The notes under the pieces are model-generated. The model was not told the origin of the DNA, searched no databases, and saw nothing but the letters and a program-made list of their open reading frames with translations. A DNA stretch of 64,000 bases from Tamlana crocina (GTDB lineage: Bacteria > Bacteroidota > Bacteroidia > Flavobacteriales > Flavobacteriaceae). Both the position numbers and the translations under genes were made by a program. Positions 1 through 64,000 of this stretch are shown one piece after another. The stretch is from the NCBI GenBank assembly GCA_040429635.1, contig CP158972.1, positions 3,603,501 through 3,667,500 of the forward strand, in the 5' to 3' direction. Numbering within the stretch: the first letter of the stretch is position 1; the number at the start of each line of letters is the position of its first letter.

Positions 1-431
1 AAGAATAAAAAAGCAGTAATTAAACTGAGCACGATCATAATGGCCAAATTGACCAACGACCGTTTTAGAGTATCAATATCGTTTATGGCTATAGAGAGCC
101 CAACACCCAAAATAGGTCCCATTAACGGCGAAATTAACATGGCACCAATAACCACAGCGGTAGAGTTGGCATTTAAGCCTATGGAAGCCACAAAAATAGA
201 ACAGACCAAAATCCAAGCTGTTGCGCCTTTAAAGGAAATATCGGCCTTTATAGCCTTTATAGTGGCATCTCTATCGGTATCGTCCCTAAAATCTAAAAGT
301 TCTTTTAAAAACTTACTAACGCTTGCCGCCAAACCTTGAGCCTCTTTTTTTATTTCTTCTTTAGACTGCTCAACGTTTACTTTCTTTTTCTCTTCTTCTT
401 CAGAGAAATTGAATTTGCTTTCTTCGCTCAT
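1..431 (-). CDS. DUF389 (TIGR00341-like) membrane protein, C-terminus outside window
   Basis: The ATG is at 431 and the frame stays open to the left window edge, giving the first 143 residues. A charged Glu/Lys-rich N-terminal tail (about 1-60) is followed by hydrophobic segments containing STAVVIGAMLISPLMGPILG, the hallmark of the DUF389 family of predicted multi-pass inner-membrane proteins. No biochemical function is established for the family. The gene begins three bases after the stop of the mannose-1-phosphate guanylyltransferase gene, so the two are probably co-transcribed. The family call is confident; the role is unknown. It is partial only because the window ends. Confidence 0.8.
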   Translation of the reverse strand, partial: MSEESKFNFSEEEEKKKVNVEQSKEEIKKEAQGLAASVSKFLKELLDFRDDTDRDATIKAIKADISFKGATAWILVCSIFVASIGLNANSTAVVIGAMLISPLMGPILGVGLSIAINDIDTLKRSLVNLAIMIVLSLITAFLF

Positions 432-434
432 ATT

Positions 435-1514
435 CTAGCCGTATTGCTCACCAAACTTGTCCTTTACTTTTTGGAGTGTTTGCTTAATATCTTGTTCTTT
501 GGACTTAGGAAAGATAAGCAAAACTTCGTCTTTATCAACAATAATATAATCCTGAATACCGTCAATTACCACAATTTTATCTTTTGGGGTGCTTATCATA
601 TTTCCGGTGGCATCTTCAACCAGTGTTCTAGCGTTAACCACCGCATTGCCGTTTTCACTTTTATCCAATTTATCATAAAGGCTTCCCCAAGTACCCAAAT
701 CGTTCCAATCGAAATCTGCAGCAATCACATACACATTGTTCGATTTTTCCATAATGGCATAATCTACCGAAATGTTTTCTGCTTTCGGGTAGTTTTCTTC
801 AATAAAAGCGGCTTCGGCTTCGGTATTATATGCTGAAATCCCCGCTTCAAAATGAGCATACAAACTGGGTTGATTACCTTTAAAAGCTTCAACCACACTT
901 TTTACGCTCCACATGAAAATGCCTGCATTCCACAGAAAATTCCCTTTGGCAATAAACTCCTTTGCGGTGTCGTAATCCGGTTTTTCCCTAAACTGGTTTA
1001 CCGATTTAATATCTTCGGAAGCCGATTTATCAAATTCAATATAACCATAACCTGTGTTCGGAAACGTGGGCTGAATGCCCAAGGTCATCAAAGCATCATT
1101 TTCCTGGCAAAAATCGAATGCCTGTTTTACGTTTTTCGAAAAGGCTTGTTCGTCTTCAATCCAATGGTCGCTGGGCGCCACAATCATTACTGCATCTGGG
1201 TTTTCCTTTTGAATTTTTAAGGAAGCGTACAAAATACAGGGCGCTGTGTTACGCATGGCAGGCTCTAAAACCACTTGTTTCTGGGTGACTTCGGGAAGTT
1301 GTTCCAACACCAAATCATTATAGCGCTCGTTGGTTAAAATATAAATATTTTCTTTGGGTATTAAATCTGCCAAGCGGTGGAATGTTTTCTGTATCAAAGT
1401 ATCGCCCGTGCCCAGCATATCGTGGAATTGTTTAGGAAAATCTTGCGTACTCACAGGCCAAAATCTCGACCCTACTCCTCCGGCCATTAATATGGCATAA
1501 TAGTTTTTGTTCAT
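435..1514 (-). CDS. manC: Mannose-1-phosphate guanylyltransferase
   Basis: Makes GDP-mannose from mannose-1-phosphate and GTP in the cytoplasm, the activated sugar for capsule, O-antigen or glycoprotein glycans. The nucleotide-binding signature GGVGSRFWP lies near residues 12-20, and the sugar-nucleotide motifs NTGYGYIEF and FREKPD follow. At 359 residues it has only the guanylyltransferase part and lacks the C-terminal phosphomannose isomerase domain of the bifunctional ManC/AlgA type. I chose the ATG at 1514 over an in-frame one at 1538 because the family normally starts a few residues before the AILMAGG strand. It lies between a SprT-like gene (59 bases upstream) and a DUF389 gene (3 bases downstream). 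Confidence 0.9.
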   Translation of the reverse strand: MNKNYYAILMAGGVGSRFWPVSTQDFPKQFHDMLGTGDTLIQKTFHRLADLIPKENIYILTNERYNDLVLEQLPEVTQKQVVLEPAMRNTAPCILYASLKIQKENPDAVMIVAPSDHWIEDEQAFSKNVKQAFDFCQENDALMTLGIQPTFPNTGYGYIEFDKSASEDIKSVNQFREKPDYDTAKEFIAKGNFLWNAGIFMWSVKSVVEAFKGNQPSLYAHFEAGISAYNTEAEAAFIEENYPKAENISVDYAIMEKSNNVYVIAADFDWNDLGTWGSLYDKLDKSENGNAVVNARTLVEDATGNMISTPKDKIVVIDGIQDYIIVDKDEVLLIFPKSKEQDIKQTLQKVKDKFGEQYG

Positions 1515-1573
1515 AAGTATTTTATTTATCTGAAACACACATCAGCTTTACGCCAATAATGCGTGCTTCATTA

Positions 1574-2167
1574 TTAAATGATTTCGACTTCGGCATTGGG
1601 GTTAAACAAGTACAACCTACCTGTTTTAACCTCAACACACTCAAAGCGCTTTACACGCTTGTTCCCTTTTTTAAACACCTTTCCGTTATAGAGTTTAAAC
1701 TCTTGCCCTAAAGGTACTTCAAAAACATACGATTTATCGTTAGGTTCGTCAAATTGCTTTAAGGCTAAGGCTAAAGGCACATCGGTGTCGCTCGATGCCC
1801 GCGGATTTTTAAAATGCTTTGCCAAAAGCGGTAATAATTCCAAAGGAAACACTTCCGGATTTAAAAACGGCAACATTAAATGCTGAAACGTTTTTTTCCA
1901 TTCAGCTCCATGTGGCTTTATAGACTTTCCGTAATTGTTATAAGCTTCAAAATGCGCTACTTCATGCACTAAAGTGATTAAAAAACGATATGGGTTAAGA
2001 TTTGAATTTATGGTTATTTGGTGCTTGCCATTGGGCAAACGCATATAGTCGCCATGCCTGGTTTTGCGTTCTTTCTTAATTTTAACCGATAAATGCTCAT
2101 GCTCCAATAAACCTAAAATTCTGGGCAACGCTTTTGGCGGAATGTAATTTTGAAGTCGTTCTTGCAT
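1574..2167 (-). CDS. SprT-like zinc metalloprotein
   Basis: A 197-residue protein of the SprT-like family. The zinc-binding motif HEVAH (H68, E69, H72) is followed by PHGAEW with H86 as the likely third ligand, as in SprT/Spartan domains. The C-terminal part (about 140-197) is a small beta-rich region with several Lys/Arg and no clear cysteine zinc ribbon. SprT-like proteins are putative proteases; the eukaryotic relative Spartan degrades DNA-protein crosslinks, but the bacterial substrate is not known. It is the first gene of a leftward group with manC and a DUF389 gene. Confidence 0.8.
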   Translation of the reverse strand: MQERLQNYIPPKALPRILGLLEHEHLSVKIKKERKTRHGDYMRLPNGKHQITINSNLNPYRFLITLVHEVAHFEAYNNYGKSIKPHGAEWKKTFQHLMLPFLNPEVFPLELLPLLAKHFKNPRASSDTDVPLALALKQFDEPNDKSYVFEVPLGQEFKLYNGKVFKKGNKRVKRFECVEVKTGRLYLFNPNAEVEII

Positions 2168-2377
2168 TACTGCTAAAATAAAAAGAATTTTCTTAAACCC
2201 ACTACAATAGAATACGCCTTAACAAATACTTTATTTTAATTGGCCCTGAAACTACCGCCGCAAAATTCTGTGTTGTGATTTCTTTCTTATCAGAAATAAT
2301 AATTTCCTTCAAACACAAATTTGATATTGTTGTAAAAAATGTTGAAATTCGTTTAAAGCATACGAAAAACCAAACCT

Positions 2378-3022
2378 ATGGAAATGACCCGAACGGTAGA
2401 GCAATATTTTGAAGCAGGCTGCGGAAGATGCTCTCTCGGCGGCACCCCAGACTGCAAAGTACACACATGGATTACGGAATTGGAACTGTTGAGAAAACTG
2501 GTTTTACAATGCGGACTCACCGAAGATTGCAAATGGGGCATGCCCACCTACACATACAACGAAAAAAATGTATTGATGCTTTGTGCTTTTAAAAACCATT
2601 GTGCTGTTAGTTTCTTTAAAGGCGCTTTATTACGCGATGAGAAAAACATTCTGGAAAAGCCGGGAGAAAACTCGCAAGCTGCCCGCTTAATTAAGTTTAC
2701 CGACACCGATAAAATCAAATCTCTGGAAAGCCACATCAAAGCCTACATTTTTGAAGCCATCGAAGCCGAAAAAGCAGGCTTGAAAATTGAATTCAAACAG
2801 AATCCCGAACCGCTACCCGAGGAACTGGAACAAAAATTTGAAGATGACCCAACGTTAAAATCTGCATTTGAATCCTTAACGCCCGGACGACAACGCGGTT
2901 ACGTTCTTTACTTTTCAGCACCTAAACAATCTAAAACCCGAATTTCCCGAATTGAAAAATGTACGGGTAAAATTTTAAACGGCGAGGGTTTGCATGATAA
3001 ATATCAGGGAAGGAAGAAGTGA
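2378..3022 (+). CDS. YdeI/OmdA-family protein with DUF1801-like N-terminus
   Basis: A 214-residue cytoplasmic protein. The central part has the DUF1801-type pattern (CKWGMPTYTYNEKNVLMLCA, then a FFKG segment), and the C-terminal part has LTPGRQRGYVLYFSAPKQ, typical of the YdeI 'bacteriocin-protection' family. YdeI-like proteins are linked to stress or antimicrobial-peptide resistance in a few bacteria, but the molecular action is unknown. The N-terminal segment carries an unusual cysteine cluster, CGRCSLGGTPDC (residues 15-26), absent from minimal family members as far as I recall. The gene stands alone, divergent from the SprT-like gene and convergent with the OmpA-like gene. Confidence 0.75.
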   Translation: MEMTRTVEQYFEAGCGRCSLGGTPDCKVHTWITELELLRKLVLQCGLTEDCKWGMPTYTYNEKNVLMLCAFKNHCAVSFFKGALLRDEKNILEKPGENSQAARLIKFTDTDKIKSLESHIKAYIFEAIEAEKAGLKIEFKQNPEPLPEELEQKFEDDPTLKSAFESLTPGRQRGYVLYFSAPKQSKTRISRIEKCTGKILNGEGLHDKYQGRKK

Positions 3023-3052
3023 CCTCAATTTGACAGCAAAACTCAACGATTT

Positions 3053-5071
3053 CTAGTATTCAATAATTTCAAATTCGCTACGCCTGTTTAATTGGTGTTC
3101 TTCATCTGTACAGTTTAACATTGGGCACGGCACAATAGGCTCCAACTCTCCAAAACCTTCAAACTTTATACGACGCGCGTTTATAAAACCTTCTAAAGCC
3201 AAATAATTTCTGGTGGACTCTGCACGTCTTTCCGATAATAGTTGATTGTAGCGCACAGTGCCTCGGCTATCGGTATGGGCACTTATTTTTAAATGGACAT
3301 CTGGGTATCGCTCTAATTTGGCGGCCAGTTCGTCCAATATTTTTTTAGAATCGGCCCTAATATTCCACATGTCAAAATCGAAGTAAATGGGCTCTAACTG
3401 AAAAAACAGTTTGCCGTCTTTTTCTATTACGGGAGGCCCATCGGCATCAGTCAACAAAGCAAAACGTTTTGGGTCTTCTTTTTCCATTTGTTCATCAATC
3501 TGCTTTTCAGCAATAATAGCTTCCACGGGATTGACTATAACGGGCGGTTCTTGTTTTAGATACAATACGTGTTTTTGGTCCTGAGCCTCTATAACCTGTA
3601 GATTTTCCTGTTTACTATAATAGCCTTCAGCCGTTGCTTTTAAAATATAATGACCCGCCAACAAATTCTTATTGAAAGTGGCCAAAGTATCTAAACTATT
3701 AGTGTACAATTGCTTCCCGTGTTTGTCTAGCAACTCTACATTTGCGTTTGCTACAAAGGCTTTGGTGGCAACATCGCGAATTTCGAATGTGTTGATGTAT
3801 TCTCTTATGAAAATTTCTCCTTTTTGAATGAACTGAAAAATATCGTCGCTTCTCCGATTTCGATTTGATGAAAAGAAACCTTCTGTTTCACTGTAATAAT
3901 TCAGATTAAAATCGTCATACCTTGAGTTGATGGGAACCCCTAGATTTATAGGTTTCGTAAAATCATTTTCAACAAATTCGGAAACAAAATTATCTAACAT
4001 GCCCAAGCCTAAATGTCCGTTTGAAGCAAAAAATAAGTGGCCTTCTGAGGATATAAAAGGAAAGTGCTCTCGATTTTTTGTATTGATGGTTGCCCCTAAA
4101 TTAACGGGATCGCCCAGATGCTCTCCTTTAATTTCTACATAATAAATATCGAAACTTCCAAAACCTCCTGGTCTATTTGATGAAAAGTACAACCTTTTGC
4201 CATCGGGACTTAACGCAGGATGCTGATAAGAATAGCCATTCTCATTAAAAAACAGTTTTTCTGGTTTGCTCCATACGCCATTTTCTTTGGTAGATTTATA
4301 AATATGGATATTGTTGCTACCTTCATCATTAAACTGCTTTTTACCCTCAACCAAGTTACTCCTGGAAATATACATGGTATTACCGTCGCTAGTGAAACAA
4401 AAATTTCCCTCATGAAACTTGGAGTTTATATTTTCATTTAGAGGTCTAACCTCACTTAGTGCCACATTTTTGTCATCAACCCGAACAGCATAAATATCCA
4501 AAAAAGGCTGGTGGGTCCATTTATAGGTTTTTTCAAAAATCTTATTGGTATTTCTATCGGATGTAAAGTATATGGAATCCCCCAATTTAATAGCTCCAAA
4601 ATCTGAAGCTTCAGAATTAAAGTGTACTTTCTTAACCGTATAATCTGGTGTTTTCAGTTTAAAATCTTCAACTTCCTTAATCGCTTCTTCTATATTTAAA
4701 GTGTTGCCCAAATTCTTATAATGCAACTCCAAATAGCTTAGCCCCGTTTCATAATCCCCTAAAGCAGATAACAGGTGGTACAATTTAAAATTGAAATGGT
4801 TGGCATAAGTTTTATCCTTTTCAGGAAAACGTCCTTTTGTCAGTAGTTTTAAATATCTTAAAGCTTCTCTATACTGAAACGTGTTGTAATAGGATATTGA
4901 AAGCTGCTCTAATTGATGTTTATTGGGCACTTTTTTAATTTCATCTTCATAATACTTGGCGGCATTTATATAATCGCCTTTTTCAAAAAACCTATCGGCC
5001 CGCGTTTTTTGTGCAACCCCCAGTTGTATTGCAGCAACAGCCATTATAAAAAATGTAATATTTTTAATCAT
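3053..5071 (-). CDS. OmpA-family protein with TPR, PD40 propeller and peptidoglycan-binding domain
   Basis: A 672-residue secreted protein. From the ATG at 5071 it starts with the signal peptide MIKNITFFIMAVAAIQLGVAQ. An N-terminal TPR-like region (about 20-130) is followed by WD40/PD40-like propeller repeats (for example LSPDGKRLYFSSNRPGGFGS), a carboxypeptidase-regulatory-like beta domain, and an OmpA C-terminal domain with YFDFD and SAHTDSRG, which binds peptidoglycan. Proteins of this build are usually encoded next to a PorP/SprF barrel and a gliding-type secreted protein in Flavobacteriia, as here: the SprF-like stop is one base upstream. An in-frame ATG at 5122 would bury the signal peptide and overlap the upstream gene, so I rejected it. 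Likely role: anchoring the surface complex to the cell wall. Confidence 0.88.
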   Translation of the reverse strand: MIKNITFFIMAVAAIQLGVAQKTRADRFFEKGDYINAAKYYEDEIKKVPNKHQLEQLSISYYNTFQYREALRYLKLLTKGRFPEKDKTYANHFNFKLYHLLSALGDYETGLSYLELHYKNLGNTLNIEEAIKEVEDFKLKTPDYTVKKVHFNSEASDFGAIKLGDSIYFTSDRNTNKIFEKTYKWTHQPFLDIYAVRVDDKNVALSEVRPLNENINSKFHEGNFCFTSDGNTMYISRSNLVEGKKQFNDEGSNNIHIYKSTKENGVWSKPEKLFFNENGYSYQHPALSPDGKRLYFSSNRPGGFGSFDIYYVEIKGEHLGDPVNLGATINTKNREHFPFISSEGHLFFASNGHLGLGMLDNFVSEFVENDFTKPINLGVPINSRYDDFNLNYYSETEGFFSSNRNRRSDDIFQFIQKGEIFIREYINTFEIRDVATKAFVANANVELLDKHGKQLYTNSLDTLATFNKNLLAGHYILKATAEGYYSKQENLQVIEAQDQKHVLYLKQEPPVIVNPVEAIIAEKQIDEQMEKEDPKRFALLTDADGPPVIEKDGKLFFQLEPIYFDFDMWNIRADSKKILDELAAKLERYPDVHLKISAHTDSRGTVRYNQLLSERRAESTRNYLALEGFINARRIKFEGFGELEPIVPCPMLNCTDEEHQLNRRSEFEIIEY

Positions 5072-5072
5072 A

Positions 5073-5984
5073 TTAATAGAATCTTGGCGATGAATATGTT
5101 TTACTAAGCCCCAACACATCAAAGCGGTAAAGCAATATGATTTCGTGACTCCCGTTATTGAAGGTTTTTAGTTTACTGGTATTAAAATCGTAAGCATAGC
5201 CCAATTTTAAACTGGGTGTAATGTAAATAGATGCTAAAGCAGCAATAGCGTCCTGATATCGGTAAGACAGCCCCAATTCAAATCTATCTTGATACAGAAC
5301 GTTTGTTGCCACATCGAACGACAAAGGAGCTCCACCAACATATTTTACAACAGTAGATGGTTTTAACTTTAAATCCGATCCTAAATCAAAAACATAGCCC
5401 CCAATTAAAAACACGTGTATGTTATCGTTATAAACGGTTTCGTCGTCAATACTTAAATCGCTTGGTATTAAATTGGGAGATGACATTCCCGCATAAAAAT
5501 TATTGCCAAACAAAAAGGCTCCGGTGCCGATATTAAGAACTGTTTTACTGGTATTACCAGAAACAGGGTCGGAAATAACATTACTACCAATAGCACTAAA
5601 ATTTAAATGATCGATACCTGTTTTCAATCCAAAGGAGAGGTTTAAATCCGCTTTCAGTTTTATTTTATAAGCGAAATCTACATTAAAAACATTCTCACTT
5701 ATATTTATTTTACCTCCAATATTATCGTTTAAGTAGTTAACACTTAATTCCATGTTACTATTTAAAGGCAAGTTCGCGAAAACATTTGCCGTTTTTGGCG
5801 CACCTTCTATGCCTACCCATTGCGTTCTGTACAAGCTTCCTACTTCAATAATATGGGGACTGTTTATCATATAAGCTGGGTTAACCATACTCATATTGTA
5901 CATATATTGCGAGTAATGCGCTTCCTGTTGTGCATAAGCAGACCAACCGCATAAAACCATTACTATAAATACTTTAATTTTCAT
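5073..5984 (-). CDS. PorP/SprF family type IX secretion outer-membrane protein
   Basis: A 303-residue outer-membrane beta-barrel protein. The signal peptide (MKIKVFIVMVLCGWSAYAQ) is followed at once by the family hallmark HYSQYMYNMSMVNPAYM. In Flavobacterium, SprF is needed for export or surface attachment of the partner adhesin SprB, and PorP is a type IX secretion component. Repeated alternating beta strands ending in an aromatic-containing strand fit a barrel. The gene lies between its presumed cargo (10 bases upstream) and the OmpA-like protein (1 base downstream). I preferred the ATG at 5984 over 6002, which would overlap the cargo gene and lengthen the signal peptide n-region. Confidence 0.9.
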   Translation of the reverse strand: MKIKVFIVMVLCGWSAYAQQEAHYSQYMYNMSMVNPAYMINSPHIIEVGSLYRTQWVGIEGAPKTANVFANLPLNSNMELSVNYLNDNIGGKINISENVFNVDFAYKIKLKADLNLSFGLKTGIDHLNFSAIGSNVISDPVSGNTSKTVLNIGTGAFLFGNNFYAGMSSPNLIPSDLSIDDETVYNDNIHVFLIGGYVFDLGSDLKLKPSTVVKYVGGAPLSFDVATNVLYQDRFELGLSYRYQDAIAALASIYITPSLKLGYAYDFNTSKLKTFNNGSHEIILLYRFDVLGLSKTYSSPRFY

Positions 5985-5994
5985 GCCTATACTG

Positions 5995-8748
5995 TTATTC
6001 ACTGCTTAAATAAAAATTGCCTTGAAAAGGCTTGGTCTGTCCGTCTTTGGGATCAAACACATAAAAATAAACGCCCGAAGGCAATTGATTTCCCATAGTT
6101 AACGGCACGTTAGACTTCCCGTTAAACAACGGTGTGCTTTCATTTCCTCGATACACAACCGAGCCGTATCTGTTTATTATTTCAATACTAAAATTGGGAT
6201 AAGTTACAGGCAAACTGCACAAATCAAAAACATCATTTTGTCCGTCTCCATTGGGTGAAATGCCATCTTTTAAACAAGGGGCACATTGGCTATGACCTAC
6301 TGGAAGAATACTAACTTTTACGGGTACTTTTGATGATTCGCATCCATTGGAATCTAAGGCTGACACAAAGTAATCAACTTCATTTTGCAAAGCCGTACTT
6401 AATGGAAGCGGCTCTGTTGAAGACACCGAATCGTACCAATTAAAGCTAATGCCATTTGTAGCCACTAAATCGTTTACCGTAGGCCCTTCAGAGGCACAAA
6501 ACTGTTGATTTTCTACCTCAGGAGGCTCTACTTCGGCTACAATTAATGTTATTAAAGCTGTTGACAAATTACATGAGGCATGGCCTTGTATTTCGTACTG
6601 AAAACTATATCGGCCTGATGATAATTGAGAGACATCCAATAAATTTCCAGTTAAAAAGCCTGTTGCACTTAAGTCGTTAAACGTTCCGCCTGTATCGGCC
6701 GAAGCATCCAAATAATCCACCAAATTAAGAACCCCATCCGATTTACAAGCATTAAAAACACCCGAACTCCCGGCATTCGGACTTTGATAACTGGTAACCG
6801 TAACCGTGGCCGAACTCCCAGAACACATTACAACTCCAGCTGTATTTACATTATCGGGCACCGTATAAGTGTAGGCACCGCCACTAAATGTCGAGGGATC
6901 AAAAACCACATTAGGGTCTGATGACACAAAACCGTTTGGTCCCGACCATGTTCCGTTTTGGTTCGGATTTCCATTGAGGGCTTCCAATAAACTAAACGGG
7001 GAGTTATTGCTACAAACATCAATAGTGTTGTTAGCTCCCGCTTGGTAGCTTTCAATAACGGTAAAAGACAGCTGGGCGGAATCCACACAACCATTTTCGG
7101 TGGTGGTTTCATAAATATAATCGAAAGTCTGGTTATGGTTAATATTTGGCAACGAAACCGGATTGGTAATAACAGTGCCACTGTTTAAGTCGCGCCAAAC
7201 TCCCATATCGCCTTTATAAATTGGGCCATTGTCGGCAGTAGTATTTAATAAACTAAATAAATCCAATGGAGACTGAACAACCGGGTCTGTTTCACAAAAC
7301 TCTAAACCTATGGTATCGTCTCCTGCATAATTATTAGGTTGTACAATCAGGGTAACGTTTGCCGAATAGCCGCTGCACGCACTTTCTGCACACACATATT
7401 CCGGGGCCACCGTGTATCTGAACACATAAGTTCCGGCATCGGCATTAGTTAAGTTTGAAGTATTAATAGTACCCATGGCGGTATAATGGTCATCAGCCGA
7501 AGACAGTTCGCATAAGCTACCTGTATTACTTACTAAGCCCAAAGAAGACGGGCCAGAAATTAACTGCCAATTGGTACATTCGCTATTAGGATAATCGTAC
7601 AGTACGCCATTTTCTGTGCTGAATACCAGTTGGTCGTACAAATTAATTTGATTGGGTTGTGTACCATCAGCACAAACTTCCAGAGCCTGATTTTGGCTAA
7701 AAGCCTTTATAGGCTCGGAAAAGGTGAATGTTATCGAGGTTACTTTATCGCCACAATCAAACAAGGACGATCTGGCTTCTACTGTGTATTCATAAGTAAA
7801 GGTTTCACACGAAAATTGTGGATTAGAGGCTTTTAAATTATCATAAACCTCCCTGATATTTATTGAAGAATCTGACGGTCCTGAAATTTGCCCCGTTGGG
7901 TCTGTTCTGCTTGACCAAAGCCCTTCCACGTCTTCATCTTGTAAAAACCTATCGTCTCTTAAATCAATATCGTCGTCCCAAACTCCGGACAATATATCGG
8001 CTTCACAAATTTGGAAGCTAGAACCCGTTCCAGCAGATACGTCTCTGATTACTTCCACCTTGAACCTTGAAACTTTTTGTGGGCTACATGGTGCAATTCC
8101 AGGAACGGTATAAGTAAACTCAAAAACATCAAATTCTATTAAATCGCCATAAGGCTCGTATGGGATTTCTGCTCTAAATTTTCCATCCTGAGACAGTCCT
8201 TTAAAATTTGATGGATCCCCCATATTACCAACAAAGGCCCATACTCCATTTTTATGCGGAGAGGGCTGCGACTCAAAAACCTGAAATAAATCGAAGCTAG
8301 ATAATGTGGCTTCACAAATAGTCACATTAGCATCGTTAGGCCCCTGTGGCGGCAATGGCTTACCTTCAAACTGACCTAAAATCACGTTCACAGTAGCAAT
8401 AATACCATTTGGACAAGATGAATTTGAATCTATTAATTGAAATTGATAATCATTTATAGCTTCCGAAGCATTATCTAAATCCCACAAGTACAAATTACCG
8501 GTAGCTTCATCGATTGCAAAATTATAATCTGGATCAAACCAAGTTCCGGTACTTGTGTTGTAAGAGTTACCGCTAAGGTTGTTAAATTCGGTATACAGAT
8601 TTATAATACCATCTGGATTTCCATCGGCATTGTTATCTACTGTTGTCATGTCGCAAATTGTAATCGTTTCCGATTCATTGCACTGAGCCTCAACAAAAAA
8701 ACACTGAAACAGAAAAAAGGACAGAATTACGAAAGAAAATTTCTTCAA
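5995..8748 (-). CDS. Large secreted protein with gliding motility-associated (CHU_C, type B) C-terminal domain
   Basis: A 917-residue extracellular protein. A hydrophobic signal sequence (MKKFSFVILSFFLFQCFFVEAQ) is followed by many cysteine-containing Ig-like/PKD-like modules of about 80-100 residues with motifs such as 'GTWSGP' and 'FTYTVPG'. The last about 90 residues, from ISPNGDGQNDVF to GVYFYVFDP, form the type B C-terminal domain that targets proteins to type IX secretion. The start codon appears to be TTG at 8748: no in-frame ATG precedes a usable signal peptide. It heads a three-gene operon with a SprF-like and an OmpA-like gene, matching the sprB-sprF logic. It is shorter than SprB and its binding target is unknown. 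Confidence 0.85.
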   Translation of the reverse strand: MKKFSFVILSFFLFQCFFVEAQCNESETITICDMTTVDNNADGNPDGIINLYTEFNNLSGNSYNTSTGTWFDPDYNFAIDEATGNLYLWDLDNASEAINDYQFQLIDSNSSCPNGIIATVNVILGQFEGKPLPPQGPNDANVTICEATLSSFDLFQVFESQPSPHKNGVWAFVGNMGDPSNFKGLSQDGKFRAEIPYEPYGDLIEFDVFEFTYTVPGIAPCSPQKVSRFKVEVIRDVSAGTGSSFQICEADILSGVWDDDIDLRDDRFLQDEDVEGLWSSRTDPTGQISGPSDSSINIREVYDNLKASNPQFSCETFTYEYTVEARSSLFDCGDKVTSITFTFSEPIKAFSQNQALEVCADGTQPNQINLYDQLVFSTENGVLYDYPNSECTNWQLISGPSSLGLVSNTGSLCELSSADDHYTAMGTINTSNLTNADAGTYVFRYTVAPEYVCAESACSGYSANVTLIVQPNNYAGDDTIGLEFCETDPVVQSPLDLFSLLNTTADNGPIYKGDMGVWRDLNSGTVITNPVSLPNINHNQTFDYIYETTTENGCVDSAQLSFTVIESYQAGANNTIDVCSNNSPFSLLEALNGNPNQNGTWSGPNGFVSSDPNVVFDPSTFSGGAYTYTVPDNVNTAGVVMCSGSSATVTVTSYQSPNAGSSGVFNACKSDGVLNLVDYLDASADTGGTFNDLSATGFLTGNLLDVSQLSSGRYSFQYEIQGHASCNLSTALITLIVAEVEPPEVENQQFCASEGPTVNDLVATNGISFNWYDSVSSTEPLPLSTALQNEVDYFVSALDSNGCESSKVPVKVSILPVGHSQCAPCLKDGISPNGDGQNDVFDLCSLPVTYPNFSIEIINRYGSVVYRGNESTPLFNGKSNVPLTMGNQLPSGVYFYVFDPKDGQTKPFQGNFYLSSE

Positions 8749-8892
8749 TGTGTTGTACGATTATTTTTTTACAAGATTAATTCTTACATATAAGAAAAAC
8801 TATTTTTCTATTGATTTTTTGACCAACAATTGTTTTTCGGGGTGTACTGACCGTATATTTTACATTAAACATACAATTGTACTCTATAAAGA

Positions 8893-9576
8893 TTAAGGCG
8901 TAGAATTAGAAACCTGCAACAATTTACCGTTGTAATATTTTTGTCCCGTTAGTGAGAAATTAAAGATATATTCTGCCATTTCTTGGGCAGTGGTTGGTGC
9001 TTGGTAGCCCGGAAAGGCTTCCTCGAGCATTTCGGTCTGTACCGCGCCCAAAGCCAATACATTAAATGATATTCCTGATTCCTTATATTCCTCGGCCAAT
9101 AATTCGGTTAAAGTGATTACCGCGGCTTTACTGGAACTGTAGGCGGCCAAGCCCGGAAACTTCATACTGCCCTGAACCCCTCCCATAGAACTAATGGTTA
9201 CCACATGGCTATCTTCTTTCATAAAAGGTAGTACCACACGGGTTAATTCGGCAACCCCGTAAACGTTGGTTTTGTAAACGGCCTCAAAATCTTGCATGCT
9301 TATTTCTGAAAACGGTTTATTAACCAACATTCCCGCGTTATTTATCAATACATCAACTTGTTGCCAATTTTCTTTTATAAACTTTTCAACTTTTGAATAG
9401 TCTTTTGCATCCGCCAAATCAAAGGAAAAACAAGTGGTGTTTTTCAAACCCAAATCAAGAATGGGCTTATCATTTCTGGAAAGCGCCAAAACCTGATGAC
9501 CAGCATCAGAAAATAATTTTACCAACTCAAACCCAATACCTCTGCTTGTTCCTGTTATAATGATGTTTTTACTCAT
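8893..9576 (-). CDS. Short-chain dehydrogenase/reductase (SDR)
   Basis: A 227-residue classical SDR. The cofactor motif TGTSRGIG is at 8-15, the NNAG motif at 79-82, the catalytic Ser near 129-130, and the catalytic YxxxK is Y146/K150 (AAYSSSK). The substrate cannot be read from sequence. Its start overlaps the end of the M28 peptidase gene by 8 bases, so translation is probably coupled. There is no signal peptide, so it is cytoplasmic. Confidence 0.88.
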   Translation of the reverse strand: MSKNIIITGTSRGIGFELVKLFSDAGHQVLALSRNDKPILDLGLKNTTCFSFDLADAKDYSKVEKFIKENWQQVDVLINNAGMLVNKPFSEISMQDFEAVYKTNVYGVAELTRVVLPFMKEDSHVVTISSMGGVQGSMKFPGLAAYSSSKAAVITLTELLAEEYKESGISFNVLALGAVQTEMLEEAFPGYQAPTTAQEMAEYIFNFSLTGQKYYNGKLLQVSNSTP

Positions 9577-10549
9577 TGCTCATTTTTATTTCTTTGGTTG
9601 GCGCGTTAATCATTCCTTCTAACGCCGGAATCATTTTGTTTATAAAGTTCTGCATATGTACTAAATCCATTTTATCGGCCTCGTCATCAACGTGGTGGTA
9701 ATATTCAAAATTGGTAAAATCGAAGGTTGAAATGGCTTGTGCGGGAATTTTAAAAGCGTTGTAAAACGGATAGTTATCAGAGCGCTTAAACAAATTATAC
9801 TGCTTGGCTTGTGGCAAAAAGCCAACAACCTTTTCCTGTGCATATTCATTTAGCTTTTCAGCCATATTGGTCAGTTCAAAACCCGTTATATAAGCTAAAG
9901 TTTTACTCTTAGCTCGAGGCACTCCCACCATTTCAAAATTAATCATGGTGTATAAATCCAAATTTTCATTTTTGAGTCTTTCGGCTAAATGTTCTGAACC
10001 TTTTAACCCCATTTCTTCGGCGTCATAAAGTGTAAACAATATACTGCGCTTATTGTTTTTAGTTTTAGCAAAGTATTTGGCCCACTCAAGCACCGCCACT
10101 GTACCCGAAGCGTCGTCGTTGGCGCCATTGGCAATATTATCACCATCAACGGCTTCCACAATGCCAATATGGTCGTAATGGGCACCGAGAATAACAAATT
10201 CATTTTTCAGTTCTGGGTCATTACCTTCAATGTATCCCACAATATTATACCCATCTAACGTTTTTACTTTAAAGCTGTCGCGATACGTTTCAAAATAAGG
10301 CTGAACTTGATGCTTTTTGAAAACCCTTTCGATGAATTGCGCGGCCGACTCTAACCCTACCGTTCCAGTTTGCCTGCCTTTTAATGCATCGGAAGCTAGA
10401 TATTCCAAAGCCGATTTCATATCAGTCTTCGGCAATTTAACCACTGTATTTTCATTACTGTCTTCTGAAGTATTTACCTCAGAAATCCGTTTTTGGGAAC
10501 CACAGCCCAACAATAACAGAGCGGCAGAAAAAACTAAAATTTTATTCAT
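9569..10549 (-). CDS. M28-family zinc aminopeptidase-like lipoprotein
   Basis: A 326-residue lipoprotein: MNKILVFSAALLLLGCGSQ has a lipobox with C16. The catalytic domain has the M28 metal ligands and motifs HYDHIG (H124), NGANDDASGT (D145) and DAEEMG (E178/E179). M28 peptidases remove N-terminal residues from peptides using two zinc ions; this one would act in the periplasm or at the outer membrane. No PA insert or C-terminal sorting domain is seen. It overlaps the downstream SDR gene by 8 bases and is separated from the upstream pyruvate dehydrogenase genes by a strong terminator. Confidence 0.88.
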   Translation of the reverse strand: MNKILVFSAALLLLGCGSQKRISEVNTSEDSNENTVVKLPKTDMKSALEYLASDALKGRQTGTVGLESAAQFIERVFKKHQVQPYFETYRDSFKVKTLDGYNIVGYIEGNDPELKNEFVILGAHYDHIGIVEAVDGDNIANGANDDASGTVAVLEWAKYFAKTKNNKRSILFTLYDAEEMGLKGSEHLAERLKNENLDLYTMINFEMVGVPRAKSKTLAYITGFELTNMAEKLNEYAQEKVVGFLPQAKQYNLFKRSDNYPFYNAFKIPAQAISTFDFTNFEYYHHVDDEADKMDLVHMQNFINKMIPALEGMINAPTKEIKMSNE

Positions 10550-10572
10550 ATTGAAATTTTAAAAACTAAAGA

Positions 10573-10611
10573 TAAAAAAAACCTGTCTCAAATGAATGAA
10601 ACAGGTTTTTG
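10573..10611 (-). terminator. Rho-independent terminator of the pyruvate dehydrogenase genes
   Basis: Stem AACCTGT/ACAGGTT around a 14-base loop, with a run of eight T on the minus strand after the stem. It lies 26 bases past the E2 stop. Confidence 0.8.
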
Positions 10612-10636
10612 TATTATAAATTGAGTTGAGTTACAA

Positions 10637-12274
10637 CTATGCTATCATAGTTACAGGATTCTCAATAAATGTTTTCAATGTTTGTAAAAACTGTGCACCC
10701 ACTGCACCGTCAACCGTACGGTGGTCGCAAGCCAAAGTCAACATCATGGTATTACCAACTACAATTTGTCCGTTTTTAACCACTGGTTTTTGAACAATAG
10801 CTCCAACTGATAAAATCGCAGAGTTAGGTTGATTAATAATTGATGTAAAACTTTCAATACCGAACATACCTAAGTTAGAAACCGTAAAGGTACTGCCTGT
10901 CATTTCGTCTGGCTTTATTTTCTTGTTTCTAGCCTTACCCGCTAAATCACGTACCGAAGCACCGATTTGGGTTAAGCTTAACGAATTAGTGTGCTTGATT
11001 ACTGGCACCACCAAACCGTCGTCTACCGCAACAGCAACTCCAACATGAATATGACTATGGAATTTAGTCACATTATCACTCCAAGTTGTATTGACTTGTG
11101 GATGTTTTACCAATGCCATAGCACAAGCCTTAACCACCATATCGTTAAAAGATACTTTGGTATCTGGAATCTCGTTTATGGTTTTACGCGAAGCCATAGC
11201 GTTATCCATATCTACTTCAATATTTAAGTAGAAATGTGGCGCACTAAATTTAGAATTACCTAAAGATTTAGCAATTGCCTTACGCATATTAGAATTTTTA
11301 ACTTCTTCAGTTTTTTCTTCACCTGCAATGGCAAAACTTGAAACTGCAGCTGAACTTTCAGCAACGGCTGCTGCTGGCTCATAATTTTCAATATCGCGCT
11401 TTACGATACGTCCGTTTTCACCAGACCCTTGAACCTTTGTTAAGTTAATGCCTTTTTCGTCGGCTAATTTCTTCGCTAATGGCGACACAAACACGCGTCC
11501 GTTTTCTGTAACAGGCGTTGGTTTTGGCGCACTGGATTTTGATTCAGATTTAGAAGCTGACGCTTTCGGTGCTTCTTTTTTAGGCGCTTCTTGTTTTGGA
11601 GCATCTTCCTTCTTAACAGGTCCAGCAGAAAAATTAGCAGCTACGCCAGAAACATCGGTTCCTTCTGGGCCAATGATTGCCAATAAAGAATCTACTTTTG
11701 CCGATTCGCCTTCCTGCAACCCAATTTCCAATAAGGTACCCGATTGGAACGATTCGAATTCCATAGTGGCTTTATCGGTTTCGATTTCAGCCAAAATATC
11801 GCCTTCCTCTACTTTGTCACCTACTTTTTTCAACCAAGTGGCCACCGTTCCTTCTTCCATGGTATCGCTTAAACGCGGCATGGTAACTACAATAACGCCT
11901 TCAGGCAATTCCTGTGCTGGAGTTTCAGTTGGTTGAGACTCCTCGACTGCGCTCGGAGTGACAGCACTTTCAGTGGTTTCTTCTTTTGCTTCCGTGGAAG
12001 CACCTCCACCATTCAACAAACCAGAAATATCTTCACCTTCTTCACCAATAATGGCTAAAAGCTCATCTACTTTTGTGGTTTCTCCTTCTTGAACCCCAAT
12101 ATGAAGCAACGTTCCTTCGTTAAAAGATTCGAACTCCATAGTGGCTTTATCGGTTTCAATTTCAGCTAAAATATCGCCTTCCTCTACTTTATCTCCTACT
12201 TTTTTTAACCAAGCCGCAACGGTACCTTCTTCCATGGTATCGCTTAAACGCGGCATATTTACTACTATTGCCAT
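10637..12274 (-). CDS. pdhC: Pyruvate dehydrogenase complex E2, dihydrolipoamide acetyltransferase
   Basis: A 545-residue E2 core of the pyruvate dehydrogenase complex, transferring acetyl groups from E1 to CoA. Two N-terminal lipoyl domains each carry ETDKATMEFES (lipoyl-lysines K43 and K168). A Lys/Ala/Pro-rich linker follows, then the peripheral-subunit-binding domain (about 262-298, VSPLAKKLADEKGI), and the catalytic domain ending with DHRTVDG (H518, D522). The gene follows E1 alpha by 3 bases and ends at a strong terminator. The linker between the two lipoyl domains (residues 103-111, SAVTPSAVE) is encoded by a copy of a dispersed repeat. E1 beta is not in this cluster and should lie elsewhere. 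Confidence 0.95.
   Translation of the reverse strand: MAIVVNMPRLSDTMEEGTVAAWLKKVGDKVEEGDILAEIETDKATMEFESFNEGTLLHIGVQEGETTKVDELLAIIGEEGEDISGLLNGGGASTEAKEETTESAVTPSAVEESQPTETPAQELPEGVIVVTMPRLSDTMEEGTVATWLKKVGDKVEEGDILAEIETDKATMEFESFQSGTLLEIGLQEGESAKVDSLLAIIGPEGTDVSGVAANFSAGPVKKEDAPKQEAPKKEAPKASASKSESKSSAPKPTPVTENGRVFVSPLAKKLADEKGINLTKVQGSGENGRIVKRDIENYEPAAAVAESSAAVSSFAIAGEEKTEEVKNSNMRKAIAKSLGNSKFSAPHFYLNIEVDMDNAMASRKTINEIPDTKVSFNDMVVKACAMALVKHPQVNTTWSDNVTKFHSHIHVGVAVAVDDGLVVPVIKHTNSLSLTQIGASVRDLAGKARNKKIKPDEMTGSTFTVSNLGMFGIESFTSIINQPNSAILSVGAIVQKPVVKNGQIVVGNTMMLTLACDHRTVDGAVGAQFLQTLKTFIENPVTMIA
11941..11963. repeat. Dispersed CTTCGACTSCGCTCR repeat copy, inside pdhC
   Basis: CCTCGACTGCGCTCGGAGTG followed by ACA. 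The same core occurs in two intergenic places (14074 and, inverted, 62521-62547). Here it is read in frame as part of the E2 linker. Confidence 0.7.
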
Positions 12275-12277
12275 AGC

Positions 12278-13276
12278 TTATATTTTGTGTTGAATAAATG
12301 GATAATCTTCTTGCTCGTAAACAGCATCATACATCACACTTTTCTCTGGCCAAGGTGATTCTTCTGCAAATTTTTCGCATTCTGAAACGCGTGCCTTTAC
12401 TCGCTTATCTATTTCTTTTATTTGGTCTTCGGTAGCGTATTTCTTTTCAAGAATAACGTCCTTAACCTGAGTTATCGGGTCTATTTTCTTGTATTCCTCT
12501 ACCTCTTCTTTTGTTCTGTAATGCTGGGCATCACTCATAGAGTGACCTCTATAACGGTATGTTTTAAGTTCCAAGAATGTTGGGCCTTCACCACGACGTC
12601 CTCTTTGGATGGCTTCATCAAATGCTTCAGCCACTTTAATAGGATTCATGCCATCAACCGGACCACAAGGCATATCGTAGCCCAAACCTAATTTCCAGAT
12701 TTCGGTGTGATTGGCCGTTCTTTCCACAGAAGTTCCCATAGCGTACCCGTTATTTTCACAAACAAATACTACTGGCAATTTCCAAAGCATAGCCAAGTTA
12801 AACGCTTCGTGAAGCGACCCTTGACGGGCAGCACCATCACCAAAACAACATAAAGTAACGGCATCGCTACCGTGGTACTTATCGCCAAAAGCAATACCTG
12901 CTCCTAAAGGAATTTGTCCACCAACAATACCATGACCACCATAAAAACGGTGCTCTTTTGAGAAGATGTGCATCGATCCTCCCAAACCTTGTGAAGTACC
13001 TGTGCCTTTTCCATACAATTCGGCCATAACGCGTTTTGGATCCACACCCATTCCTATAGGCTGTACGTGGTTACGGTAGGCGGTTATCATTTTATCTTTG
13101 GTCAAATCCATGGCGTGTAAGGCTCCTGCCAATACTGCTTCCTGACCATTGTACAAGTGAAGAAATCCTCTTACTTTTTGTTGAATATATACTGCAGCTA
13201 GCTTGTCTTCAAACTTTCTCCAGAATAACATGTCTTCATACCATTTGAGGTAAACCTCTTTTGTGATTTTTTGCAT
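12278..13276 (-). CDS. pdhA: Pyruvate dehydrogenase E1 component, alpha subunit
   Basis: A 332-residue thiamine-diphosphate enzyme that with E1 beta decarboxylates pyruvate and acetylates the E2 lipoyl groups. The ThDP-binding motif runs from GDG (146-148) to NN (175-176); the phosphorylation-loop-like segment YRYRGHSMSD is also present. Length matches the family. The adjacent E2 gene starts 3 bases downstream. E1 alpha directly before E2 with beta elsewhere is a pattern common in Flavobacteriia. A TACTTTTG box lies 34 bases upstream of the start. Confidence 0.95.
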   Translation of the reverse strand: MQKITKEVYLKWYEDMLFWRKFEDKLAAVYIQQKVRGFLHLYNGQEAVLAGALHAMDLTKDKMITAYRNHVQPIGMGVDPKRVMAELYGKGTGTSQGLGGSMHIFSKEHRFYGGHGIVGGQIPLGAGIAFGDKYHGSDAVTLCCFGDGAARQGSLHEAFNLAMLWKLPVVFVCENNGYAMGTSVERTANHTEIWKLGLGYDMPCGPVDGMNPIKVAEAFDEAIQRGRRGEGPTFLELKTYRYRGHSMSDAQHYRTKEEVEEYKKIDPITQVKDVILEKKYATEDQIKEIDKRVKARVSECEKFAEESPWPEKSVMYDAVYEQEDYPFIQHKI

Positions 13277-13309
13277 GGAATACTTTTATAATTTTTTATA
13301 AGCGAAATA

Positions 13310-13317
13310 CAAAAGTA
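13310..13317 (-). promoter_or_regulatory. Possible -7 promoter box (TACTTTTG) for pdhA-pdhC
   Basis: Matches the Bacteroidota -7 consensus TAnnTTTG on the minus strand, 34 bases before the pdhA start. No clear -33 TTG box was found at the expected distance. Confidence 0.4.
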
Positions 13318-13483
13318 ACACATTGTGCCGTATTGGAAAAACCCAATTTCATTAAAGTAAAAAAAATGCAAATATTTTACTTCTTCCTTTCTTCTTTAAA
13401 TATTTAACAATAATTTTTAAGCTATTGTAGATTTATTCAAAATTTCAATCGATTAAGCAAACACTAAAACTACGTAAAACAGC

Positions 13484-13966
13484 CTAAAGCACAGACTTGT
13501 CGAACATAAAAGGCAAGAGGTTTTTTAGGGAATGGGATTGGGCAATCTGCCCCGTTTCTCCCATAAAATAAATTTCGATGGGTGCATCCTGTTTAATTTC
13601 GTATTCTGAAATGGCCTGCCTGCAGGCGCCACAAGGCGGAATGGGCGTTTGGGTTACATTGGTTTTTGAGCCCGCACAAATAGCTATTTTTAAGATTTTA
13701 GCATCGGGGTACTGTGCTCCAGCCGCGTAAATTGCCGTACGCTCGGCACATAGTCCTGAGGGGTAAGACGCATTTTCTTGGTTGTTTCCCGTAACCACTT
13801 CACCATTATCGAGCAGAATGGCGGCCCCTACACTAAAATTGGAATAAGGCGCATAGGCCCTTGCTCTGGCTTCAGTGGCACTTTGCATGAGTTGGAATAC
13901 CTCAAAAGGCAGTTCTTCCAAATCATCAAAAAGCCTTAGTATCGTTTCTATTTTTATTTCTTTCAT
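13484..13966 (-). CDS. cdd: Cytidine deaminase
   Basis: A 160-residue zinc enzyme converting cytidine and deoxycytidine to the uridine forms in pyrimidine salvage. Zinc and catalytic residues are visible as CAE (C73, E75) and PCGAC (C112, C115). Substrate-binding segment SVGAAILLDNGEVVTGNNQENAS is typical of the homotetrameric form. It sits between porV and pdhA, a neighbourhood I recall from other Flavobacteriia, with a terminator just upstream that separates it from porV. Confidence 0.93.
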   Translation of the reverse strand: MKEIKIETILRLFDDLEELPFEVFQLMQSATEARARAYAPYSNFSVGAAILLDNGEVVTGNNQENASYPSGLCAERTAIYAAGAQYPDAKILKIAICAGSKTNVTQTPIPPCGACRQAISEYEIKQDAPIEIYFMGETGQIAQSHSLKNLLPFMFDKSVL

Positions 13967-14006
13967 ATAGGCGTGTATTCAGTAAAAATAACAAACTCTG
14001 TTAAAC

Positions 14007-14039
14007 AAAAAAACTATCGCCGAAGCCATAGTTTTTTTT
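14007..14039 (-). terminator. Terminator downstream of porV
   Basis: Stem AAAACTAT/ATAGTTTT with a 10-base loop and T-runs on both sides, so it could work in either direction. It would end porV transcription before cdd. Confidence 0.65.
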
Positions 14040-14057
14040 GCATCTAACTGTACATAT

Positions 14058-14107
14058 TGAGATGCTGAAATAACCCTTCGACTCCGCTCAGGATGACAAT
14101 TCAGCAC
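14058..14107. repeat. Intergenic mosaic repeat with CTTCGACTCCGCTCA core
   Basis: Holds GATGCTGAAATAA, then CCTTCGACTCCGCTCAGGAT, then GACAATTCAGCA; the GCTGAA and TTCAGC parts are inverted copies, so the whole could fold as a hairpin with the core in the loop. The core is shared with 11941-11963 and 62521-62547. Confidence 0.65.
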
Positions 14108-14118
14108 GACAATAGTCT

Positions 14119-15378
14119 CTAGTATTCATAATACTCTCCAGCCCCAATATTGAACGTCAGTGAAAAACGCAATGTACCTTCTAACGGACTTTGCACTTTT
14201 GAAGCCGAGAACAGATACGACAAATCGATATTTACCACGTTGGCCTTAAACCCGGCACCCAACGCTAAAAACTTTCTGGCACCTTTTTCTTCGCTTTCGT
14301 TGAAATAACCACCACGGAAGGCGAAAGAATCTTGATAGGTATATTCAGCACCCAAAGCCCAAGTAAACTCTTTTAATTCTTCACTAAAGCCGCCCGGTGC
14401 GTCACCGAAAGACTGGAATATCCCTGACAGGAAATTAACATCTGCCGGATTATTTCCTTCTAAGATAACAGCATTTTCTTCAACAAGAGTTCCTAAATCA
14501 TCAACATCTTCTTCGTATGTGCCATTATTGTTGTTATCTGTGTAATTATATTCATCTCCATAAAGCGGTGGCGTTGGTATAAGCATTTTTGCTATTTCTG
14601 CTGTAACAGAAACTTTATTGTAATCGTCAAAAATAAAATCGAAACCTCCTCCCAATCTTAAAGTAGTAGGCTGAAAGCTATCTTCCCCTCCTTCATCGTA
14701 TTTAAATTTAGGGCCAATGTTTTGGATGGCAAAACCTCCACGCCATCTTCCATTATAGTCTGAATAAGCTTGCTCTTCACTTTGGTAATACCCCGAAATA
14801 TCCACTCCAAAAGTATTGGCCGCTTTCGCATCGCTATCTTCGGCATTATTCAATCTTAAGTCAGAACGTAAATAGCGCATAGCTACCGACATCGCGAATT
14901 GATCGGATAAACGCAAAGCATAAGATGCATCAATGGTCAATTCATTTGGCCTTTCAATAATTGGCAGAAATTCTGGCTGTTGCGCTTGAGCTTCTGAAAT
15001 AAATTCAATATCTCCAAGCGAAAAGTATCTAAAACTAGCCGCAAAAGCACTACGTTCATCCAAGCGATTGAAATAAGTTAGGTTTCCTAAAAAGATATCG
15101 TTCACCAGCTTACTTAAATAAGGCGTGTAGCTTACCCCTACTCCCGATTTGGTTTCTGAAAACACATATTTTGATGAGTTCCATTGTTGTGAAAAGGCAT
15201 CAACGCTAGTGGCCACACCCATATCGCCCATACTGGCTGCTCTAGCATCTGCCGCAATTGTAACAAAAGGCAAGCCTGAAGAAACAACTCTTCTATCATC
15301 ACTGGGTCTTATTGTGGTTTGCGCATTGGTTTTTAGGGCAAAAGCAAATGCTAATAATAGCAATAATCTATTCTTCAT
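14119..15378 (-). CDS. porV: PorV (LptO), type IX secretion outer-membrane shuttle protein
   Basis: A 419-residue outer-membrane beta-barrel with signal peptide MKNRLLLLLAFAFALKTNAQ. The N-terminal mature region (LPFVTIAADARAASMGDMGV) is diagnostic of PorV, which receives type IX substrates from the SprA pore and takes them to the PorU sortase. An Asp/Asn/Glu-rich loop (near DNNNNGTYEEDVDD) is an extracellular or periplasmic insertion. It follows porU and gldJ in the conserved Flavobacteriia order. I chose the ATG at 15378 rather than 15399 because it gives a standard signal peptide. Confidence 0.95.
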   Translation of the reverse strand: MKNRLLLLLAFAFALKTNAQTTIRPSDDRRVVSSGLPFVTIAADARAASMGDMGVATSVDAFSQQWNSSKYVFSETKSGVGVSYTPYLSKLVNDIFLGNLTYFNRLDERSAFAASFRYFSLGDIEFISEAQAQQPEFLPIIERPNELTIDASYALRLSDQFAMSVAMRYLRSDLRLNNAEDSDAKAANTFGVDISGYYQSEEQAYSDYNGRWRGGFAIQNIGPKFKYDEGGEDSFQPTTLRLGGGFDFIFDDYNKVSVTAEIAKMLIPTPPLYGDEYNYTDNNNNGTYEEDVDDLGTLVEENAVILEGNNPADVNFLSGIFQSFGDAPGGFSEELKEFTWALGAEYTYQDSFAFRGGYFNESEEKGARKFLALGAGFKANVVNIDLSYLFSASKVQSPLEGTLRFSLTFNIGAGEYYEY

Positions 15379-15396
15379 GAATTCATTTTTAGTTAG

Positions 15397-15426
15397 CAAA
15401 TATAATTTTTTTTAGAGTATTACAAG
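15397..15426 (-). promoter_or_regulatory. Possible promoter for porV (-33 TTG, -7 TATATTTG)
   Basis: On the minus strand, TTG (15426-15424) and TATATTTG (15404-15397) are 19 bases apart, a good fit to the Bacteroidota promoter. The -33 part lies inside the end of porU, so porV could be transcribed independently. Confidence 0.5.
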
Positions 15427-18400
15427 TTTTTCAATTTTTTCAACGGTTTTGTTCAGCACATTGGAGCTTACCCGCAATTTGTAAACATAAACGCCTTTTC
15501 CTATTTTATCGCCAAAATCGTCGCGACCGTCCCACACCAAATCGCGGGACAGGGAGCTATTGGTAATGGCCCCACCCGAGGTTTGTCCGTTTAGGGTTCT
15601 CACCAATTTCCCGGAAACGGTGAATATCTGTATAGAAACGTCTAAAGGCTCTGAACTATTGTGATTGAACCAAAATTCTGTATAATTTACAAACGGATTG
15701 GGGTAGTTTAGCACATTATTAATCACCAAATCCTCATCTTTATCGAATACGATGAATTGAATTTCGGAAGTTGCCGAATTATTGTAAACATCCCAAGCCT
15801 TGAGGGTTAAGGTGTGTAAACCGGGTTCTAAATCGCGCATTGGAAAATTAACGAGACCTTTTGTGTAATCGTCCACTTCAGTTTGGTAATAATCATTTAA
15901 AATAATGGGGTTGGTTTCATCGCCATCTAAAATAGCCACAATGTCGTGCCCAATGCCACTGGCCGTATTTATGCCGTTGGCGTCTTCCAGCTTAGCCAAT
16001 AAGGTGGGGGACTCGTTAGTAATTCCACCGGAAACAAAACTTTCGTCGTTCATGTAAAGGGTAATCATCGGCCCTATATTGTCTTCTTCTGCATTTTCAT
16101 TCAGTCCGCCAATTTTCACGGTATTAACGCTTGCGCCAGAGCGGTCTTGCGTCAACTCTTGATTTTTGGCATAAAAGCTCACCTTACCGAAACCGACCGG
16201 AATGCCGATGTCTTTTGGTACTACAAAATCGAACTCAAATTGTCCGTTTTTCACCGAAGCCTGCCCTCTAAAAATAATTTCACCCAACGTTTTAAAATCG
16301 AGTTTTATAAGCTCACCGTTTAATGTAGTTCCATCATTCGCTAAGGTTTGGCGCTCAATATCTTTATCGTAAATGGTGGTTGAAAGCGTACCGTTGTATT
16401 CGGAAAGCAAATTACCCGAAAGGTCGGTAACTTCTCCCGCTAGCTTAACATAGCTCAAGGCTTTTAAAGTATCGGTGGCTTGCGCGATGGGCACATCGTT
16501 TATTTCGGTTAGCCGAATACTTGGCTGCGGAAACGCCAATTTCATGGCTGGATCGCCAATAAAAAATATTAAGCGTTTTTGACTGGAACCTGAAACCGCG
16601 GGGTCACTTTTTGCCAACCTTAGCGCTTCGGCCATCGAGGGGTACTCGTAATCGCCGTAAGCATCATTATCACTATAAGAAAACAAATATTGCCCCAAAA
16701 TGCTATTAAAATTAATGGCAAAACTCACAAAAATTTGTCGCGTGGTAGTAATCAAACCAATAGCTCCCGCTCTTTCGTTCCAATAGGTGAATTCGCCGGC
16801 CGTCTCCCTAAAAGGATTATCGAACCTTGTAAACTCACAGGTTACCGTAACAAAACAGTTTAATTTACCAAAATTGCGAAACCCTTCGATATCGGGCTTG
16901 AGCAAAATACGTTCTTCGGCCAACCCGTCCTCTCCGCCGTGACCAAAGTAATTAACCACCAAAGCCCCGTTATCAACGGCATTCGCGATTTCGGTGGTTA
17001 CTGCCGGATACCGTTCTCCACCTGCCGAAAATTCCTGTTTAAATGCATCGGAATGTATTTTAACCACATTCATAAAAGGCTTTGATTCGGTAACCAGATT
17101 CCCGATTTCATCGGTAGTTTCCTGAAGCAAGCCTTCCCAATCTTGGTCTACATCGTCTGATATGACCACAAAATTATTGCGCCAGCTTCCTAAAGCGTCC
17201 TTCGCGTGATACGACTCTATCTTATCTAGCAATTGCTGGGCGCGCTGTGGGGTATCGGCCAATATTCTTCCTACGGCGATATCGAGTCCTTCTGAAGTCC
17301 CCATCATGCCCTCATTTTCATCCATCATTCCGTAAAAATCGTCCGAAACAAACGAACTGGCTAAACTGAAACTATTATAGGAATACCACGACGGCACCAC
17401 GTTGGTATTATTCGGAATTCGGTCTTTATAGTCAAAAGAAGCATCGCCAAACAAACACAGATATTTCACTCTGTTTTCTGGCGAACTGGCATTATCGTAA
17501 ACATATTTCACCATATTTCGGATGGCAGCAATATCAGGGTTTCCAGAACTAAATTCGTTGTAAATTTCGGTAAGACTGAACACCTTTACGTTTAAACCGT
17601 ACTGATTTCGGTTTATTTGTGCCAAACGTTCGGCGTGGTTCAGCATATTGTCGGGAGCGACAATTAAATAATCTACATCCTGAAATTGCCCTTGACTGTT
17701 CTGAAATACCGTGCCTTTTATATTTTGGTTGGCCACCGTAGTGGTCCTATCGAATTGTGGGGTGAAATAATCAGAAGGCGACAAAGCCACATAAGTTTTT
17801 AAACTTCCCATTGCGGATTTAAAACTTAAGGAAGAACTGTTATCGGTATTCACAAAATTTGAAACATTATAAATATCGGTAATATCCCAAATTTCCGAAA
17901 GATTCTCCGCATTGGCAATATTGTACTGGGCAACACCCGAAGCCAATGCCACGGCACTGTTTTTAAACTTAAATTGCTTGCCATTGAAATTTAAACGCCT
18001 CGTGCCTTCAACCGACACATAGTCCAAATACCCCAAAGTACTGGGATTTCCACGGTTATCAAATTCCAATTCCACAGAAACACTTGGTGAAGTGACATTA
18101 ACATTCCCATTGAAAGTCGCTCCACTCGCATAGGTTGGACTACTCACCCCAGAAAACGCCAATGCCACTTGGTTGTTGCCGTTTACCCTAACGTTCATGG
18201 CGCTACCTACACTTCCCGTGGCTGCAGCAACCACGCTCAATCTTATGGATTCATCGGTAACCAAATCTGGAAAATCAAAATCGAAGGCTTTTTTACTTTC
18301 TACATCAAAGCGGTCTCCAAACCAACGCCTACCCAACGACACCAAATTATACTCGTCTATTTCATGAAATTGATAATCTTCAAAAGTATCTATCACCATA

Positions 18401-19302
18401 TCCGCCGTGGCCGTAGGTTGGGCGAATGCCTGAATACGCTTTCCATTTCCCGCCCCAACATTGATATAATAATAGGTCTTATCGGTATAGCAATTTATGT
18501 GTGTTCGGCTATCGCTGTTATAGCCTTTTGGCCCTTCTCCATAAAATAAAATATAATCGCTATCGTTAAAAACGCCATCTTCCTCGCCAATAAATTTAAT
18601 CGCATTTTCGGGCACATCAAACGGATAAGAAACGGTATTAGAATGGGGCGCCATACGGCCGCCATGCCCAAACAACTTTATATTACGCGGATCCACACTA
18701 TTCACATTTACCCCTAAACGCTGTAAAAAGCTTTTTGACAATCTGAAAACACCCGTGGTATCGATGTAAAACCGATACCATTCGCCCGAATTCAACACCG
18801 AATTTGAAATGGAGGCTACAGCCGAAGACTTACTCGCCAATCTGCGGTTTTGCACACTACTGCTTCTACCTGTTTTATAATTTAATTGAAAAGACAGCAC
18901 TTTTTTAAACTGTCCGTTTTCATCTTTAACAATAGGCGTTAAACGAAACGAAATGTGATTTTTATCTCGTGCTTTTGAATTTTTCAGACTATACTTTAAA
19001 GTACTTGGAATTGTGGCAACATCTACATCATTCAGTTCACTCTTTGAAATGGGTTGATACGACACATTGGTTAGGCTTACCGAATTTTCGTCAACCGTTG
19101 TTTTTTCATTCCATTGATCGACAAACTGCAATCCGTCGTTAAAATCGAAAACGAAATTAGCCTCATCAAAAGCGGGCACCTCAACGATAATCTCTCCTAC
19201 AGAGAGACTTTGCGCCCCTTTCCAAGTTATTTTATAATTTTTCTGTTGCGCAAAGGTTACAATCGGAACCAACAACAGCGTAAGTAGTATTTTCTTTTTC
19301 AT
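15412..19302 (-). CDS. porU: PorU, type IX secretion C25-family sortase
   Basis: A 1296-residue surface cysteine transpeptidase that cuts the C-terminal signal from type IX cargo and attaches cargo to the surface. A signal peptide (MKKKILLTLLLVPIVTFAQ) is followed by beta-rich N-terminal domains and a gingipain-like C25 domain: catalytic His in NYFGHGGEDG (near residue 787) and Cys in TVTCEFTRFDNP (near 822). The C-terminus carries a type A-like sorting domain (NYPNPF, then GKGVYVYKLRV), which PorU proteins keep. It is co-directional with porV (33 bases downstream) and divergent from gldJ. Confidence 0.95.
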   Translation of the reverse strand: MKKKILLTLLLVPIVTFAQQKNYKITWKGAQSLSVGEIIVEVPAFDEANFVFDFNDGLQFVDQWNEKTTVDENSVSLTNVSYQPISKSELNDVDVATIPSTLKYSLKNSKARDKNHISFRLTPIVKDENGQFKKVLSFQLNYKTGRSSSVQNRRLASKSSAVASISNSVLNSGEWYRFYIDTTGVFRLSKSFLQRLGVNVNSVDPRNIKLFGHGGRMAPHSNTVSYPFDVPENAIKFIGEEDGVFNDSDYILFYGEGPKGYNSDSRTHINCYTDKTYYYINVGAGNGKRIQAFAQPTATADMVIDTFEDYQFHEIDEYNLVSLGRRWFGDRFDVESKKAFDFDFPDLVTDESIRLSVVAAATGSVGSAMNVRVNGNNQVALAFSGVSSPTYASGATFNGNVNVTSPSVSVELEFDNRGNPSTLGYLDYVSVEGTRRLNFNGKQFKFKNSAVALASGVAQYNIANAENLSEIWDITDIYNVSNFVNTDNSSSLSFKSAMGSLKTYVALSPSDYFTPQFDRTTTVANQNIKGTVFQNSQGQFQDVDYLIVAPDNMLNHAERLAQINRNQYGLNVKVFSLTEIYNEFSSGNPDIAAIRNMVKYVYDNASSPENRVKYLCLFGDASFDYKDRIPNNTNVVPSWYSYNSFSLASSFVSDDFYGMMDENEGMMGTSEGLDIAVGRILADTPQRAQQLLDKIESYHAKDALGSWRNNFVVISDDVDQDWEGLLQETTDEIGNLVTESKPFMNVVKIHSDAFKQEFSAGGERYPAVTTEIANAVDNGALVVNYFGHGGEDGLAEERILLKPDIEGFRNFGKLNCFVTVTCEFTRFDNPFRETAGEFTYWNERAGAIGLITTTRQIFVSFAINFNSILGQYLFSYSDNDAYGDYEYPSMAEALRLAKSDPAVSGSSQKRLIFFIGDPAMKLAFPQPSIRLTEINDVPIAQATDTLKALSYVKLAGEVTDLSGNLLSEYNGTLSTTIYDKDIERQTLANDGTTLNGELIKLDFKTLGEIIFRGQASVKNGQFEFDFVVPKDIGIPVGFGKVSFYAKNQELTQDRSGASVNTVKIGGLNENAEEDNIGPMITLYMNDESFVSGGITNESPTLLAKLEDANGINTASGIGHDIVAILDGDETNPIILNDYYQTEVDDYTKGLVNFPMRDLEPGLHTLTLKAWDVYNNSATSEIQFIVFDKDEDLVINNVLNYPNPFVNYTEFWFNHNSSEPLDVSIQIFTVSGKLVRTLNGQTSGGAITNSSLSRDLVWDGRDDFGDKIGKGVYVYKLRVSSNVLNKTVEKIEKLVIL

Positions 19303-19365
19303 TGCTAAATTAACGCCAATAAAGCCCTGTTATTATCAAAAAACCAACAATTTGGTAAACTAGAC

Positions 19366-19373
19366 CAAAAATA
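19366..19373 (-). promoter_or_regulatory. Possible -7 box (TATTTTTG) for porU
   Basis: TAnnTTTG match on the minus strand, 63 bases before the porU start, in the porU-gldJ divergent region. No -33 box is evident. Confidence 0.35.
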
Positions 19374-19570
19374 CAATAATAAATTTGTAATACGAGCGTT
19401 AATACAACACAAAACACTGTCGGAAAACGACAAAAACATCGACGTAAGGTTTAAAAAACAGGGTGAAATACACATTTTTTTGGTTAAAATGCAAAAAATA
19501 GCTTGCGTTATTGGCTTTAATTATTATATTGCACCACCAAAACAATATTAGCTTACTTAAAAGTATGGAT

Positions 19571-21250
19571 ATGAAAAAAGTAGTAGCGTTAAAATTTCTG
19601 TTAGTTGTTGCGCTAACAGTTACTGCAACTGGTTGTAAAAAATCATCGAGCTCCAAAAACACTTCCAGGGCAACCGGATGGGATATCAATAAAAGGGAAG
19701 GCGGTTTTCAATATAACACAGACTTTAAAGAACAGGAAACTTCACCAGGACTGGTATTTATTGAAGGTGGAACGTTTACCAAAGGTCGTGTACAGGACGA
19801 CGTGATGCACGATTGGAATAACAGCCCCACCCAACAGCATGTACAGTCTTTTTACATGGACGAAACTGAAGTTACCAACATGATGTATGTGGAGTATTTA
19901 GATTATCTTAAGCGTGTTTACCCACCTTCTGAAGACATGTACAAAGCCATTTATACCGGTGCTTTACCAGACACTTTAGTTTGGAGAAACCGTTTAGGCT
20001 ATAACGAAGTTATGACAGAAAATTACTTGCGTCACCCTGCCTATGGTGAGTATCCTGTAGTTGGAGTTAGCTGGATTCAGGCTGTAGAATTTGCGAATTG
20101 GAGATCTGATCAAGTAGCTCAGAGAGCACTGCAATTGGAAGGGTATCTAAAACGCGATTCACACTTAGAAGTGGATGCTGATCAAACTTTTAGTACCGAT
20201 ACTTACATTAATGCACCTACCGAAGCTTTTGGAGGTAACGAAGAAATCACAAGACCAGAACGAGGAAATAGAAACATACGAGTGGATGCTGACGGTAACG
20301 AATCTGGTGTTTATGCTACACGCTCAACAGGTGTTATCCCACCAAAATACAGACTCCCAACCGAAACCGAATGGGAATACGCCGCTTTAGGATTAAGCGA
20401 AATAAGAAGCTACAACTTGTACCGTGGTCGTAAAAAATACCCATGGGAAGGACAGTACACCCGTAATGGTTCACGTAAATACCGTGGAGACCAATTAGCC
20501 AACTTCAAGCAAGGAAAAGGTGATTACGGCGGAATCGCTGGATGGTCTGACGATGGTGCCGACATTACCAATGCCGTGAAATCATACGAACCAAACGATT
20601 ACGGTTTATACGACATGGCTGGAAACGTAGCCGAGTGGGTTGCCGATGTTTACAGACCAATTGTTGATGACGAGTTTAACGATTTCAACTACTACCGCGG
20701 AAACGTTTACACCAAAAACGCCTTAAACGAAGATGGCACAGTTAAAGTGGTAACTGCCGACGATATTGTTTACGACACACTTTCTAACGGAAAAGTAATT
20801 GCCAGAAACTTACCTGGAGAAATCAAGCAAGTGGCTATCGATGAAAACGAGACGTACTTAAGAACCAATTTCGACAGAAGTAACCAAATCAACTTTAGAG
20901 ATGGCGATAAGCGTTCATCACGAGGCTATCAAAGTTTTAATGATGATGAAGGTGCTGATGGTGCTTCATCTGAAACTAGGGGCATGTACAACTCTCCAAA
21001 GCACAGAATCACAAGAGATTCGCTTGGAAACATTGTGAGAGAGTACGACCAAAGCAACAACAGAACATCATTGATTAACGACGAGGTAAGAGTTTACAAA
21101 GGTGGTTCTTGGAAAGACAGAGAATACTGGTTAGACCCAGCTCAAAGACGCTACTTCCCACAAGATATGGCTACCGATTATATCGGGTTTAGATGCGCGA
21201 TGTCTCGTGTAGGTTCAAAAAGTAAAATGACCAACAAAAAGAAAAACTAA
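19571..21250 (+). CDS. gldJ: GldJ, gliding motility/type IX secretion lipoprotein
   Basis: A 559-residue lipoprotein needed for gliding and for stability of the GldK ring and type IX machinery in Flavobacterium. The lipobox is TATGC in KKVVALKFLLVVALTVTATGC. The body is a formylglycine-generating-enzyme/sulfatase-modifying-like fold (PGLVFIEGGTFTKG, MDETEVTN, YRLPTETEWEYAA, DMAGNVAEWVADVY, YIGFRCAMS), shared with GldK but without enzyme activity as far as is known. Starts at 19511, 19565 and 19571 are possible; 19565 and 19571 give a normal lipoprotein signal, 19511 does not. It is divergent from porU and ends at a strong terminator. Confidence 0.95.
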   Translation: MKKVVALKFLLVVALTVTATGCKKSSSSKNTSRATGWDINKREGGFQYNTDFKEQETSPGLVFIEGGTFTKGRVQDDVMHDWNNSPTQQHVQSFYMDETEVTNMMYVEYLDYLKRVYPPSEDMYKAIYTGALPDTLVWRNRLGYNEVMTENYLRHPAYGEYPVVGVSWIQAVEFANWRSDQVAQRALQLEGYLKRDSHLEVDADQTFSTDTYINAPTEAFGGNEEITRPERGNRNIRVDADGNESGVYATRSTGVIPPKYRLPTETEWEYAALGLSEIRSYNLYRGRKKYPWEGQYTRNGSRKYRGDQLANFKQGKGDYGGIAGWSDDGADITNAVKSYEPNDYGLYDMAGNVAEWVADVYRPIVDDEFNDFNYYRGNVYTKNALNEDGTVKVVTADDIVYDTLSNGKVIARNLPGEIKQVAIDENETYLRTNFDRSNQINFRDGDKRSSRGYQSFNDDEGADGASSETRGMYNSPKHRITRDSLGNIVREYDQSNNRTSLINDEVRVYKGGSWKDREYWLDPAQRRYFPQDMATDYIGFRCAMSRVGSKSKMTNKKKN

Positions 21251-21272
21251 ACCAAGTTTTTTAAAATATACC

Positions 21273-21305
21273 AAAAAGTCCTGATGATGTATCAGGACTT
21301 TTTTT
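21273..21305 (+). terminator. Rho-independent terminator of gldJ
   Basis: Perfect stem AAAAAGTCCTGAT/ATCAGGACTTTTT with a five-base loop and a seven-T run, 22 bases after the gldJ stop. It overlaps the first possible ATG of the murF frame (21284). Confidence 0.9.
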
Positions 21306-21340
21306 ATACATTTAAATCCACAAATAAAACCGCATCATCA

Positions 21341-22621
21341 TTGGAAATAAAAGCAATCCACCGCCTATTTTTAAACTGCAACGCCGCCAATACCGATACA
21401 CGGAAAATAAAACCCAACGATATGTTTTTTGCCCTAAAAGGCGAAAACTTTAATGGTAACAGTTACGCAGAAAAAGCATTGGAACTTGGCGCTGCTTACG
21501 CTATCATTGATGAAGAAGAATTCCTTTCTTCAGAAAAAACGGTTTTAGTCGACAATGTCTTGGAAACACTACAACAATTGGCTTCATTCCACAGAGCGTT
21601 TTTGAACATTCCTATTATTGCCTTGACGGGAAGTAACGGCAAAACCACCACCAAAGAACTGATAAACGCGGTACTTTCACAAAAATTCAAGACTACGGCC
21701 ACCATAGGTAATTTAAACAACCATATTGGCGTTCCGTTAACCTTACTTTCTATGACCAAGGATACTGAAATAGGTATTGTTGAAATGGGCGCCAATCATC
21801 AAAAAGAAATTGAGTTTTTATGCAGCATTGCCCAACCGGACTATGGCTACATCACTAATTTCGGCAAAGCCCATTTAGAAGGTTTTGGGGGCGTTGATGG
21901 AGTTATAAAAGGCAAGAGTGAAATGTATAATTATCTTATCGCGAACCACAAAACCATTTTTGTGAATGCCAATGATGCCATACAAGTTGAAAAAACCAAA
22001 AAGGCCTCGATATTTTCTTTTGGACATTTAAACGACATTTCTGACGTCACTATTGAATTCAAAAACGCCCAACCTTTTGTAAAATCCACTTTTAACGACT
22101 TGGATATAGCAAGCAAACTTATTGGCGATTACAATTTTAATAATATATCTGCTGCCATTGCCATTGGCCATTATTTTAAAGTGGAAGATCAACTGATAAA
22201 AAAAGCGATTGAAAATTATATCCCATCCAATAACCGTTCTCAAATTATTGTAAAAGGTACAAATAAAATTATTTTAGATGCCTACAATGCCAACCCGACC
22301 AGCATGACCGCCGCATTGAACAATTTTGAAAAACAAGAAGGCTACAAAATAGCCATTTTGGGCGATATGTTTGAATTGGGCAACGAAGCCAAACAAGAAC
22401 ACCAAAACATTGCGGATTTAGCTGTTTCAATGGATATTGATTCTATTTTCTTTGTGGGTGAGAATTTTTATAAATCCGCCATCGATTCCAAAAAAGCAAA
22501 ACAGTACAAATCCTTTTCAGATTTTGAATCTGATTTCAGTATTTCACAAATTAAAAACGGTACAATTTTAATTAAAGGTTCTCGCGGGATGGCTTTGGAG
22601 CGGGTTTTGGATATTATTTAA
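21341..22621 (+). CDS. murF: UDP-N-acetylmuramoyl-tripeptide--D-Ala-D-Ala ligase
   Basis: Adds D-Ala-D-Ala to UDP-MurNAc-tripeptide, the last cytoplasmic step of peptidoglycan precursor synthesis. The N-terminal substrate domain (NTDTRKIKPNDMFFALKG) is followed by the ATP loop GSNGKTTTKE (about 97-106) and the C-terminal domain with YNANPTSM and ILGDMFELG. The frame is open from ATG 21284, but that ATG lies in the loop of the gldJ terminator and would add 19 residues (MMYQDFFYTF...) not typical of MurF. A TTG at 21341, giving MEIKAIHRLFLNC, fits the usual start better. Gene identity is certain; the start is a judgement. Confidence 0.93.
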   Translation: MEIKAIHRLFLNCNAANTDTRKIKPNDMFFALKGENFNGNSYAEKALELGAAYAIIDEEEFLSSEKTVLVDNVLETLQQLASFHRAFLNIPIIALTGSNGKTTTKELINAVLSQKFKTTATIGNLNNHIGVPLTLLSMTKDTEIGIVEMGANHQKEIEFLCSIAQPDYGYITNFGKAHLEGFGGVDGVIKGKSEMYNYLIANHKTIFVNANDAIQVEKTKKASIFSFGHLNDISDVTIEFKNAQPFVKSTFNDLDIASKLIGDYNFNNISAAIAIGHYFKVEDQLIKKAIENYIPSNNRSQIIVKGTNKIILDAYNANPTSMTAALNNFEKQEGYKIAILGDMFELGNEAKQEHQNIADLAVSMDIDSIFFVGENFYKSAIDSKKAKQYKSFSDFESDFSISQIKNGTILIKGSRGMALERVLDII

Positions 22622-22629
22622 CCTAAAGG

Positions 22630-22661
22630 AAAAAGTGCCCCAAAAAGCGGGTTCACTTTTT
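22630..22661 (+). terminator. Terminator of murF
   Basis: AAAAAGTGCCC pairs with GGG(tt)CACTTTTT around a short A-rich loop, starting nine bases past the stop. A two-base bulge interrupts the stem. Confidence 0.6.
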
Positions 22662-22761
22662 AAGACACTTCAGAAAATAATCTCCCTAAGAAATTAATTA
22701 ATAGCAGAACAAAGATCCGCAAATATTGAACAGGAGGCAATACTCAATTTGAGTATTTTTA

Positions 22762-23535
22762 TCAGAATAAAAACGTTTTGTTGGATTTTAGCATGCCTAC
22801 CAATTCACCCGTAGATGAAATATTCAGTTTCTTTAAAATATTTCTTCGGTGCGTATCAACCGTATTGGGGCTTATGCCAAGTTTTTCAGCAATTTGTTTA
22901 CTGGAATAATTCAACGCCAACAACCGGATAATGTCGCGCTCTCTATGACTTACTCCATCCGACAGAAGTTTTTGCGAAAGGTTGCTATAATACACTGTTT
23001 CGTATTCATTTTTGCTGTTTAGCAACTTAGCAGATGCTGTTATGGGCAACTTCAATTCGCCCGAAAGCACCGTATAATGGGCCAACCCAACAATGGGCTT
23101 TTCGTTCAAATCAAACTCCAAGGGCGTGGTGTTCTGGATGATATTTACATATTCATCCGAATTGTTTTTAAATCGGTAATTCCAAGTGTAGCTCATTTTC
23201 CCCCGGTCGTTCAAATCGATTTCGCTAAGCGTAAACGCCATCAAATCATTCAGTGCTTTTAGCCACGCCTCCAAGTCGTCTGGGTGAATCTTACTCCAGA
23301 AATAGCGCATCCCTTTAGCCTGTAAAGTAGCACTATCCAAGCCTAGGCAAGCAGAATAATTTTTACTCACATATTCAAAAGCCAATTCTTGGGTGTTTGT
23401 AACACAAAAAAAAGTTGAACCATACGGTAAAAAAGCATCCAATTCAACTATCTTTTTTATATGTTCTTCTAATGATGGGGCATCATAAGATTTAAATATT
23501 TCTTTGTAGGTATTTTTAATACTATTAAAGTTCAT
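22762..23535 (-). CDS. PAS-domain LuxR-type transcriptional regulator
   Basis: A 257-residue cytoplasmic regulator. Residues about 30-165 look like a PAS fold (FEYVSKNYSACLGLD, WSKIHPDD, then YTWNYRFKNNSDEYVN, which resembles a PAC segment). The C-terminal LuxR/GerE helix-turn-helix starts near 195 (SHRERDIIRLLALNYSSKQI, then AEKLGISPNTVDTHRRNILK). There is no receiver domain, so it is probably a one-component sensor. Ligand and target genes are unknown. It stands alone between murF and the tRNA-Val. Confidence 0.85.
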   Translation of the reverse strand: MNFNSIKNTYKEIFKSYDAPSLEEHIKKIVELDAFLPYGSTFFCVTNTQELAFEYVSKNYSACLGLDSATLQAKGMRYFWSKIHPDDLEAWLKALNDLMAFTLSEIDLNDRGKMSYTWNYRFKNNSDEYVNIIQNTTPLEFDLNEKPIVGLAHYTVLSGELKLPITASAKLLNSKNEYETVYYSNLSQKLLSDGVSHRERDIIRLLALNYSSKQIAEKLGISPNTVDTHRRNILKKLNISSTGELVGMLKSNKTFLF

Positions 23536-23587
23536 TTAGCAGAAGGATTGAGAAAAAGTAACGCAATTGACAAGCTAAATTTAAGCA

Positions 23588-23624
23588 TAAAAAAAAATCT
23601 CAAAGTGACAAACTTTGAGATTTT
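23588..23624 (-). terminator. Terminator of tRNA-Val
   Basis: Stem AAAATCTCAAAG/CTTTGAGATTTT with a seven-base loop followed on the minus strand by a long T-run, five bases after the tRNA 3' end. Confidence 0.85.
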
Positions 23625-23629
23625 AAAGT

Positions 23630-23703
23630 GGGCGCGAAGGGATTCGAACCCCTGACCCCTTGGGTGTAAACCAAGTGCTCTGAACCAACTGAGCTACGCG
23701 CCC
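23630..23703 (-). tRNA. tRNA-Val (anticodon TAC)
   Basis: Reading the minus strand, acceptor GGGCGCG pairs with CGCGCCC. The D arm is GCTCAGTTGGTTCAGAGC, the anticodon stem-loop is CTTGG-TTTACAC-CCAAG with anticodon TAC, and the T arm has GGTTCGAATCC. The CCA end is not encoded. It stands as a single gene with its own terminator. Confidence 0.95.
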
Positions 23704-23768
23704 TTGCTGTTAGCGTGTGCAAATATAAACTAGATTTTCATTCTGCAAAAACTTTTTTTGAAAAATTT

Positions 23769-24986
23769 TTAAATTATTTCTGCTACCACAAATGTACTGC
23801 CACCAACAAAAATAAAATCATCATTGTCCGCTTGTTTTAAAGCCTTTTTATAAGCCTCATTAACAGAACCGTAAGCCTTACCTATCAATCCAAATGGCAT
23901 AAACCGCTCTTTTAACACTTCGGCTTCCAGTCCACGTGGAATATCTGGTTTGCAGAAATAATAGGTTGCATTTCGAGGTAATAAATCTACAATAGAATTT
24001 AAATCCTTGTCATTTACTACCCCAAAAACAATATGCAAGCGATTGTAATTTTCAGAATTGATTTGTTGCATCACAAAACTTAAACCATCTCGGTTATGCC
24101 CCGTATCGCAAACTACTTTGGGTTTGGTTTGCAAAACCTGCCAACGGCCCAAAAGCCCTGTGTTTTTAATCACATTAAGTAACCCTTCTGAAATATGTTC
24201 TTCTGAAATACCGAACCCTCTATCAGCCATTACCTTTAAAGCCTCAACAACGGTTTTTATATTTTTCTGTTGATAGGTTCCCACCAAATCGGAAGTATAT
24301 ACTTTGTTATTTTGTTGATCGGCGAATGTCATTGAAGAATTATTCTTTACCGCCAATTCTTTAAAAACAGGTTCGGTTTCCTCCTGTGTTTCGCCAATGA
24401 CTACAGGCACATCGGATTTTATAATACCGCCTTTTTCAAAAGCGATTTCTCGAAGTGTAGTACCTAAAAACTGGGTGTGGTCCAATCCGATATTGGTGAT
24501 TACAGACACCTCGGGCGTAATAATATTAGTTGAATCCAACCTACCGCCCATACCCACTTCAACAACGGCCACATCAACCTTTTCCTCTGAAAAATATTTA
24601 AAGGCCATGCCCACGGTCATTTCGAAAAACGACAAGTTATTGGCTTCAAAAAACGACTTGTTCTGCTCGATAAAATCGACTACAAAAGATTCGCTGACCT
24701 CCTTACCGTTAATCTTTATGCGTTCCCTAAAATCCTTTAAATGCGGCGAAGTATAAAGTCCCACCTTATAGCCTGCCTCCTGTAAAACGGAAGCCAACAT
24801 ATGGCTTGTGGAGCCTTTCCCATTGGTACCCGCCACATGAATGGATTTGAAATCTCTTTCGGGGAAGTTTAAGTGTTGAGCTAATTTATGGGTGTTGGAC
24901 AAATCTTTTTTGAATGCCGAACTGCCCTGACGCTGGTACATGGGAAGTTGCGCAAACATCCAATCCAATGTGTTTTGGTATGTCAT
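23769..24986 (-). CDS. folC: Folylpolyglutamate synthase / dihydrofolate synthase
   Basis: A 405-residue Mur-ligase-family enzyme that adds glutamate to dihydropteroate or folates. The ATP loop is GTNGKGSTSH (53-62), with VEVGMGGRLDSTNI and DTGHN further on. The frame is open up to 25175, but the extra 63 residues (MLTKVAMLLRQPQGS...) are the antisense-free overlap with tonB in another frame and do not belong to the family; MTYQNTLDWMFAQLPMYQRQG at 24986 is the normal FolC start. It follows tonB by seven bases at the end of the exbB-exbD-tonB group. Confidence 0.93.
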   Translation of the reverse strand: MTYQNTLDWMFAQLPMYQRQGSSAFKKDLSNTHKLAQHLNFPERDFKSIHVAGTNGKGSTSHMLASVLQEAGYKVGLYTSPHLKDFRERIKINGKEVSESFVVDFIEQNKSFFEANNLSFFEMTVGMAFKYFSEEKVDVAVVEVGMGGRLDSTNIITPEVSVITNIGLDHTQFLGTTLREIAFEKGGIIKSDVPVVIGETQEETEPVFKELAVKNNSSMTFADQQNNKVYTSDLVGTYQQKNIKTVVEALKVMADRGFGISEEHISEGLLNVIKNTGLLGRWQVLQTKPKVVCDTGHNRDGLSFVMQQINSENYNRLHIVFGVVNDKDLNSIVDLLPRNATYYFCKPDIPRGLEAEVLKERFMPFGLIGKAYGSVNEAYKKALKQADNDDFIFVGGSTFVVAEII

Positions 24987-24993
24987 TTTATGA

Positions 24994-25848
24994 TTACTGG
25001 CTAAGTTGGAAGTTAACACTAACGAAACCGATTTGACGCGTAGGCGCGTTAGGATCGGCCGGCCATTTGTGAGATAGGGCGATTTTTTTAGCTGGTTGGA
25101 GCAAACATTCGGCGGTGTTCGTTGTTCCTCTGACCCCTGGGGTTGCCTCAATAACATTGCCACTTTGGTTAACAATTATTTTTACGATAACCATTCCGGA
25201 TTCATTGCAATCCTGTTTAAGCCTTTGGAAAGAAGCCCTTCCGCGGCCATTGAGCCCGTAGCCAACACCTCCGCTTCCAGAGCCTTGTCCGCCAAAATAA
25301 CTGGGCGCATAGGGGTTGCCGTCCAATTGACCTTTATCTCCTGCTTTATTATCATTGCCTTCACTACCCGTTTCTGAGCCTTCAGATTTACTTACTCCAC
25401 CAATTAGCGCATCCAGTTTTTTCTTTTTTTCTTCCTGTTCGCGCTTTTCCTTCGCGATTCTTTCAGCTTCTGCTTTCGCTTTGGCTTCTGCAATGGCTTT
25501 TGCCTTAGCTTCAGCTTCTTTTTGTTTTTTTATGGCTATTTCTTCAACATTATCGGCTGTAAGCACCTCTTCTTTTACTTCGGAAGTTTTAGCAGGTACG
25601 GGTTCTGCTTTTGAAACATCGGGCTGCGGGGGCTCTTCAATTTCCTTCGGTTCAGATTTTACAGGTTTTAAAGGCTGCACATTGCCACTGCCCACATTTG
25701 AATTACCAAAATTTACGGCTACACCGTATTCTTCTGGCGGATCCATATATTTTGTACCAACAACAAACAACAACAGCACTAAAATAACCGTAATCAATGC
25801 GGTTAACTTAGCCGAGTTTCTTTCGTGTTTGGTTTTAAAAAACTTCAT
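24994..25848 (-). CDS. tonB: TonB-family energy-transducing protein
   Basis: A 284-residue inner-membrane protein. One N-terminal transmembrane helix (about 17-36) follows a basic cytoplasmic tail, then a Pro/Glu/Lys linker with a long Ala/Lys/Glu helix ([20 protein letters not shown]) of the TolA/TonB type, a Gly-rich stretch, and a C-terminal domain with GMVIVKIIVNQSGNVIEATP. It would couple the ExbBD proton channel to outer-membrane receptors or to the cell envelope. The long helical linker makes a TolA-like role possible. It lies 55 bases after exbD. Confidence 0.85.
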   Translation of the reverse strand: MKFFKTKHERNSAKLTALITVILVLLLFVVGTKYMDPPEEYGVAVNFGNSNVGSGNVQPLKPVKSEPKEIEEPPQPDVSKAEPVPAKTSEVKEEVLTADNVEEIAIKKQKEAEAKAKAIAEAKAKAEAERIAKEKREQEEKKKKLDALIGGVSKSEGSETGSEGNDNKAGDKGQLDGNPYAPSYFGGQGSGSGGVGYGLNGRGRASFQRLKQDCNESGMVIVKIIVNQSGNVIEATPGVRGTTNTAECLLQPAKKIALSHKWPADPNAPTRQIGFVSVNFQLSQ

Positions 25849-25903
25849 GAGTTTATGTTTTTGCGATGGTCACAAGGTCATTTTCAGAAGAAAAGAAACC
25901 TGT

Positions 25904-26296
25904 TTATTGCGGTTTTACGGCCAATATCACTTTGAACTTGTTTCTGTTCGCGATATCCATCACCTTAACCACATTTTCAACCGGCACCGATTTTTCCGCG
26001 CGAAGTACAATGGTGGGTTTTTCTTCTGCAGACAATGCCGCCAACAATTCATTTTCAAGCACACTCTCCCCAACCCTTTTTTGGTCGATATAATAGGTCA
26101 AATCTTTTTTGATACTTACGGCAACCGATTTTTTGTTTTCGGTCTTTCCGCTAGCTTTTGGCAACAAAATATCAATCGCATTGGTAGTTACCAAAGTAGA
26201 AGCAATCATAAAAAAGATAAGCAGCAAGAATACAATATCCGTCATGGACGACATATTGAATTCTGGCGTAACTTTATTTCTTCCTCTAAAATTCAT
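25904..26296 (-). CDS. exbD: ExbD/TolR-family biopolymer transport protein
   Basis: A 130-residue inner-membrane protein: a short cytoplasmic N-terminus (FRGRNKVTPEFNMSSMTDI), one transmembrane helix with the conserved functional Asp (SMTDIVFLLLIFFMIAS, D near 19), and a periplasmic ExbD domain. With ExbB it forms the proton-driven motor for TonB. It starts one base after exbB ends. Confidence 0.92.
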   Translation of the reverse strand: MNFRGRNKVTPEFNMSSMTDIVFLLLIFFMIASTLVTTNAIDILLPKASGKTENKKSVAVSIKKDLTYYIDQKRVGESVLENELLAALSAEEKPTIVLRAEKSVPVENVVKVMDIANRNKFKVILAVKPQ

Positions 26297-26297
26297 A

Positions 26298-26990
26298 TTA
26301 AGTCGGTTCGTTTAGGTGATCTAAAAACTCCAACGAATTGGCCTCCATTTTATACACCACCTTATCGGTCTTCACAACCAAATGGTTGTATGCCATATAA
26401 GCCACAATACCTACAATTAAACCCGCAACCGTAGTGGTCATAGCGGTGTAAAGTCCGCTGGCCAACACATCCATTTGAATGGTTCCTCCGGCATTGGCCA
26501 ATTCGAATATGGCTAGAATCATACCAATTACCGTACCAAGAAACCCAATCATGGGCGCTGCGCCCGAAATGGTTGCCAGAATACTGATGTTTTTTTCGAG
26601 CCCATAAATTTCCAATCGGCCTGCATTTTCAATAGCGGTGTTGATGTCGGCTAACGGCTTTCCTATTCGTGAAATACCTTTTCCAATTAAGCGTGAAACT
26701 GGCGAATTTACCTGAGCGCAAAGCATTTGTGCCGAATCAATTTTGCCATTACTTACATGATCCTTTATTTGGTTCATGAAATTGGCATCGACGTTCGATG
26801 CGGCCTTAATTGCAAAAATGCGTTCAAAGTAAATATAGATGGCACTAACAAGCAATAAAAACAAAACAGCTATTATAACTTGTCCGGCCACGCCTCCACT
26901 ACTAATCAATTCAATAATGGATAATGTTTTTTCAACAGACTCACCATCTAGTGGCAGTTCTGCCGCTTCCTGTGTATTTTGCATTAACAT
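26298..26990 (-). CDS. exbB: ExbB/TolQ/MotA-family proton channel
   Basis: A 230-residue protein with three transmembrane helices: one N-terminal (about 35-55) and two C-terminal around SGAAPMIGFLGTVIGMILAI and GLYTAMTTTVAGLIVGIVAY, the MotA/TolQ/ExbB signature. Forms the pentameric channel around ExbD. The upstream neighbour is nhaB (45 bases). The ATG at 26984 is an equally possible start. Confidence 0.93.
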   Translation of the reverse strand: MLMQNTQEAAELPLDGESVEKTLSIIELISSGGVAGQVIIAVLFLLLVSAIYIYFERIFAIKAASNVDANFMNQIKDHVSNGKIDSAQMLCAQVNSPVSRLIGKGISRIGKPLADINTAIENAGRLEIYGLEKNISILATISGAAPMIGFLGTVIGMILAIFELANAGGTIQMDVLASGLYTAMTTTVAGLIVGIVAYMAYNHLVVKTDKVVYKMEANSLEFLDHLNEPT

Positions 26991-27035
26991 GTTTATTTTT
27001 TCTTTAATATAGGTAACGAAAAATTACTGGGTAAA

Positions 27036-28511
27036 TTATACTAATACCATTTTTACCATAATATATCCCAATCCTCCTAAAACTATGGTATAAGGCAAGG
27101 CCATTTTTACCATTTTCCCATAGGACAGATTAATAAGTGGTGCTAAAGTTGACGTTAACAAGAACAAAAACGCGGCCTGTCCGTTTGGTGTTGCCACACT
27201 AGGCAAGTTAGTACCTGTGTTAATGGCTATGGCCAATTTTTCGAAATGCTCTCTATCGATAGCGCCACTTTTAAAAGCCTCCTGTACTTCACCAATATAA
27301 ACGGTTGCCACAAAAACGTTATCACTAATAGCAGAAAGCACCCCGTTGGCTAAGTAGAATAATCCTGGTTGTGAAGCTGGATTTTGCTCTAATGCCCAGT
27401 GAATAATAGGGCTGAACAAGTGCTGATCGTGAATCATGGCCACAATCACAAAGAATACAACCAAAAGACCCGTAAATGGCAATGCTTCCTCGAAGGCATG
27501 ACCTAATTGGTGCTCGTCAATAATCCCAATGAAAGCTGTTTGGAAAATAATCAATGCCAAACCAATAAAACCTACTGGTGCCAAATGCAATGCTAAACCA
27601 GTAATTAGTAATACAGCTGCAATGCCTTGCACCTTTAAAGCATACTTTTCCTTATCGGTACGGATACGGTCCTGTTCTTCTGTATAATTCTTAATGATGT
27701 TGTCCACAACAGGTGGCAATTTAGCACCAAAACCAAAAGCACCTGTTAGTTCTAAAACTACGGTTGTTGCCATACCTGCAAACAATACCGGAATGGTAAT
27801 GGGCGCCATCTTTAAGAAAAACTGAATAAAGTCCCAACCCATACGTTCACCAATCAATAAGTTTTGTGGTTCACCTACCAAAGTACAAACCCCTCCAAGA
27901 GCCGTACCTACCACACCGTGCATAACCAAACTACGCAAAAAGCTTCGGAATTGCTCTAAAGTGTCACCACTAAGTTCTTTTTTATCTATTACACCACTAT
28001 CATTAAAATCAGCTGTTTCGCTCGAATGAATTTTGTGGTAAACACCATAAAACCCAACGGCAACACTAATTAAAACGGCCGTTACCGTTAATGCATCCAA
28101 AAAAGCCGACAATACTGCCGACAAAAACACAAACAGCAACGATAGCACCAATTTCGATTTTATTTTGGTGAACACCTTACTGAAAATATACATTAACAGT
28201 GGCTTCATAAAATAAATACCGGCTACCATAAACACAAGTAGCAAGATTACTTCTAAGTTTTGATCCACTTCATGGTAAGCATTATGCGGTGTTGTTAGGC
28301 CCAGTACTAACGCTTCAATGGCCAGTAAACCACCCGATTGCAATGGGTAACACTTTAGCGCCATGGCCAAAGTAAAAATGAATTCACCAATAAATATCCA
28401 AGAGGTTACCGTTTTCCCCAGTACATAAAAGGAAAACACATTGAAGATTAAAAAACTGATCATGGTTAACTTAAACCATTTGGGACTGTTGCCTAAAAAG
28501 TATTTCAACAT
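27036..28511 (-). CDS. nhaB: Na+/H+ antiporter NhaB
   Basis: A 491-residue multi-pass inner-membrane antiporter that expels Na+ in exchange for protons. The segments EFIFTLAMALKCYPLQSGGL, LSAFLDALTVTAVLISVAVG, GTALGGVCTLVGEPQNLLIG and AINTGTNLPSVATPNGQAAF match Escherichia coli NhaB closely as I remember it. About 10-12 hydrophobic segments are visible. It sits between a glutamate-dehydrogenase-like gene (9 bases) and exbB. Sodium export fits a marine lifestyle; the high similarity to gammaproteobacterial NhaB may reflect old transfer. Confidence 0.92.
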   Translation of the reverse strand: MLKYFLGNSPKWFKLTMISFLIFNVFSFYVLGKTVTSWIFIGEFIFTLAMALKCYPLQSGGLLAIEALVLGLTTPHNAYHEVDQNLEVILLLVFMVAGIYFMKPLLMYIFSKVFTKIKSKLVLSLLFVFLSAVLSAFLDALTVTAVLISVAVGFYGVYHKIHSSETADFNDSGVIDKKELSGDTLEQFRSFLRSLVMHGVVGTALGGVCTLVGEPQNLLIGERMGWDFIQFFLKMAPITIPVLFAGMATTVVLELTGAFGFGAKLPPVVDNIIKNYTEEQDRIRTDKEKYALKVQGIAAVLLITGLALHLAPVGFIGLALIIFQTAFIGIIDEHQLGHAFEEALPFTGLLVVFFVIVAMIHDQHLFSPIIHWALEQNPASQPGLFYLANGVLSAISDNVFVATVYIGEVQEAFKSGAIDREHFEKLAIAINTGTNLPSVATPNGQAAFLFLLTSTLAPLINLSYGKMVKMALPYTIVLGGLGYIMVKMVLV

Positions 28512-28520
28512 AGCTTTAAT

Positions 28521-29747
28521 TTAAATAAGTTGGTTAAGCGCTATTTGATATGCGGTAGCGCTCATTCCTGTTTTTGATTTATTGTTATTGTAAATATTTT
28601 GTATTGCTTCTTTAATTCGTTTTGAAGTATCATAAAAAATGGCCTCATCGGTCATTTGCACTTTACGCTCCATAAAATAGGCAAACACCCTGGCCATACC
28701 ACAGTTTGAAATAAAATCGGGAATTAAGCTTACTTTGTAATCAGTATGTTCCATTATTGGCCCAAAGAAAATTTCCTTATCGGCAAAAGGTACATTAGCT
28801 CCGCAAGATATCACCTCTAAACCACTATCAATCATTTTGTCTATTTGATGGATGGTTATTAATCGCGATGCCGCACAAGGCGCAAAGATTTCGGTTTGCA
28901 ACGACCATATTTTTTTATTGATTTCCGTAAACGGAATTAAATTTTCGGCGACTAATGTATTTCCTTTTTTGGCAAGAAACAAATCCTTTATCTCTTCAAA
29001 CGAAAAACCATCCTCATTTATCAATCCGCCACCAGCATCGATTATCCCTACAATCTTGGCTCCCATTTGAGACAAATAAAACGCTGCAGCCGCTCCCACA
29101 TTTCCAAAACCCTGTACAACGGCGCGTTTTCCAACTACCGACCCGCCGTAAATATGGTAATATTGCTTTACGGCCTCGGCCACCCCAAAACCGGTAATCA
29201 TATCGGCAATGGTATATTTCCTAGACACATTGGGCGAGTAATCTGGGTTTTCAATCACCTTAATCACTCCTTGGCGTAACTGTCCAATTCTATTTATTTT
29301 ATCGGCTTCGGTTGGCTTAAAATGCCCATTGAATACCCCTTCCTGCGGATGCCAAACACCGCTCTCCTCAGTGATGGGTATCACCTCGTGGGTTTCATCA
29401 ACATTTAAATCGCCACCCGTGCCGTAATAGCTTTTCAATAAAGGAGACACTGCTGCGTACCAACGCTCCAACACCCCTTTTTTCCTAGGGTCGTTCGGGT
29501 TGAAATTAATGCCCGATTTAGCACCTCCAATGGACGGACCGGAAACCGTAAATTTAATTTCCATGGTTTTTGCCAGCGACAGCACCTCGTTCATATCCAG
29601 CCCTTCACGCATTCGTGTTCCTCCGCCAGCAGCACCGCCCCGTAATGAATTGATTACTGTCCAACCTTCAGCTTCCGTTTCCGGATCCTTCCAGTTAAAA
29701 ACAATTTCGGGAGCTTTATTTTCGTACTTTTTTAATAATTCTTTCAT
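28521..29747 (-). CDS. Glu/Leu/Phe/Val-family amino acid dehydrogenase
   Basis: A 408-residue NAD(P)-dependent oxidative deaminase. The dimerization domain has RGGAAGGGTRMREG and the active-site lysine motif GPSIGGAKSGINFNP; the Rossmann domain has VQGFGNVGAAAAFYL. Whether glutamate or a branched-chain amino acid is the substrate cannot be settled by eye; the shorter-than-GdhA length (about 450 in hexameric GdhA) leaves this open. I chose the ATG at 29747; the open frame upstream to 29807 is not family-like. First gene of a probable six-gene operon ending with folC. Confidence 0.88.
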   Translation of the reverse strand: MKELLKKYENKAPEIVFNWKDPETEAEGWTVINSLRGGAAGGGTRMREGLDMNEVLSLAKTMEIKFTVSGPSIGGAKSGINFNPNDPRKKGVLERWYAAVSPLLKSYYGTGGDLNVDETHEVIPITEESGVWHPQEGVFNGHFKPTEADKINRIGQLRQGVIKVIENPDYSPNVSRKYTIADMITGFGVAEAVKQYYHIYGGSVVGKRAVVQGFGNVGAAAAFYLSQMGAKIVGIIDAGGGLINEDGFSFEEIKDLFLAKKGNTLVAENLIPFTEINKKIWSLQTEIFAPCAASRLITIHQIDKMIDSGLEVISCGANVPFADKEIFFGPIMEHTDYKVSLIPDFISNCGMARVFAYFMERKVQMTDEAIFYDTSKRIKEAIQNIYNNNKSKTGMSATAYQIALNQLI

Positions 29748-29858
29748 TTCTATGTTTTTGAATCTTTTTGTGCATAATGTGTTTTGTTTTCCTGAAAAGT
29801 TTAGCAAAACGCAGCTACAATTGATTCATTTTTATAGAAAGTTTAAATTAAATTGCAA

Positions 29859-29866
29859 CAAATATA
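29859..29866 (-). promoter_or_regulatory. Possible -7 box (TATATTTG) for the gdh-nhaB-exbBD-tonB-folC group
   Basis: TAnnTTTG match on the minus strand in the gap between anmK and the dehydrogenase gene, 112 bases before the start codon. A -33 box is not obvious. Confidence 0.4.
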
Positions 29867-29908
29867 ACAAACTAAAAGCCCCCGTGGATATTAAATTTTC
29901 ATAAAGTT

Positions 29909-30973
29909 TTAAGACCAAAAAATCTTACCTGAACTGTGATTTTTTAACGCACCGGTTACGCTTTTAAGGCAATTGACTTCGTTGCGCAGTTTTAACACAC
30001 CCAGAAACCCAAATATGAGAGCTTCCTTAAATTCGACCAACTTCTTTTCGGGAATGACTATTTTTTGGCTGGAAAGCGACCGAATTCTGTCCACTAAACA
30101 TTGATTGTAAGCACCGCCGCCGGTAATTAAAACGGTAGCTTCTTTTTTTGAAGTGACTTCTGAAGTGATTTGAATCGCGATATGCTCTACAACCGTTCTC
30201 AGAATATTTTTTATTTCCAAATCATAGCCATCAATTACAGGGAGGATTTCTTTTTTCACCCATTCCAAACCCAAAGATTTCGGTGGATTTTCAGCATAAA
30301 ACTGAAGCCTATTCAATTCTTCTAAAAGCGAAGTATTTATGTTTCCCGTTGAAGCGATTTTTCCGCCGTCATCAAAATCAAGATTCAATTTTCGAACATA
30401 GTGGTTCAACACGATGTTTACGGGACAAATATCGTAAGCAATCCGTTCTTCATGAATTTCGGTGGAAATATTGGCAAAACCGCCCAAGTTCAAACAATAA
30501 TCAAATTCTGAAAACAACAATCGGTCGCCAATCGGAACCAACGGTGCTCCCTGTCCGCCCAGCTCCACATCCTGTACCCTAAAATCGCACACCACCGTTT
30601 CGTTCAACAATTTGGCCAATTTAGGAAGATTCCCAATTTGAAGTGTGAGTTTTTTTTCGGGTTGATGCAATGCCGTATGCCCGTGCGAACATACCGCGTC
30701 AAGGTTTTCTATTTCATGCTTTTGTATAAATGTTTTAATAACACCCGCCAAATATTCGGTGTAATCGGCATCAATTTTAGACAGTTCTTCCATTGAGCAC
30801 GACACTAACGTCGCTAATGTTTCCTGCCATTTTTCAGGGTACGGAAGTGTTTCCGAATTCAGCATTTCAAAACGCCATAACCCATCAAAATAAAATTTGA
30901 CCTCAACCAAATCGATGCCATCCAACGAGGTGCCAGACATGACCCCTACAACGTGATATTCATTTTTTACCAT
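29909..30973 (-). CDS. anmK: Anhydro-N-acetylmuramic acid kinase
   Basis: A 354-residue cytoplasmic kinase that converts anhydro-MurNAc from cell-wall turnover to MurNAc-6-phosphate. The signature GVMSGTSLDGIDLVEV near the N-terminus, the ATP-binding DFRVQDVELGGQGAPLVPIG and the C-terminal ITGGGAYNQCLVDRI are all present. The ATG at 30973 gives the usual start; the one at 30991 adds six residues. It is divergent from the acyl-CoA dehydrogenase gene. Confidence 0.93.
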   Translation of the reverse strand: MVKNEYHVVGVMSGTSLDGIDLVEVKFYFDGLWRFEMLNSETLPYPEKWQETLATLVSCSMEELSKIDADYTEYLAGVIKTFIQKHEIENLDAVCSHGHTALHQPEKKLTLQIGNLPKLAKLLNETVVCDFRVQDVELGGQGAPLVPIGDRLLFSEFDYCLNLGGFANISTEIHEERIAYDICPVNIVLNHYVRKLNLDFDDGGKIASTGNINTSLLEELNRLQFYAENPPKSLGLEWVKKEILPVIDGYDLEIKNILRTVVEHIAIQITSEVTSKKEATVLITGGGAYNQCLVDRIRSLSSQKIVIPEKKLVEFKEALIFGFLGVLKLRNEVNCLKSVTGALKNHSSGKIFWS

Positions 30974-31066
30974 ACCCGACAAAAATAACAAAGCGATTAA
31001 ATAATTAACAACAAAAAGTTATATTTACAGATAATTTTCAGTGAAAACGCAAAAATTTTATCAATT

Positions 31067-32209
31067 ATGAATTTCAACCTTTCCGAAGAACATAAATTAA
31101 TTCGTGATGCCGCTCGCGATTTTGCCCAAAACGAATTACTGCCCGGCGTTATTGAGCGCGATGAAAAACAACATTTCCCAAAAGAATTAGTCAAAAAAAT
31201 GGGGGATTTGGGTTTTATGGGCGTTATGGTCGACCCGAAATACGGCGGCAGCGGCATGGACACGATTTCGTATGTGTTGATCATGGAAGAGTTATCTAAA
31301 ATTGACGCCTCGGCCTCGGTGATTGTTTCGGTTAATAATTCGTTGGTATGCTACGGTTTAGAAGCCTACGGTACCGAAGAACAGAAAGAGAAATACCTCA
31401 CCAAGCTGGCCACTGGCGAATTTGTTGGCGCTTTCTGTTTAAGCGAACCCGAAGCGGGCAGCGATGCTACTTCGCAACGCACCACGGCTATCGACAAAGG
31501 CGACCACTACCTCATTAACGGCACCAAAAACTGGATTACCAATGGCGGCCGCGCCGATGTATATATCGTGATTGCGCAAACCGACCGCGACAAAGGTTCG
31601 CACGGCATCAACGCGTTTATTATTGAAAAAGGCATCGAAGGGTTTCACATTGGTCCGAAAGAAGATAAATTGGGCATCCGTGGCAGCGACACGCATACAC
31701 TACAGTTTAATGATGTAAAAGTGCCAAAAACGCAACGTATTGGCCCCAATGGTTCGGGATTCCGATTTGCGATGAAAACCCTTTCTGGCGGACGTATTGG
31801 TATTGCGGCACAGGCTTTGGGCATTGCCGGCGGGGCTTACGAACTCGCCCTTAAATATTCGAAACAACGGAAAGCTTTTGGTACCGAAATTTGCAATCAC
31901 CAAGCCATTGCGTTTAAGTTGGCCGATATGTACACCGATATTGAGGCCGCCCGAATGTTGGTCATGAAAGCGGCATGGGACAAAGACCAAGGCCAAAGCT
32001 ACGACAAAAGCAGTGCCATGGCCAAACTGTACGCTTCGCAAGTAGCTATGGACCACACCGTTGAAGCCGTTCAAATACACGGCGGTAACGGTTTTGTTAA
32101 GGAATACCACGTGGAACGCCTCATGCGCGATGCTAAAATCACCCAGATTTATGAGGGCACTTCTGAAATACAGAAAATTGTGATTTCGCGGAGTTTGATT
32201 CGGGAGTAG
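31067..32209 (+). CDS. Acyl-CoA dehydrogenase
   Basis: A 380-residue FAD enzyme that makes the alpha-beta double bond in acyl-CoA. The family signatures GAFCLSEPEAGSDA and the C-terminal VQIHGGNGFVKEYHVERLMR, then IYEGTSEIQKIVISRSLI are present; the Glu of YEGTSE (near 366) is the catalytic base of short-chain and butyryl-type enzymes. Chain length is not certain. The body is noticeably richer in G+C than the patch that follows, and the gene has no partner ETF gene here. Confidence 0.92.
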   Translation: MNFNLSEEHKLIRDAARDFAQNELLPGVIERDEKQHFPKELVKKMGDLGFMGVMVDPKYGGSGMDTISYVLIMEELSKIDASASVIVSVNNSLVCYGLEAYGTEEQKEKYLTKLATGEFVGAFCLSEPEAGSDATSQRTTAIDKGDHYLINGTKNWITNGGRADVYIVIAQTDRDKGSHGINAFIIEKGIEGFHIGPKEDKLGIRGSDTHTLQFNDVKVPKTQRIGPNGSGFRFAMKTLSGGRIGIAAQALGIAGGAYELALKYSKQRKAFGTEICNHQAIAFKLADMYTDIEAARMLVMKAAWDKDQGQSYDKSSAMAKLYASQVAMDHTVEAVQIHGGNGFVKEYHVERLMRDAKITQIYEGTSEIQKIVISRSLIRE

Positions 32210-32255
32210 GGTTTTATAAGTGAAATACTACCATCCTTTAGACACACAAAATAAA

Positions 32256-32486
32256 ATGGGAGCATTCAAAAACATTTTTAAAAAGAATTTTGCAAAACCT
32301 GAGTTTGACTTTATAAAGTCTTATGAACATAAAGACAAATATTTTTCAAGAATAAAAAAATGGAATTGGATTAATTCTGAGCAGATATAATTGATTGAAA
32401 AAGATAAAAATGGAAATATCAGATGATTTGGACAAATTTATGACGGAAACCCTTTGGAGCCTGAAAACCGACCTAAATGCTATTGA
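32256..32486 (+). pseudogene. Remnant ORF with in-frame stops, unknown family
   Basis: From ATG 32256 a 44-codon frame (MGAFKNIFKKNFAKPEFDFI...) ends at TAA 32388. The same frame then continues as LIEKDKNGNIR, stops at TGA 32424 and continues as FGQIYDGNPLEPENRPKCY up to TGA 32484. The composition after each stop looks protein-like, which suggests a broken gene with two nonsense changes. An alternative 45-codon ORF in another frame (32410-32547, MEISDDLDKFMTETLW...) overlaps it. I do not recognise either. This is the only content I can see in the 404-base gap after the acyl-CoA dehydrogenase. Confidence 0.35.
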
Positions 32487-32613
32487 ATTTACTGATTCAC
32501 AAGTTGAACTGAAACCTGAACATAAAAACCCACTTAAAAAACAATAAAACAAAGCTCAACAATTAATAGTCTCAACTGTCCACTATACTAAAAACACTTC
32601 CACCAATTCTCAA

Positions 32614-33120
32614 ATGAAAAGATTAGCATTAACTATAATTATATTAACCATTTCTTGTAAAAAAAATATTGAAATCGACGAAAAGGGAATTTTTATAAAA
32701 GGAGGTATTAGAAGTGAAATTGTTATATCCAAAATAAAAGACAATACCTTTAATAACACCAACAATCAATTCCCACATCTTTACTCCGTTAAAGAAAAAG
32801 CTAGACTAAAAATAAAAGGCAAAAACATAACTTCTTTTTACGAAAACGGTGAAGAAAAACACCTTCTAAATGGACAACATTTTGATTATAAAAACCAATT
32901 AAATTTTCACTCCATAAACAAATATTATTACTGGATTCTGGAAAAACCTAATGACAGCAATCTCCAACACCATTTTCCGTTCGAATTTGAACGTAATTAC
33001 TGGTATTCAATTAGAGATATCCGTTTTCAAGGCTGGGATTGTTACTTAAATTTTTACATAAATAACAATGGAGAGTTTGAATATGATGACCTAAAACACA
33101 TTAACGTAAGCCCCATATAA
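32614..33120 (+). CDS. Hypothetical lipoprotein
   Basis: A 168-residue protein with a lipoprotein signal MKRLALTIIILTISC (C15) followed by KK. The mature part is rich in Asn, Lys, Ile, Phe and Tyr, and includes a Trp/Tyr-rich stretch (FERNYWYSIRDIRFQGWDCY). I recognise no family. It is A+T-rich compared with the neighbouring housekeeping genes and lies among broken genes, so it is probably accessory. No partner gene is evident. Confidence 0.6.
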   Translation: MKRLALTIIILTISCKKNIEIDEKGIFIKGGIRSEIVISKIKDNTFNNTNNQFPHLYSVKEKARLKIKGKNITSFYENGEEKHLLNGQHFDYKNQLNFHSINKYYYWILEKPNDSNLQHHFPFEFERNYWYSIRDIRFQGWDCYLNFYINNNGEFEYDDLKHINVSPI

Positions 33121-33222
33121 CCCTTAGCTTAGCCACAACATCACGTAAATCAGCAATTAACCATAAAAACCAACTTGTTAATGATTCATTTTTGGTGTAT
33201 ATTTACATCAAAACTCAAAGTC

Positions 33223-33462
33223 ATGGCACGACAAAGTATTTCATTTACCAAACCGAACGACGATTGGCTAAAAGACCAAGTGGACAACAAAGAATATTCC
33301 AGCAAAAGCGAATTGGTAAACGACTTGATAAGGCAAGCCCGAAAGCAACAAGCGGAAATCGATTGGATTCGCGCCAAATTGGATAAAGCCGAAAAAAACG
33401 GATTTACCGAAGACAGCAAAGACGACATTTTAGCCCAATCAAAGTCTTTGCTAAATGGCTAA
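33223..33462 (+). CDS. ParD-family antitoxin
   Basis: A 79-residue antitoxin: the N-terminal half (MARQSISFTKPNDDWLKDQV) is a ribbon-helix-helix DNA-binding segment and the C-terminal half a helix-rich toxin-binding tail (RQARKQQAEIDWIRAKLDKA). The open frame extends to an ATG at 33175, but MARQSISFTKPND is the standard start of the family. It overlaps the toxin gene by eight bases, as expected for a type II operon that represses itself through ParD. Confidence 0.85.
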   Translation: MARQSISFTKPNDDWLKDQVDNKEYSSKSELVNDLIRQARKQQAEIDWIRAKLDKAEKNGFTEDSKDDILAQSKSLLNG

Positions 33463-33727
33463 ATACCGGCTGAGCAATGAAGCCAAAAATGACTTAATCC
33501 GTATTCATCATTACGATGTCAAAAAGTTTGGAACACATCAAGCCGACAAATATTTTGAATCCTTTTTCAAATACTTCGACATTATTGCGGAACGGCCGTT
33601 TTCCTTCGAGTCCTTTGATTATCTCAAAAAAGGATACAGACGCTGTGTTTGCGGAGTGGACAGTATTTATTTCAAAATGAATGACAACACGGTAGAAATC
33701 ATGCTATTGTGGAACGACAAGACTTGA
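33455..33727 (+). CDS. ParE/RelE-family toxin with frameshifted C-terminus
   Basis: A 90-residue ParE-like toxin (LSNEAKNDLIRIHHYDVKKF; RPFSFESFDYLKKGYRRCVC). ParE proteins usually end in an EIMAIIGRQD-like strand. Here the frame gives EIMLLWNDKT and stops at 33727, but one base over the sequence reads AIVERQDLNEKL and stops at 33741. This looks like loss of one G in ATG(G)CTATT near 33703. If real, the toxin lacks its normal last strand and may be inactive while ParD is kept. It could also be a sequencing error. Confidence 0.8.
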   Translation: MAKYRLSNEAKNDLIRIHHYDVKKFGTHQADKYFESFFKYFDIIAERPFSFESFDYLKKGYRRCVCGVDSIYFKMNDNTVEIMLLWNDKT

Positions 33728-33755
33728 ACGAAAAACTGTAAAATCAATTTTACGA

Positions 33756-34097
33756 ATGACCAAAATCACGACCAAACCAAACTGCGGCAATTCTCCAAAG
33801 CAGGAATTCCTAAAAGACATCAATATCGCTTTTGCTCAAGGTCATTCCAATCTATTGATTGAAAGTGCTGCTGACGACATCGTTTGGGAGATTGTTGGCG
33901 ACAAAACCATTAAAGGCATAGCCCATTTTACTAATGAACTAAAAACCATGTAAGCTGCCAAGGCTAAAGAACTTATTCTGGAGCGCATCATTACATACGG
34001 TAAAGAAGGCGCCGTAAGCGGTATTCTGAAAATGGAAAACGGCAACAGTTATGCCTTTTAAGATTTCTATGAATTCAGCAGCATAAAAAAGTTATAA
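33756..34097 (+). pseudogene. NTF2-like (SnoaL-type) family pseudogene
   Basis: The frame from ATG 33756 encodes TKPNCGNSPKQEFLKDINIA and DDIVWEIVGDKTIKG, typical of Bacteroidota 'nuclear transport factor 2 family' proteins. It stops at TAA 33951, yet the same frame goes on as AAKAKELILERIITYGKEGA, then SGILKMENGNSYAF, hits TAA 34059, continues DFYEFSSIKKL and stops at 34095. Two internal stops and family-like sequence after each one indicate a decayed gene rather than a short real one. Function, if it had one, is unknown. Confidence 0.7.
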
Positions 34098-34268
34098 AAC
34101 AAAACCGACAACCTGTTGGTTTCTAAACCCATAACACTTACAACAAGTTCAACCGCTTCCTTCTTTCTAAATTCAAAATAGCAAAAAACCACCCGTTTCT
34201 GTTAAGTCTTTCTAAAACTGCCGACCTATTGTCTACATATTTATATATTTAGTCTAAAAAACTAACCC

Positions 34269-34604
34269 ATGCAAAAAACATACTACGATCCTTCCGATTT
34301 AAAAAAATTCGGAAAAATTAGCGAGTGGAGTCCCGAGTTGGGCGAAAAATTCTTCGAGTATTACAACTCGGTTTTTAAAGAAGGTGCACTCACCGAACGC
34401 GAAAAATCATTAATCGCCCTTGCTGTGGCGCACACCGAGCAATGCCCTTATTGCATCGATGCCTACACACAAGACGGACTGCAACGTGGCATTACCAAAG
34501 AAGAAATGATGGAAGCCCTGCACGTTGGCGCGGCCATTAAAGGTGGTGCATCGCTGGTTCACGGCGTGCAAATGATGAATAAAGTGAATAAGTTGGATAT
34601 GTAA
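34269..34604 (+). CDS. Arsenosugar biosynthesis-associated peroxidase-like protein (carboxymuconolactone decarboxylase fold)
   Basis: A 111-residue AhpD/CMD-type protein with the redox motif EQCPYCIDAY (CxxC, Cys near 58 and 61) and a helical body (ITKEEMMEALHVGAAIKGG). This small family is found next to ArsS genes; its exact reaction is unknown, but the CxxC suggests thiol redox work on an arsenical or a peroxide. It is the first gene of the arsenosugar operon, separated from arsS by 80 bases that hold a large inverted repeat. Confidence 0.85.
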   Translation: MQKTYYDPSDLKKFGKISEWSPELGEKFFEYYNSVFKEGALTEREKSLIALAVAHTEQCPYCIDAYTQDGLQRGITKEEMMEALHVGAAIKGGASLVHGVQMMNKVNKLDM

Positions 34605-34611
34605 ATCGAAT

Positions 34612-34668
34612 TACGATTTGAGAATTATGATTTCAGAATGCTTTCTAAATCGTATATCTTAAATCGTA
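34612..34668. repeat. Imperfect inverted repeat between the peroxidase-like gene and arsS
   Basis: The 22-base arms 34612-34633 and 34647-34668 (TACGATTTGAGAATTATGAT.. and ..ATATCTTAAATCGTA) match at about 18 of 22 positions as a hairpin with a 13-base loop. It has no T-run. Confidence 0.65.
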
Positions 34669-34684
34669 TGTCGTAAATTGAAAT

Positions 34685-35737
34685 ATGATCAAATCCCTAC
34701 ACAAGCGCAACAGCGATTTAGCAAAAAGCAACAAACAGTTGGAAATCTTATCGAACGGTATATTTCAAAATGGCGATTTGCCAACTTTTAAAGATAAAAT
34801 TTCCGAGACGAACCAATTTCCGTTAAAAGCAAAAAAACTGGAAATCCTTCAAATAAATGTAGGTTATATGTGCAACCAAGTTTGTACGCATTGCCACGTT
34901 GATGCTGGGCCAGACCGCAAAGAAATCATGACGCGCGACACCATGCAGCAATGTTTGGAAGTGATAAAAAACACGAGCGCACATACTTTAGATTTAACCG
35001 GCGGTGCTCCAGAAATGAATCCCAATTTTAGGTGGTTTGTTGAAGAAGCTTCAAAAGCGGGCATCAAAGATTTTATTGTACGCTCCAACCTCACCATCAT
35101 CCGCGCCAATAAAAAATATTACGATTTACCCGATTTTTTTAAAAAACACAATGTACACGTTGTGAGCTCGATGCCACACTGGACACGCGGAAAAACCGAC
35201 AAACAGCGTGGCGATGGTGTTTTCAACGCCTCTGTCGAAGCTTTAAAAATGCTGAACGATGTTGGCTATGGCATGCCCAATAGCAACTTAAAATTGGATT
35301 TAGTTTACAATCCCTCCGGTGCGTTTTTGCCAGCCAATCAAACTACAATGGAAAAAGATTTTAAAAAGGCTTTAAAGGAAGATTTCAATATTCAATTTCA
35401 TAATTTATTCGCTATCACCAACCTACCCATTTCCAGATTTTTAGATTATTTGATTGCTTCTGAAAACTACGAAGATTATATGTACGCTTTGGTTGAGGCT
35501 TACAATCCGGCTGCGGTAAAAAACGTGATGTGCACAAACACCCTTTCCGTAAGTTGGGACGGCTATTTATACGATTGTGATTTTAACCAAATGCTGGAAT
35601 TACCCGTAAACAGTAAGGTTAAGCACATTTCAGATTTCAATGAAGACCTATTGGAAGGACGCAACATTGTTATTTCACAACACTGCTACGGTTGCACGGC
35701 TGGCGCCGGAAGCAGTTGCCAAGGTTCGGTAGCTTAA
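34685..35737 (+). CDS. arsS: Arsenosugar biosynthesis radical SAM protein ArsS
   Basis: A 350-residue radical SAM enzyme. The [4Fe-4S] motif is CNQVCTHC (C63, C67, C70); LDLTGGAPEMNP is the usual GGE-like SAM-binding strand. C-terminal cysteines (CTNTLSVSWDGYLYDCDF, HCYGCTAGAGSSC) form the DUF3641 region typical of ArsS. Known work shows ArsS joins a 5'-deoxyadenosyl group to a methylated arsenical, giving the nucleoside core of arsenosugars. It lies in order with glycosyltransferase, PNP and ArsM genes, which makes the assignment strong. Confidence 0.95.
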   Translation: MIKSLHKRNSDLAKSNKQLEILSNGIFQNGDLPTFKDKISETNQFPLKAKKLEILQINVGYMCNQVCTHCHVDAGPDRKEIMTRDTMQQCLEVIKNTSAHTLDLTGGAPEMNPNFRWFVEEASKAGIKDFIVRSNLTIIRANKKYYDLPDFFKKHNVHVVSSMPHWTRGKTDKQRGDGVFNASVEALKMLNDVGYGMPNSNLKLDLVYNPSGAFLPANQTTMEKDFKKALKEDFNIQFHNLFAITNLPISRFLDYLIASENYEDYMYALVEAYNPAAVKNVMCTNTLSVSWDGYLYDCDFNQMLELPVNSKVKHISDFNEDLLEGRNIVISQHCYGCTAGAGSSCQGSVA

Positions 35738-35750
35738 TTTCAGAAGAAGT

Positions 35751-36380
35751 ATGAAAAAAGAACTGGTTATTGTTTTTGTAAAAAACACCCAACTTGGCAA
35801 AGTAAAGACCCGATTAGCCAAAACCATTGGCGATGAAGCCGCTCTAACCGTCTATTCTGAATTAGTTAAAGTGACTGAAAACGCCGTAAAACATTTGGAT
35901 GCCGACGTTCAAATTCATTTTTCAAAACACATTGAAAAACTCGGTTGGAATGGATTTTTAAAAACTATTCAACAAGGTGAAGATTTGGGCGAACGCATGT
36001 ACAATGCTTTTCAAAATGGTTTTTCAGAAGGTTATGAGCGTATTGTACTCATTGGTTCCGATTTACCCGATATTTCAGAAAAACACATCTGCCAAGCTTT
36101 TGAAAGATTAAAAGAAAACAATGCTGTTTTTGGCCCTGCCGAAGATGGCGGCTATTACCTTGTAGGACTCAACCAAATGCGCCGTTCCATTTTTGAAAAC
36201 AAACCATGGAGCCAGCCTCAACTCTTAGCAGAAACCACCACAGAACTAAAGCAAAACAACATAAGTTTTACTACTTTAGAAACCTTAAACGATATTGATA
36301 CTTTTGAAGATTTAGTGACTTCAAAATTTTATCAAAACAACAACGCATTACAAGAAAAAATCAAGCAAATCCATGATTAA
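35751..36380 (+). CDS. Arsenosugar biosynthesis glycosyltransferase (TIGR04282 family, GT-A fold)
   Basis: A 209-residue nucleotide-sugar-transferase-like protein: VFVKNTQLGKVKTRLAKTIG is the nucleotide-binding start, LIGSDLPDI the metal-binding Asp region, and FGPAEDGGYYLVGL the characteristic family motif. It is thought to act in arsenosugar assembly; acceptor and donor are not established. It overlaps the purine nucleoside phosphorylase gene by eight bases. Confidence 0.9.
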   Translation: MKKELVIVFVKNTQLGKVKTRLAKTIGDEAALTVYSELVKVTENAVKHLDADVQIHFSKHIEKLGWNGFLKTIQQGEDLGERMYNAFQNGFSEGYERIVLIGSDLPDISEKHICQAFERLKENNAVFGPAEDGGYYLVGLNQMRRSIFENKPWSQPQLLAETTTELKQNNISFTTLETLNDIDTFEDLVTSKFYQNNNALQEKIKQIHD

Positions 36381-37185
36381 GTTTATAGAAGAAACAGTTG
36401 ATTACTTGCAAAATAGAGGTTTTGAAAACCCAGAAATCGGAATCATTCTCGGTACCGGTTTGGGGCAACTCATCAACGAGATAGAAATTATTAAAGAGGC
36501 AAGCTACAACCACATTCCCAATTTCCCAACAGCCACTGTCGAATTTCATAAAGGCAAACTCATTTACGGTGTTTTAGCCGGAAAAAAAGTAGTGGTGATG
36601 CAAGGTCGTTTTCATCTTTACGAAGGCTACACCTTGCAGGATGTAACCTTTCCTGTTCGCATCATGGAAAAGCTGGGCATAAAAACACTTTTGGTATCTA
36701 ACGCTGCTGGCGCAATCAACCTCAACTTTAAAAAAGGAGAACTTATGCTTATTGAAGACCATATTAACCTTCAGGGCAGTTCGCCATTGGCCTTTAAAGG
36801 TGTGAGTCTTTTAGGCGAACGCTTTACCGATATGAGTGCACCGTACGATGCCAAAATCAATGCCACTTTTAAAGACATCGCAAAAAGCAACGACATTACT
36901 CTACACGAAGGCGTGTACGCCAGTGTTGTAGGGCCTCAACTGGAAACCCGTGCCGAATACCGCATGCTAAAAATCATTGGCGCCGATGCCGTAGGTATGA
37001 GTACCGTTCCGGAAATTATTGTGGCCAACCATTTAAACTTAAGGGTAGCAGCCGTATCGGTTTTAACCGATGAATGCGACCCAGACAACCTGGAACCCGT
37101 TGACATAAAAGACATTATTTCCAGTGCAGAAAAAGCTGAGCCGCAAATGGTAACATTATTTAAAGCATTAATAGAAACACTTTGA
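36373..37185 (+). CDS. Purine-nucleoside phosphorylase
   Basis: A 270-residue trimeric-type PNP. GIILGTGLGQL is the phosphate loop, NAAGAINLNFKKGELMLIED the hallmark, and GVYASVVGPQLETRAEYRML the purine/substrate region. It cleaves purine nucleosides with phosphate. Its place inside the arsenosugar operon suggests that it removes adenine from the dimethylarsinoyl-adenosine made by ArsS/ArsM (inference). It overlaps the preceding glycosyltransferase gene by 8 bases. Ordinary purine salvage remains the alternative. Confidence 0.92.
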   Translation: MIKFIEETVDYLQNRGFENPEIGIILGTGLGQLINEIEIIKEASYNHIPNFPTATVEFHKGKLIYGVLAGKKVVVMQGRFHLYEGYTLQDVTFPVRIMEKLGIKTLLVSNAAGAINLNFKKGELMLIEDHINLQGSSPLAFKGVSLLGERFTDMSAPYDAKINATFKDIAKSNDITLHEGVYASVVGPQLETRAEYRMLKIIGADAVGMSTVPEIIVANHLNLRVAAVSVLTDECDPDNLEPVDIKDIISSAEKAEPQMVTLFKALIETL

Positions 37186-37269
37186 TAACAGGCATTCGAC
37201 GGTATGCAGTAGGCGTCAAAAAAAGCGCTGGATACTGTGACTGGATACTGCCACTGAAGACTGAAAAAC
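37186..37269. repeat. ACTG-rich irregular repeat between PNP and arsM
   Basis: The gap contains ATACTGTGACTGGATACTGC and CACTGAAGACTGA, about five ACTG units, plus the inverse CAGTAGGC upstream. It has no ORF. Confidence 0.4.
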
Positions 37270-38238
37270 ATGAGCTACCTAGAAACCACCCACAACGTTT
37301 ACAAAGAAGCCGCACTAACCCCAGACGTTGGGCTGTGCTGTACCACCAACCCTATTTGGGAATTGCCCGGATTAAAAATTCCGAAAATCATGCAAGAAAT
37401 GAACTATGGCTGCGGCTCAACGGTTCATGCCAGAGATTTATCGAACAATCCCAAAATGCTTTATGTGGGCGTGGGCGGCGGCATGGAATTGCTTCAGTTC
37501 GCTTATTTCAACCGAACAAAAAACGGTGTTGTTGGCATTGATGTGGTTGATGAAATGCTGGAAGCTTCCCGTAAGAATTTTGCTGAGGCCGAAGAACTTA
37601 ATCCGTGGTTTAAAAGCGAGTTTGTCGATTTAAAAAAAGGCGATGCACTCAACCTTCCCGTTGAAGACAACAGCATCGACGTGGGTGCTCAAAACTGCCT
37701 ATTCAATATTTTTAAAACCGATGACTTAAAAAAAGCTATTGCCGAAATGTACCGCGTTTTAAAACCACATGGCAAATTGGTAATGAGCGACCCCACTTGC
37801 GAACAGCCCATGAACGACACCCTTCGCAACGACGAAAGGCTACGTGCCCTGTGTTTAAGTGGCAGTTTACCCATTGCCGATTATGTAAAAATGCTCACCG
37901 ATGCAGGTTTTGGCACTATTGAAATCCGTGCCCGTAAGCCCTATCGTATTCTCGACCCAAAACACTACCCAACAGACGAGTTGATTTATATCGAATCCAT
38001 TGAAGTGGCCGCCATAAAAGACCCTATGCCTGAAGATGGACCTTGTGTTTTCACGGGAAAAGCGGCGATTTACTTTGGCACCGAAGATTATTTTGATGAC
38101 AAAAAAGGACACGTTTTACTGAAAAACCAACCCTTAGCGGTGTGCGACAAAACCGCCGGGGCTTTAGCGGCGTTAAACAGAGACGATATTTTTATTAGTG
38201 AATCTACCTTCCATTATGATGGTGGTGGGTGTTGCTAA
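37270..38238 (+). CDS. arsM: Arsenosugar biosynthesis arsenite methyltransferase ArsM
   Basis: A 322-residue SAM-dependent methyltransferase that methylates trivalent arsenic. The SAM loop is LYVGVGGGMELLQF (about 65-78). Thiol ligands for As(III) are suggested by C23/C24 and C48, and the protein ends in GGGCC, as do other arsenosugar-cluster ArsM proteins. It would supply the methylated arsenical to ArsS. The start is supported by similarity of the first residues (MSYLETTHNVYKEAA). It is followed 10 bases later by an MFS transporter. Confidence 0.93.
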   Translation: MSYLETTHNVYKEAALTPDVGLCCTTNPIWELPGLKIPKIMQEMNYGCGSTVHARDLSNNPKMLYVGVGGGMELLQFAYFNRTKNGVVGIDVVDEMLEASRKNFAEAEELNPWFKSEFVDLKKGDALNLPVEDNSIDVGAQNCLFNIFKTDDLKKAIAEMYRVLKPHGKLVMSDPTCEQPMNDTLRNDERLRALCLSGSLPIADYVKMLTDAGFGTIEIRARKPYRILDPKHYPTDELIYIESIEVAAIKDPMPEDGPCVFTGKAAIYFGTEDYFDDKKGHVLLKNQPLAVCDKTAGALAALNRDDIFISESTFHYDGGGCC

Positions 38239-38248
38239 ACTTTAAACC

Positions 38249-39424
38249 ATGCCTAGCTCCAAAAAAACATTAGCTTTAATTGTTTTAGCTCAGTTTTGCT
38301 GCACTTCGCTTTGGTTTGCTAGCAATGGTGTGATAAAAAATGTGATTTCAGAATTTAACCTGAACGAAAACGCCTTAGGTCATTTAACCTCGGCCATACA
38401 GTTTGGGTTTATTGTGGGCACATTAATATTTGCCGTATTTACTATTTCCGATAGGTTTTCGCCCTCAAAAGTATTTTTTGGTTCGGCCATTCTTGGCGCC
38501 CTATTCAACTTAGGCATATGTTGGCCAGAAAACAGCTTGATAAGCCTAATAATATTTCGTTTTTTAACGGGCTTTTTCTTGGCAGGAATTTACCCTGTAG
38601 GAATGAAAATTGCAGCCGATTATTTTGAAAAAGGCCTCGGAAAATCGCTCAGTTTTTTAGTCGGCGCCCTCGTTTTAGGCACTGCATTTCCGCATCTATT
38701 AAGTCAGTTTACAAATCCTAATATCTGGTACGCCGTTATTTTAGGTACTTCTGTACTATCAATTGTTGGAGGCACTTTAATCTTCACTTTGGTCCCCGAT
38801 GGCCCAAATAGATTACCTAGCAAAACCCTTGATTTGACTTCCTTTGTTTCCATTTTTAGAAACAAACCATTCCGTTCAGCGGCCTTTGGTTACTTTGGGC
38901 ACATGTGGGAACTTTATACCTTTTGGGCTTTTGTTCCGTTGGTTTTAAAATTTTACAACTCTCAATTCAAAAATGACTTAGACGTTTCGTTTTGGGCGTT
39001 TTTTATAATAGGCATTGGCAGTTTAGGCTGTGTTTTGGGCGGATTTCTGTCTGAAAAATTCAACGCTAAAATCATCAGCATTACGGCACTTTCACTTTCG
39101 GGGTTCTGTTGTTTGGTTTCGCCTTTTATATTTTCAGCGGCATCAAACACTTTACTTATTGCTGTCTTATTATTTTGGGGTGTCGCTGTTATTATAGATT
39201 CACCGCTGCTTTCCACATTAATTGCGCAAAACGCATCTCCAGACAAAAAAGGCACCGCGCTTACCATCGTAAACTGCATGGGCTATTGCATTACCATAGT
39301 AAGCATTCAACTAACCACTGTTTTTCTTGAATCCTATACCTTCATTTATATATTCAGCATTTTGGCCATTGGCCCCGTTTTTGGAGTAGTTTCATTGGTA
39401 AAAAACAAAGCCTTAAAAGGCTAA
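38249..39424 (+). CDS. MFS transporter in the arsenosugar operon
   Basis: A 391-residue inner-membrane protein with about 12 hydrophobic helices. The N-terminal half has the MFS-like segments GFIVGTLIFAVFTISDRFSP and FLTGFFLAGIYPVGMKIAAD. Substrate cannot be read from the sequence; by position it probably moves an arsenical or an arsenosugar product. Its stop overlaps the next start as TAATG, showing tight translational coupling. Confidence 0.88.
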   Translation: MPSSKKTLALIVLAQFCCTSLWFASNGVIKNVISEFNLNENALGHLTSAIQFGFIVGTLIFAVFTISDRFSPSKVFFGSAILGALFNLGICWPENSLISLIIFRFLTGFFLAGIYPVGMKIAADYFEKGLGKSLSFLVGALVLGTAFPHLLSQFTNPNIWYAVILGTSVLSIVGGTLIFTLVPDGPNRLPSKTLDLTSFVSIFRNKPFRSAAFGYFGHMWELYTFWAFVPLVLKFYNSQFKNDLDVSFWAFFIIGIGSLGCVLGGFLSEKFNAKIISITALSLSGFCCLVSPFIFSAASNTLLIAVLLFWGVAVIIDSPLLSTLIAQNASPDKKGTALTIVNCMGYCITIVSIQLTTVFLESYTFIYIFSILAIGPVFGVVSLVKNKALKG

Positions 39425-40320
39425 TGAGCACTATGGAAAGGTATATTGAAATTATTTTGAACGCTTACAAAGGATACTGGAATTATCTAAAAAACGAGAT
39501 ATTCTTCCCAAACCATTGGGACAATTATTTTTATGGGTTAATTATCATTTCATTAGCCGTTTGGCTCTTGGAAATCATCTTTCCGTGGCGGAAGAAACAA
39601 GCCATCTTCAGAAAGGATTTTTGGCTCGATACCTTTTACATGTTTTTCAATTTCTTTTTACTGAACCTTATTGTCCTCATAGCCTTATCGAACACGGCCG
39701 AACATATGTTTAATGATATTTTAGGTGTTTTTGGATTGAGCATTTCCAACGTTCAACTTTTTGATGTGGATACACTACCCAAATGGCTGGGGTTGCTCAT
39801 TTTCTTTTTAGTTTCCGATTTTGTTCAATGGAATACCCACCGCCTTTTACACCGCGTGCCTTTCTTATGGGAATTTCATAAAGTGCATCATTCGGTGAAA
39901 CAAATGGGCTTTGCAGCACATTTACGCTACCATTGGATGGAACCCGTGGTTTACAAATCGGCACTTTATATTCCCATTGCCCTCATCGGCGGTTTTGATG
40001 CGCAAGATGTCGCAATAGTCCACTTTTTTGCCATTACCATTGGCCATCTAAACCACGCTAATTTAGGTTGGGATTACGGCATTTTTAAATACATTTTCAA
40101 CAACCCGAAAATGCACATTTGGCACCACGCTAAAGCTTTGCCCGAACATGTTAGGTATGGTGTAAATTACGGACTAACCTTGAGTATTTGGGATTACCTC
40201 TTTAAAACCGACTATTTGCCGTATAGCGGAAAAGACATTGAATTGGGCTTTGAAGGCGACCATAATTTCCCAAAAAAATTTATGGAACAAGAGTTGTTTC
40301 CATTCACAAAAAAACAATGA
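39424..40320 (+). CDS. Fatty acid hydroxylase/sterol desaturase-family membrane enzyme
   Basis: A 298-residue integral-membrane di-iron oxygenase. The His boxes are HRLLHR (139-144), HKVHH (152-156), HLNH (208-211) and HIWHH (231-235). Three or four transmembrane segments lie before and between them. The family hydroxylates or desaturates lipids. In an arsenosugar operon a lipid-modifying enzyme suggests an arsenolipid or arsenosugar-phospholipid step, which is inference. Start overlaps the MFS stop; its end overlaps the DUF547 start (ATGA). Confidence 0.88.
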   Translation: MSTMERYIEIILNAYKGYWNYLKNEIFFPNHWDNYFYGLIIISLAVWLLEIIFPWRKKQAIFRKDFWLDTFYMFFNFFLLNLIVLIALSNTAEHMFNDILGVFGLSISNVQLFDVDTLPKWLGLLIFFLVSDFVQWNTHRLLHRVPFLWEFHKVHHSVKQMGFAAHLRYHWMEPVVYKSALYIPIALIGGFDAQDVAIVHFFAITIGHLNHANLGWDYGIFKYIFNNPKMHIWHHAKALPEHVRYGVNYGLTLSIWDYLFKTDYLPYSGKDIELGFEGDHNFPKKFMEQELFPFTKKQ

Positions 40321-41018
40321 TTAAAAGATTACTGATTGGCTTTGCAATTTCTTTTGGGTTATTTGCCCAAGCACAACATTTTGACCACAGTAAATTTTCA
40401 GAACTCTTACAAGCCCATGTTTCGGAAGGTGGAAACGTAAACTACAGTACCATAAAAGCTAACCCCAATGTTTTAAACCAATATTTAGCTGAATTTTCAA
40501 AAGCGCATCCTACGGAATCGTGGCCTAAAAACGAAACCTTAGCCTATTGGATTAACGCTTACAATGCCTTTACCATCAAATTGATTATTGACAATTACCC
40601 CATAAAAAGCATTAAAGACCTTAAACATCCGTGGGACCAAAAATTTATTCCCATTAACGGAAAGTTACTTTCGCTCAACCATATTGAACATGACATTTTA
40701 CGTAAAATGGGCGAACCTCGCATCCATTTTGCTATTGTTTGCGCCTCGCACTCTTGTCCGAAACTACAAAATGAAGCTTTTGTTCCTTCCCGCTTAGATA
40801 ATCAGCTCACCCATGCGACTAAAACATTTTTAAACGACCCTGAAAAGAATGTCATCTCTAAAAATCTCATAGAACTTTCAAAAATCTTTAAATGGTTTAA
40901 AAAGGATTTTGAAGAAAACGGCTCTTTAATTGAATTTATAAGCCCATACACTGAAACTACTATTTCAAAAGCTGCAAAAATTAAATACAAAGACTACAAT
41001 TGGACTTTAAATGAGTAA
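40317..41018 (+). CDS. DUF547 domain secreted protein (copy 1)
   Basis: A 233-residue exported protein with signal peptide MIKRLLIGFAISFGLFAQAQ. The DUF547 core has AYWINAYNAFTIKLIIDNYP, HFAIVCASHSCPKL and a terminal YDYNW-like KYKDYNWTLNE. DUF547 has no established reaction; Cys, His and Ser in the CASHSCP motif resemble an active site. It is coupled to the hydroxylase and followed by a glycosyltransferase. A paralogue lies at 51162-51875. Confidence 0.88.
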   Translation: MIKRLLIGFAISFGLFAQAQHFDHSKFSELLQAHVSEGGNVNYSTIKANPNVLNQYLAEFSKAHPTESWPKNETLAYWINAYNAFTIKLIIDNYPIKSIKDLKHPWDQKFIPINGKLLSLNHIEHDILRKMGEPRIHFAIVCASHSCPKLQNEAFVPSRLDNQLTHATKTFLNDPEKNVISKNLIELSKIFKWFKKDFEENGSLIEFISPYTETTISKAAKIKYKDYNWTLNE

Positions 41019-41027
41019 ATTTACAAT

Positions 41028-41750
41028 ATGCACCTCATTTCAACCATTATTCCTGTTTTAAACGAAGCAGCCCATATTGGCCAATTATTAGATTATTTGG
41101 CTAAAAACGTAAAAAACAAAACCCATTTCGAAATTATAATTGTAGATGGCGGCAGTACCGACGGCACAGAAAAAGTTGTCCGTTCATTCATTGAAAATAA
41201 CGGCACTAAAATTAGATTAACGCTTTTACATTCAGAAAAAGGTCGTGCCAAACAAATGAATTACGGCACACAGCACGCCCAAGGCAACATCCTTTATTTT
41301 TTGCATGCCGACTCGTTTCCGCCCAAACATTTCGACCAATTTATAGTCAATGAAATAAAAAGAGGCAATCCAGCAGGATGTTTTAGAATGCAATTCGACA
41401 GCAACCATTGGTGGCTACAATTGGCGAGTTGGCTCACGCAATTCAATTGGCGGGCTTGCCGCGGAGGCGACCAAAGTCAGTTTATCACTAAATCTCTGTT
41501 TAATGACATAGGCGGTTTTGATGAGCGCTACGTGATTTACGAAGACAATATTTTAATCAACGCCCTTTACGAGAGACAGCAATTTGTAGTGATTAATAAA
41601 AAACTGAAAACTTCAGCCAGAATGTACCGCAAGCACAGCATTTGGAAAGTACAATACCTCTATTGGTCTATTCACATCAAAAAATGGCTTGGTGCTGATG
41701 CTAATCAGCTTTACCAACATTATAAACGTCACCTTTCAACAAACAACTAG
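41028..41750 (+). CDS. Arsenosugar biosynthesis glycosyltransferase (TIGR04283 family, GT2)
   Basis: A 240-residue family-2 glycosyltransferase. STIIPVLNEAAHIGQLLDYL begins the GT-A fold, IIIVDGGSTDGTEKVV gives nucleotide binding, FLHADSFPP is the DxD-like motif, and GGDQSQFITKSLFNDIGGFD is the family-specific part. The C-terminal segment (SARMYRKHSIWKVQYLYWS) is amphipathic. Found with ArsS in many genomes; the sugar acceptor is unknown. It ends the operon and overlaps the convergent phosphatase gene by 4 bases. Confidence 0.9.
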   Translation: MHLISTIIPVLNEAAHIGQLLDYLAKNVKNKTHFEIIIVDGGSTDGTEKVVRSFIENNGTKIRLTLLHSEKGRAKQMNYGTQHAQGNILYFLHADSFPPKHFDQFIVNEIKRGNPAGCFRMQFDSNHWWLQLASWLTQFNWRACRGGDQSQFITKSLFNDIGGFDERYVIYEDNILINALYERQQFVVINKKLKTSARMYRKHSIWKVQYLYWSIHIKKWLGADANQLYQHYKRHLSTNN

Positions 41751-42478
41751 TCCTTGTTTCTTCCCTTTTCGTTGGGATACAAACAAGGCAAATTATCACT
41801 TTGCCAAAAGCTTTTAGTTTCGATATCCATGGCTGTTAATTTACCCTTAAAAGCTGCGCCCGTATCAACGTTCCATACGTTTGTGGCATTCATGGGTTTT
41901 TCAACACCAAAGTTTGTGGTTGGCGTGTGGCCAATATAAATTTCGTGGTAATGGGTCAGTCGTTTTGGAAACAATTCAGAATCCCTTTCAATACTTTTAT
42001 CCATGGTCAAGGCCATTTCCCAAAGCGTTCTATCAAAATACAAAGTGGCTTGGAACACTTCTTTTTCAACCCCATGCATCGAAGTAAAACCAGCGTGTAG
42101 AAACAAGCGGTTTTTATCATCCAAATGATACATTTTTAGGTTTTCAAAAAAAGCTAAATGCTTTTGTTTATCCTCTTTTGAAAAACCAGAATAGCTTTCC
42201 ATGGTTTCTTTTCCACCATGGATGTACCAAGTCATATCCACGCTTCCGTCGCGCAACCATTCCTCGCACCACACATCGTGGTTTCCTTTTATAAAGATAC
42301 AATTGATTTTCTCAGAAAGTTCAATTAAAAACTGAATCACCTGTGCCGACTCGCTCCAACCATCTACATAGTCACCCATAAAAATAAGCGTGTCGCCATC
42401 TTTAATTTCCAATTTATTTAAAAGCTGAACCAAAGCTTTAAGTCCGCCATGAATATCTCCAATTGCTAATACCCGCAT
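41747..42478 (-). CDS. Metallophosphatase (serine/threonine phosphatase-like)
   Basis: A 243-residue calcineurin-like phosphoesterase with the metal motifs GDIHGG (7-12), GDYVDGW, KGNHDVW and a later GHTPTTNFG. There is no signal peptide. Substrates of this PrpA/PrpB-like type include phosphoproteins and small phospho-compounds, and none can be named here. It is convergent with the arsenosugar operon, so a role there is not implied. Confidence 0.87.
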   Translation of the reverse strand: MRVLAIGDIHGGLKALVQLLNKLEIKDGDTLIFMGDYVDGWSESAQVIQFLIELSEKINCIFIKGNHDVWCEEWLRDGSVDMTWYIHGGKETMESYSGFSKEDKQKHLAFFENLKMYHLDDKNRLFLHAGFTSMHGVEKEVFQATLYFDRTLWEMALTMDKSIERDSELFPKRLTHYHEIYIGHTPTTNFGVEKPMNATNVWNVDTGAAFKGKLTAMDIETKSFWQSDNLPCLYPNEKGRNKD

Positions 42479-42619
42479 AATATTTTGTTTTCAGCAAAAC
42501 TAAGGGTTTACCAGCAAAATAGTCAAGTGCAATATTAAATTAAGTTTAAATGGTTGACATACACCTGTTGAAATTTGTATTTTAAGCACTATATTTAATG
42601 ACAAACTAACACGCATCGT

Positions 42620-45600
42620 ATGAAAATAAAAAAAGTTTTAGTGGCCAACCGCGGCGAAATTGCTATCAGAATTTTTAGAGCCTGCACCGAAATCAACATA
42701 AAAACCGTGGGCATTTACACCTACGAAGACCGTTATTCTCTGCATCGTTACAAAGCCGACGAGTCCTATCAAATCGGTGAAGATAACGAGCCGCTAAAAC
42801 CTTATTTGGATATTAATGCGATTATAAAAATTGCCATTGAAAATGGTGTTGATGCCATTCATCCGGGTTACGGATTTCTTTCTGAAAATGCCAAATTCGC
42901 ACAAGCCTGTGAAGACAACGGTATTGTTTTCGTCGGCCCTAAAGTATCCGTTTTGAAAGCTTTAGGTGATAAAATAACTGCCAAGGAAGTAGCTATTTCA
43001 AACAACATTCCCATCATAAAAAGTAACGAAAAGCCATTGATTGATGTTGACACGGCCATTTCTGAAGCTAAAAAAATAGGCTACCCCATTATGCTTAAAG
43101 CAGCCTCTGGTGGTGGCGGGCGTGGCATGCGTGTGATAAGAAATGTTGACGAACTAAAAAAAGCTTACACCGAAAGTAAGCGCGAAGCCTTAAATGCTTT
43201 TGGCGACGACACCGTTTTTCTCGAAAAATTTGTTGAAAACCCAAAACACATTGAAATACAGATTGTGGCCGATAGCCATGGCAATACCGTTCACCTTTTT
43301 GAACGCGATTGCTCGGTACAACGTCGCTACCAAAAAGTGATTGAATTTGCACCATCGTATGGGCTAAAAGAGGAAACCAAACAGGCCCTTTACGATTATG
43401 CTATTAAAATTTGTACTGCGGTTGATTATAACAATATTGGTACCGTGGAGTTTTTGGTGGATGACGACGATTCCATCTATTTTATTGAAGTGAACCCCCG
43501 TATTCAAGTAGAACACACGGTAACCGAAGTAATTACCAATATCGATTTGGTAAAAACCCAGCTCTTTATCGCCGGAGGCTATAAACTAAGCGACGAGCAA
43601 ATAAAAATCGCTAGCCAAGAATCATTAAAAATAAACGGCTATGCCCTGCAATGCCGCGTAACTACCGAAGACCCACAAAACGATTTTAAACCCGACTACG
43701 GAACGGTGTTAGCTTACCGAAGTGCATCGGGTTTTGGAATTCGACTCGACGCGGGAAGTATTTACCAAGGCGCCAAAATTTCGCCGTTTTTCGATTCTAT
43801 GCTAGTAAAAGTTACCGCTCACGGCCGAACGCTTGACGGAGCCAGCAGGAAAATACGCCGGGCACTGGCCGAGTTTAGAATCCGTGGTGTTAAAACCAAC
43901 ATGCCTTTCCTCGATAACATTTTAAAGCACGACACTTTTAGGCAGGGTCAGGTTACGGTTAATTTCATCAAGCAAAACCCAGATTTATTCCAATTTAAAG
44001 CTCCAAGAAACCGTGCTACAAAATTAATCACTTATTTAGGCGATATTATTGTGAATGGTAATCCGGATGTTAAAAAAGTGGATCCGAACAAAACTTTTGT
44101 AAAACCCAAAGTACCCAAGTTTGACACCTATGCAGATTATCCCGAAGGCACAAAAAACCTTTTGACCAAATTAGGGCCTGACAAGTTTTCCGAGTGGCTT
44201 AAAAATGAAAAGAAAGTCCATTTTACCGATACCACCATGCGCGATGCCCACCAAAGTTTGTTGGCTACCCGCATGCGAACTTTCGATATGCTAAAGGTAG
44301 CTGAAGGCTATGCCAAAAACCATCCCGACATTTTTAGTATGGAAGTTTGGGGCGGTGCCACTTTCGATGTGTGCTTGCGTTTTCTTCAAGAAAATCCGTG
44401 GGAACGCTTGCGTTTATTACGAAAAGCCATGCCCAATTTACTGCTACAAATGCTCATCCGTGGTTCTAACGGCGTGGGTTACAAAGCTTACCCTGATAAT
44501 TTGATTGGTGAGTTCGTTGAGCATTCTTGGGAAAATGGCGTTGATGTATTCCGTATTTTCGACTCCTTAAACTGGATGAAATCGCTTGCCCCTTGTATTG
44601 AACACGTTCGTACGCGTACCAAAGGTTTGGCCGAAGGCTCCATTTGTTACACCAACGATATTTTAAATCCCGACAACAAAAAGTACGATTTAAAATATTA
44701 CGTGAGTCTAGCCAAGGACCTCGAAAATGCGGGCGCCCATATTTTAGGAGTGAAAGATATGGCCGGTTTATTGAAACCTTATGCTGCCTTCGAACTCATT
44801 TCAGCACTAAAATCGGAATTGAATATCCCCGTGCACCTGCATACTCATGATACTTCTTCCATTCAATCTGCTACCTATTTAAAGGCTATTGAAGCTGGTG
44901 TTGATGTGGTTGATGTTGCTCTGGGCGGATTATCAGGCTTAACCTCGCAGCCTAATTTTAATTCGGTAGTGGAAATGTTGAAATTTCAGGAGCGTGCTAG
45001 TGATATTAACATCGATTCACTAAACGAATATTCCAATTATTGGGAAACGGTTAGGGAATATTATTATCCTTTTGAATCAGGTTTGAAAGCGGGATCGGGT
45101 GAAGTATTTAAGCATGAAATTCCCGGCGGACAATATTCAAACCTAAAACCTCAAGCCAGAGCACTTGGTTTGGAAGATCGTTTCCATGAAATCACTAAAA
45201 TGTACAGCGACGTTAATCAATTGTTCGGCGACATTGTTAAAGTAACACCCAGCTCGAAAGTGGTTGGCGATATGGCGCAATACTTGGTAAGTAACAACCT
45301 GACTATTCAAGATGTTTTGGAAAGGGGCGAAAGTTTATCCTTTCCACAATCGGTGGTCGATTTCTTTAAAGGTGACTTGGGCCAGCCCATTGGCGGATTT
45401 CCAAAAGATTTGCAAAAAATCATTTTAAAAGACCAAAAACCCTATTCCGATAGACCCAATGAGCACATGCCGCCGTTGGATCTGGAAAAGGAATATGAAG
45501 ATTTTAAAAAAATATTCGAACAGGATTTAAGCCGAAATATTGATTATACCGATTTTCTGTCTTACCAATTGTATCCGAAGGTATTTACCGATGCCTACAA

Positions 45601-46072
45601 CAAGCATTTGAAGTATGATAACTTAATGAACCTGCCCACCAAGAATTTCTTTTACGGCATGGAAATAGGCGAAGAAATTATTGTTGAAGTAGATCGTGGC
45701 AAGCGCTTGCTCATCACATTAGAATCTGTTGGGCAACCGAACGGTGATGGTATGGTAACTGTGTATTTCAGGCTAAACGGACAAGGTCGTAGCGTAGAAA
45801 TTAAAGATCAATCCATAAAAGTTGATAAAGTAGAACACGTTAAAATCGATAAGGCGGACAGCAATGAAATTGGCGCTCCGCTACAGGGCATGCTTTCCAC
45901 TATTTTAGTGAAACGTGGTGAAAAGGTAGCCAAAAATCAACCATTATTTATTATCGAAGCCATGAAAATGGAAACCACCATTACGGCTAACGCCGATGCC
46001 ACAGTTAAAAAACTGGTTTTAAAACCCGGCATTATGGTGAATGCTGATGATTTAGTTATGGTTTTGGAATGA
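42620..46072 (+). CDS. pyc: Pyruvate carboxylase
   Basis: A 1150-residue biotin enzyme making oxaloacetate from pyruvate, bicarbonate and ATP. Biotin carboxylase domain (about 1-455; AASGGGGRGMR ATP-grasp loop, EVNPRIQVEHTVTE), carboxyltransferase domain (about 525-800; FTDTTMRDAHQSLLATRMRT), conserved carboxylase region, and C-terminal biotin carrier domain with EAMKMET (biotinyl-lysine near 1116). Length matches the single-chain alpha4 type. It is monocistronic and convergent with the next gene with a 16-base gap. Confidence 0.96.
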   Translation: MKIKKVLVANRGEIAIRIFRACTEINIKTVGIYTYEDRYSLHRYKADESYQIGEDNEPLKPYLDINAIIKIAIENGVDAIHPGYGFLSENAKFAQACEDNGIVFVGPKVSVLKALGDKITAKEVAISNNIPIIKSNEKPLIDVDTAISEAKKIGYPIMLKAASGGGGRGMRVIRNVDELKKAYTESKREALNAFGDDTVFLEKFVENPKHIEIQIVADSHGNTVHLFERDCSVQRRYQKVIEFAPSYGLKEETKQALYDYAIKICTAVDYNNIGTVEFLVDDDDSIYFIEVNPRIQVEHTVTEVITNIDLVKTQLFIAGGYKLSDEQIKIASQESLKINGYALQCRVTTEDPQNDFKPDYGTVLAYRSASGFGIRLDAGSIYQGAKISPFFDSMLVKVTAHGRTLDGASRKIRRALAEFRIRGVKTNMPFLDNILKHDTFRQGQVTVNFIKQNPDLFQFKAPRNRATKLITYLGDIIVNGNPDVKKVDPNKTFVKPKVPKFDTYADYPEGTKNLLTKLGPDKFSEWLKNEKKVHFTDTTMRDAHQSLLATRMRTFDMLKVAEGYAKNHPDIFSMEVWGGATFDVCLRFLQENPWERLRLLRKAMPNLLLQMLIRGSNGVGYKAYPDNLIGEFVEHSWENGVDVFRIFDSLNWMKSLAPCIEHVRTRTKGLAEGSICYTNDILNPDNKKYDLKYYVSLAKDLENAGAHILGVKDMAGLLKPYAAFELISALKSELNIPVHLHTHDTSSIQSATYLKAIEAGVDVVDVALGGLSGLTSQPNFNSVVEMLKFQERASDINIDSLNEYSNYWETVREYYYPFESGLKAGSGEVFKHEIPGGQYSNLKPQARALGLEDRFHEITKMYSDVNQLFGDIVKVTPSSKVVGDMAQYLVSNNLTIQDVLERGESLSFPQSVVDFFKGDLGQPIGGFPKDLQKIILKDQKPYSDRPNEHMPPLDLEKEYEDFKKIFEQDLSRNIDYTDFLSYQLYPKVFTDAYNKHLKYDNLMNLPTKNFFYGMEIGEEIIVEVDRGKRLLITLESVGQPNGDGMVTVYFRLNGQGRSVEIKDQSIKVDKVEHVKIDKADSNEIGAPLQGMLSTILVKRGEKVAKNQPLFIIEAMKMETTITANADATVKKLVLKPGIMVNADDLVMVLE

Positions 46073-46088
46073 CAAATTAGTTGTTAGT

Positions 46089-47186
46089 TCACAAAACTTC
46101 AAATATTTTGTTTATAAGCTTGTCGTACATTTTTTGGGAATTGGGATTTGAGCAATTTGCCAGAATTGAGATAACCACATTAGTTTCTGGATATACATAA
46201 AAAACACCATAACCCCCTAATGCATTTCCTATATGCCCAAAATAAGGACGGCCAGAAGAATCATTGCTCACTTGAAAACCAACACCATAATAGGTAGAAG
46301 TTAATGCATTGTTGATTTTTATTTTTTGTGCAGTTGTAAATTCTTTTAGGCGGTTGGGACTAACCGACAACATTTTTAACAAGGCATTTCCAAAAGCATT
46401 AATATCTTGACTTGTTGACAAAAACCCTCCAGAGGCCAACTTAAAATAGTTGTTCACCTTTTCAACTGGCTTAAATCTTCTTCTGCCTTTCTTTTGGTAA
46501 AAAACAGCTTTTCCTCTTAAATTTTGGTTCTTATCAGCAAAGGTTTGTTCCATCCTAAAAGGCAATAACACCTCTGTCTTTACAAAATCTTCAAAAGCAA
46601 CATTAGCTTGCTCAATTATGGCCAGTGAAATTAAATTCCAGTTATAGCTGGAGTAAGTGAAATTTGTACCTGGTTTAAATCCAAGCGAACTATTTTGAAA
46701 AAAGGATATCCCTTCCTTTATGCCAAGAGGTTTATTGCTTTTAAATTCATTTCCCTTATAGCTTCTAATTCCAGACGTGTGCGCACCCAATTGTTTAACG
46801 GTGATATCATATTCTTTTTTGGGAAAATAGGGCACATACTTATATATTGAACTATCTAGGGCTATTAAGCCTTTTTCTACTCCCCGCAGTAAAGCAATTG
46901 CTGCTATAGGCTTTGAAATACTGCCAATTCTAAAAACAGTATGTTCTGAACTAATGGGTATTTTTTTTTTAATGTCTGCAAAACCAACACCTTTAGACCA
47001 TACCACTTGTTGATTTTTAGAAACCGTTATTGCCATTCCAGGTACTTTTCGTTTGCGCACCATGCTTTCTAAAACACGTTCTGCTTTTTTAAACCTATTT
47101 AATGATTGACTTTGCGCAATAGATTTACCCGGAAACAAGCAAATGGCACAAAATGTAGTTATAACCCAAAAAACCGCTTTTATCAT
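46089..47186 (-). CDS. Serine hydrolase of the beta-lactamase/D-Ala-D-Ala peptidase (class C-like) family
   Basis: A 365-residue exported protein with an N-terminal signal (MIKAVFWVITTFCAICLFPG). Active-site SISK (S89, K92) and a YSS-type second motif in FTYSSYNWN, with YFGHIGNALGGYG near the C-terminus in place of a KTG-like box. Family members are esterases, D-amino acid peptidases or beta-lactamase-like enzymes; the specificity cannot be told. It is the last gene of a leftward group with a POTRA barrel, a lipoprotein and a GH113-like protein. Confidence 0.85.
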   Translation of the reverse strand: MIKAVFWVITTFCAICLFPGKSIAQSQSLNRFKKAERVLESMVRKRKVPGMAITVSKNQQVVWSKGVGFADIKKKIPISSEHTVFRIGSISKPIAAIALLRGVEKGLIALDSSIYKYVPYFPKKEYDITVKQLGAHTSGIRSYKGNEFKSNKPLGIKEGISFFQNSSLGFKPGTNFTYSSYNWNLISLAIIEQANVAFEDFVKTEVLLPFRMEQTFADKNQNLRGKAVFYQKKGRRRFKPVEKVNNYFKLASGGFLSTSQDINAFGNALLKMLSVSPNRLKEFTTAQKIKINNALTSTYYGVGFQVSNDSSGRPYFGHIGNALGGYGVFYVYPETNVVISILANCSNPNSQKMYDKLINKIFEVL

Positions 47187-47188
47187 AT

Positions 47189-48436
47189 CTAAAAATACTG
47201 GCCAATACCAAAAACAAAACCTCTACTGGCATTTTTACTTATACCATAGCCATAATCTATTCTAAAAATAGCATTATAAATTTTCTTGTGCATAAATCTG
47301 ACCCCAAGGCCGGGGTAAAACTTTACGTTATCTGAGTTTGCAAAATCATCAAAATCACCGCCGGGATTCCTCCAAGATCCAGCATCGATAAAAACGTTAC
47401 TCTGCAATACAAACCAGTTTTTTTCAATAATTGTATGCCTTAGCTCGGTATTTAATACAACGGCTCCCGTTCCTCTATCAATGGTATTGCCAACACCCCT
47501 AATATTCAAATTATTGTCGACAGAAAAAGGAGCAAAAGGGGTTTCGTCGTTTGAAGAAAGCCCTATACGAACCCTTGTTGCCCAATTTCCTTTTTCTCCC
47601 AGTCTCTTAAAATAGAAAAAATCGTTCCAGCCAATAAAAAAATCAGGCAGCATATCGTTGGTAGAGGTCACGTATTGCACATTTAACTGGTTTCTTATTC
47701 CAGAAACGTATTGATAGAAATAATCTAATTTATTGTAATCAAAAATACCTTTAGCCAACCATTTGTGCACATTTAACTCTGGCCTATTATTGATATTTTC
47801 ACCTTTAAACCTGTAATCTTCCACAAAATAGTTCAGCCCAAGTTCTAACTTGTTTTCTACATTTATTTGATACAACCCCATGATTTCCATGGACTTATTT
47901 CGGTATTTATAATTAACGCCTTTATCATCAAAAAAAACGGGTTCTTGTGTTGTTAAATCCTGAAAATTTAGAGCCATTCCTAACTGGTTTGAAAACAAAT
48001 AAGGCGCCCTAAAGTTGATAGCATAAGAGCTATAGATATCCTTTTGATAGAATCCTCCTACCATGATGTTCCGGCCAAACATGTTAAATTCATACAACCC
48101 TAAACGATAGGCAAACTCATCATTATTTGTAGTATAAACATTTACCGAAGGAATAAGGGTAATATTCTCAACAATATCATAAATTACTGTATACATATTG
48201 TCTTTGGTAGCTAAAACTTGGTAAGACGCGTTAGATATTGAAGGCAAACGCTTTAACAGAAGCATATCTTGGTTTAACTGTAAAGTATCTAATTTATCGC
48301 CAACTTTTAGAATGCTTATTTTTTTTATAAATGATGTTTTTAATCTTTTATTGCCCTGTATTTTAACATCATGTATATTCTGTGCCTGAAAAGTGACACA
48401 CAAAAGTAAAAATATAAAAGCTAAATATTTTTTCAT
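47189..48436 (-). CDS. BamA/TamA-type outer-membrane protein with one POTRA domain
   Basis: A 415-residue outer-membrane protein. Signal peptide (MKKYLAFIFLLLCVTFQAQ) is followed by a single POTRA-like domain (about 20-95, IHDVKIQGNKRLKTSFIKKI), then a C-terminal beta barrel (surface-antigen D15 type) ending in ...GFVFGIGQYF with a C-terminal aromatic residue. BamA has five POTRAs, so this is a dedicated or minimal homologue, perhaps exporting or inserting a partner. Starts in a TAATG overlap with the lipoprotein gene upstream. Confidence 0.82.
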   Translation of the reverse strand: MKKYLAFIFLLLCVTFQAQNIHDVKIQGNKRLKTSFIKKISILKVGDKLDTLQLNQDMLLLKRLPSISNASYQVLATKDNMYTVIYDIVENITLIPSVNVYTTNNDEFAYRLGLYEFNMFGRNIMVGGFYQKDIYSSYAINFRAPYLFSNQLGMALNFQDLTTQEPVFFDDKGVNYKYRNKSMEIMGLYQINVENKLELGLNYFVEDYRFKGENINNRPELNVHKWLAKGIFDYNKLDYFYQYVSGIRNQLNVQYVTSTNDMLPDFFIGWNDFFYFKRLGEKGNWATRVRIGLSSNDETPFAPFSVDNNLNIRGVGNTIDRGTGAVVLNTELRHTIIEKNWFVLQSNVFIDAGSWRNPGGDFDDFANSDNVKFYPGLGVRFMHKKIYNAIFRIDYGYGISKNASRGFVFGIGQYF

Positions 48437-49170
48437 TATTTCGCTTCAAATGTTTTTTCAACCACCCAATTTACCCAATTATCTTTACTTACATCCATTA
48501 AAGTAAAATTATATGTATTGCCGATTATTAAGTTGGGCGGTGTATTACGGGTGACATTGAGAATTACATTACTTGTGTTATAATACTGAAATGTGTTTTC
48601 ATGAGTATAAGTGCCAGACAGCAAATTATTTTCATCATCTGTTACCACTTGGAAATAAATAGCGTTATCGCCAACAGGGTTATCAACCCAGTAAAAAAAT
48701 GGCATGGTTGATTGCGATTGTTCTATTGTAACAGCACCATTCCAAAGTGTAGGTTTTGATAATTGTTTTGAACGAATAGGGTTTGAAATTTTTATGTCCC
48801 CATCAAGCTCAAAAGTTACAATTATCCATTTTTCATGTTGCGCATTATGTGTAAACCTACCTAAATAACCATTAAACACAGGAACAATAGAATGTTTTAC
48901 TTCAAAGTAACTCCCATAATCATTTTTATCAAAATTAGAATTTTCAGTTTCATAATATTTAATGTTTGTTGCTCCTGGTTCAGGATAAAAAAAGGCAAAT
49001 ATGTCTCCCGTTGTTTTATCACTGGCAGCACATGCTATAACGCCTCCTACTTCAATGTTTTTGTCTTTAACGTACTGGGCCAAAGTGTTTTCAGTATTTA
49101 CACCATCACTTGAACAAGCACTAAACACAATCAATATAATGCAAAACCATAAACTATTTAAACGCTTCAT
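48436..49170 (-). CDS. Hypothetical lipoprotein
   Basis: A 244-residue lipoprotein (FSAC lipobox, C19, followed by SSDG). The mature part alternates beta-strand-like segments (HEKWIIVTFELDGDIKIS) and resembles no family I know. The start overlaps the end of the GH113-like gene by 17 bases, and its stop overlaps the next gene as TAATG, so it is certainly part of that four-gene unit. A role as a surface or periplasmic partner of the barrel is inference. Confidence 0.75.
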   Translation of the reverse strand: MKRLNSLWFCIILIVFSACSSDGVNTENTLAQYVKDKNIEVGGVIACAASDKTTGDIFAFFYPEPGATNIKYYETENSNFDKNDYGSYFEVKHSIVPVFNGYLGRFTHNAQHEKWIIVTFELDGDIKISNPIRSKQLSKPTLWNGAVTIEQSQSTMPFFYWVDNPVGDNAIYFQVVTDDENNLLSGTYTHENTFQYYNTSNVILNVTRNTPPNLIIGNTYNFTLMDVSKDNWVNWVVEKTFEAK

Positions 49171-50155
49171 AGTAGCTTTTTATAATCTTTTCAACAGGTT
49201 TGTTTTGTGGTGTAAACATATGGTTTTGTTCACCTCCAACCTGTTCATGATTTACAAACCATTTCCAAACAAAACCTCCAGCAAACCAATCTTGATGCCA
49301 AAAGGTTTCAAAAAGTGCTTTTGTGGTATTTACTTGTGCCTCCAAATTAACTCCCTGCATACTTCGTTCACTTTTCCAAGGTTCTTTCCCTGAGAAATCT
49401 ACACTTCGGTAACCAAACTCGGTAAACAACACTGGTTTATTAAATGCCTTTTGCTTTGCTTTAATTTCTGACAAATGATTTTTCCAACCTTCCATAGCAT
49501 CTTCAAAAGTTGGTGTTTTAACATCGCTTACAGGAAAATAAGCATCAATACCTATAAAATCTAATTCGCTCCAAAAGGGTGTGCGTTTAAACTCATCCCA
49601 ATTTGCGGCATAGGTTAATTTACCTTTATAGACCGCCTTAATTTTTTTTATGATTTGAAACCAGTATTTGGGCCTGCTTTTTATAAATGTTTCCAATTCT
49701 GTTCCAATACAAAAAATATCGGCGTTTACCTCTTGTGCTATAGCTGCATACTCTAAAATAAATTTTGAATATGATGTTTCAAAAGCCTTCCAGTCTGCTT
49801 CCGAAGTCATTTTAATAAACCCCGTAAACTCACCATGCCAAACCCAAATTTGGGGTTTAAGCATTATTTTTATGTGGTGTTTTTGTAGTGTTTCAACATA
49901 TTGCCTTACACCTTTTGCGGTTTCACCAAACCACTGCCTATTGGTGTTATAAGTTAACGTTGTACTGTTTAAGCTTTTCGCAAAGCCAAAAGGCATTACA
50001 GCCGCATAGTTAGCATTTAGTTTTACAACCGGATTTATGTGCACATCATTCACTGCATCTCTAGACGCTACAAAACTAACTCCGTTTATTTTTTCAACTT
50101 GCGCTGCACATGATTGTAATAACAGTAATAAAATTAGGAGCTTATAGGTTTTCAT
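49154..50155 (-). CDS. Glycoside hydrolase, GH113-like, lipoprotein
   Basis: A 333-residue lipoprotein (LLLLQSC, C16) with a TIM-barrel glycosidase domain. IFCIGTELETF holds the probable acid/base Glu and LFTEFGYRS the nucleophile Glu, matching the GH113 (beta-mannanase) layout as I recall it; AFVWKW-like WFAGGFVWKWFVNH ends the barrel. Likely cuts a mannan or related glycan at the cell surface, which fits polysaccharide-degrading marine Flavobacteriia. It heads the four-gene operon with no SusC/SusD neighbours in view. Confidence 0.78.
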   Translation of the reverse strand: MKTYKLLILLLLLQSCAAQVEKINGVSFVASRDAVNDVHINPVVKLNANYAAVMPFGFAKSLNSTTLTYNTNRQWFGETAKGVRQYVETLQKHHIKIMLKPQIWVWHGEFTGFIKMTSEADWKAFETSYSKFILEYAAIAQEVNADIFCIGTELETFIKSRPKYWFQIIKKIKAVYKGKLTYAANWDEFKRTPFWSELDFIGIDAYFPVSDVKTPTFEDAMEGWKNHLSEIKAKQKAFNKPVLFTEFGYRSVDFSGKEPWKSERSMQGVNLEAQVNTTKALFETFWHQDWFAGGFVWKWFVNHEQVGGEQNHMFTPQNKPVEKIIKSYYEAFK

Positions 50156-50225
50156 TTTAAAAAAATACAGCTCCTAAAGTACCATTAATTAATTCCCAAA
50201 ACAAGTTAACTTTTGCTGTTATTTA

Positions 50226-51140
50226 TTAAAACAAGGCTCTTAAGCCTATATTAAATGTTTGCCCCAACCCAGAGCTTTTACCTCTTACAAAATTGGTGTA
50301 AAGTGCTTCAATATTTAAAACCTTGGTTAATTGGTATTTTGCACCACCACCAACGGCTGTAAAATCTTGAGAGAAATCATTACCTAAATCTAGCAACTGC
50401 GAGTGTTGTGCTAATGCTAAAACTGTAAATTTATTACTAGGGAAATAGCTTAAAAACACACCCGGTGTTAAACGCAGACTGTTATTTGCAAAACTCCCCT
50501 CAAGTGAGGTTGAAAAATCTGGAGTGTACACATCTTCTTTTCCAAAGTTAAACTCTGTATTTAGCTCTGAAAAAATTTGCCAATCGCCACTTCCAAAGGT
50601 GTAATCATAAAAGAATCTATTTTGAAAGATGAACCCTTTTTGGTCAAAAAACACCCCGTCTTCAGTTTCATTACCTACTAAAGGAATGTGTAACGCTGTT
50701 TGAATAGTGAAGTTTGAAACATTTTTTAACGGATTAAATTTTATAGCCGGCGCAATAGATGTTAAACCAGAACGTGCAGTTCCGCGCTCACCATCAAACT
50801 TAAAAACATCAAGCGCATTTCTATTGCCCACTACATTTGAACGAAACTCTAAAATAACACCTACATTAAGTTTACTGTTTTCTGAAACACCTGTAAATAC
50901 ATCTAAAGTTGATGTAAAATAAGTTTCTCTACTTAGGTTTTTGGTAACGTCACCACTTTCATCGGCTGTTTTGGTTTGTGTGTATAAATTATTAAACCAC
51001 TTAATATCCCACTGTCCTTTTTTTAAAAGTTTTGATGGTGTGTAGGTTTGTATAACACTGCCTTGGTTTTCTTGGTTTTCTTCTTGCGAAAAAGCTGTAA
51101 ATGCTAACGCTACAAATACTACGGTCATTAGTTTTTTCAT
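50226..51140 (-). CDS. Outer-membrane beta-barrel protein, function unknown
   Basis: A 304-residue protein with signal peptide MKKLMTVVFVALAFTAFSQ. Successive amphipathic strands (YFTSTLDVFTGVSENSKLNVG, VILEFRSN) and a C-terminal aromatic strand (GQTFNIGLRALF) suggest a barrel; the length is like small transporter or porin-like barrels of Bacteroidota. No family can be named with confidence. It directly follows the DUF547 gene (21 bases) and is probably co-transcribed with it. Confidence 0.7.
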   Translation of the reverse strand: MKKLMTVVFVALAFTAFSQEENQENQGSVIQTYTPSKLLKKGQWDIKWFNNLYTQTKTADESGDVTKNLSRETYFTSTLDVFTGVSENSKLNVGVILEFRSNVVGNRNALDVFKFDGERGTARSGLTSIAPAIKFNPLKNVSNFTIQTALHIPLVGNETEDGVFFDQKGFIFQNRFFYDYTFGSGDWQIFSELNTEFNFGKEDVYTPDFSTSLEGSFANNSLRLTPGVFLSYFPSNKFTVLALAQHSQLLDLGNDFSQDFTAVGGGAKYQLTKVLNIEALYTNFVRGKSSGLGQTFNIGLRALF

Positions 51141-51161
51141 GTGTATGTATATTTTTTTTGA

Positions 51162-51875
51162 TTATTGTTTATTAAGTTGCCAGTTATACTCAAAGTATTT
51201 TATTTTGAAACCACCTGGTATTTTTTCTGTTCTGTATCTATTTATAAAATCTATTTCAGTAGTACCGTTCATGGTAAAATCTTCTTTGTACCATTCCATT
51301 ATTTGTGATGCTTCTACACGTTTCTTTTTAATATTCACCATTAAAAAATCGCCATTTAAAGCTTTCTTTGTTTGCGCATCCATTTGTGTATTTAATGTAG
51401 AAGGCAAATACGCTTCACTGATTAAAGGCGGGCAGCCAATGGCTCCGCAAACTAACACAAAATGAAAACGGGCATCATTAAACTGAGCACGTAATAGCTT
51501 GTGTTCAATATCATTTAGTGTTATGCTTTTTCCTCCAATATTATGTTTCACTTTATCAAAAAAACCAGCATTTGCTAATGGCGAATTGGTTGGATAATTA
51601 TCAATTATACCTTTTATTACTGAAAGATTATAAGCGTTAATCCAAAATGCTTGATAGTTTTTTGCGTCGGTTTTATCTACGGCTATACCCTCTGCTAAAT
51701 TCAACAAGCTGTAAAGGGCTTCGGGGTTATCATGTATTTTCTTGTAAGCAACCAAACCATTAGACACGTTAGCTTTCAAAAAAGCATCGGCCTTGTTAAA
51801 AAAAGCATCTAAGTCTTGACCGTTTACCGAAAAGGCCATAAAGAAAACAGCCAATATTAAAGTATAATTTTTCAT
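51162..51875 (-). CDS. DUF547 domain secreted protein (copy 2)
   Basis: A 237-residue exported protein with signal peptide MKNYTLILAVFFMAFSVNGQ. Core motifs AFWINAYNLSVIKGIIDNYP, HFVLVCGAIGCPPL and a terminal KYFEYNWQLNK parallel copy 1 (40317-41018); the copy 1 motif VCASHSCP is VCGAIGCP here, so the Ser and His are lost but both Cys remain. Function unknown. It is divergent from the FAD oxidoreductase gene 190 bases away. Confidence 0.88.
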   Translation of the reverse strand: MKNYTLILAVFFMAFSVNGQDLDAFFNKADAFLKANVSNGLVAYKKIHDNPEALYSLLNLAEGIAVDKTDAKNYQAFWINAYNLSVIKGIIDNYPTNSPLANAGFFDKVKHNIGGKSITLNDIEHKLLRAQFNDARFHFVLVCGAIGCPPLISEAYLPSTLNTQMDAQTKKALNGDFLMVNIKKKRVEASQIMEWYKEDFTMNGTTEIDFINRYRTEKIPGGFKIKYFEYNWQLNKQ

Positions 51876-52065
51876 AATAAATTATTTTTTTTACTTGAAC
51901 TAAGTCTGCATCTTGCTGATAAACTTTCAAAAAAAATTATTTTTTCAACATCCCGTTATTTGGTAATCCTTACAGAAAAGCATCAATTTATATCTATTCT
52001 AAATTAAACCCTCAACAATTAAGTTATTATCTTTAGTTTCGACTCAACTCTCATAATTAAAAAAA

Positions 52066-53379
52066 ATGGAACACATTGTTATCATAGGAAATGGTATTTC
52101 GGGCGTTACGGCTGCACGGCATATTAGAAAACTTTCTGATACTGAAATAACCATTATCTCTGCCGAAACAGATTATTTTTTCTCTCGTACAGCACTCATG
52201 TACGTTTATATGGGGCACATGAAATTTGAGCACACGCAACCCTATGAAAATTGGTTTTGGAAAAAAAACAACATCGAACTGAAGAAAGCCTATGTTGAAA
52301 CGGTTGAAACCTCAACTAAAACCTTGCATTTTTCTGAAGGTGACACTTTAAAATACGATAAACTGATTATAGCCACAGGCAGTAAGCCCAACAAATTTGG
52401 TTGGCCGGGGCAAGACTTAAAAGGTGTTATGGGGCTCTACCATAAACAGGATTTGGAAAATTTAGAACACTACGCCCCTAATAACAAAGTGTGCAAACGT
52501 GCCGTTATTGTTGGCGGCGGATTAATTGGCATCGAACTTGCAGAAATGTTGAGTTCCCGCAATATACCCGTTACTTTTTTGGTGCGTGAGTCTAGTTTTT
52601 GGAATGGCGTGCTGCCCGACGGAGAAAGCCAAATGATTAACCGGCATATAATAAATCACCATATCGATTTACGATTAAGCACCAATTTAAAGGAAATTAA
52701 AGCAGACGAAAACGGAAAGGTGAAATCGGTTATCATCGAAGAAACCGGTGAAGAGATAGCTTGCGATGTGGTAGGTTTAACGGCAGGTGTATCACCACAT
52801 ATCGACTTTTTAAAATCAACTGAAATAGAAACAGGCAAGGGTGTAAAAGTGAACCGCTACCTGGAAACCAATATTGAAGATGTTTATGCCATTGGCGATT
52901 GTGCCGAACAGCATGAAGCCATAGGTAACCGCCGCCCTATTGAAGCGGTATGGTACACCGGCCGCATGATGGGCGAAACCGTAGCACAAACCATTTGCGG
53001 TAATCGCTTGCCTTACAACCCTGGGCATTGGTTCAACTCGGCCAAGTTTTTTGATATTGAATACCAAACTTACGGCTGGGTGAACGGCAGTAAAGGCAGG
53101 CCAGATTACGAAGCCCATTTCCATTGGAAACATGAAGACAACACCAAATGCATCACCATTGCCTACAACAAAAAAACCTATGCCTTTTTAGGAATAAATA
53201 CTTTCGGTATCCGAATGCGACACGAAACATTCAACAAATGGCTCAACGAAAAGCGCGATGTTGATTTTGTTATTAAACATTTAGCGGAAGCTAATTTTGA
53301 CCCCGAGTTTTACAAACGATACGAAAAAGCCATTTTATTGGCTTACAATAACAGCTCCCAAACAGCAACCACTTTTTAA
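52066..53379 (+). CDS. NAD(P)/FAD-dependent oxidoreductase
   Basis: A 437-residue two-dinucleotide-fold flavoprotein related to ferredoxin, nitrite or rubredoxin reductases. FAD binding by IGNGISGVTAARHIR at the N-terminus, NAD(P) binding by VGGGLIGIELAEML (about 150), and the FAD end motif VYAIGDCAEQHEA. Extra C-terminal residues (about 330-437) contain the WFNSAKFFDIEYQTYGWVNG region. The next gene, 12 bases downstream, is a membrane iron-sulfur protein, so it probably passes electrons to or from it. Confidence 0.88.
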   Translation: MEHIVIIGNGISGVTAARHIRKLSDTEITIISAETDYFFSRTALMYVYMGHMKFEHTQPYENWFWKKNNIELKKAYVETVETSTKTLHFSEGDTLKYDKLIIATGSKPNKFGWPGQDLKGVMGLYHKQDLENLEHYAPNNKVCKRAVIVGGGLIGIELAEMLSSRNIPVTFLVRESSFWNGVLPDGESQMINRHIINHHIDLRLSTNLKEIKADENGKVKSVIIEETGEEIACDVVGLTAGVSPHIDFLKSTEIETGKGVKVNRYLETNIEDVYAIGDCAEQHEAIGNRRPIEAVWYTGRMMGETVAQTICGNRLPYNPGHWFNSAKFFDIEYQTYGWVNGSKGRPDYEAHFHWKHEDNTKCITIAYNKKTYAFLGINTFGIRMRHETFNKWLNEKRDVDFVIKHLAEANFDPEFYKRYEKAILLAYNNSSQTATTF

Positions 53380-53391
53380 AACAGAACTGCA

Positions 53392-54966
53392 ATGGCTTTA
53401 ACCAAACCCGAAATAAATCATCTATCAACAAAACAAAAGCTTGCCGTTTTTACTGGCTCCATTGGGCTGTTTATTTTAGCATTGACTCTGTTTGGCATTG
53501 ATATCCCCTATAAAAGTTTACTTTTAGCGCTATCGCTAGGGCTTATTTCAATTGGCACTATTATTTTTTCAAACAACCTGTATTTATCAAAATCGAAAGG
53601 CATAAAAAATGATGCCGTCTGGTTTAAGTCCATCTCTTCGCGTGGTGTATTGGCTTGGGTTTTAGGCATTTTGCTTACCGGGTTTTACATTGTGCTATAT
53701 TTTTACCCAGAGTATTTGGGCCAAACCTCTTCAGGCGAACCCAACAAAGGGCTCATTGCCCTATTCGACCCCTTGAGCGAATTACTTAGTGGCCGTCCGG
53801 CGAGCCAGTGGTTCGTTTATGGTACGCTTTACACCTTAGCCATCTTAATTTTTGGATATAAATTTCTTTTGAAATACCGCCATAACCGTTACGAACAACT
53901 CCGAACCGTTTCGGTGATGTTCTTCCAACTGGCCTTTGCCTTTTTAATACCAGAATTTATGTACGTGATGAATTCTGATTTACCGTACTACGACCTTAAA
54001 AATATTTGGCCACTCAACTATTATAATTTTGAACAGTACCGCGTCAACGCGTTTATAAATTCAGGAACTATTGGTTTGACTATGCTTATTTTTGGAGTGG
54101 TTTCCATTTTCGTCATTACCCCTATTCTCACTTATAAATATGGCAAACGCTGGTATTGCTCTTGGGTTTGTGGTTGTGGCGGACTAGCCGAAACAGCAGG
54201 CGACTCCTTTAGGCAATTAAGCGACAAAAGCCTTTTTGCTTGGAACATTGAACGATGGGTAATACACAGCGTTTTGGTTTTTGTGGTGGTGATGACAACT
54301 GCTGTGATTTATACCTATTTGGGCTACGACCCTAAAAAATACTGGCTTACCCGCGATGTTTTTTTGTATTTAGTCGCTGGATTTTTAACCCTAATTTTTG
54401 TATTAACCATGATATTTAAACGTCATGAATTAGGTAAAGATGCCAAATACGGCGCCATTGGCTATTTTATAATTATTATCGCTTTAATTGTCATTCACCT
54501 ATTCAGTTCGCAAACCAAACTGTTTTTATTTAAAGCTGAAACACTGCGCTCTACCTATTCGTTTTTTATCGGAGCTATTTTTTCGGGAGTAATCGGCACG
54601 GGATTTTACCCTATTTTTGGCAATCGGGTTTGGTGTCGCTTTGGTTGCCCGATGGCCGCAATTCTCGGTTTTCAGCAACGTATGTTTTCAAAATTCAGGA
54701 TAACCACCAATGGCGGACAGTGCATTTCTTGCGGAAACTGCTCAACATATTGCGAAATGGGTATTGATGTGCGAGCCTACGCCCAAAAAGGCGAAAACAT
54801 TGTACGCTCCAGTTGCGTGGGCTGTGGCATTTGCTCGGCGGTTTGTCCGCGTGGCGTTTTAAAACTGGAAAACGACAGTATGAATGGACGCATCAATTCT
54901 AATGATATTTTATTAGGCAACGATGTCGATTTGATGGATTTAGTAAACCAAAATAAATATTCCTAA
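53392..54966 (+). CDS. Membrane-bound 4Fe-4S electron-transfer protein
   Basis: A 524-residue inner-membrane protein with about eight hydrophobic segments. Cysteine-rich WYCSWVCGCGG (near 255-265) and WCRFGCPMAA resemble the NapH/NosR/CcoG loops; the C-terminal domain has two 4Fe-4S clusters, CISCGNCSTYC (near 443) and CVGCGICSAVCPRG (near 475). It would move electrons between the cytoplasmic flavoprotein upstream and a membrane or periplasmic acceptor. The specific acceptor is not evident. It overlaps the downstream MORN-like gene by one base. Confidence 0.85.
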   Translation: MALTKPEINHLSTKQKLAVFTGSIGLFILALTLFGIDIPYKSLLLALSLGLISIGTIIFSNNLYLSKSKGIKNDAVWFKSISSRGVLAWVLGILLTGFYIVLYFYPEYLGQTSSGEPNKGLIALFDPLSELLSGRPASQWFVYGTLYTLAILIFGYKFLLKYRHNRYEQLRTVSVMFFQLAFAFLIPEFMYVMNSDLPYYDLKNIWPLNYYNFEQYRVNAFINSGTIGLTMLIFGVVSIFVITPILTYKYGKRWYCSWVCGCGGLAETAGDSFRQLSDKSLFAWNIERWVIHSVLVFVVVMTTAVIYTYLGYDPKKYWLTRDVFLYLVAGFLTLIFVLTMIFKRHELGKDAKYGAIGYFIIIIALIVIHLFSSQTKLFLFKAETLRSTYSFFIGAIFSGVIGTGFYPIFGNRVWCRFGCPMAAILGFQQRMFSKFRITTNGGQCISCGNCSTYCEMGIDVRAYAQKGENIVRSSCVGCGICSAVCPRGVLKLENDSMNGRINSNDILLGNDVDLMDLVNQNKYS

Positions 54967-55448
54967 TGAAGCAATCTATGATAGTCATTAGTGCTTTTCT
55001 GCTTTTAGGAGTTTACGGCCATACACAAAAAGCATATCAAAGGAATTATGATGCTAACCATAATTTAACATCTGAAGGATGGGTTGAAAACCACCAAAAA
55101 GTTAATTACTGGAAATTTTACTATCCTAATGGTAACATTAAAAATCAAGGGCACTTTCTAAACGGAAAAAGGCATGAATTTTGGAAATTCTATACAAAAA
55201 AAGGCACTTTGAAAGCAGAAGGGCATTTTTTTAATGGAAAAAAAACTAACTGGTGGTTATTTTACGATGATAAAGGACAAATAAACCACAAATGCCAGTT
55301 ATATAACAACCAAAAAAATGGATATTGTCTAAAGTACAACAACGAAAAACTTGTTTCAGCTTCAAAATACAAAGCGGGTAAAAAACTTAAAGAATGGACA
55401 TCTCTTACATCATTCAAAAAGGAAAACAGCTTAAGTGATTTATTATAG
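54966..55448 (+). CDS. MORN-variant repeat secreted protein
   Basis: A 160-residue exported protein with signal peptide (MKQSMIVISAFLLLGVYGHT). Four or five 20-22-residue MORN-like repeats such as KFYYPNGNIKNQGHFLNGKR, then WKFYTKKGTLKAEGHFFNGK. Such YwqK-type repeats are common in Bacteroidota and have no proven function. Its start overlaps the stop of the Fe-S gene (TAATG), which ties it to that unit. Confidence 0.82.
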   Translation: MKQSMIVISAFLLLGVYGHTQKAYQRNYDANHNLTSEGWVENHQKVNYWKFYYPNGNIKNQGHFLNGKRHEFWKFYTKKGTLKAEGHFFNGKKTNWWLFYDDKGQINHKCQLYNNQKNGYCLKYNNEKLVSASKYKAGKKLKEWTSLTSFKKENSLSDLL

Positions 55449-55489
55449 TATCATTACGCTAGTAAACAAACACATGACCACCATTAAAC

Positions 55490-58400
55490 TTAATTCAACT
55501 TAAACCGCACATCTTGGGCTTCCAATTCACCAACCAATTCTTGGCACACATTCACTTTTTGCCTTCTGCTGGACATATTCAGTTTCATTTTTTCCTTAGT
55601 ATCGTATACCAAAAAATTAAGGGCTTTACTACCAGGATACAAACTGATTAACTCTTTTAAAGCCTTCACTTTTTCCTCGCTCAAATCACGAATATCCAAT
55701 TGAATGGACAGCTTTTTAGCATATTGTTCCATCACGTCGTGCAACAACTGGAAGTTATTGAACTGCAGCCTCGGGTCGCTACGCTTTCCGGTGTCTTTGT
55801 TCACCCAACCTTCCCGCACAAAGGTTTTTACAAACACGAAATTGTTCAACATTAAAAAATGACGGAATTTTAAGTATTCTTCTCCAAAAATCCTGAACTC
55901 GTAACTATCGGTATAATCTTCAATGGTGAACAATGCCCAACCTTTCCCTTGTTTACTAACACGGTGCTGCACATCGGTTACCACGCCGCCAAAAACCAAC
56001 TCACGATTAACATAAGGTTCCAAATTATGGAACATGCCCACTTTGGCATTGCAAAAGGTTTTCATTTCGAGTTTGAAATCATCGAGCGGATGCCCTGAAA
56101 TATAAACCCCTACCACCTCACGCTCTTTGCTTAGTTTTTCCATAGTGCCCCACTCTTCGCATGGCGGCACTTGGGGTTCTTCAATTTGCACTTCGCTGGC
56201 TTCTCCAAACAAACTCACCTGTGCCGAATTTTCGTTTTCTTTATGTTTTTGAGCGTATTTAATGGCTTTTTCCAAAAAGGTAATGCCATCACCGTCATCA
56301 TGGAAATATTGTGCCCGGTGTGTATCGCCAAAACTATCGAAACCTCCAGCCAACGCTAAATTTTCAAAGGCTTTTTTATTGGCTGCACGCAAATCTATAC
56401 GCTTGGCCAAATCAAAAATGGATTTATAATGACCATCTTTTCTATTTTCAACAATCGTCATTACCGCTCCGTGACCAACCCCTTTAATGGCGCCCATTCC
56501 AAAACGCACCGCTCCGTCTTTATTTACCGAAAACTTATAATAACTTTCATTAACATCGGGGCCAAGAACGTCCAACTTCATACGTTTACACTCTTCCATA
56601 AAGAACGTCACCTGCTTGATATCGTTCATGTTATTGGAAAGTACAGCCGCCATATATTCTGCAGGATAATGCGCTTTTAAATAGGCCGTTTGGTAGGCAA
56701 TCCATGCATAACAGGTGGAGTGCGATTTGTTGAAGGCGTAACTCGCGAAAGCCTCCCAGTCTTTCCAAACCTTTTCCAACACTTTGGCATCATGACCGTT
56801 GGCACTGGCTTGTTCAATAAATTTGGGTTTCATTTTTGCCAGTACGGCAATCTGTTTTTTACCCATCGCCTTACGCAAAACATCGGCTTCACCCTTTGTA
56901 AAATCGGCCAATTTTTGCGACAGCAACATTACCTGCTCCTGGTACACCGTAATACCGTAAGTTTCCTTGAGATATTCTTCCATGGCAGGTAAATCGTACT
57001 CGATTTCCTCATCACCGTGTTTTCTACGAACGAAACTCGGAATGTATTCCATTGGTCCGGGACGGTACAAGGCATTCATGGCAATAAGATCTTCAAAAAC
57101 CGTGGGCTTTAAATCGCGAAGGTGTTTTTGCATTCCGGGCGATTCGTATTGGAATACCCCAACCGTTTCACCACGTTGGAACAGCGCATAAGTTTCTTCA
57201 TCGTCAAGCGGAAAGGTTTCGGGATCTAGCTCAATGCCGTGTTTGGCTTTGACTATTTTAACCGTGTCTTTAATAAGGGTCAATGTTTTTAACCCCAAGA
57301 AATCCATTTTTAGAAGTCCCGCCGATTCTACCACCGAGTTATCAAACTGGGTAACATACAAATCGGAATCTTTGGCTACGGAAACCGGTACGAACTTGGT
57401 AATATCATCGGGAGTGATGATTACCCCACAGGCGTGGATCCCGGTATTTCGAACGGAACCTTCCAGCACTTTGGCCAGATTTACCGTTTCGGCCTGTAAA
57501 TCGCTTCCATCGGCAATATTTAAAAGCTCGTTGATTTTTTCAAGATCTTCAGCCCTAAACTTTTTGGCCAATTCCTTTTCATCCAAACCAAAAATCTTGT
57601 TCAGTTTAGACATATTCGGAATCAATTTCGCAATTCTATCGGCATCGAATAATGGTAAATCCAATACACGGGCGGTATCACGAATGGACGATTTTGCCGC
57701 CATGGTACCATAAGTGATAATCTGCGCCACCTGATTGGCTCCGTATTTTTCAATAACGTAATCCATCACACGGCTTCGGCCTTCATCATCAAAATCGATA
57801 TCGATATCGGGCATACTTACACGATCCGGATTTAAGAAACGCTCAAAAAGCAGATCGTACATCATCGGGTCGATATTGGTAATCCAGAGGCAGTAGGCCA
57901 CTACCGAACCGGCCGCCGAACCACGCCCCGGCCCTACCGACACATCCATATTTCGGGCTTCGCGGATAAAATCTTCCACAATTAAGAAATACCCAGGATA
58001 CCCCGTATTTTCAATAACGCTAAGCTCGAAATCCAAGCGCTCGGTCACTTCTTGCGAAAGCGGTTCACCGTAGCGTTTTTTAGCACCTTCATAAGTTAAA
58101 TGACGTAAATATGCATTTTCGCCACGCTTGCCCCCATCAACCAAATCTTCTTCATGCCTAAATTCTTCAGGGATATTGAAAGCAGGCAATAATACATCGC
58201 GTGCCAACACGAAAGGTTCTACTTTATCAACAATTTCCTGAACATTGAAAATCGCTTCGGGAATATCCTGAAACAACTTTTTCATTTCTTCGGAAGACTT
58301 AAAATAATACTCCTGATTGGGTAAACCATACCTGTAACCACGACCACGACCAATTGGTGTAGATTGCTTTTCACCATCTTTTACACATAAAAGAATATCG

Positions 58401-59875
58401 TGGGCGTTAGCATCTTCCTGCCTTTGGTAATAGGTGTTATTTGTTGCTACAACTTTAACATTATGCTTTTTTGCCAAACTGACCAAGGTTGGATTAACCC
58501 GGTTTTCGTCCTCTTGATTATGGCGCATCAACTCGACATACAAATCGTCGCCAAACTCTTCTTTCCACCACAATAGGGCTTCTTCGGCTTGATTTTCACC
58601 AACATTCAACACTTTGCTTGGCACTTCACCGTACAAATTCCCGGTAAGTACCATAATGTCTTCTTTATATTGCTTGATGAGTTTTTTATCTATTCGAGGC
58701 ACGTAATAAAACCCATCAACAAAGGCATGCGACGACAGTTTTGCCAAATTATGGTAGCCATTTTTATTTTTTGCTAGCAGTACAATTTGGTAGCCGTTAT
58801 CTTTTCGGGTTTTGTCGGTATGGTCTTCACAAACAAAAAACTCACAACCCACAATGGGCTTTATTTCTTTGGCCGTAACCGTTTCTCCCGACTCTTGGGC
58901 GGCTTCAATCTTTGCTTTAACTCCTTTATTATAATTGCTTACAGCATTTACAAAGTGAAAAGCCCCCATCATATTCGCATGGTCGGTTAAGGCCACGGCA
59001 GGCATGTTATGTTCGGCAGCGGCACTCACTAAATCGCCAACACTCATGGTAGATTGCAATACCGAAAACTGCGAGTGATTATGCAAATGTGCAAACTCGA
59101 CTTCGGCGAGATTGGAACGGTTTTGTTTTATTTCTTCGGAAGAAATCTGCGTCCCCTCTGCCTTTTTTAAGCGCTCACGGATTTTAGCACTTTCCTTTTT
59201 AAGATTGATGTGCCTTAGCCCGATGAGTTGAATTTCTGAAGGATTAGCTTCCTTGAATTTTTCGAAATAACCGGGTTCAACGTCCAGTTCTTCTTTGGTG
59301 TATTCCTCTAAACGGATCAATTCCAAAAAACAGCGCGTAGTAGCTTCCACATCAGCAGTCGCATTGTGCGCTTCAGCAAATGGTTGGTTGAACAAATGCT
59401 CATGCAGTTCGGTCAATGTCGGTAGTTTAAATTTCCCACCTCGACCACCGGGAATTTGGCACAATTGTGCTGTGTGCTCGGTACAGGTGTCTAAAATCGG
59501 AAGTTCCTGCAATGGGTTCTCAACATTTTCGCGCACAAACTCGGCTCCCATAATGTTCAAATCGAACTTTACGTTTTGTCCCACCACAAATTTGGTTTTG
59601 TGCAAAGCGGCGTTGAATTTTTCTAAAACTTCGCTTAAAGGCACGCCTTGTTCTTGAGCCAACTCGGTAGAAATACCATGTACTTTTTCGGCATCGTACG
59701 GAATATTGAATCCTTCGGGCTTCACCAAAAAATCTTGACTTTCAACGCAATCCCCCATAGCATCGTGCAACTGCCATGCAATTTGGATACAGCGTGGCCA
59801 GTTATCTACATCGGTTATTGGGGCGTCCCAACGTTTTGGTAATCCGGTGGTTTCGGTATCGAAAATTAAATACAT
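55490..59875 (-). CDS. dnaE: DNA polymerase III alpha subunit with N-terminal 3'-5' exonuclease domain
   Basis: A 1461-residue replicative polymerase. The DEDDh exonuclease domain fills the first about 200 residues (FDTETTGL with D6 and E8; GQNVKFDLN near 98-106; HNATADVEAT near 171-180), giving proofreading in the same chain. A PHP domain begins near 268 (HLHNHSQFSVLQSTM), the polymerase active site has PDIDIDFDDEGR (near 687-698), and an OB-type domain lies near the C-terminus. It is longer than Escherichia coli DnaE (about 1160) by the exonuclease. Monocistronic. Confidence 0.95.
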   Translation of the reverse strand: MYLIFDTETTGLPKRWDAPITDVDNWPRCIQIAWQLHDAMGDCVESQDFLVKPEGFNIPYDAEKVHGISTELAQEQGVPLSEVLEKFNAALHKTKFVVGQNVKFDLNIMGAEFVRENVENPLQELPILDTCTEHTAQLCQIPGGRGGKFKLPTLTELHEHLFNQPFAEAHNATADVEATTRCFLELIRLEEYTKEELDVEPGYFEKFKEANPSEIQLIGLRHINLKKESAKIRERLKKAEGTQISSEEIKQNRSNLAEVEFAHLHNHSQFSVLQSTMSVGDLVSAAAEHNMPAVALTDHANMMGAFHFVNAVSNYNKGVKAKIEAAQESGETVTAKEIKPIVGCEFFVCEDHTDKTRKDNGYQIVLLAKNKNGYHNLAKLSSHAFVDGFYYVPRIDKKLIKQYKEDIMVLTGNLYGEVPSKVLNVGENQAEEALLWWKEEFGDDLYVELMRHNQEDENRVNPTLVSLAKKHNVKVVATNNTYYQRQEDANAHDILLCVKDGEKQSTPIGRGRGYRYGLPNQEYYFKSSEEMKKLFQDIPEAIFNVQEIVDKVEPFVLARDVLLPAFNIPEEFRHEEDLVDGGKRGENAYLRHLTYEGAKKRYGEPLSQEVTERLDFELSVIENTGYPGYFLIVEDFIREARNMDVSVGPGRGSAAGSVVAYCLWITNIDPMMYDLLFERFLNPDRVSMPDIDIDFDDEGRSRVMDYVIEKYGANQVAQIITYGTMAAKSSIRDTARVLDLPLFDADRIAKLIPNMSKLNKIFGLDEKELAKKFRAEDLEKINELLNIADGSDLQAETVNLAKVLEGSVRNTGIHACGVIITPDDITKFVPVSVAKDSDLYVTQFDNSVVESAGLLKMDFLGLKTLTLIKDTVKIVKAKHGIELDPETFPLDDEETYALFQRGETVGVFQYESPGMQKHLRDLKPTVFEDLIAMNALYRPGPMEYIPSFVRRKHGDEEIEYDLPAMEEYLKETYGITVYQEQVMLLSQKLADFTKGEADVLRKAMGKKQIAVLAKMKPKFIEQASANGHDAKVLEKVWKDWEAFASYAFNKSHSTCYAWIAYQTAYLKAHYPAEYMAAVLSNNMNDIKQVTFFMEECKRMKLDVLGPDVNESYYKFSVNKDGAVRFGMGAIKGVGHGAVMTIVENRKDGHYKSIFDLAKRIDLRAANKKAFENLALAGGFDSFGDTHRAQYFHDDGDGITFLEKAIKYAQKHKENENSAQVSLFGEASEVQIEEPQVPPCEEWGTMEKLSKEREVVGVYISGHPLDDFKLEMKTFCNAKVGMFHNLEPYVNRELVFGGVVTDVQHRVSKQGKGWALFTIEDYTDSYEFRIFGEEYLKFRHFLMLNNFVFVKTFVREGWVNKDTGKRSDPRLQFNNFQLLHDVMEQYAKKLSIQLDIRDLSEEKVKALKELISLYPGSKALNFLVYDTKEKMKLNMSSRRQKVNVCQELVGELEAQDVRFKLN

Positions 59876-59984
59876 GCGCTATGTTTTCAGATTGATTATT
59901 TTGGGTTCGTTCGCAAAAAACGAAGTGTATAAAAGTACGTAGAATTTATATTTATGCACTCAGGAAAACCCAAAGAGTTGTAAA

Positions 59985-60023
59985 CAAAAAACGCCCACAT
60001 TGTTTAAAACAACGCAGGCGTTC
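59985..60023 (-). terminator. Terminator downstream of the four-helix-bundle gene
   Basis: Stem AACGCC/GGCGTT with inner pairing TTGTT/AACAA and a T-run on the minus strand, 23 bases after the stop at 60046. Confidence 0.65.
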
Positions 60024-60045
60024 AAACTAACCAACCAAATTTATA

Positions 60046-60495
60046 TTAGGAGACTAACTCCTCGTGTACTTTTTCTGTATTTATTGCTGCCTGAATAGCA
60101 TTTCTTTGTTTAAATAACATTTGGTCGATGCTAGGTGGCAAGTTTCTGTATTTAAGAACTTCATTGTATTCTTCAAGGCTGGCTTTCTCACCGCGAATGG
60201 CTTCTTCTAAAATAGCCTCTTCGTCATTCGATTTAAATAACGATTTTAAGCTCATCCAATTACGGTGCACTGCGCCTTTAAAACTACCTGAGTCTTTTGG
60301 ATCTTCGCCATACCTTAAAATTTCAGTTCTCAACTCTTTGGCAAATTCGCTCCGTTCGGTAGCCCGACGCTTAAAGAAAATATTCAACGTTGAACTTTCC
60401 ACATTATCAGCAGCATTGAGATACCCCTTTTCGGCATCATAATTTTTTTCTAATAATTCGTTTAATTTGTTTGAAATCTCTTCTGTAAACTTCAT
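60046..60495 (-). CDS. Four-helix-bundle DUF2383 (PA2169-like) protein, copy 1
   Basis: A 149-residue helical protein (MKFTEEISNKLNELLEKNYD..., LNIFFKRRATERSEFAKELR). A ferritin-like four-helix arrangement with conserved Glu is suggested by EKGY and ERSEF. Bacterial members of this family have no firm function; a stress role is often guessed. I chose ATG 60495, since the 32 residues before it (from 60591) do not fit the family. Two more paralogues follow at 63272 and 63890. Confidence 0.82.
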   Translation of the reverse strand: MKFTEEISNKLNELLEKNYDAEKGYLNAADNVESSTLNIFFKRRATERSEFAKELRTEILRYGEDPKDSGSFKGAVHRNWMSLKSLFKSNDEEAILEEAIRGEKASLEEYNEVLKYRNLPPSIDQMLFKQRNAIQAAINTEKVHEELVS

Positions 60496-60692
60496 AATAT
60501 CCTGTTCTTTTTTAAATTTCAATAAATTCTTTTTAGATGCGTATTGTTTCACATCTATTTCGAAGATACAAAGCATATCCGGCCATGTCAAGGGCGTTTA
60601 ACAAAGTTTAGCATCGTAGCGGATATTTTAACACACTAAGCGGCATTTTTAACAACTGAAGCAAAGGTGCTTTAACATTTACTTAAAAACCC

Positions 60693-60700
60693 TATTTTTG
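60693..60700 (+). promoter_or_regulatory. Possible -7 box (TATTTTTG) for the lactonase gene
   Basis: TAnnTTTG match 15 bases before the ATG at 60716. The G of the box is the last base of the upstream TTG (60698) that opens the long frame, which is why that TTG is probably not a start. Confidence 0.35.
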
Positions 60701-60715
60701 AAAAAAACACCTGTT

Positions 60716-61789
60716 ATGCAAACCACTTTTTCTCTTGCTTTTACTTTTTTATGGTCTATCGTTTTATATGCCCAAAACATCCCACTCTACGTTGGCACAT
60801 TCACCAATGAAGACGCCCAAGGCATTTACCAGTATCAATTCAATACACAAACTGGGCAGATTTCCAATGAAATTTTAGCCATTGAAATAGAAAGCCCGAA
60901 TTTTTTAACCTATTCGAACGACAGAACATTTATGTATTCTGCAAACCGTTCGAAAGACAAGTCTAAACCCGATTATGTTGCAGCTTACAAAATTAACAGC
61001 GACGGTACATTTACTTTAATCAATACCCAAGATAGCCATGGCGCTGCGCCTTGCCACATTGCCATTAACAAGTCGGGCACAAAAATTGTGGTTTCCAATT
61101 ACAATGGCGGAACGGTATCCCTTTACAACATAAATGGAGATGGCAGTTTAAGCGAGGCCACTCAGGTTTTTAATCACAATGCTGAAAACGAAAAATCGCA
61201 TGCTCACTCCGCGCAGTTTTTTAACAATGAATTATTTGTTGCCGATTTGGGGAGAAACGCTGTATATCAATATCAACTAAAAATTAACGAGTACAAACTG
61301 GCAAAGCCTAAAATTGTGGAGATGACGGACAACCCTGGCCCTCGTCATTTTTCAATAAGCAAAAACGGAAAATTCGTTTACATTATCAATGAATACGGCA
61401 GCTCGATAACTACTGCAAAACGAACAAAAAATGGATTTAAGGAAGTGGATTTCGACACCACGTTAAGCGATGATTACAAAGGCAAAAACTCCTGTGCCGA
61501 TATTCACCTTTCACCAGACGAACGCTTTTTATACGGTTCTAACCGAGGCGAAAACTCAATTGCTGTTTTTAGAAGGAATAGCCGAAACGGTAAAATCAAA
61601 AAAATACAGAACATAAGTGTTGAGGGCGACTGGCCAAGAAATTTCACCCTCGACCCCAACGGAAACTTTTTATTGGTAGCCAACCGAAGAAGCAACAATA
61701 TCTCAGTTTTCAAAATTGATAAAAAAACCGGATTACTAACTTTTTTACACGATACCAAATCACCAACACCCGTACATCTATTGTTTTAA
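60716..61789 (+). CDS. Lactonase-family beta-propeller protein (6-phosphogluconolactonase-like), secreted
   Basis: A 357-residue exported protein with signal peptide (MQTTFSLAFTFLWSIVLYAQ). The seven-bladed propeller of the Pgl/lactonase family shows as YVGTFTNEDAQGIYQYQFNT, HGAAPCHIAINKSGTKIVVS and HLSPDERFLYGSNRGENSIA. Cytoplasmic YbhE/Pgl hydrolyses 6-phosphogluconolactone; the signal peptide makes this one a periplasmic or surface lactonase, as is common in Bacteroidota. The ORF begins at an upstream TTG (60698), but the ATG at 60716 gives a normal signal. Confidence 0.82.
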   Translation: MQTTFSLAFTFLWSIVLYAQNIPLYVGTFTNEDAQGIYQYQFNTQTGQISNEILAIEIESPNFLTYSNDRTFMYSANRSKDKSKPDYVAAYKINSDGTFTLINTQDSHGAAPCHIAINKSGTKIVVSNYNGGTVSLYNINGDGSLSEATQVFNHNAENEKSHAHSAQFFNNELFVADLGRNAVYQYQLKINEYKLAKPKIVEMTDNPGPRHFSISKNGKFVYIINEYGSSITTAKRTKNGFKEVDFDTTLSDDYKGKNSCADIHLSPDERFLYGSNRGENSIAVFRRNSRNGKIKKIQNISVEGDWPRNFTLDPNGNFLLVANRRSNNISVFKIDKKTGLLTFLHDTKSPTPVHLLF

Positions 61790-61852
61790 TTTTCAGAAGT
61801 CTTGGCTTTTAATTTCATTTTAAAAATATCATGGTTTATTAAAAAAATAGCG

Positions 61853-61860
61853 TATCTTTG
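61853..61860 (+). promoter_or_regulatory. Probable -7 box (TATCTTTG) for rpsP
   Basis: Exact TAnnTTTG match 47 bases before the rpsP ATG, with the GC-rich start GCGCC following. A -33 box is not clear. Confidence 0.55.
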
Positions 61861-61907
61861 CGCCCTCATTAATAACCGAGGTCGAGAACCTCAAATAATT
61901 AATTATT

Positions 61908-62426
61908 ATGCCAGTAAAAATTAGATTACAACGTCACGGTAAAAAAGGAAAACCTTACTACTGGATCGTAGCCGCAGATTCGCGTGCAAAAAGAGATGGT
62001 AAATACCTAGAAAAATTAGGTGCTTACAACCCAAACACTAACCCAGCAACTGTTGAACTAGATGTTGACGGTGCTGTAAAATGGTTGCAAAATGGTGCGC
62101 AACCAACCGATACCGCTAAGAATTTATTGTCTTACAAAGGGGCTTTATTAAAGAACCATTTGGCCGGCGGTGTTAAAAAAGGCGCTTTAACTGAAGAGCA
62201 AGCTGAAGAAAAATTCAACGCTTGGTTAGAAGAGAAAAACGCTAAAATCCAAGCTAAAGCTGAAGGTTTATCTGAAGCCGAAGCAAAAGCTAAAGCTGAG
62301 GCACTAGCTGCTGAAAAAGCGGTTAACGAAGCTAGAATAGCTGCACAAGCTCCAGTTGTTGAAGAAGAAGCTGCTGAAGAGGAAGCTCCTGCTGCAGAAG
62401 CTGAAGCAACTAATGAAGAAGAATAA
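61908..62426 (+). CDS. rpsP: 30S ribosomal protein S16 with long C-terminal extension
   Basis: The first about 85 residues are S16 ([40 protein letters not shown]). The remaining about 85 form an Ala/Glu/Lys-rich, partly coiled-coil tail ([20 protein letters not shown]) ending in an acidic [19 protein letters not shown]16 of about 80-90 residues is typical in other phyla, so the tail doubles its length; such extensions are seen in Bacteroidota. It precedes rimM, the S16-related maturation factor gene, with a terminator and repeat between. Confidence 0.95.
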
Positions 62427-62447
62427 AAATTTATTTTTTATACTTTT

Positions 62448-62479
62448 AAACTCCGATGGGCAACCGTCGGAGTTTTTTT
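62448..62479 (+). terminator. Rho-independent terminator of rpsP
   Basis: Stem ACTCCGATGG/CCGTCGGAGT with one G-T pair, a GCAA tetraloop and a seven-T run, 22 bases after the stop. Confidence 0.9.
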
Positions 62480-62643
62480 ATTCCCGAGAAAGCGGGAATC
62501 TATTAATTTGACACGCTAAGCTGTCGCTTTGAGCGCAGTCGAAGGCCATTTCTGGATCTCATACAAGATTTTGTAGATACTGAAACGGGGTCAACATGAA
62601 ATACGAACAATTAAATTTATAAGATTCCCGTCTGCACGGGAAT
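62480..62643. repeat. Composite palindromic repeat between rpsP and rimM
   Basis: Bounded by two hairpins, ATTCCCGagaaagCGGGAAT (62480-62499) and ATTCCCGTctgcACGGGAAT (62624-62643). Between them is an inverted copy of the CTTCGACTGCGCTCA core (62521-62547) and a GATACTGAAACGGGGTCAAC segment (62576-62595) resembling the GATGCTGAAATAA part of the 14058 copy. Confidence 0.7.
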
Positions 62644-62662
62644 GATAAATTCAGCTATTGCA

Positions 62663-63190
62663 ATGAAAAAAGAAGACTGCTTCTACTTAGGTAAAATTGT
62701 AAAAAAATATAGTTTTAAGGGCGAAGTGTTGGCCAAGCTCGATACCGACCAACCTGAACTTTATGAAAATCTCGATGCCATTTTTTTGGAACTGAGAAAT
62801 AACTTGGTGCCTTTTTTTGTGGAACGGTCGCAATTGCACAAATCAGAATTGCTTCGTTTAAAATTTGAAGAAGTAGATACAGAGGCCGATGCCGACAGCA
62901 TCATGAAAAGCAACCTGTTTCTTCCGCTGGAATTACTCCCTAAATTAGAGGGCAACAAATTTTATTTCCATGAAGTCATCAATTTCACCATTGAAGATGT
63001 CAACTATGGCAAAGTCGGCATTATAAAAGCCATTAACGACTCTACCGCACAGGCACTTTTTGAAATTGACAGAAATGGCACAGAAATACTCATACCAATG
63101 AATGACGAATTTATCGTTAAGGTAGATCGTAAAACCAAAACGATTCTTGTGGAAACCCCTGAAGGCTTAATAGACCTCTACCTCCAATAA
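62663..63190 (+). CDS. rimM: 16S rRNA processing protein RimM
   Basis: A 175-residue ribosome-maturation factor that binds S19 and helps 30S assembly. The N-terminal RimM barrel begins DCFYLGKIVKKYSFKGEVLA, and the PRC-barrel-like C-terminal half has YGKVGIIKAINDSTAQALFE and IPMNDEFIVKVD. The start at 62663 (MKKEDCFYLG) is preferred; a possible upstream ATG at 62642 overlaps the end of the repeat hairpin and would add seven odd residues. Terminated by a strong hairpin. Confidence 0.93.
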   Translation: MKKEDCFYLGKIVKKYSFKGEVLAKLDTDQPELYENLDAIFLELRNNLVPFFVERSQLHKSELLRLKFEEVDTEADADSIMKSNLFLPLELLPKLEGNKFYFHEVINFTIEDVNYGKVGIIKAINDSTAQALFEIDRNGTEILIPMNDEFIVKVDRKTKTILVETPEGLIDLYLQ

Positions 63191-63207
63191 GAATTCATTT
63201 TCATTAT

Positions 63208-63252
63208 AAAAAAATCCGAGGACCATCTTTTAAGATCGCCCTCGGATTTTTT
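63208..63252 (+). terminator. Terminator between rimM and the convergent four-helix-bundle gene
   Basis: Stem AAAATCCGAGG/CCTCGGATTTT with an inner ATCTT/AAGAT pair and T-runs on both strands, so it can serve both convergent genes. Confidence 0.75.
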
Positions 63253-63271
63253 ATTTATTAGTTTCAGCGTT

Positions 63272-63721
63272 CTAAGCAATCAACCGATCTCCAATTTGAA
63301 TGGAATGCAAACTGCGCTCTAAAGTATCGCGTTGTTTTTTCAATAATTGCGTAATGCCTTCTGAGTGTTTTATTTTATCTAGAATAGTGTTGTATTTTTC
63401 TAAGCTCCAAGTTTTAATGCGGCACACTTCATTAAAAAGCACATTCTCATCCTTATTTGAAACACCCTTTTTAAACTTACCCCAAAGCTTGGCCAAGCCA
63501 TTTTTTTCTTGATCTGAATATTCGGGCTTACCGCCTTTTTGGATAATTTCGGCGCCTAAAAATCTACAAAACTCATTTCTTTCGAAGGCCATGGCCCTAA
63601 AAAAATGTTTTAATTCTTCGCTTTCAACCTGTTTTAAGGCTTCCAAATACATTTTTTCGGCCTCATAATTAATGGCTAAAAGTTCATTTAGTTGAGCAAT
63701 AGTTGGATTTGATTTTTTCAT
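63272..63721 (-). CDS. Four-helix-bundle DUF2383 (PA2169-like) protein, copy 2
   Basis: A 149-residue helical protein of the same length and pattern as copy 1: QLNELLAINYEAEKMYLEAL, then LKHFFRAMAFERNEFCRFLG, and a C-terminal LLKKQRDTLERSLHSIQIGD. Conserved Glu residues fall in similar places. Function unknown. Together with copies 1 and 3 it makes a small paralogous group around rpsP-rimM. Confidence 0.82.
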   Translation of the reverse strand: MKKSNPTIAQLNELLAINYEAEKMYLEALKQVESEELKHFFRAMAFERNEFCRFLGAEIIQKGGKPEYSDQEKNGLAKLWGKFKKGVSNKDENVLFNEVCRIKTWSLEKYNTILDKIKHSEGITQLLKKQRDTLERSLHSIQIGDRLIA

Positions 63722-63889
63722 TGTTCTGGGGTTTTAAAGAGTTAGTACAATAAATTCAAATGAAGTTTAGCTTAGTAAGTTAATTAATAACCCGCAATAA
63801 TTCAACGTTTTATAGATTTATTTTGTATTTTCTTTAACGCTTTTACCTTTTAAGGACGGTAAAACCCGCACGAATTACAACAATTAAAA

Positions 63890-64000
63890 TCAAGCATCTT
63901 GAACTAAGTGCTCTAAACGCTTAATGGCATTCATATTCGATTGCACCGTATCACGCTGCTCTGACAACAATTTACACAGCGACAAAGGCAAGTTCAATTC
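63890..64000 (-). CDS. Four-helix-bundle DUF2383-like protein, copy 3, N-terminus outside window
   Basis: The frame open to the right edge encodes LPLSLCKLLSEQRDTVQSNM, then NAIKRLEHLVQDA before the stop at 63890. It matches the C-terminal helix of the other two copies (LLKKQRDTLERS, MLFKQRNAIQAA). Only 36 residues are in view. The 168-base gap before copy 2 holds no other ORF that I can support. Confidence 0.6.
   Translation of the reverse strand, partial: ELNLPLSLCKLLSEQRDTVQSNMNAIKRLEHLVQDA

Follow-up and report, generated by a model that had tools for sequence, protein, structure and literature searches.

A conserved flavoprotein/Fe-S gene pair and an optional DUF547–barrel–MORN module at one end of a marine bacterial arsenosugar and sugar-chain locus

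In the window (the whole 64,000-nucleotide stretch of the Tamlana crocina contig CP158972.1 analysed here), five genes run outward from an intergenic region of exactly 190 bases (51876-52065; 24% G+C). The minus strand carries the genes for an exported DUF547 protein, DUF547b (51162-51875; 237 aa), and a barrel protein (50226-51140; 304 aa), and the plus strand those for an FAD protein (52066-53379), a membrane Fe-S protein, FeS (53392-54966), and a MORN-like exported protein (54966-55448). A sequence-only reading had described this arrangement, and all of the ORFs are present with the gap between them; the spacings between genes on each side, 21, 12 and -1 bases, point to a pair of divergent operons. 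The leftward run had been described as DUF547 plus barrel; both are there, but the operon continues, with gaps of -17 to +70 bases, through a GH113-family lipoprotein gene (49154-50155; PF22612, E 1.3e-43; LQSC lipobox by inspection), an unknown member taken from the ORF list and spacing (48436-49170), and, from Pfam matches and spacing, a POTRA/Omp85-like gene (47189-48436) and a serine hydrolase gene (46089-47186), all on the minus strand. When scanned for a Bacteroidetes-type promoter, the 190-base gap gave only weak -7-like matches without a clear pair. The divergent arrangement of DUF547b and the FAD gene, less than 500 bases apart, is kept in 31 of the 32 loci of the family (Flavobacteriaceae) that carry DUF547b, and it is therefore not a product of chance.

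The FAD protein is an FAD/NAD(P)H oxidoreductase of the ferredoxin-reductase/NirB/AorC type (PF07992 Pyr_redox_2, E 4.9e-51). Its top NCBIfam models, CoA-disulfide reductase, NirB, HcaD and PadH, all score far under their cut-offs. The first of these was rejected as an assignment (TIGR03385; 162.8 bits against a cut-off of 578.8), and SRTAL stands where the active-site cysteine would be expected. C279 is the sole cysteine in invariant or near-invariant alignment columns, and the protein has no redox-active cysteine pair. Its PDB relatives include 3lxd and 8c0z_E (AorC), and among the solved relatives are proteins, such as ferredoxin reductases and AorC, that exchange electrons with Fe-S partners. 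It shares with AorC, PadH and the ferredoxin reductases a common flavoprotein family that lacks a redox-active disulfide and works beside Fe-S proteins; it differs from them in its membrane Fe-S partner, in a conserved C-terminal region and in falling far under every equivalog cut-off.

That partner, FeS, contains Fer4 and Fer4_5 domains and has about nine transmembrane segments, the motifs C256-x3-C260-x-C262 and C415-x3-C419-P, and then a 2x[4Fe-4S] ferredoxin domain; in a divergent alignment 13 of its 13 cysteines are invariant, the cluster-binding ones included. In having cysteine motifs at the membrane and ending in a 2x[4Fe-4S] domain, FeS recalls the NapH/NosR-type membrane ferredoxins, and NapH/MauN (TIGR02163) is its top NCBIfam subfamily match, but we rejected membership, since the score is 43.9 bits and the cut-off 213. 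We also rejected assignment to the NapH/NosR type, which is defined by two CX3CP motifs plus 2x[4Fe-4S]: FeS keeps the second CX3CP and the ferredoxin domain, whereas its first motif is CX3CXC, and it is partnered by an NAD(P)H flavoprotein, not by a reductase complex. In 58 of 60 loci from the family and in 74 of 80 GTDB loci, the FAD gene lies immediately 5′ of FeS; another lineage has the FeS domain fused in one polypeptide to a YpdA/thioredoxin-reductase-like flavodomain.

We infer the following electron path for the pair, which would form a two-subunit electron-transfer complex (module 1): the cytosolic flavoprotein would exchange hydride with NAD(P)H, and electrons would pass by way of the two [4Fe-4S] clusters of FeS to membrane-embedded clusters, with quinone as a likely second redox partner and a net flow that may run either way.

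Upstream in the window, on the plus strand, is an arsenosugar cluster (34685-41750) encoding ArsS, TIGR04282, PNP, AsSugarArsM, an MFS protein, a fatty-acid hydroxylase, a first DUF547 protein (DUF547a) and TIGR04283. The curated cut-offs of TIGR04167, TIGR04282, NF038099 and TIGR04283 are all exceeded (in bits, ArsS 446/300, AsSugarArsM 575/400, TIGR04282 204/134 and TIGR04283 230/182), as in the known arsenosugar biosynthesis cluster (ArsS/ArsM/TIGR04282/TIGR04283); unlike the gene set covered by those curated models, the locus also holds DUF547, the FAD/FeS pair, polyprenyl-type glycosyltransferases and GH113. This cluster went unnamed in the sequence-only reading. It is the usual upstream neighbour: across family loci, the FAD/FeS pair lies downstream and the cluster (ArsS, TIGR04282, phosphorylase, ArsM, DUF547a, TIGR04283) makes up the upstream half, and the arsenosugar core precedes FAD/FeS also at loci without DUF547 (L035, L036, L039 and L042). 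Among 100 family genera, 67 carry both FeS and ArsS, 3 FeS only, 6 ArsS only and 24 neither (p = 2e-14); the two genes are within 40 kb in 49 of the 67 genomes with both, 47 of them on the same strand. In the literature collection searched, there was no paper on TIGR04282/TIGR04283 clusters with redox partners.

Radical-SAM enzymes require a reductant, and the strong co-occurrence within the family would fit a role for the pair in arsenosugar synthesis as a dedicated low-potential donor for ArsS, or as a reducer of methylated arsenic. Work cited in PMC12159101 identifies ArsS as a radical-SAM enzyme whose reaction is the adenosylation of arsenic. FAD/FeS adjoins ArsS in three other families; ArsS and GT4282 adjoin the pair in another family (L095, L096, L103 and L105) and also adjoin the fused flavodomain-FeS form (L112 and L113). 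Outside the family, however, 13 of the 32 FeS genomes have no ArsS, and therefore arsenosugar synthesis is not the sole use of FeS; 52 genomes carry ArsS without FeS, and the FeS/ArsS link is lost once conditioned on DUF547 (OR 1.3, p = 0.74). We consider a dedicated donor role unlikely. The fatty-acid hydroxylase was also rejected as a general user of the pair’s electrons, being found in just 22 of 66 pair-carrying loci.

On the other side, the usual downstream genes in the family encode a polyprenyl-phosphate-sugar synthase, a large GT2 and an MptB-like transferase. Among 66 full-length GTDB loci, GT2big is found in 61, GT2p in 60, GH113 in 56 and the MptB-like gene in 52, and two loci (L077 and L079) have a DUF547-FAD-FeS-GT-GT-MptB-GH113 cluster with no ArsS nearby. 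The FAD/FeS pair sits at one end of a conserved marine-bacterial arsenosugar/sugar-chain locus. Conserved gene order among related genomes can outlive function, and independent operons might simply have stayed neighbours within one family. Unrelated dnaE and pyruvate carboxylase genes are also close by in the window, and the locus is split in the window’s own genome, where GT2p, GT2big and MptB have been relocated almost 800 kb from FeS if the 3.75-Mb contig is circular and about 3 Mb otherwise. At several loci (e.g. L075, L078, L093 and L099) none of these partners is near FAD/FeS. They nonetheless recur near the pair in distant Bacteroidota families and in differing orders, and the DUF547b/barrel/MORN package described below turns over as a unit, so we regard neighbourhood without joint function as quite unlikely.

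The window indeed holds two DUF547 genes, as had been noted: the other copy, DUF547a, is at 40317-41018, immediately after a fatty-acid-hydroxylase-family gene within the arsenosugar cluster, and a genome search found these two copies and no third. DUF547b scores 91.5 bits for PF04784 (E 5.1e-26), against a Pfam gathering cut-off of 27, and has a hydrophobic N-terminus by inspection. Divergent DUF547 proteins share the invariant residues N80, Y82, N83, E124, H138, C143, C148, P149 and W195. Single and profile sequence searches of DUF547b against the PDB gave no match; its AlphaFold2 model (pLDDT 92.8) is confident, and searches of the model against PDB folds were uninformative (Foldseek best E 3.1, VIA best Z 4.3), leaving the predicted structure without a counterpart among solved folds. 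The literature collection searched held no paper giving DUF547 a bacterial function.

The sequence-only reading took DUF547 itself to be a partner or accessory in envelope electron-transfer or oxidation chemistry, each copy accompanied by a membrane redox or oxygenase enzyme, and proposed a general statistical link that other genomes should show. A link exists: among 179 Bacteroidota genomes outside the family, 27 carry both FeS and DUF547, 5 FeS only, 47 DUF547 only and 100 neither (Fisher p = 5e-8), and the association persists when conditioned on ArsS (Mantel-Haenszel OR 8.0, p = 5e-6). The two genes are within 15 kb in 9 genomes from 6 other families, DUF547 lies immediately 5′ of FAD/FeS in three of the other families, and the exported DUF547 protein has two invariant cysteines. 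The link is to this one FAD/FeS pair, however, and narrower than had been proposed. Of the 74 genomes outside the family that carry DUF547, the majority (47) have no FeS gene; among 40 DUF547 loci chosen for lying away from FeS, the TIGR04283 glycosyltransferase is the most frequent neighbour (10 loci) and ArsS the next (4), and in one family DUF547 is fused to a GH15 glycosidase. Nor is the oxygenase a consistent partner: of 50 family loci, 26 have the hydroxylase ahead of DUF547a, against 46 with TIGR04283 behind it. A redox role for DUF547 itself is improbable in our judgement, and DUF547 fits better as a member of a glycoconjugate/arsenosugar locus to which the redox pair also belongs. From its conserved residues and neighbours, we guess that it is probably an enzyme that acts on the glycoconjugate by means of its invariant Cys, His, Glu and Asn residues.

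The barrel protein gave no Pfam or NCBIfam match down to E 0.1 and no match in a PDB profile search by sequence. Its predicted model (pLDDT 83.9) has 12 strands, and 4rl8, a COG4313 channel, heads the PDB fold matches (Z 23.4, rmsd 2.9, 250 residues aligned), in agreement with the outer-membrane barrel proposed earlier. COG4313 outer-membrane channels have 270-320 residues (PMC4493636), close to the length of our protein, although it is only 11% identical to 4rl8 and has no match to a Pfam family. Of 32 family loci, 27 have the barrel gene adjoining DUF547b. The complete set of DUF547b, barrel and MORN is present in 23 of 70 loci, and 40 have none of the three (DUF547b versus barrel, p = 3e-14); in phylogenetically independent pairs, 7.3 of 10 change the same way and 0 the opposite way (median p 0.016). 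These three genes are an optional envelope module (module 2), gained and lost jointly. The MORN gene, whose repeat pattern is visible but weak (MORN_2 E 4e-4; 20.7 bits against a gathering cut-off of 29.6), had been assigned to the FAD/Fe-S redox unit; we rejected that membership, as by descent its presence tracks DUF547b and the barrel.

Taken together, we give roughly even weight to a model in which the five genes are a two-module junction in a Bacteroidota glycoconjugate/arsenosugar locus, an electron-transfer complex serving the pathway and an optional envelope add-on. Of this, the data show the genes present, the FAD/FeS pairing, the place of the genes in the locus and the joint occurrence of the module genes, along with the barrel's predicted fold. 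We infer the substrates and product as follows: the FAD/FeS complex would serve a redox step of the surrounding pathway, in which arsenosugar synthesis is joined to sugar addition via polyprenyl-phosphate donors, and module 2, with its COG4313-like channel, may, at the outer membrane, handle or move a product linked to lipid or sugar. More tentatively, the pair may be an undescribed membrane NAD(P)H/quinone-linked complex, a NirB/AorC-type flavoprotein with a CX3CXC-variant polyferredoxin, dedicated to the arsenosugar/arsenolipid and glycoconjugate pathway of Bacteroidota, with DUF547, of a fold new to the PDB, as partner enzyme.

The gene context suggests a site of action for the redox pair and for the DUF547 proteins. 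The steps that take bacterial arsenosugars to larger lipids and glycans are mostly without assigned genes, and the locus provides a candidate set for them in marine flavobacteria, of which many are in culture: the FAD/FeS pair, DUF547, the polyprenyl-type glycosyltransferases and GH113. DUF547, a domain of unknown function, gains a genomic setting and a defined set of invariant residues.

The five ORFs described in the sequence-only reading, and the 190-base gap from which they diverge, match the sequence as stated. Leftward from the gap run DUF547b (51162-51875, minus strand), one of the window's two DUF547 proteins, and an outer-membrane barrel (50226-51140, minus strand), in an operon that extends past the barrel to a GH113 lipoprotein and a POTRA/Omp85-like protein. 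Rightward run a flavoprotein (52066-53379, plus strand), a membrane Fe-S protein (53392-54966, plus strand) and a MORN-repeat protein (54966-55448, plus strand), whose gene overlaps that of the Fe-S protein by one base. That DUF547 occurs twice in the window was also borne out: the genome contains only two DUF547 genes, and both lie here. The other, DUF547a (40317-41018), sits inside a canonical arsenosugar cluster that the sequence-only reading did not name in this finding. This cluster is complete (34685-41750: ArsS, TIGR04282, PNP, AsSugarArsM, MFS, an OlsE-like hydroxylase, DUF547a and the glycosyltransferase TIGR04283), and its hits to the four arsenosugar-specific models all score above the curated cut-offs.

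The proximity of the two loci recurs across the Flavobacteriaceae. Of 100 genera surveyed in the family, 70 have the Fe-S protein, 73 have ArsS and 67 have both (p = 2e-14), and where a genome has both, the two genes usually lie within 40 kb of one another (49 of 67 genomes, in 47 on the same strand). The usual order in 60 mapped loci is arsenosugar genes, then a leftward GH113 gene, then the rightward flavoprotein/Fe-S pair. Four loci (L035, L036, L039 and L042) contain no DUF547 at all, yet the arsenosugar core still adjoins the pair. In a literature search of incomplete coverage, we found no paper linking either DUF547 or the pair to arsenosugar clusters. As a separate observation, a small ORF of about 110 residues lies beside ArsS in L088, L112, L113, L220, L240 and L241; the L113 example is a carboxymuconolactone-decarboxylase/AhpD-like protein, possibly a further arsenosugar gene.

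Of 140 loci, 132 have the flavoprotein gene directly 5′ of the Fe-S gene, and a further lineage carries the Fe-S protein as a fusion with a different flavodomain; the flavoprotein and the Fe-S protein are therefore best read as a single functional unit. The flavoprotein resembles both ferredoxin reductases and AorC; the active-site cysteine found in CoA-disulfide reductases is missing from it. For the Fe-S protein, hydropathy predicts about nine transmembrane segments, and its invariant cysteines comprise eight in a bacterial-type ferredoxin domain and five in the membrane region, the latter arranged as CX3CXC and CX3CP. Unlike NapH and NosR, whose motif is CX3CP, it has CX3CXC as its first membrane motif, followed by an invariant L-A-E-T. 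Electrons might pass from NAD(P)H through FAD, the [4Fe-4S] clusters and the membrane clusters to quinone, or in the opposite direction. We also noted that in L107-L114 the Fe-S homologues lie within ORFs of 777-889 residues; in L113 a YpdA/thioredoxin-reductase-like flavodomain makes up the N-terminal part, and in L112 and L113 the long ORFs adjoin TIGR04282, DUF547 and ArsS genes.

In most family members, the genes 3′ of the Fe-S gene encode an AglJ-like GT2 resembling polyprenyl-phosphate-sugar synthases, a 496-residue GT2 resembling CelA, PgaC and MftF, and an MptB-like GT-C protein. Of the 66 GTDB loci of full length, which come from Flavobacteriaceae genera including Psychroserpens, Winogradskyella and Aquimarina, 61 have the 496-residue GT2, 60 the synthase-like GT2, 56 GH113 and 52 the MptB-like protein. 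In the window's own genome both GT2 genes lie far from the Fe-S gene, at contig positions 692905-695075, with the MptB-like gene adjoining; this region (L121, G000:C1:685001-705000) is the displaced site of the trio.

DUF547b, the barrel and the MORN protein behave as an envelope module: all three accompany the pair in 23 of 70 loci and none does in 40 (pairwise p <= 2e-12). When independent pairs on the Fe-S protein tree were compared, the barrel and DUF547b changed in the same direction in 7.3 of 10 and in opposite directions in 0 (median p 0.016). Because of this joint presence and absence and these paired changes, we assign the MORN protein to the module despite its one-base overlap with the Fe-S gene. 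The barrel had no family match; its model (12 strands, pLDDT 84) aligns with 4rl8, a COG4313 channel, over 250 residues (Z 23.4, rmsd 2.9), and such channels are presumed to take up hydrophobic molecules (PMC4493636). The DUF547b model is confident (pLDDT 92.8) and a fold search with it returned no match; its invariant residues (Asn, Glu, His and two Cys) would be compatible with an enzyme.

The proposal that DUF547 is linked to redox chemistry in the envelope holds in part: DUF547 is associated with the pair outside the family, but only in particular settings. Across 179 Bacteroidota genomes outside the family, 27 had both the Fe-S protein and DUF547, 5 the Fe-S protein only, 47 DUF547 only and 100 neither (p = 5e-8). 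The link persists when stratified by ArsS (OR 8.0, p = 5e-6); outside the family, that between the Fe-S protein and ArsS disappears when stratified by DUF547 (OR 1.3, p = 0.74). The two genes lie within 15 kb of one another in 9 genomes from 6 families, with DUF547 directly 5′ of the pair in three of the families; these counts assume that genomes are independent, which does not hold, so the tally of families is the more cautious figure.

Across 40 DUF547 loci chosen for lying away from the Fe-S gene, the commonest neighbour was TIGR04283 (10), with ArsS at 4; among the other recurrent neighbours scanned, regulators and housekeeping or metabolic enzymes made up the majority, and there was one AhpC-type peroxiredoxin. 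TIGR04283 follows DUF547a in 46 of 50 loci, and the hydroxylase precedes it in 26 of 50. In one Bacteroidota family, DUF547 is fused to a GH15 glycosidase. DUF547 ORFs of about 900 residues occur in L202, L203 (6612-9371) and L204 of this family; the L203 protein, which we scanned, is GH15/trehalase-like with DUF547 at its C-terminal end.

The individual proteins are members or remote relatives of known kinds, and their combination appears to be undescribed. We consider the description of the locus well supported and hold its pathway role with moderate confidence. Given the TIGR04283 neighbours, the GH15 fusion and the association with the Fe-S protein, DUF547 looks tied to glycoconjugate and arsenosugar metabolism in general and, in certain settings, to the redox pair.
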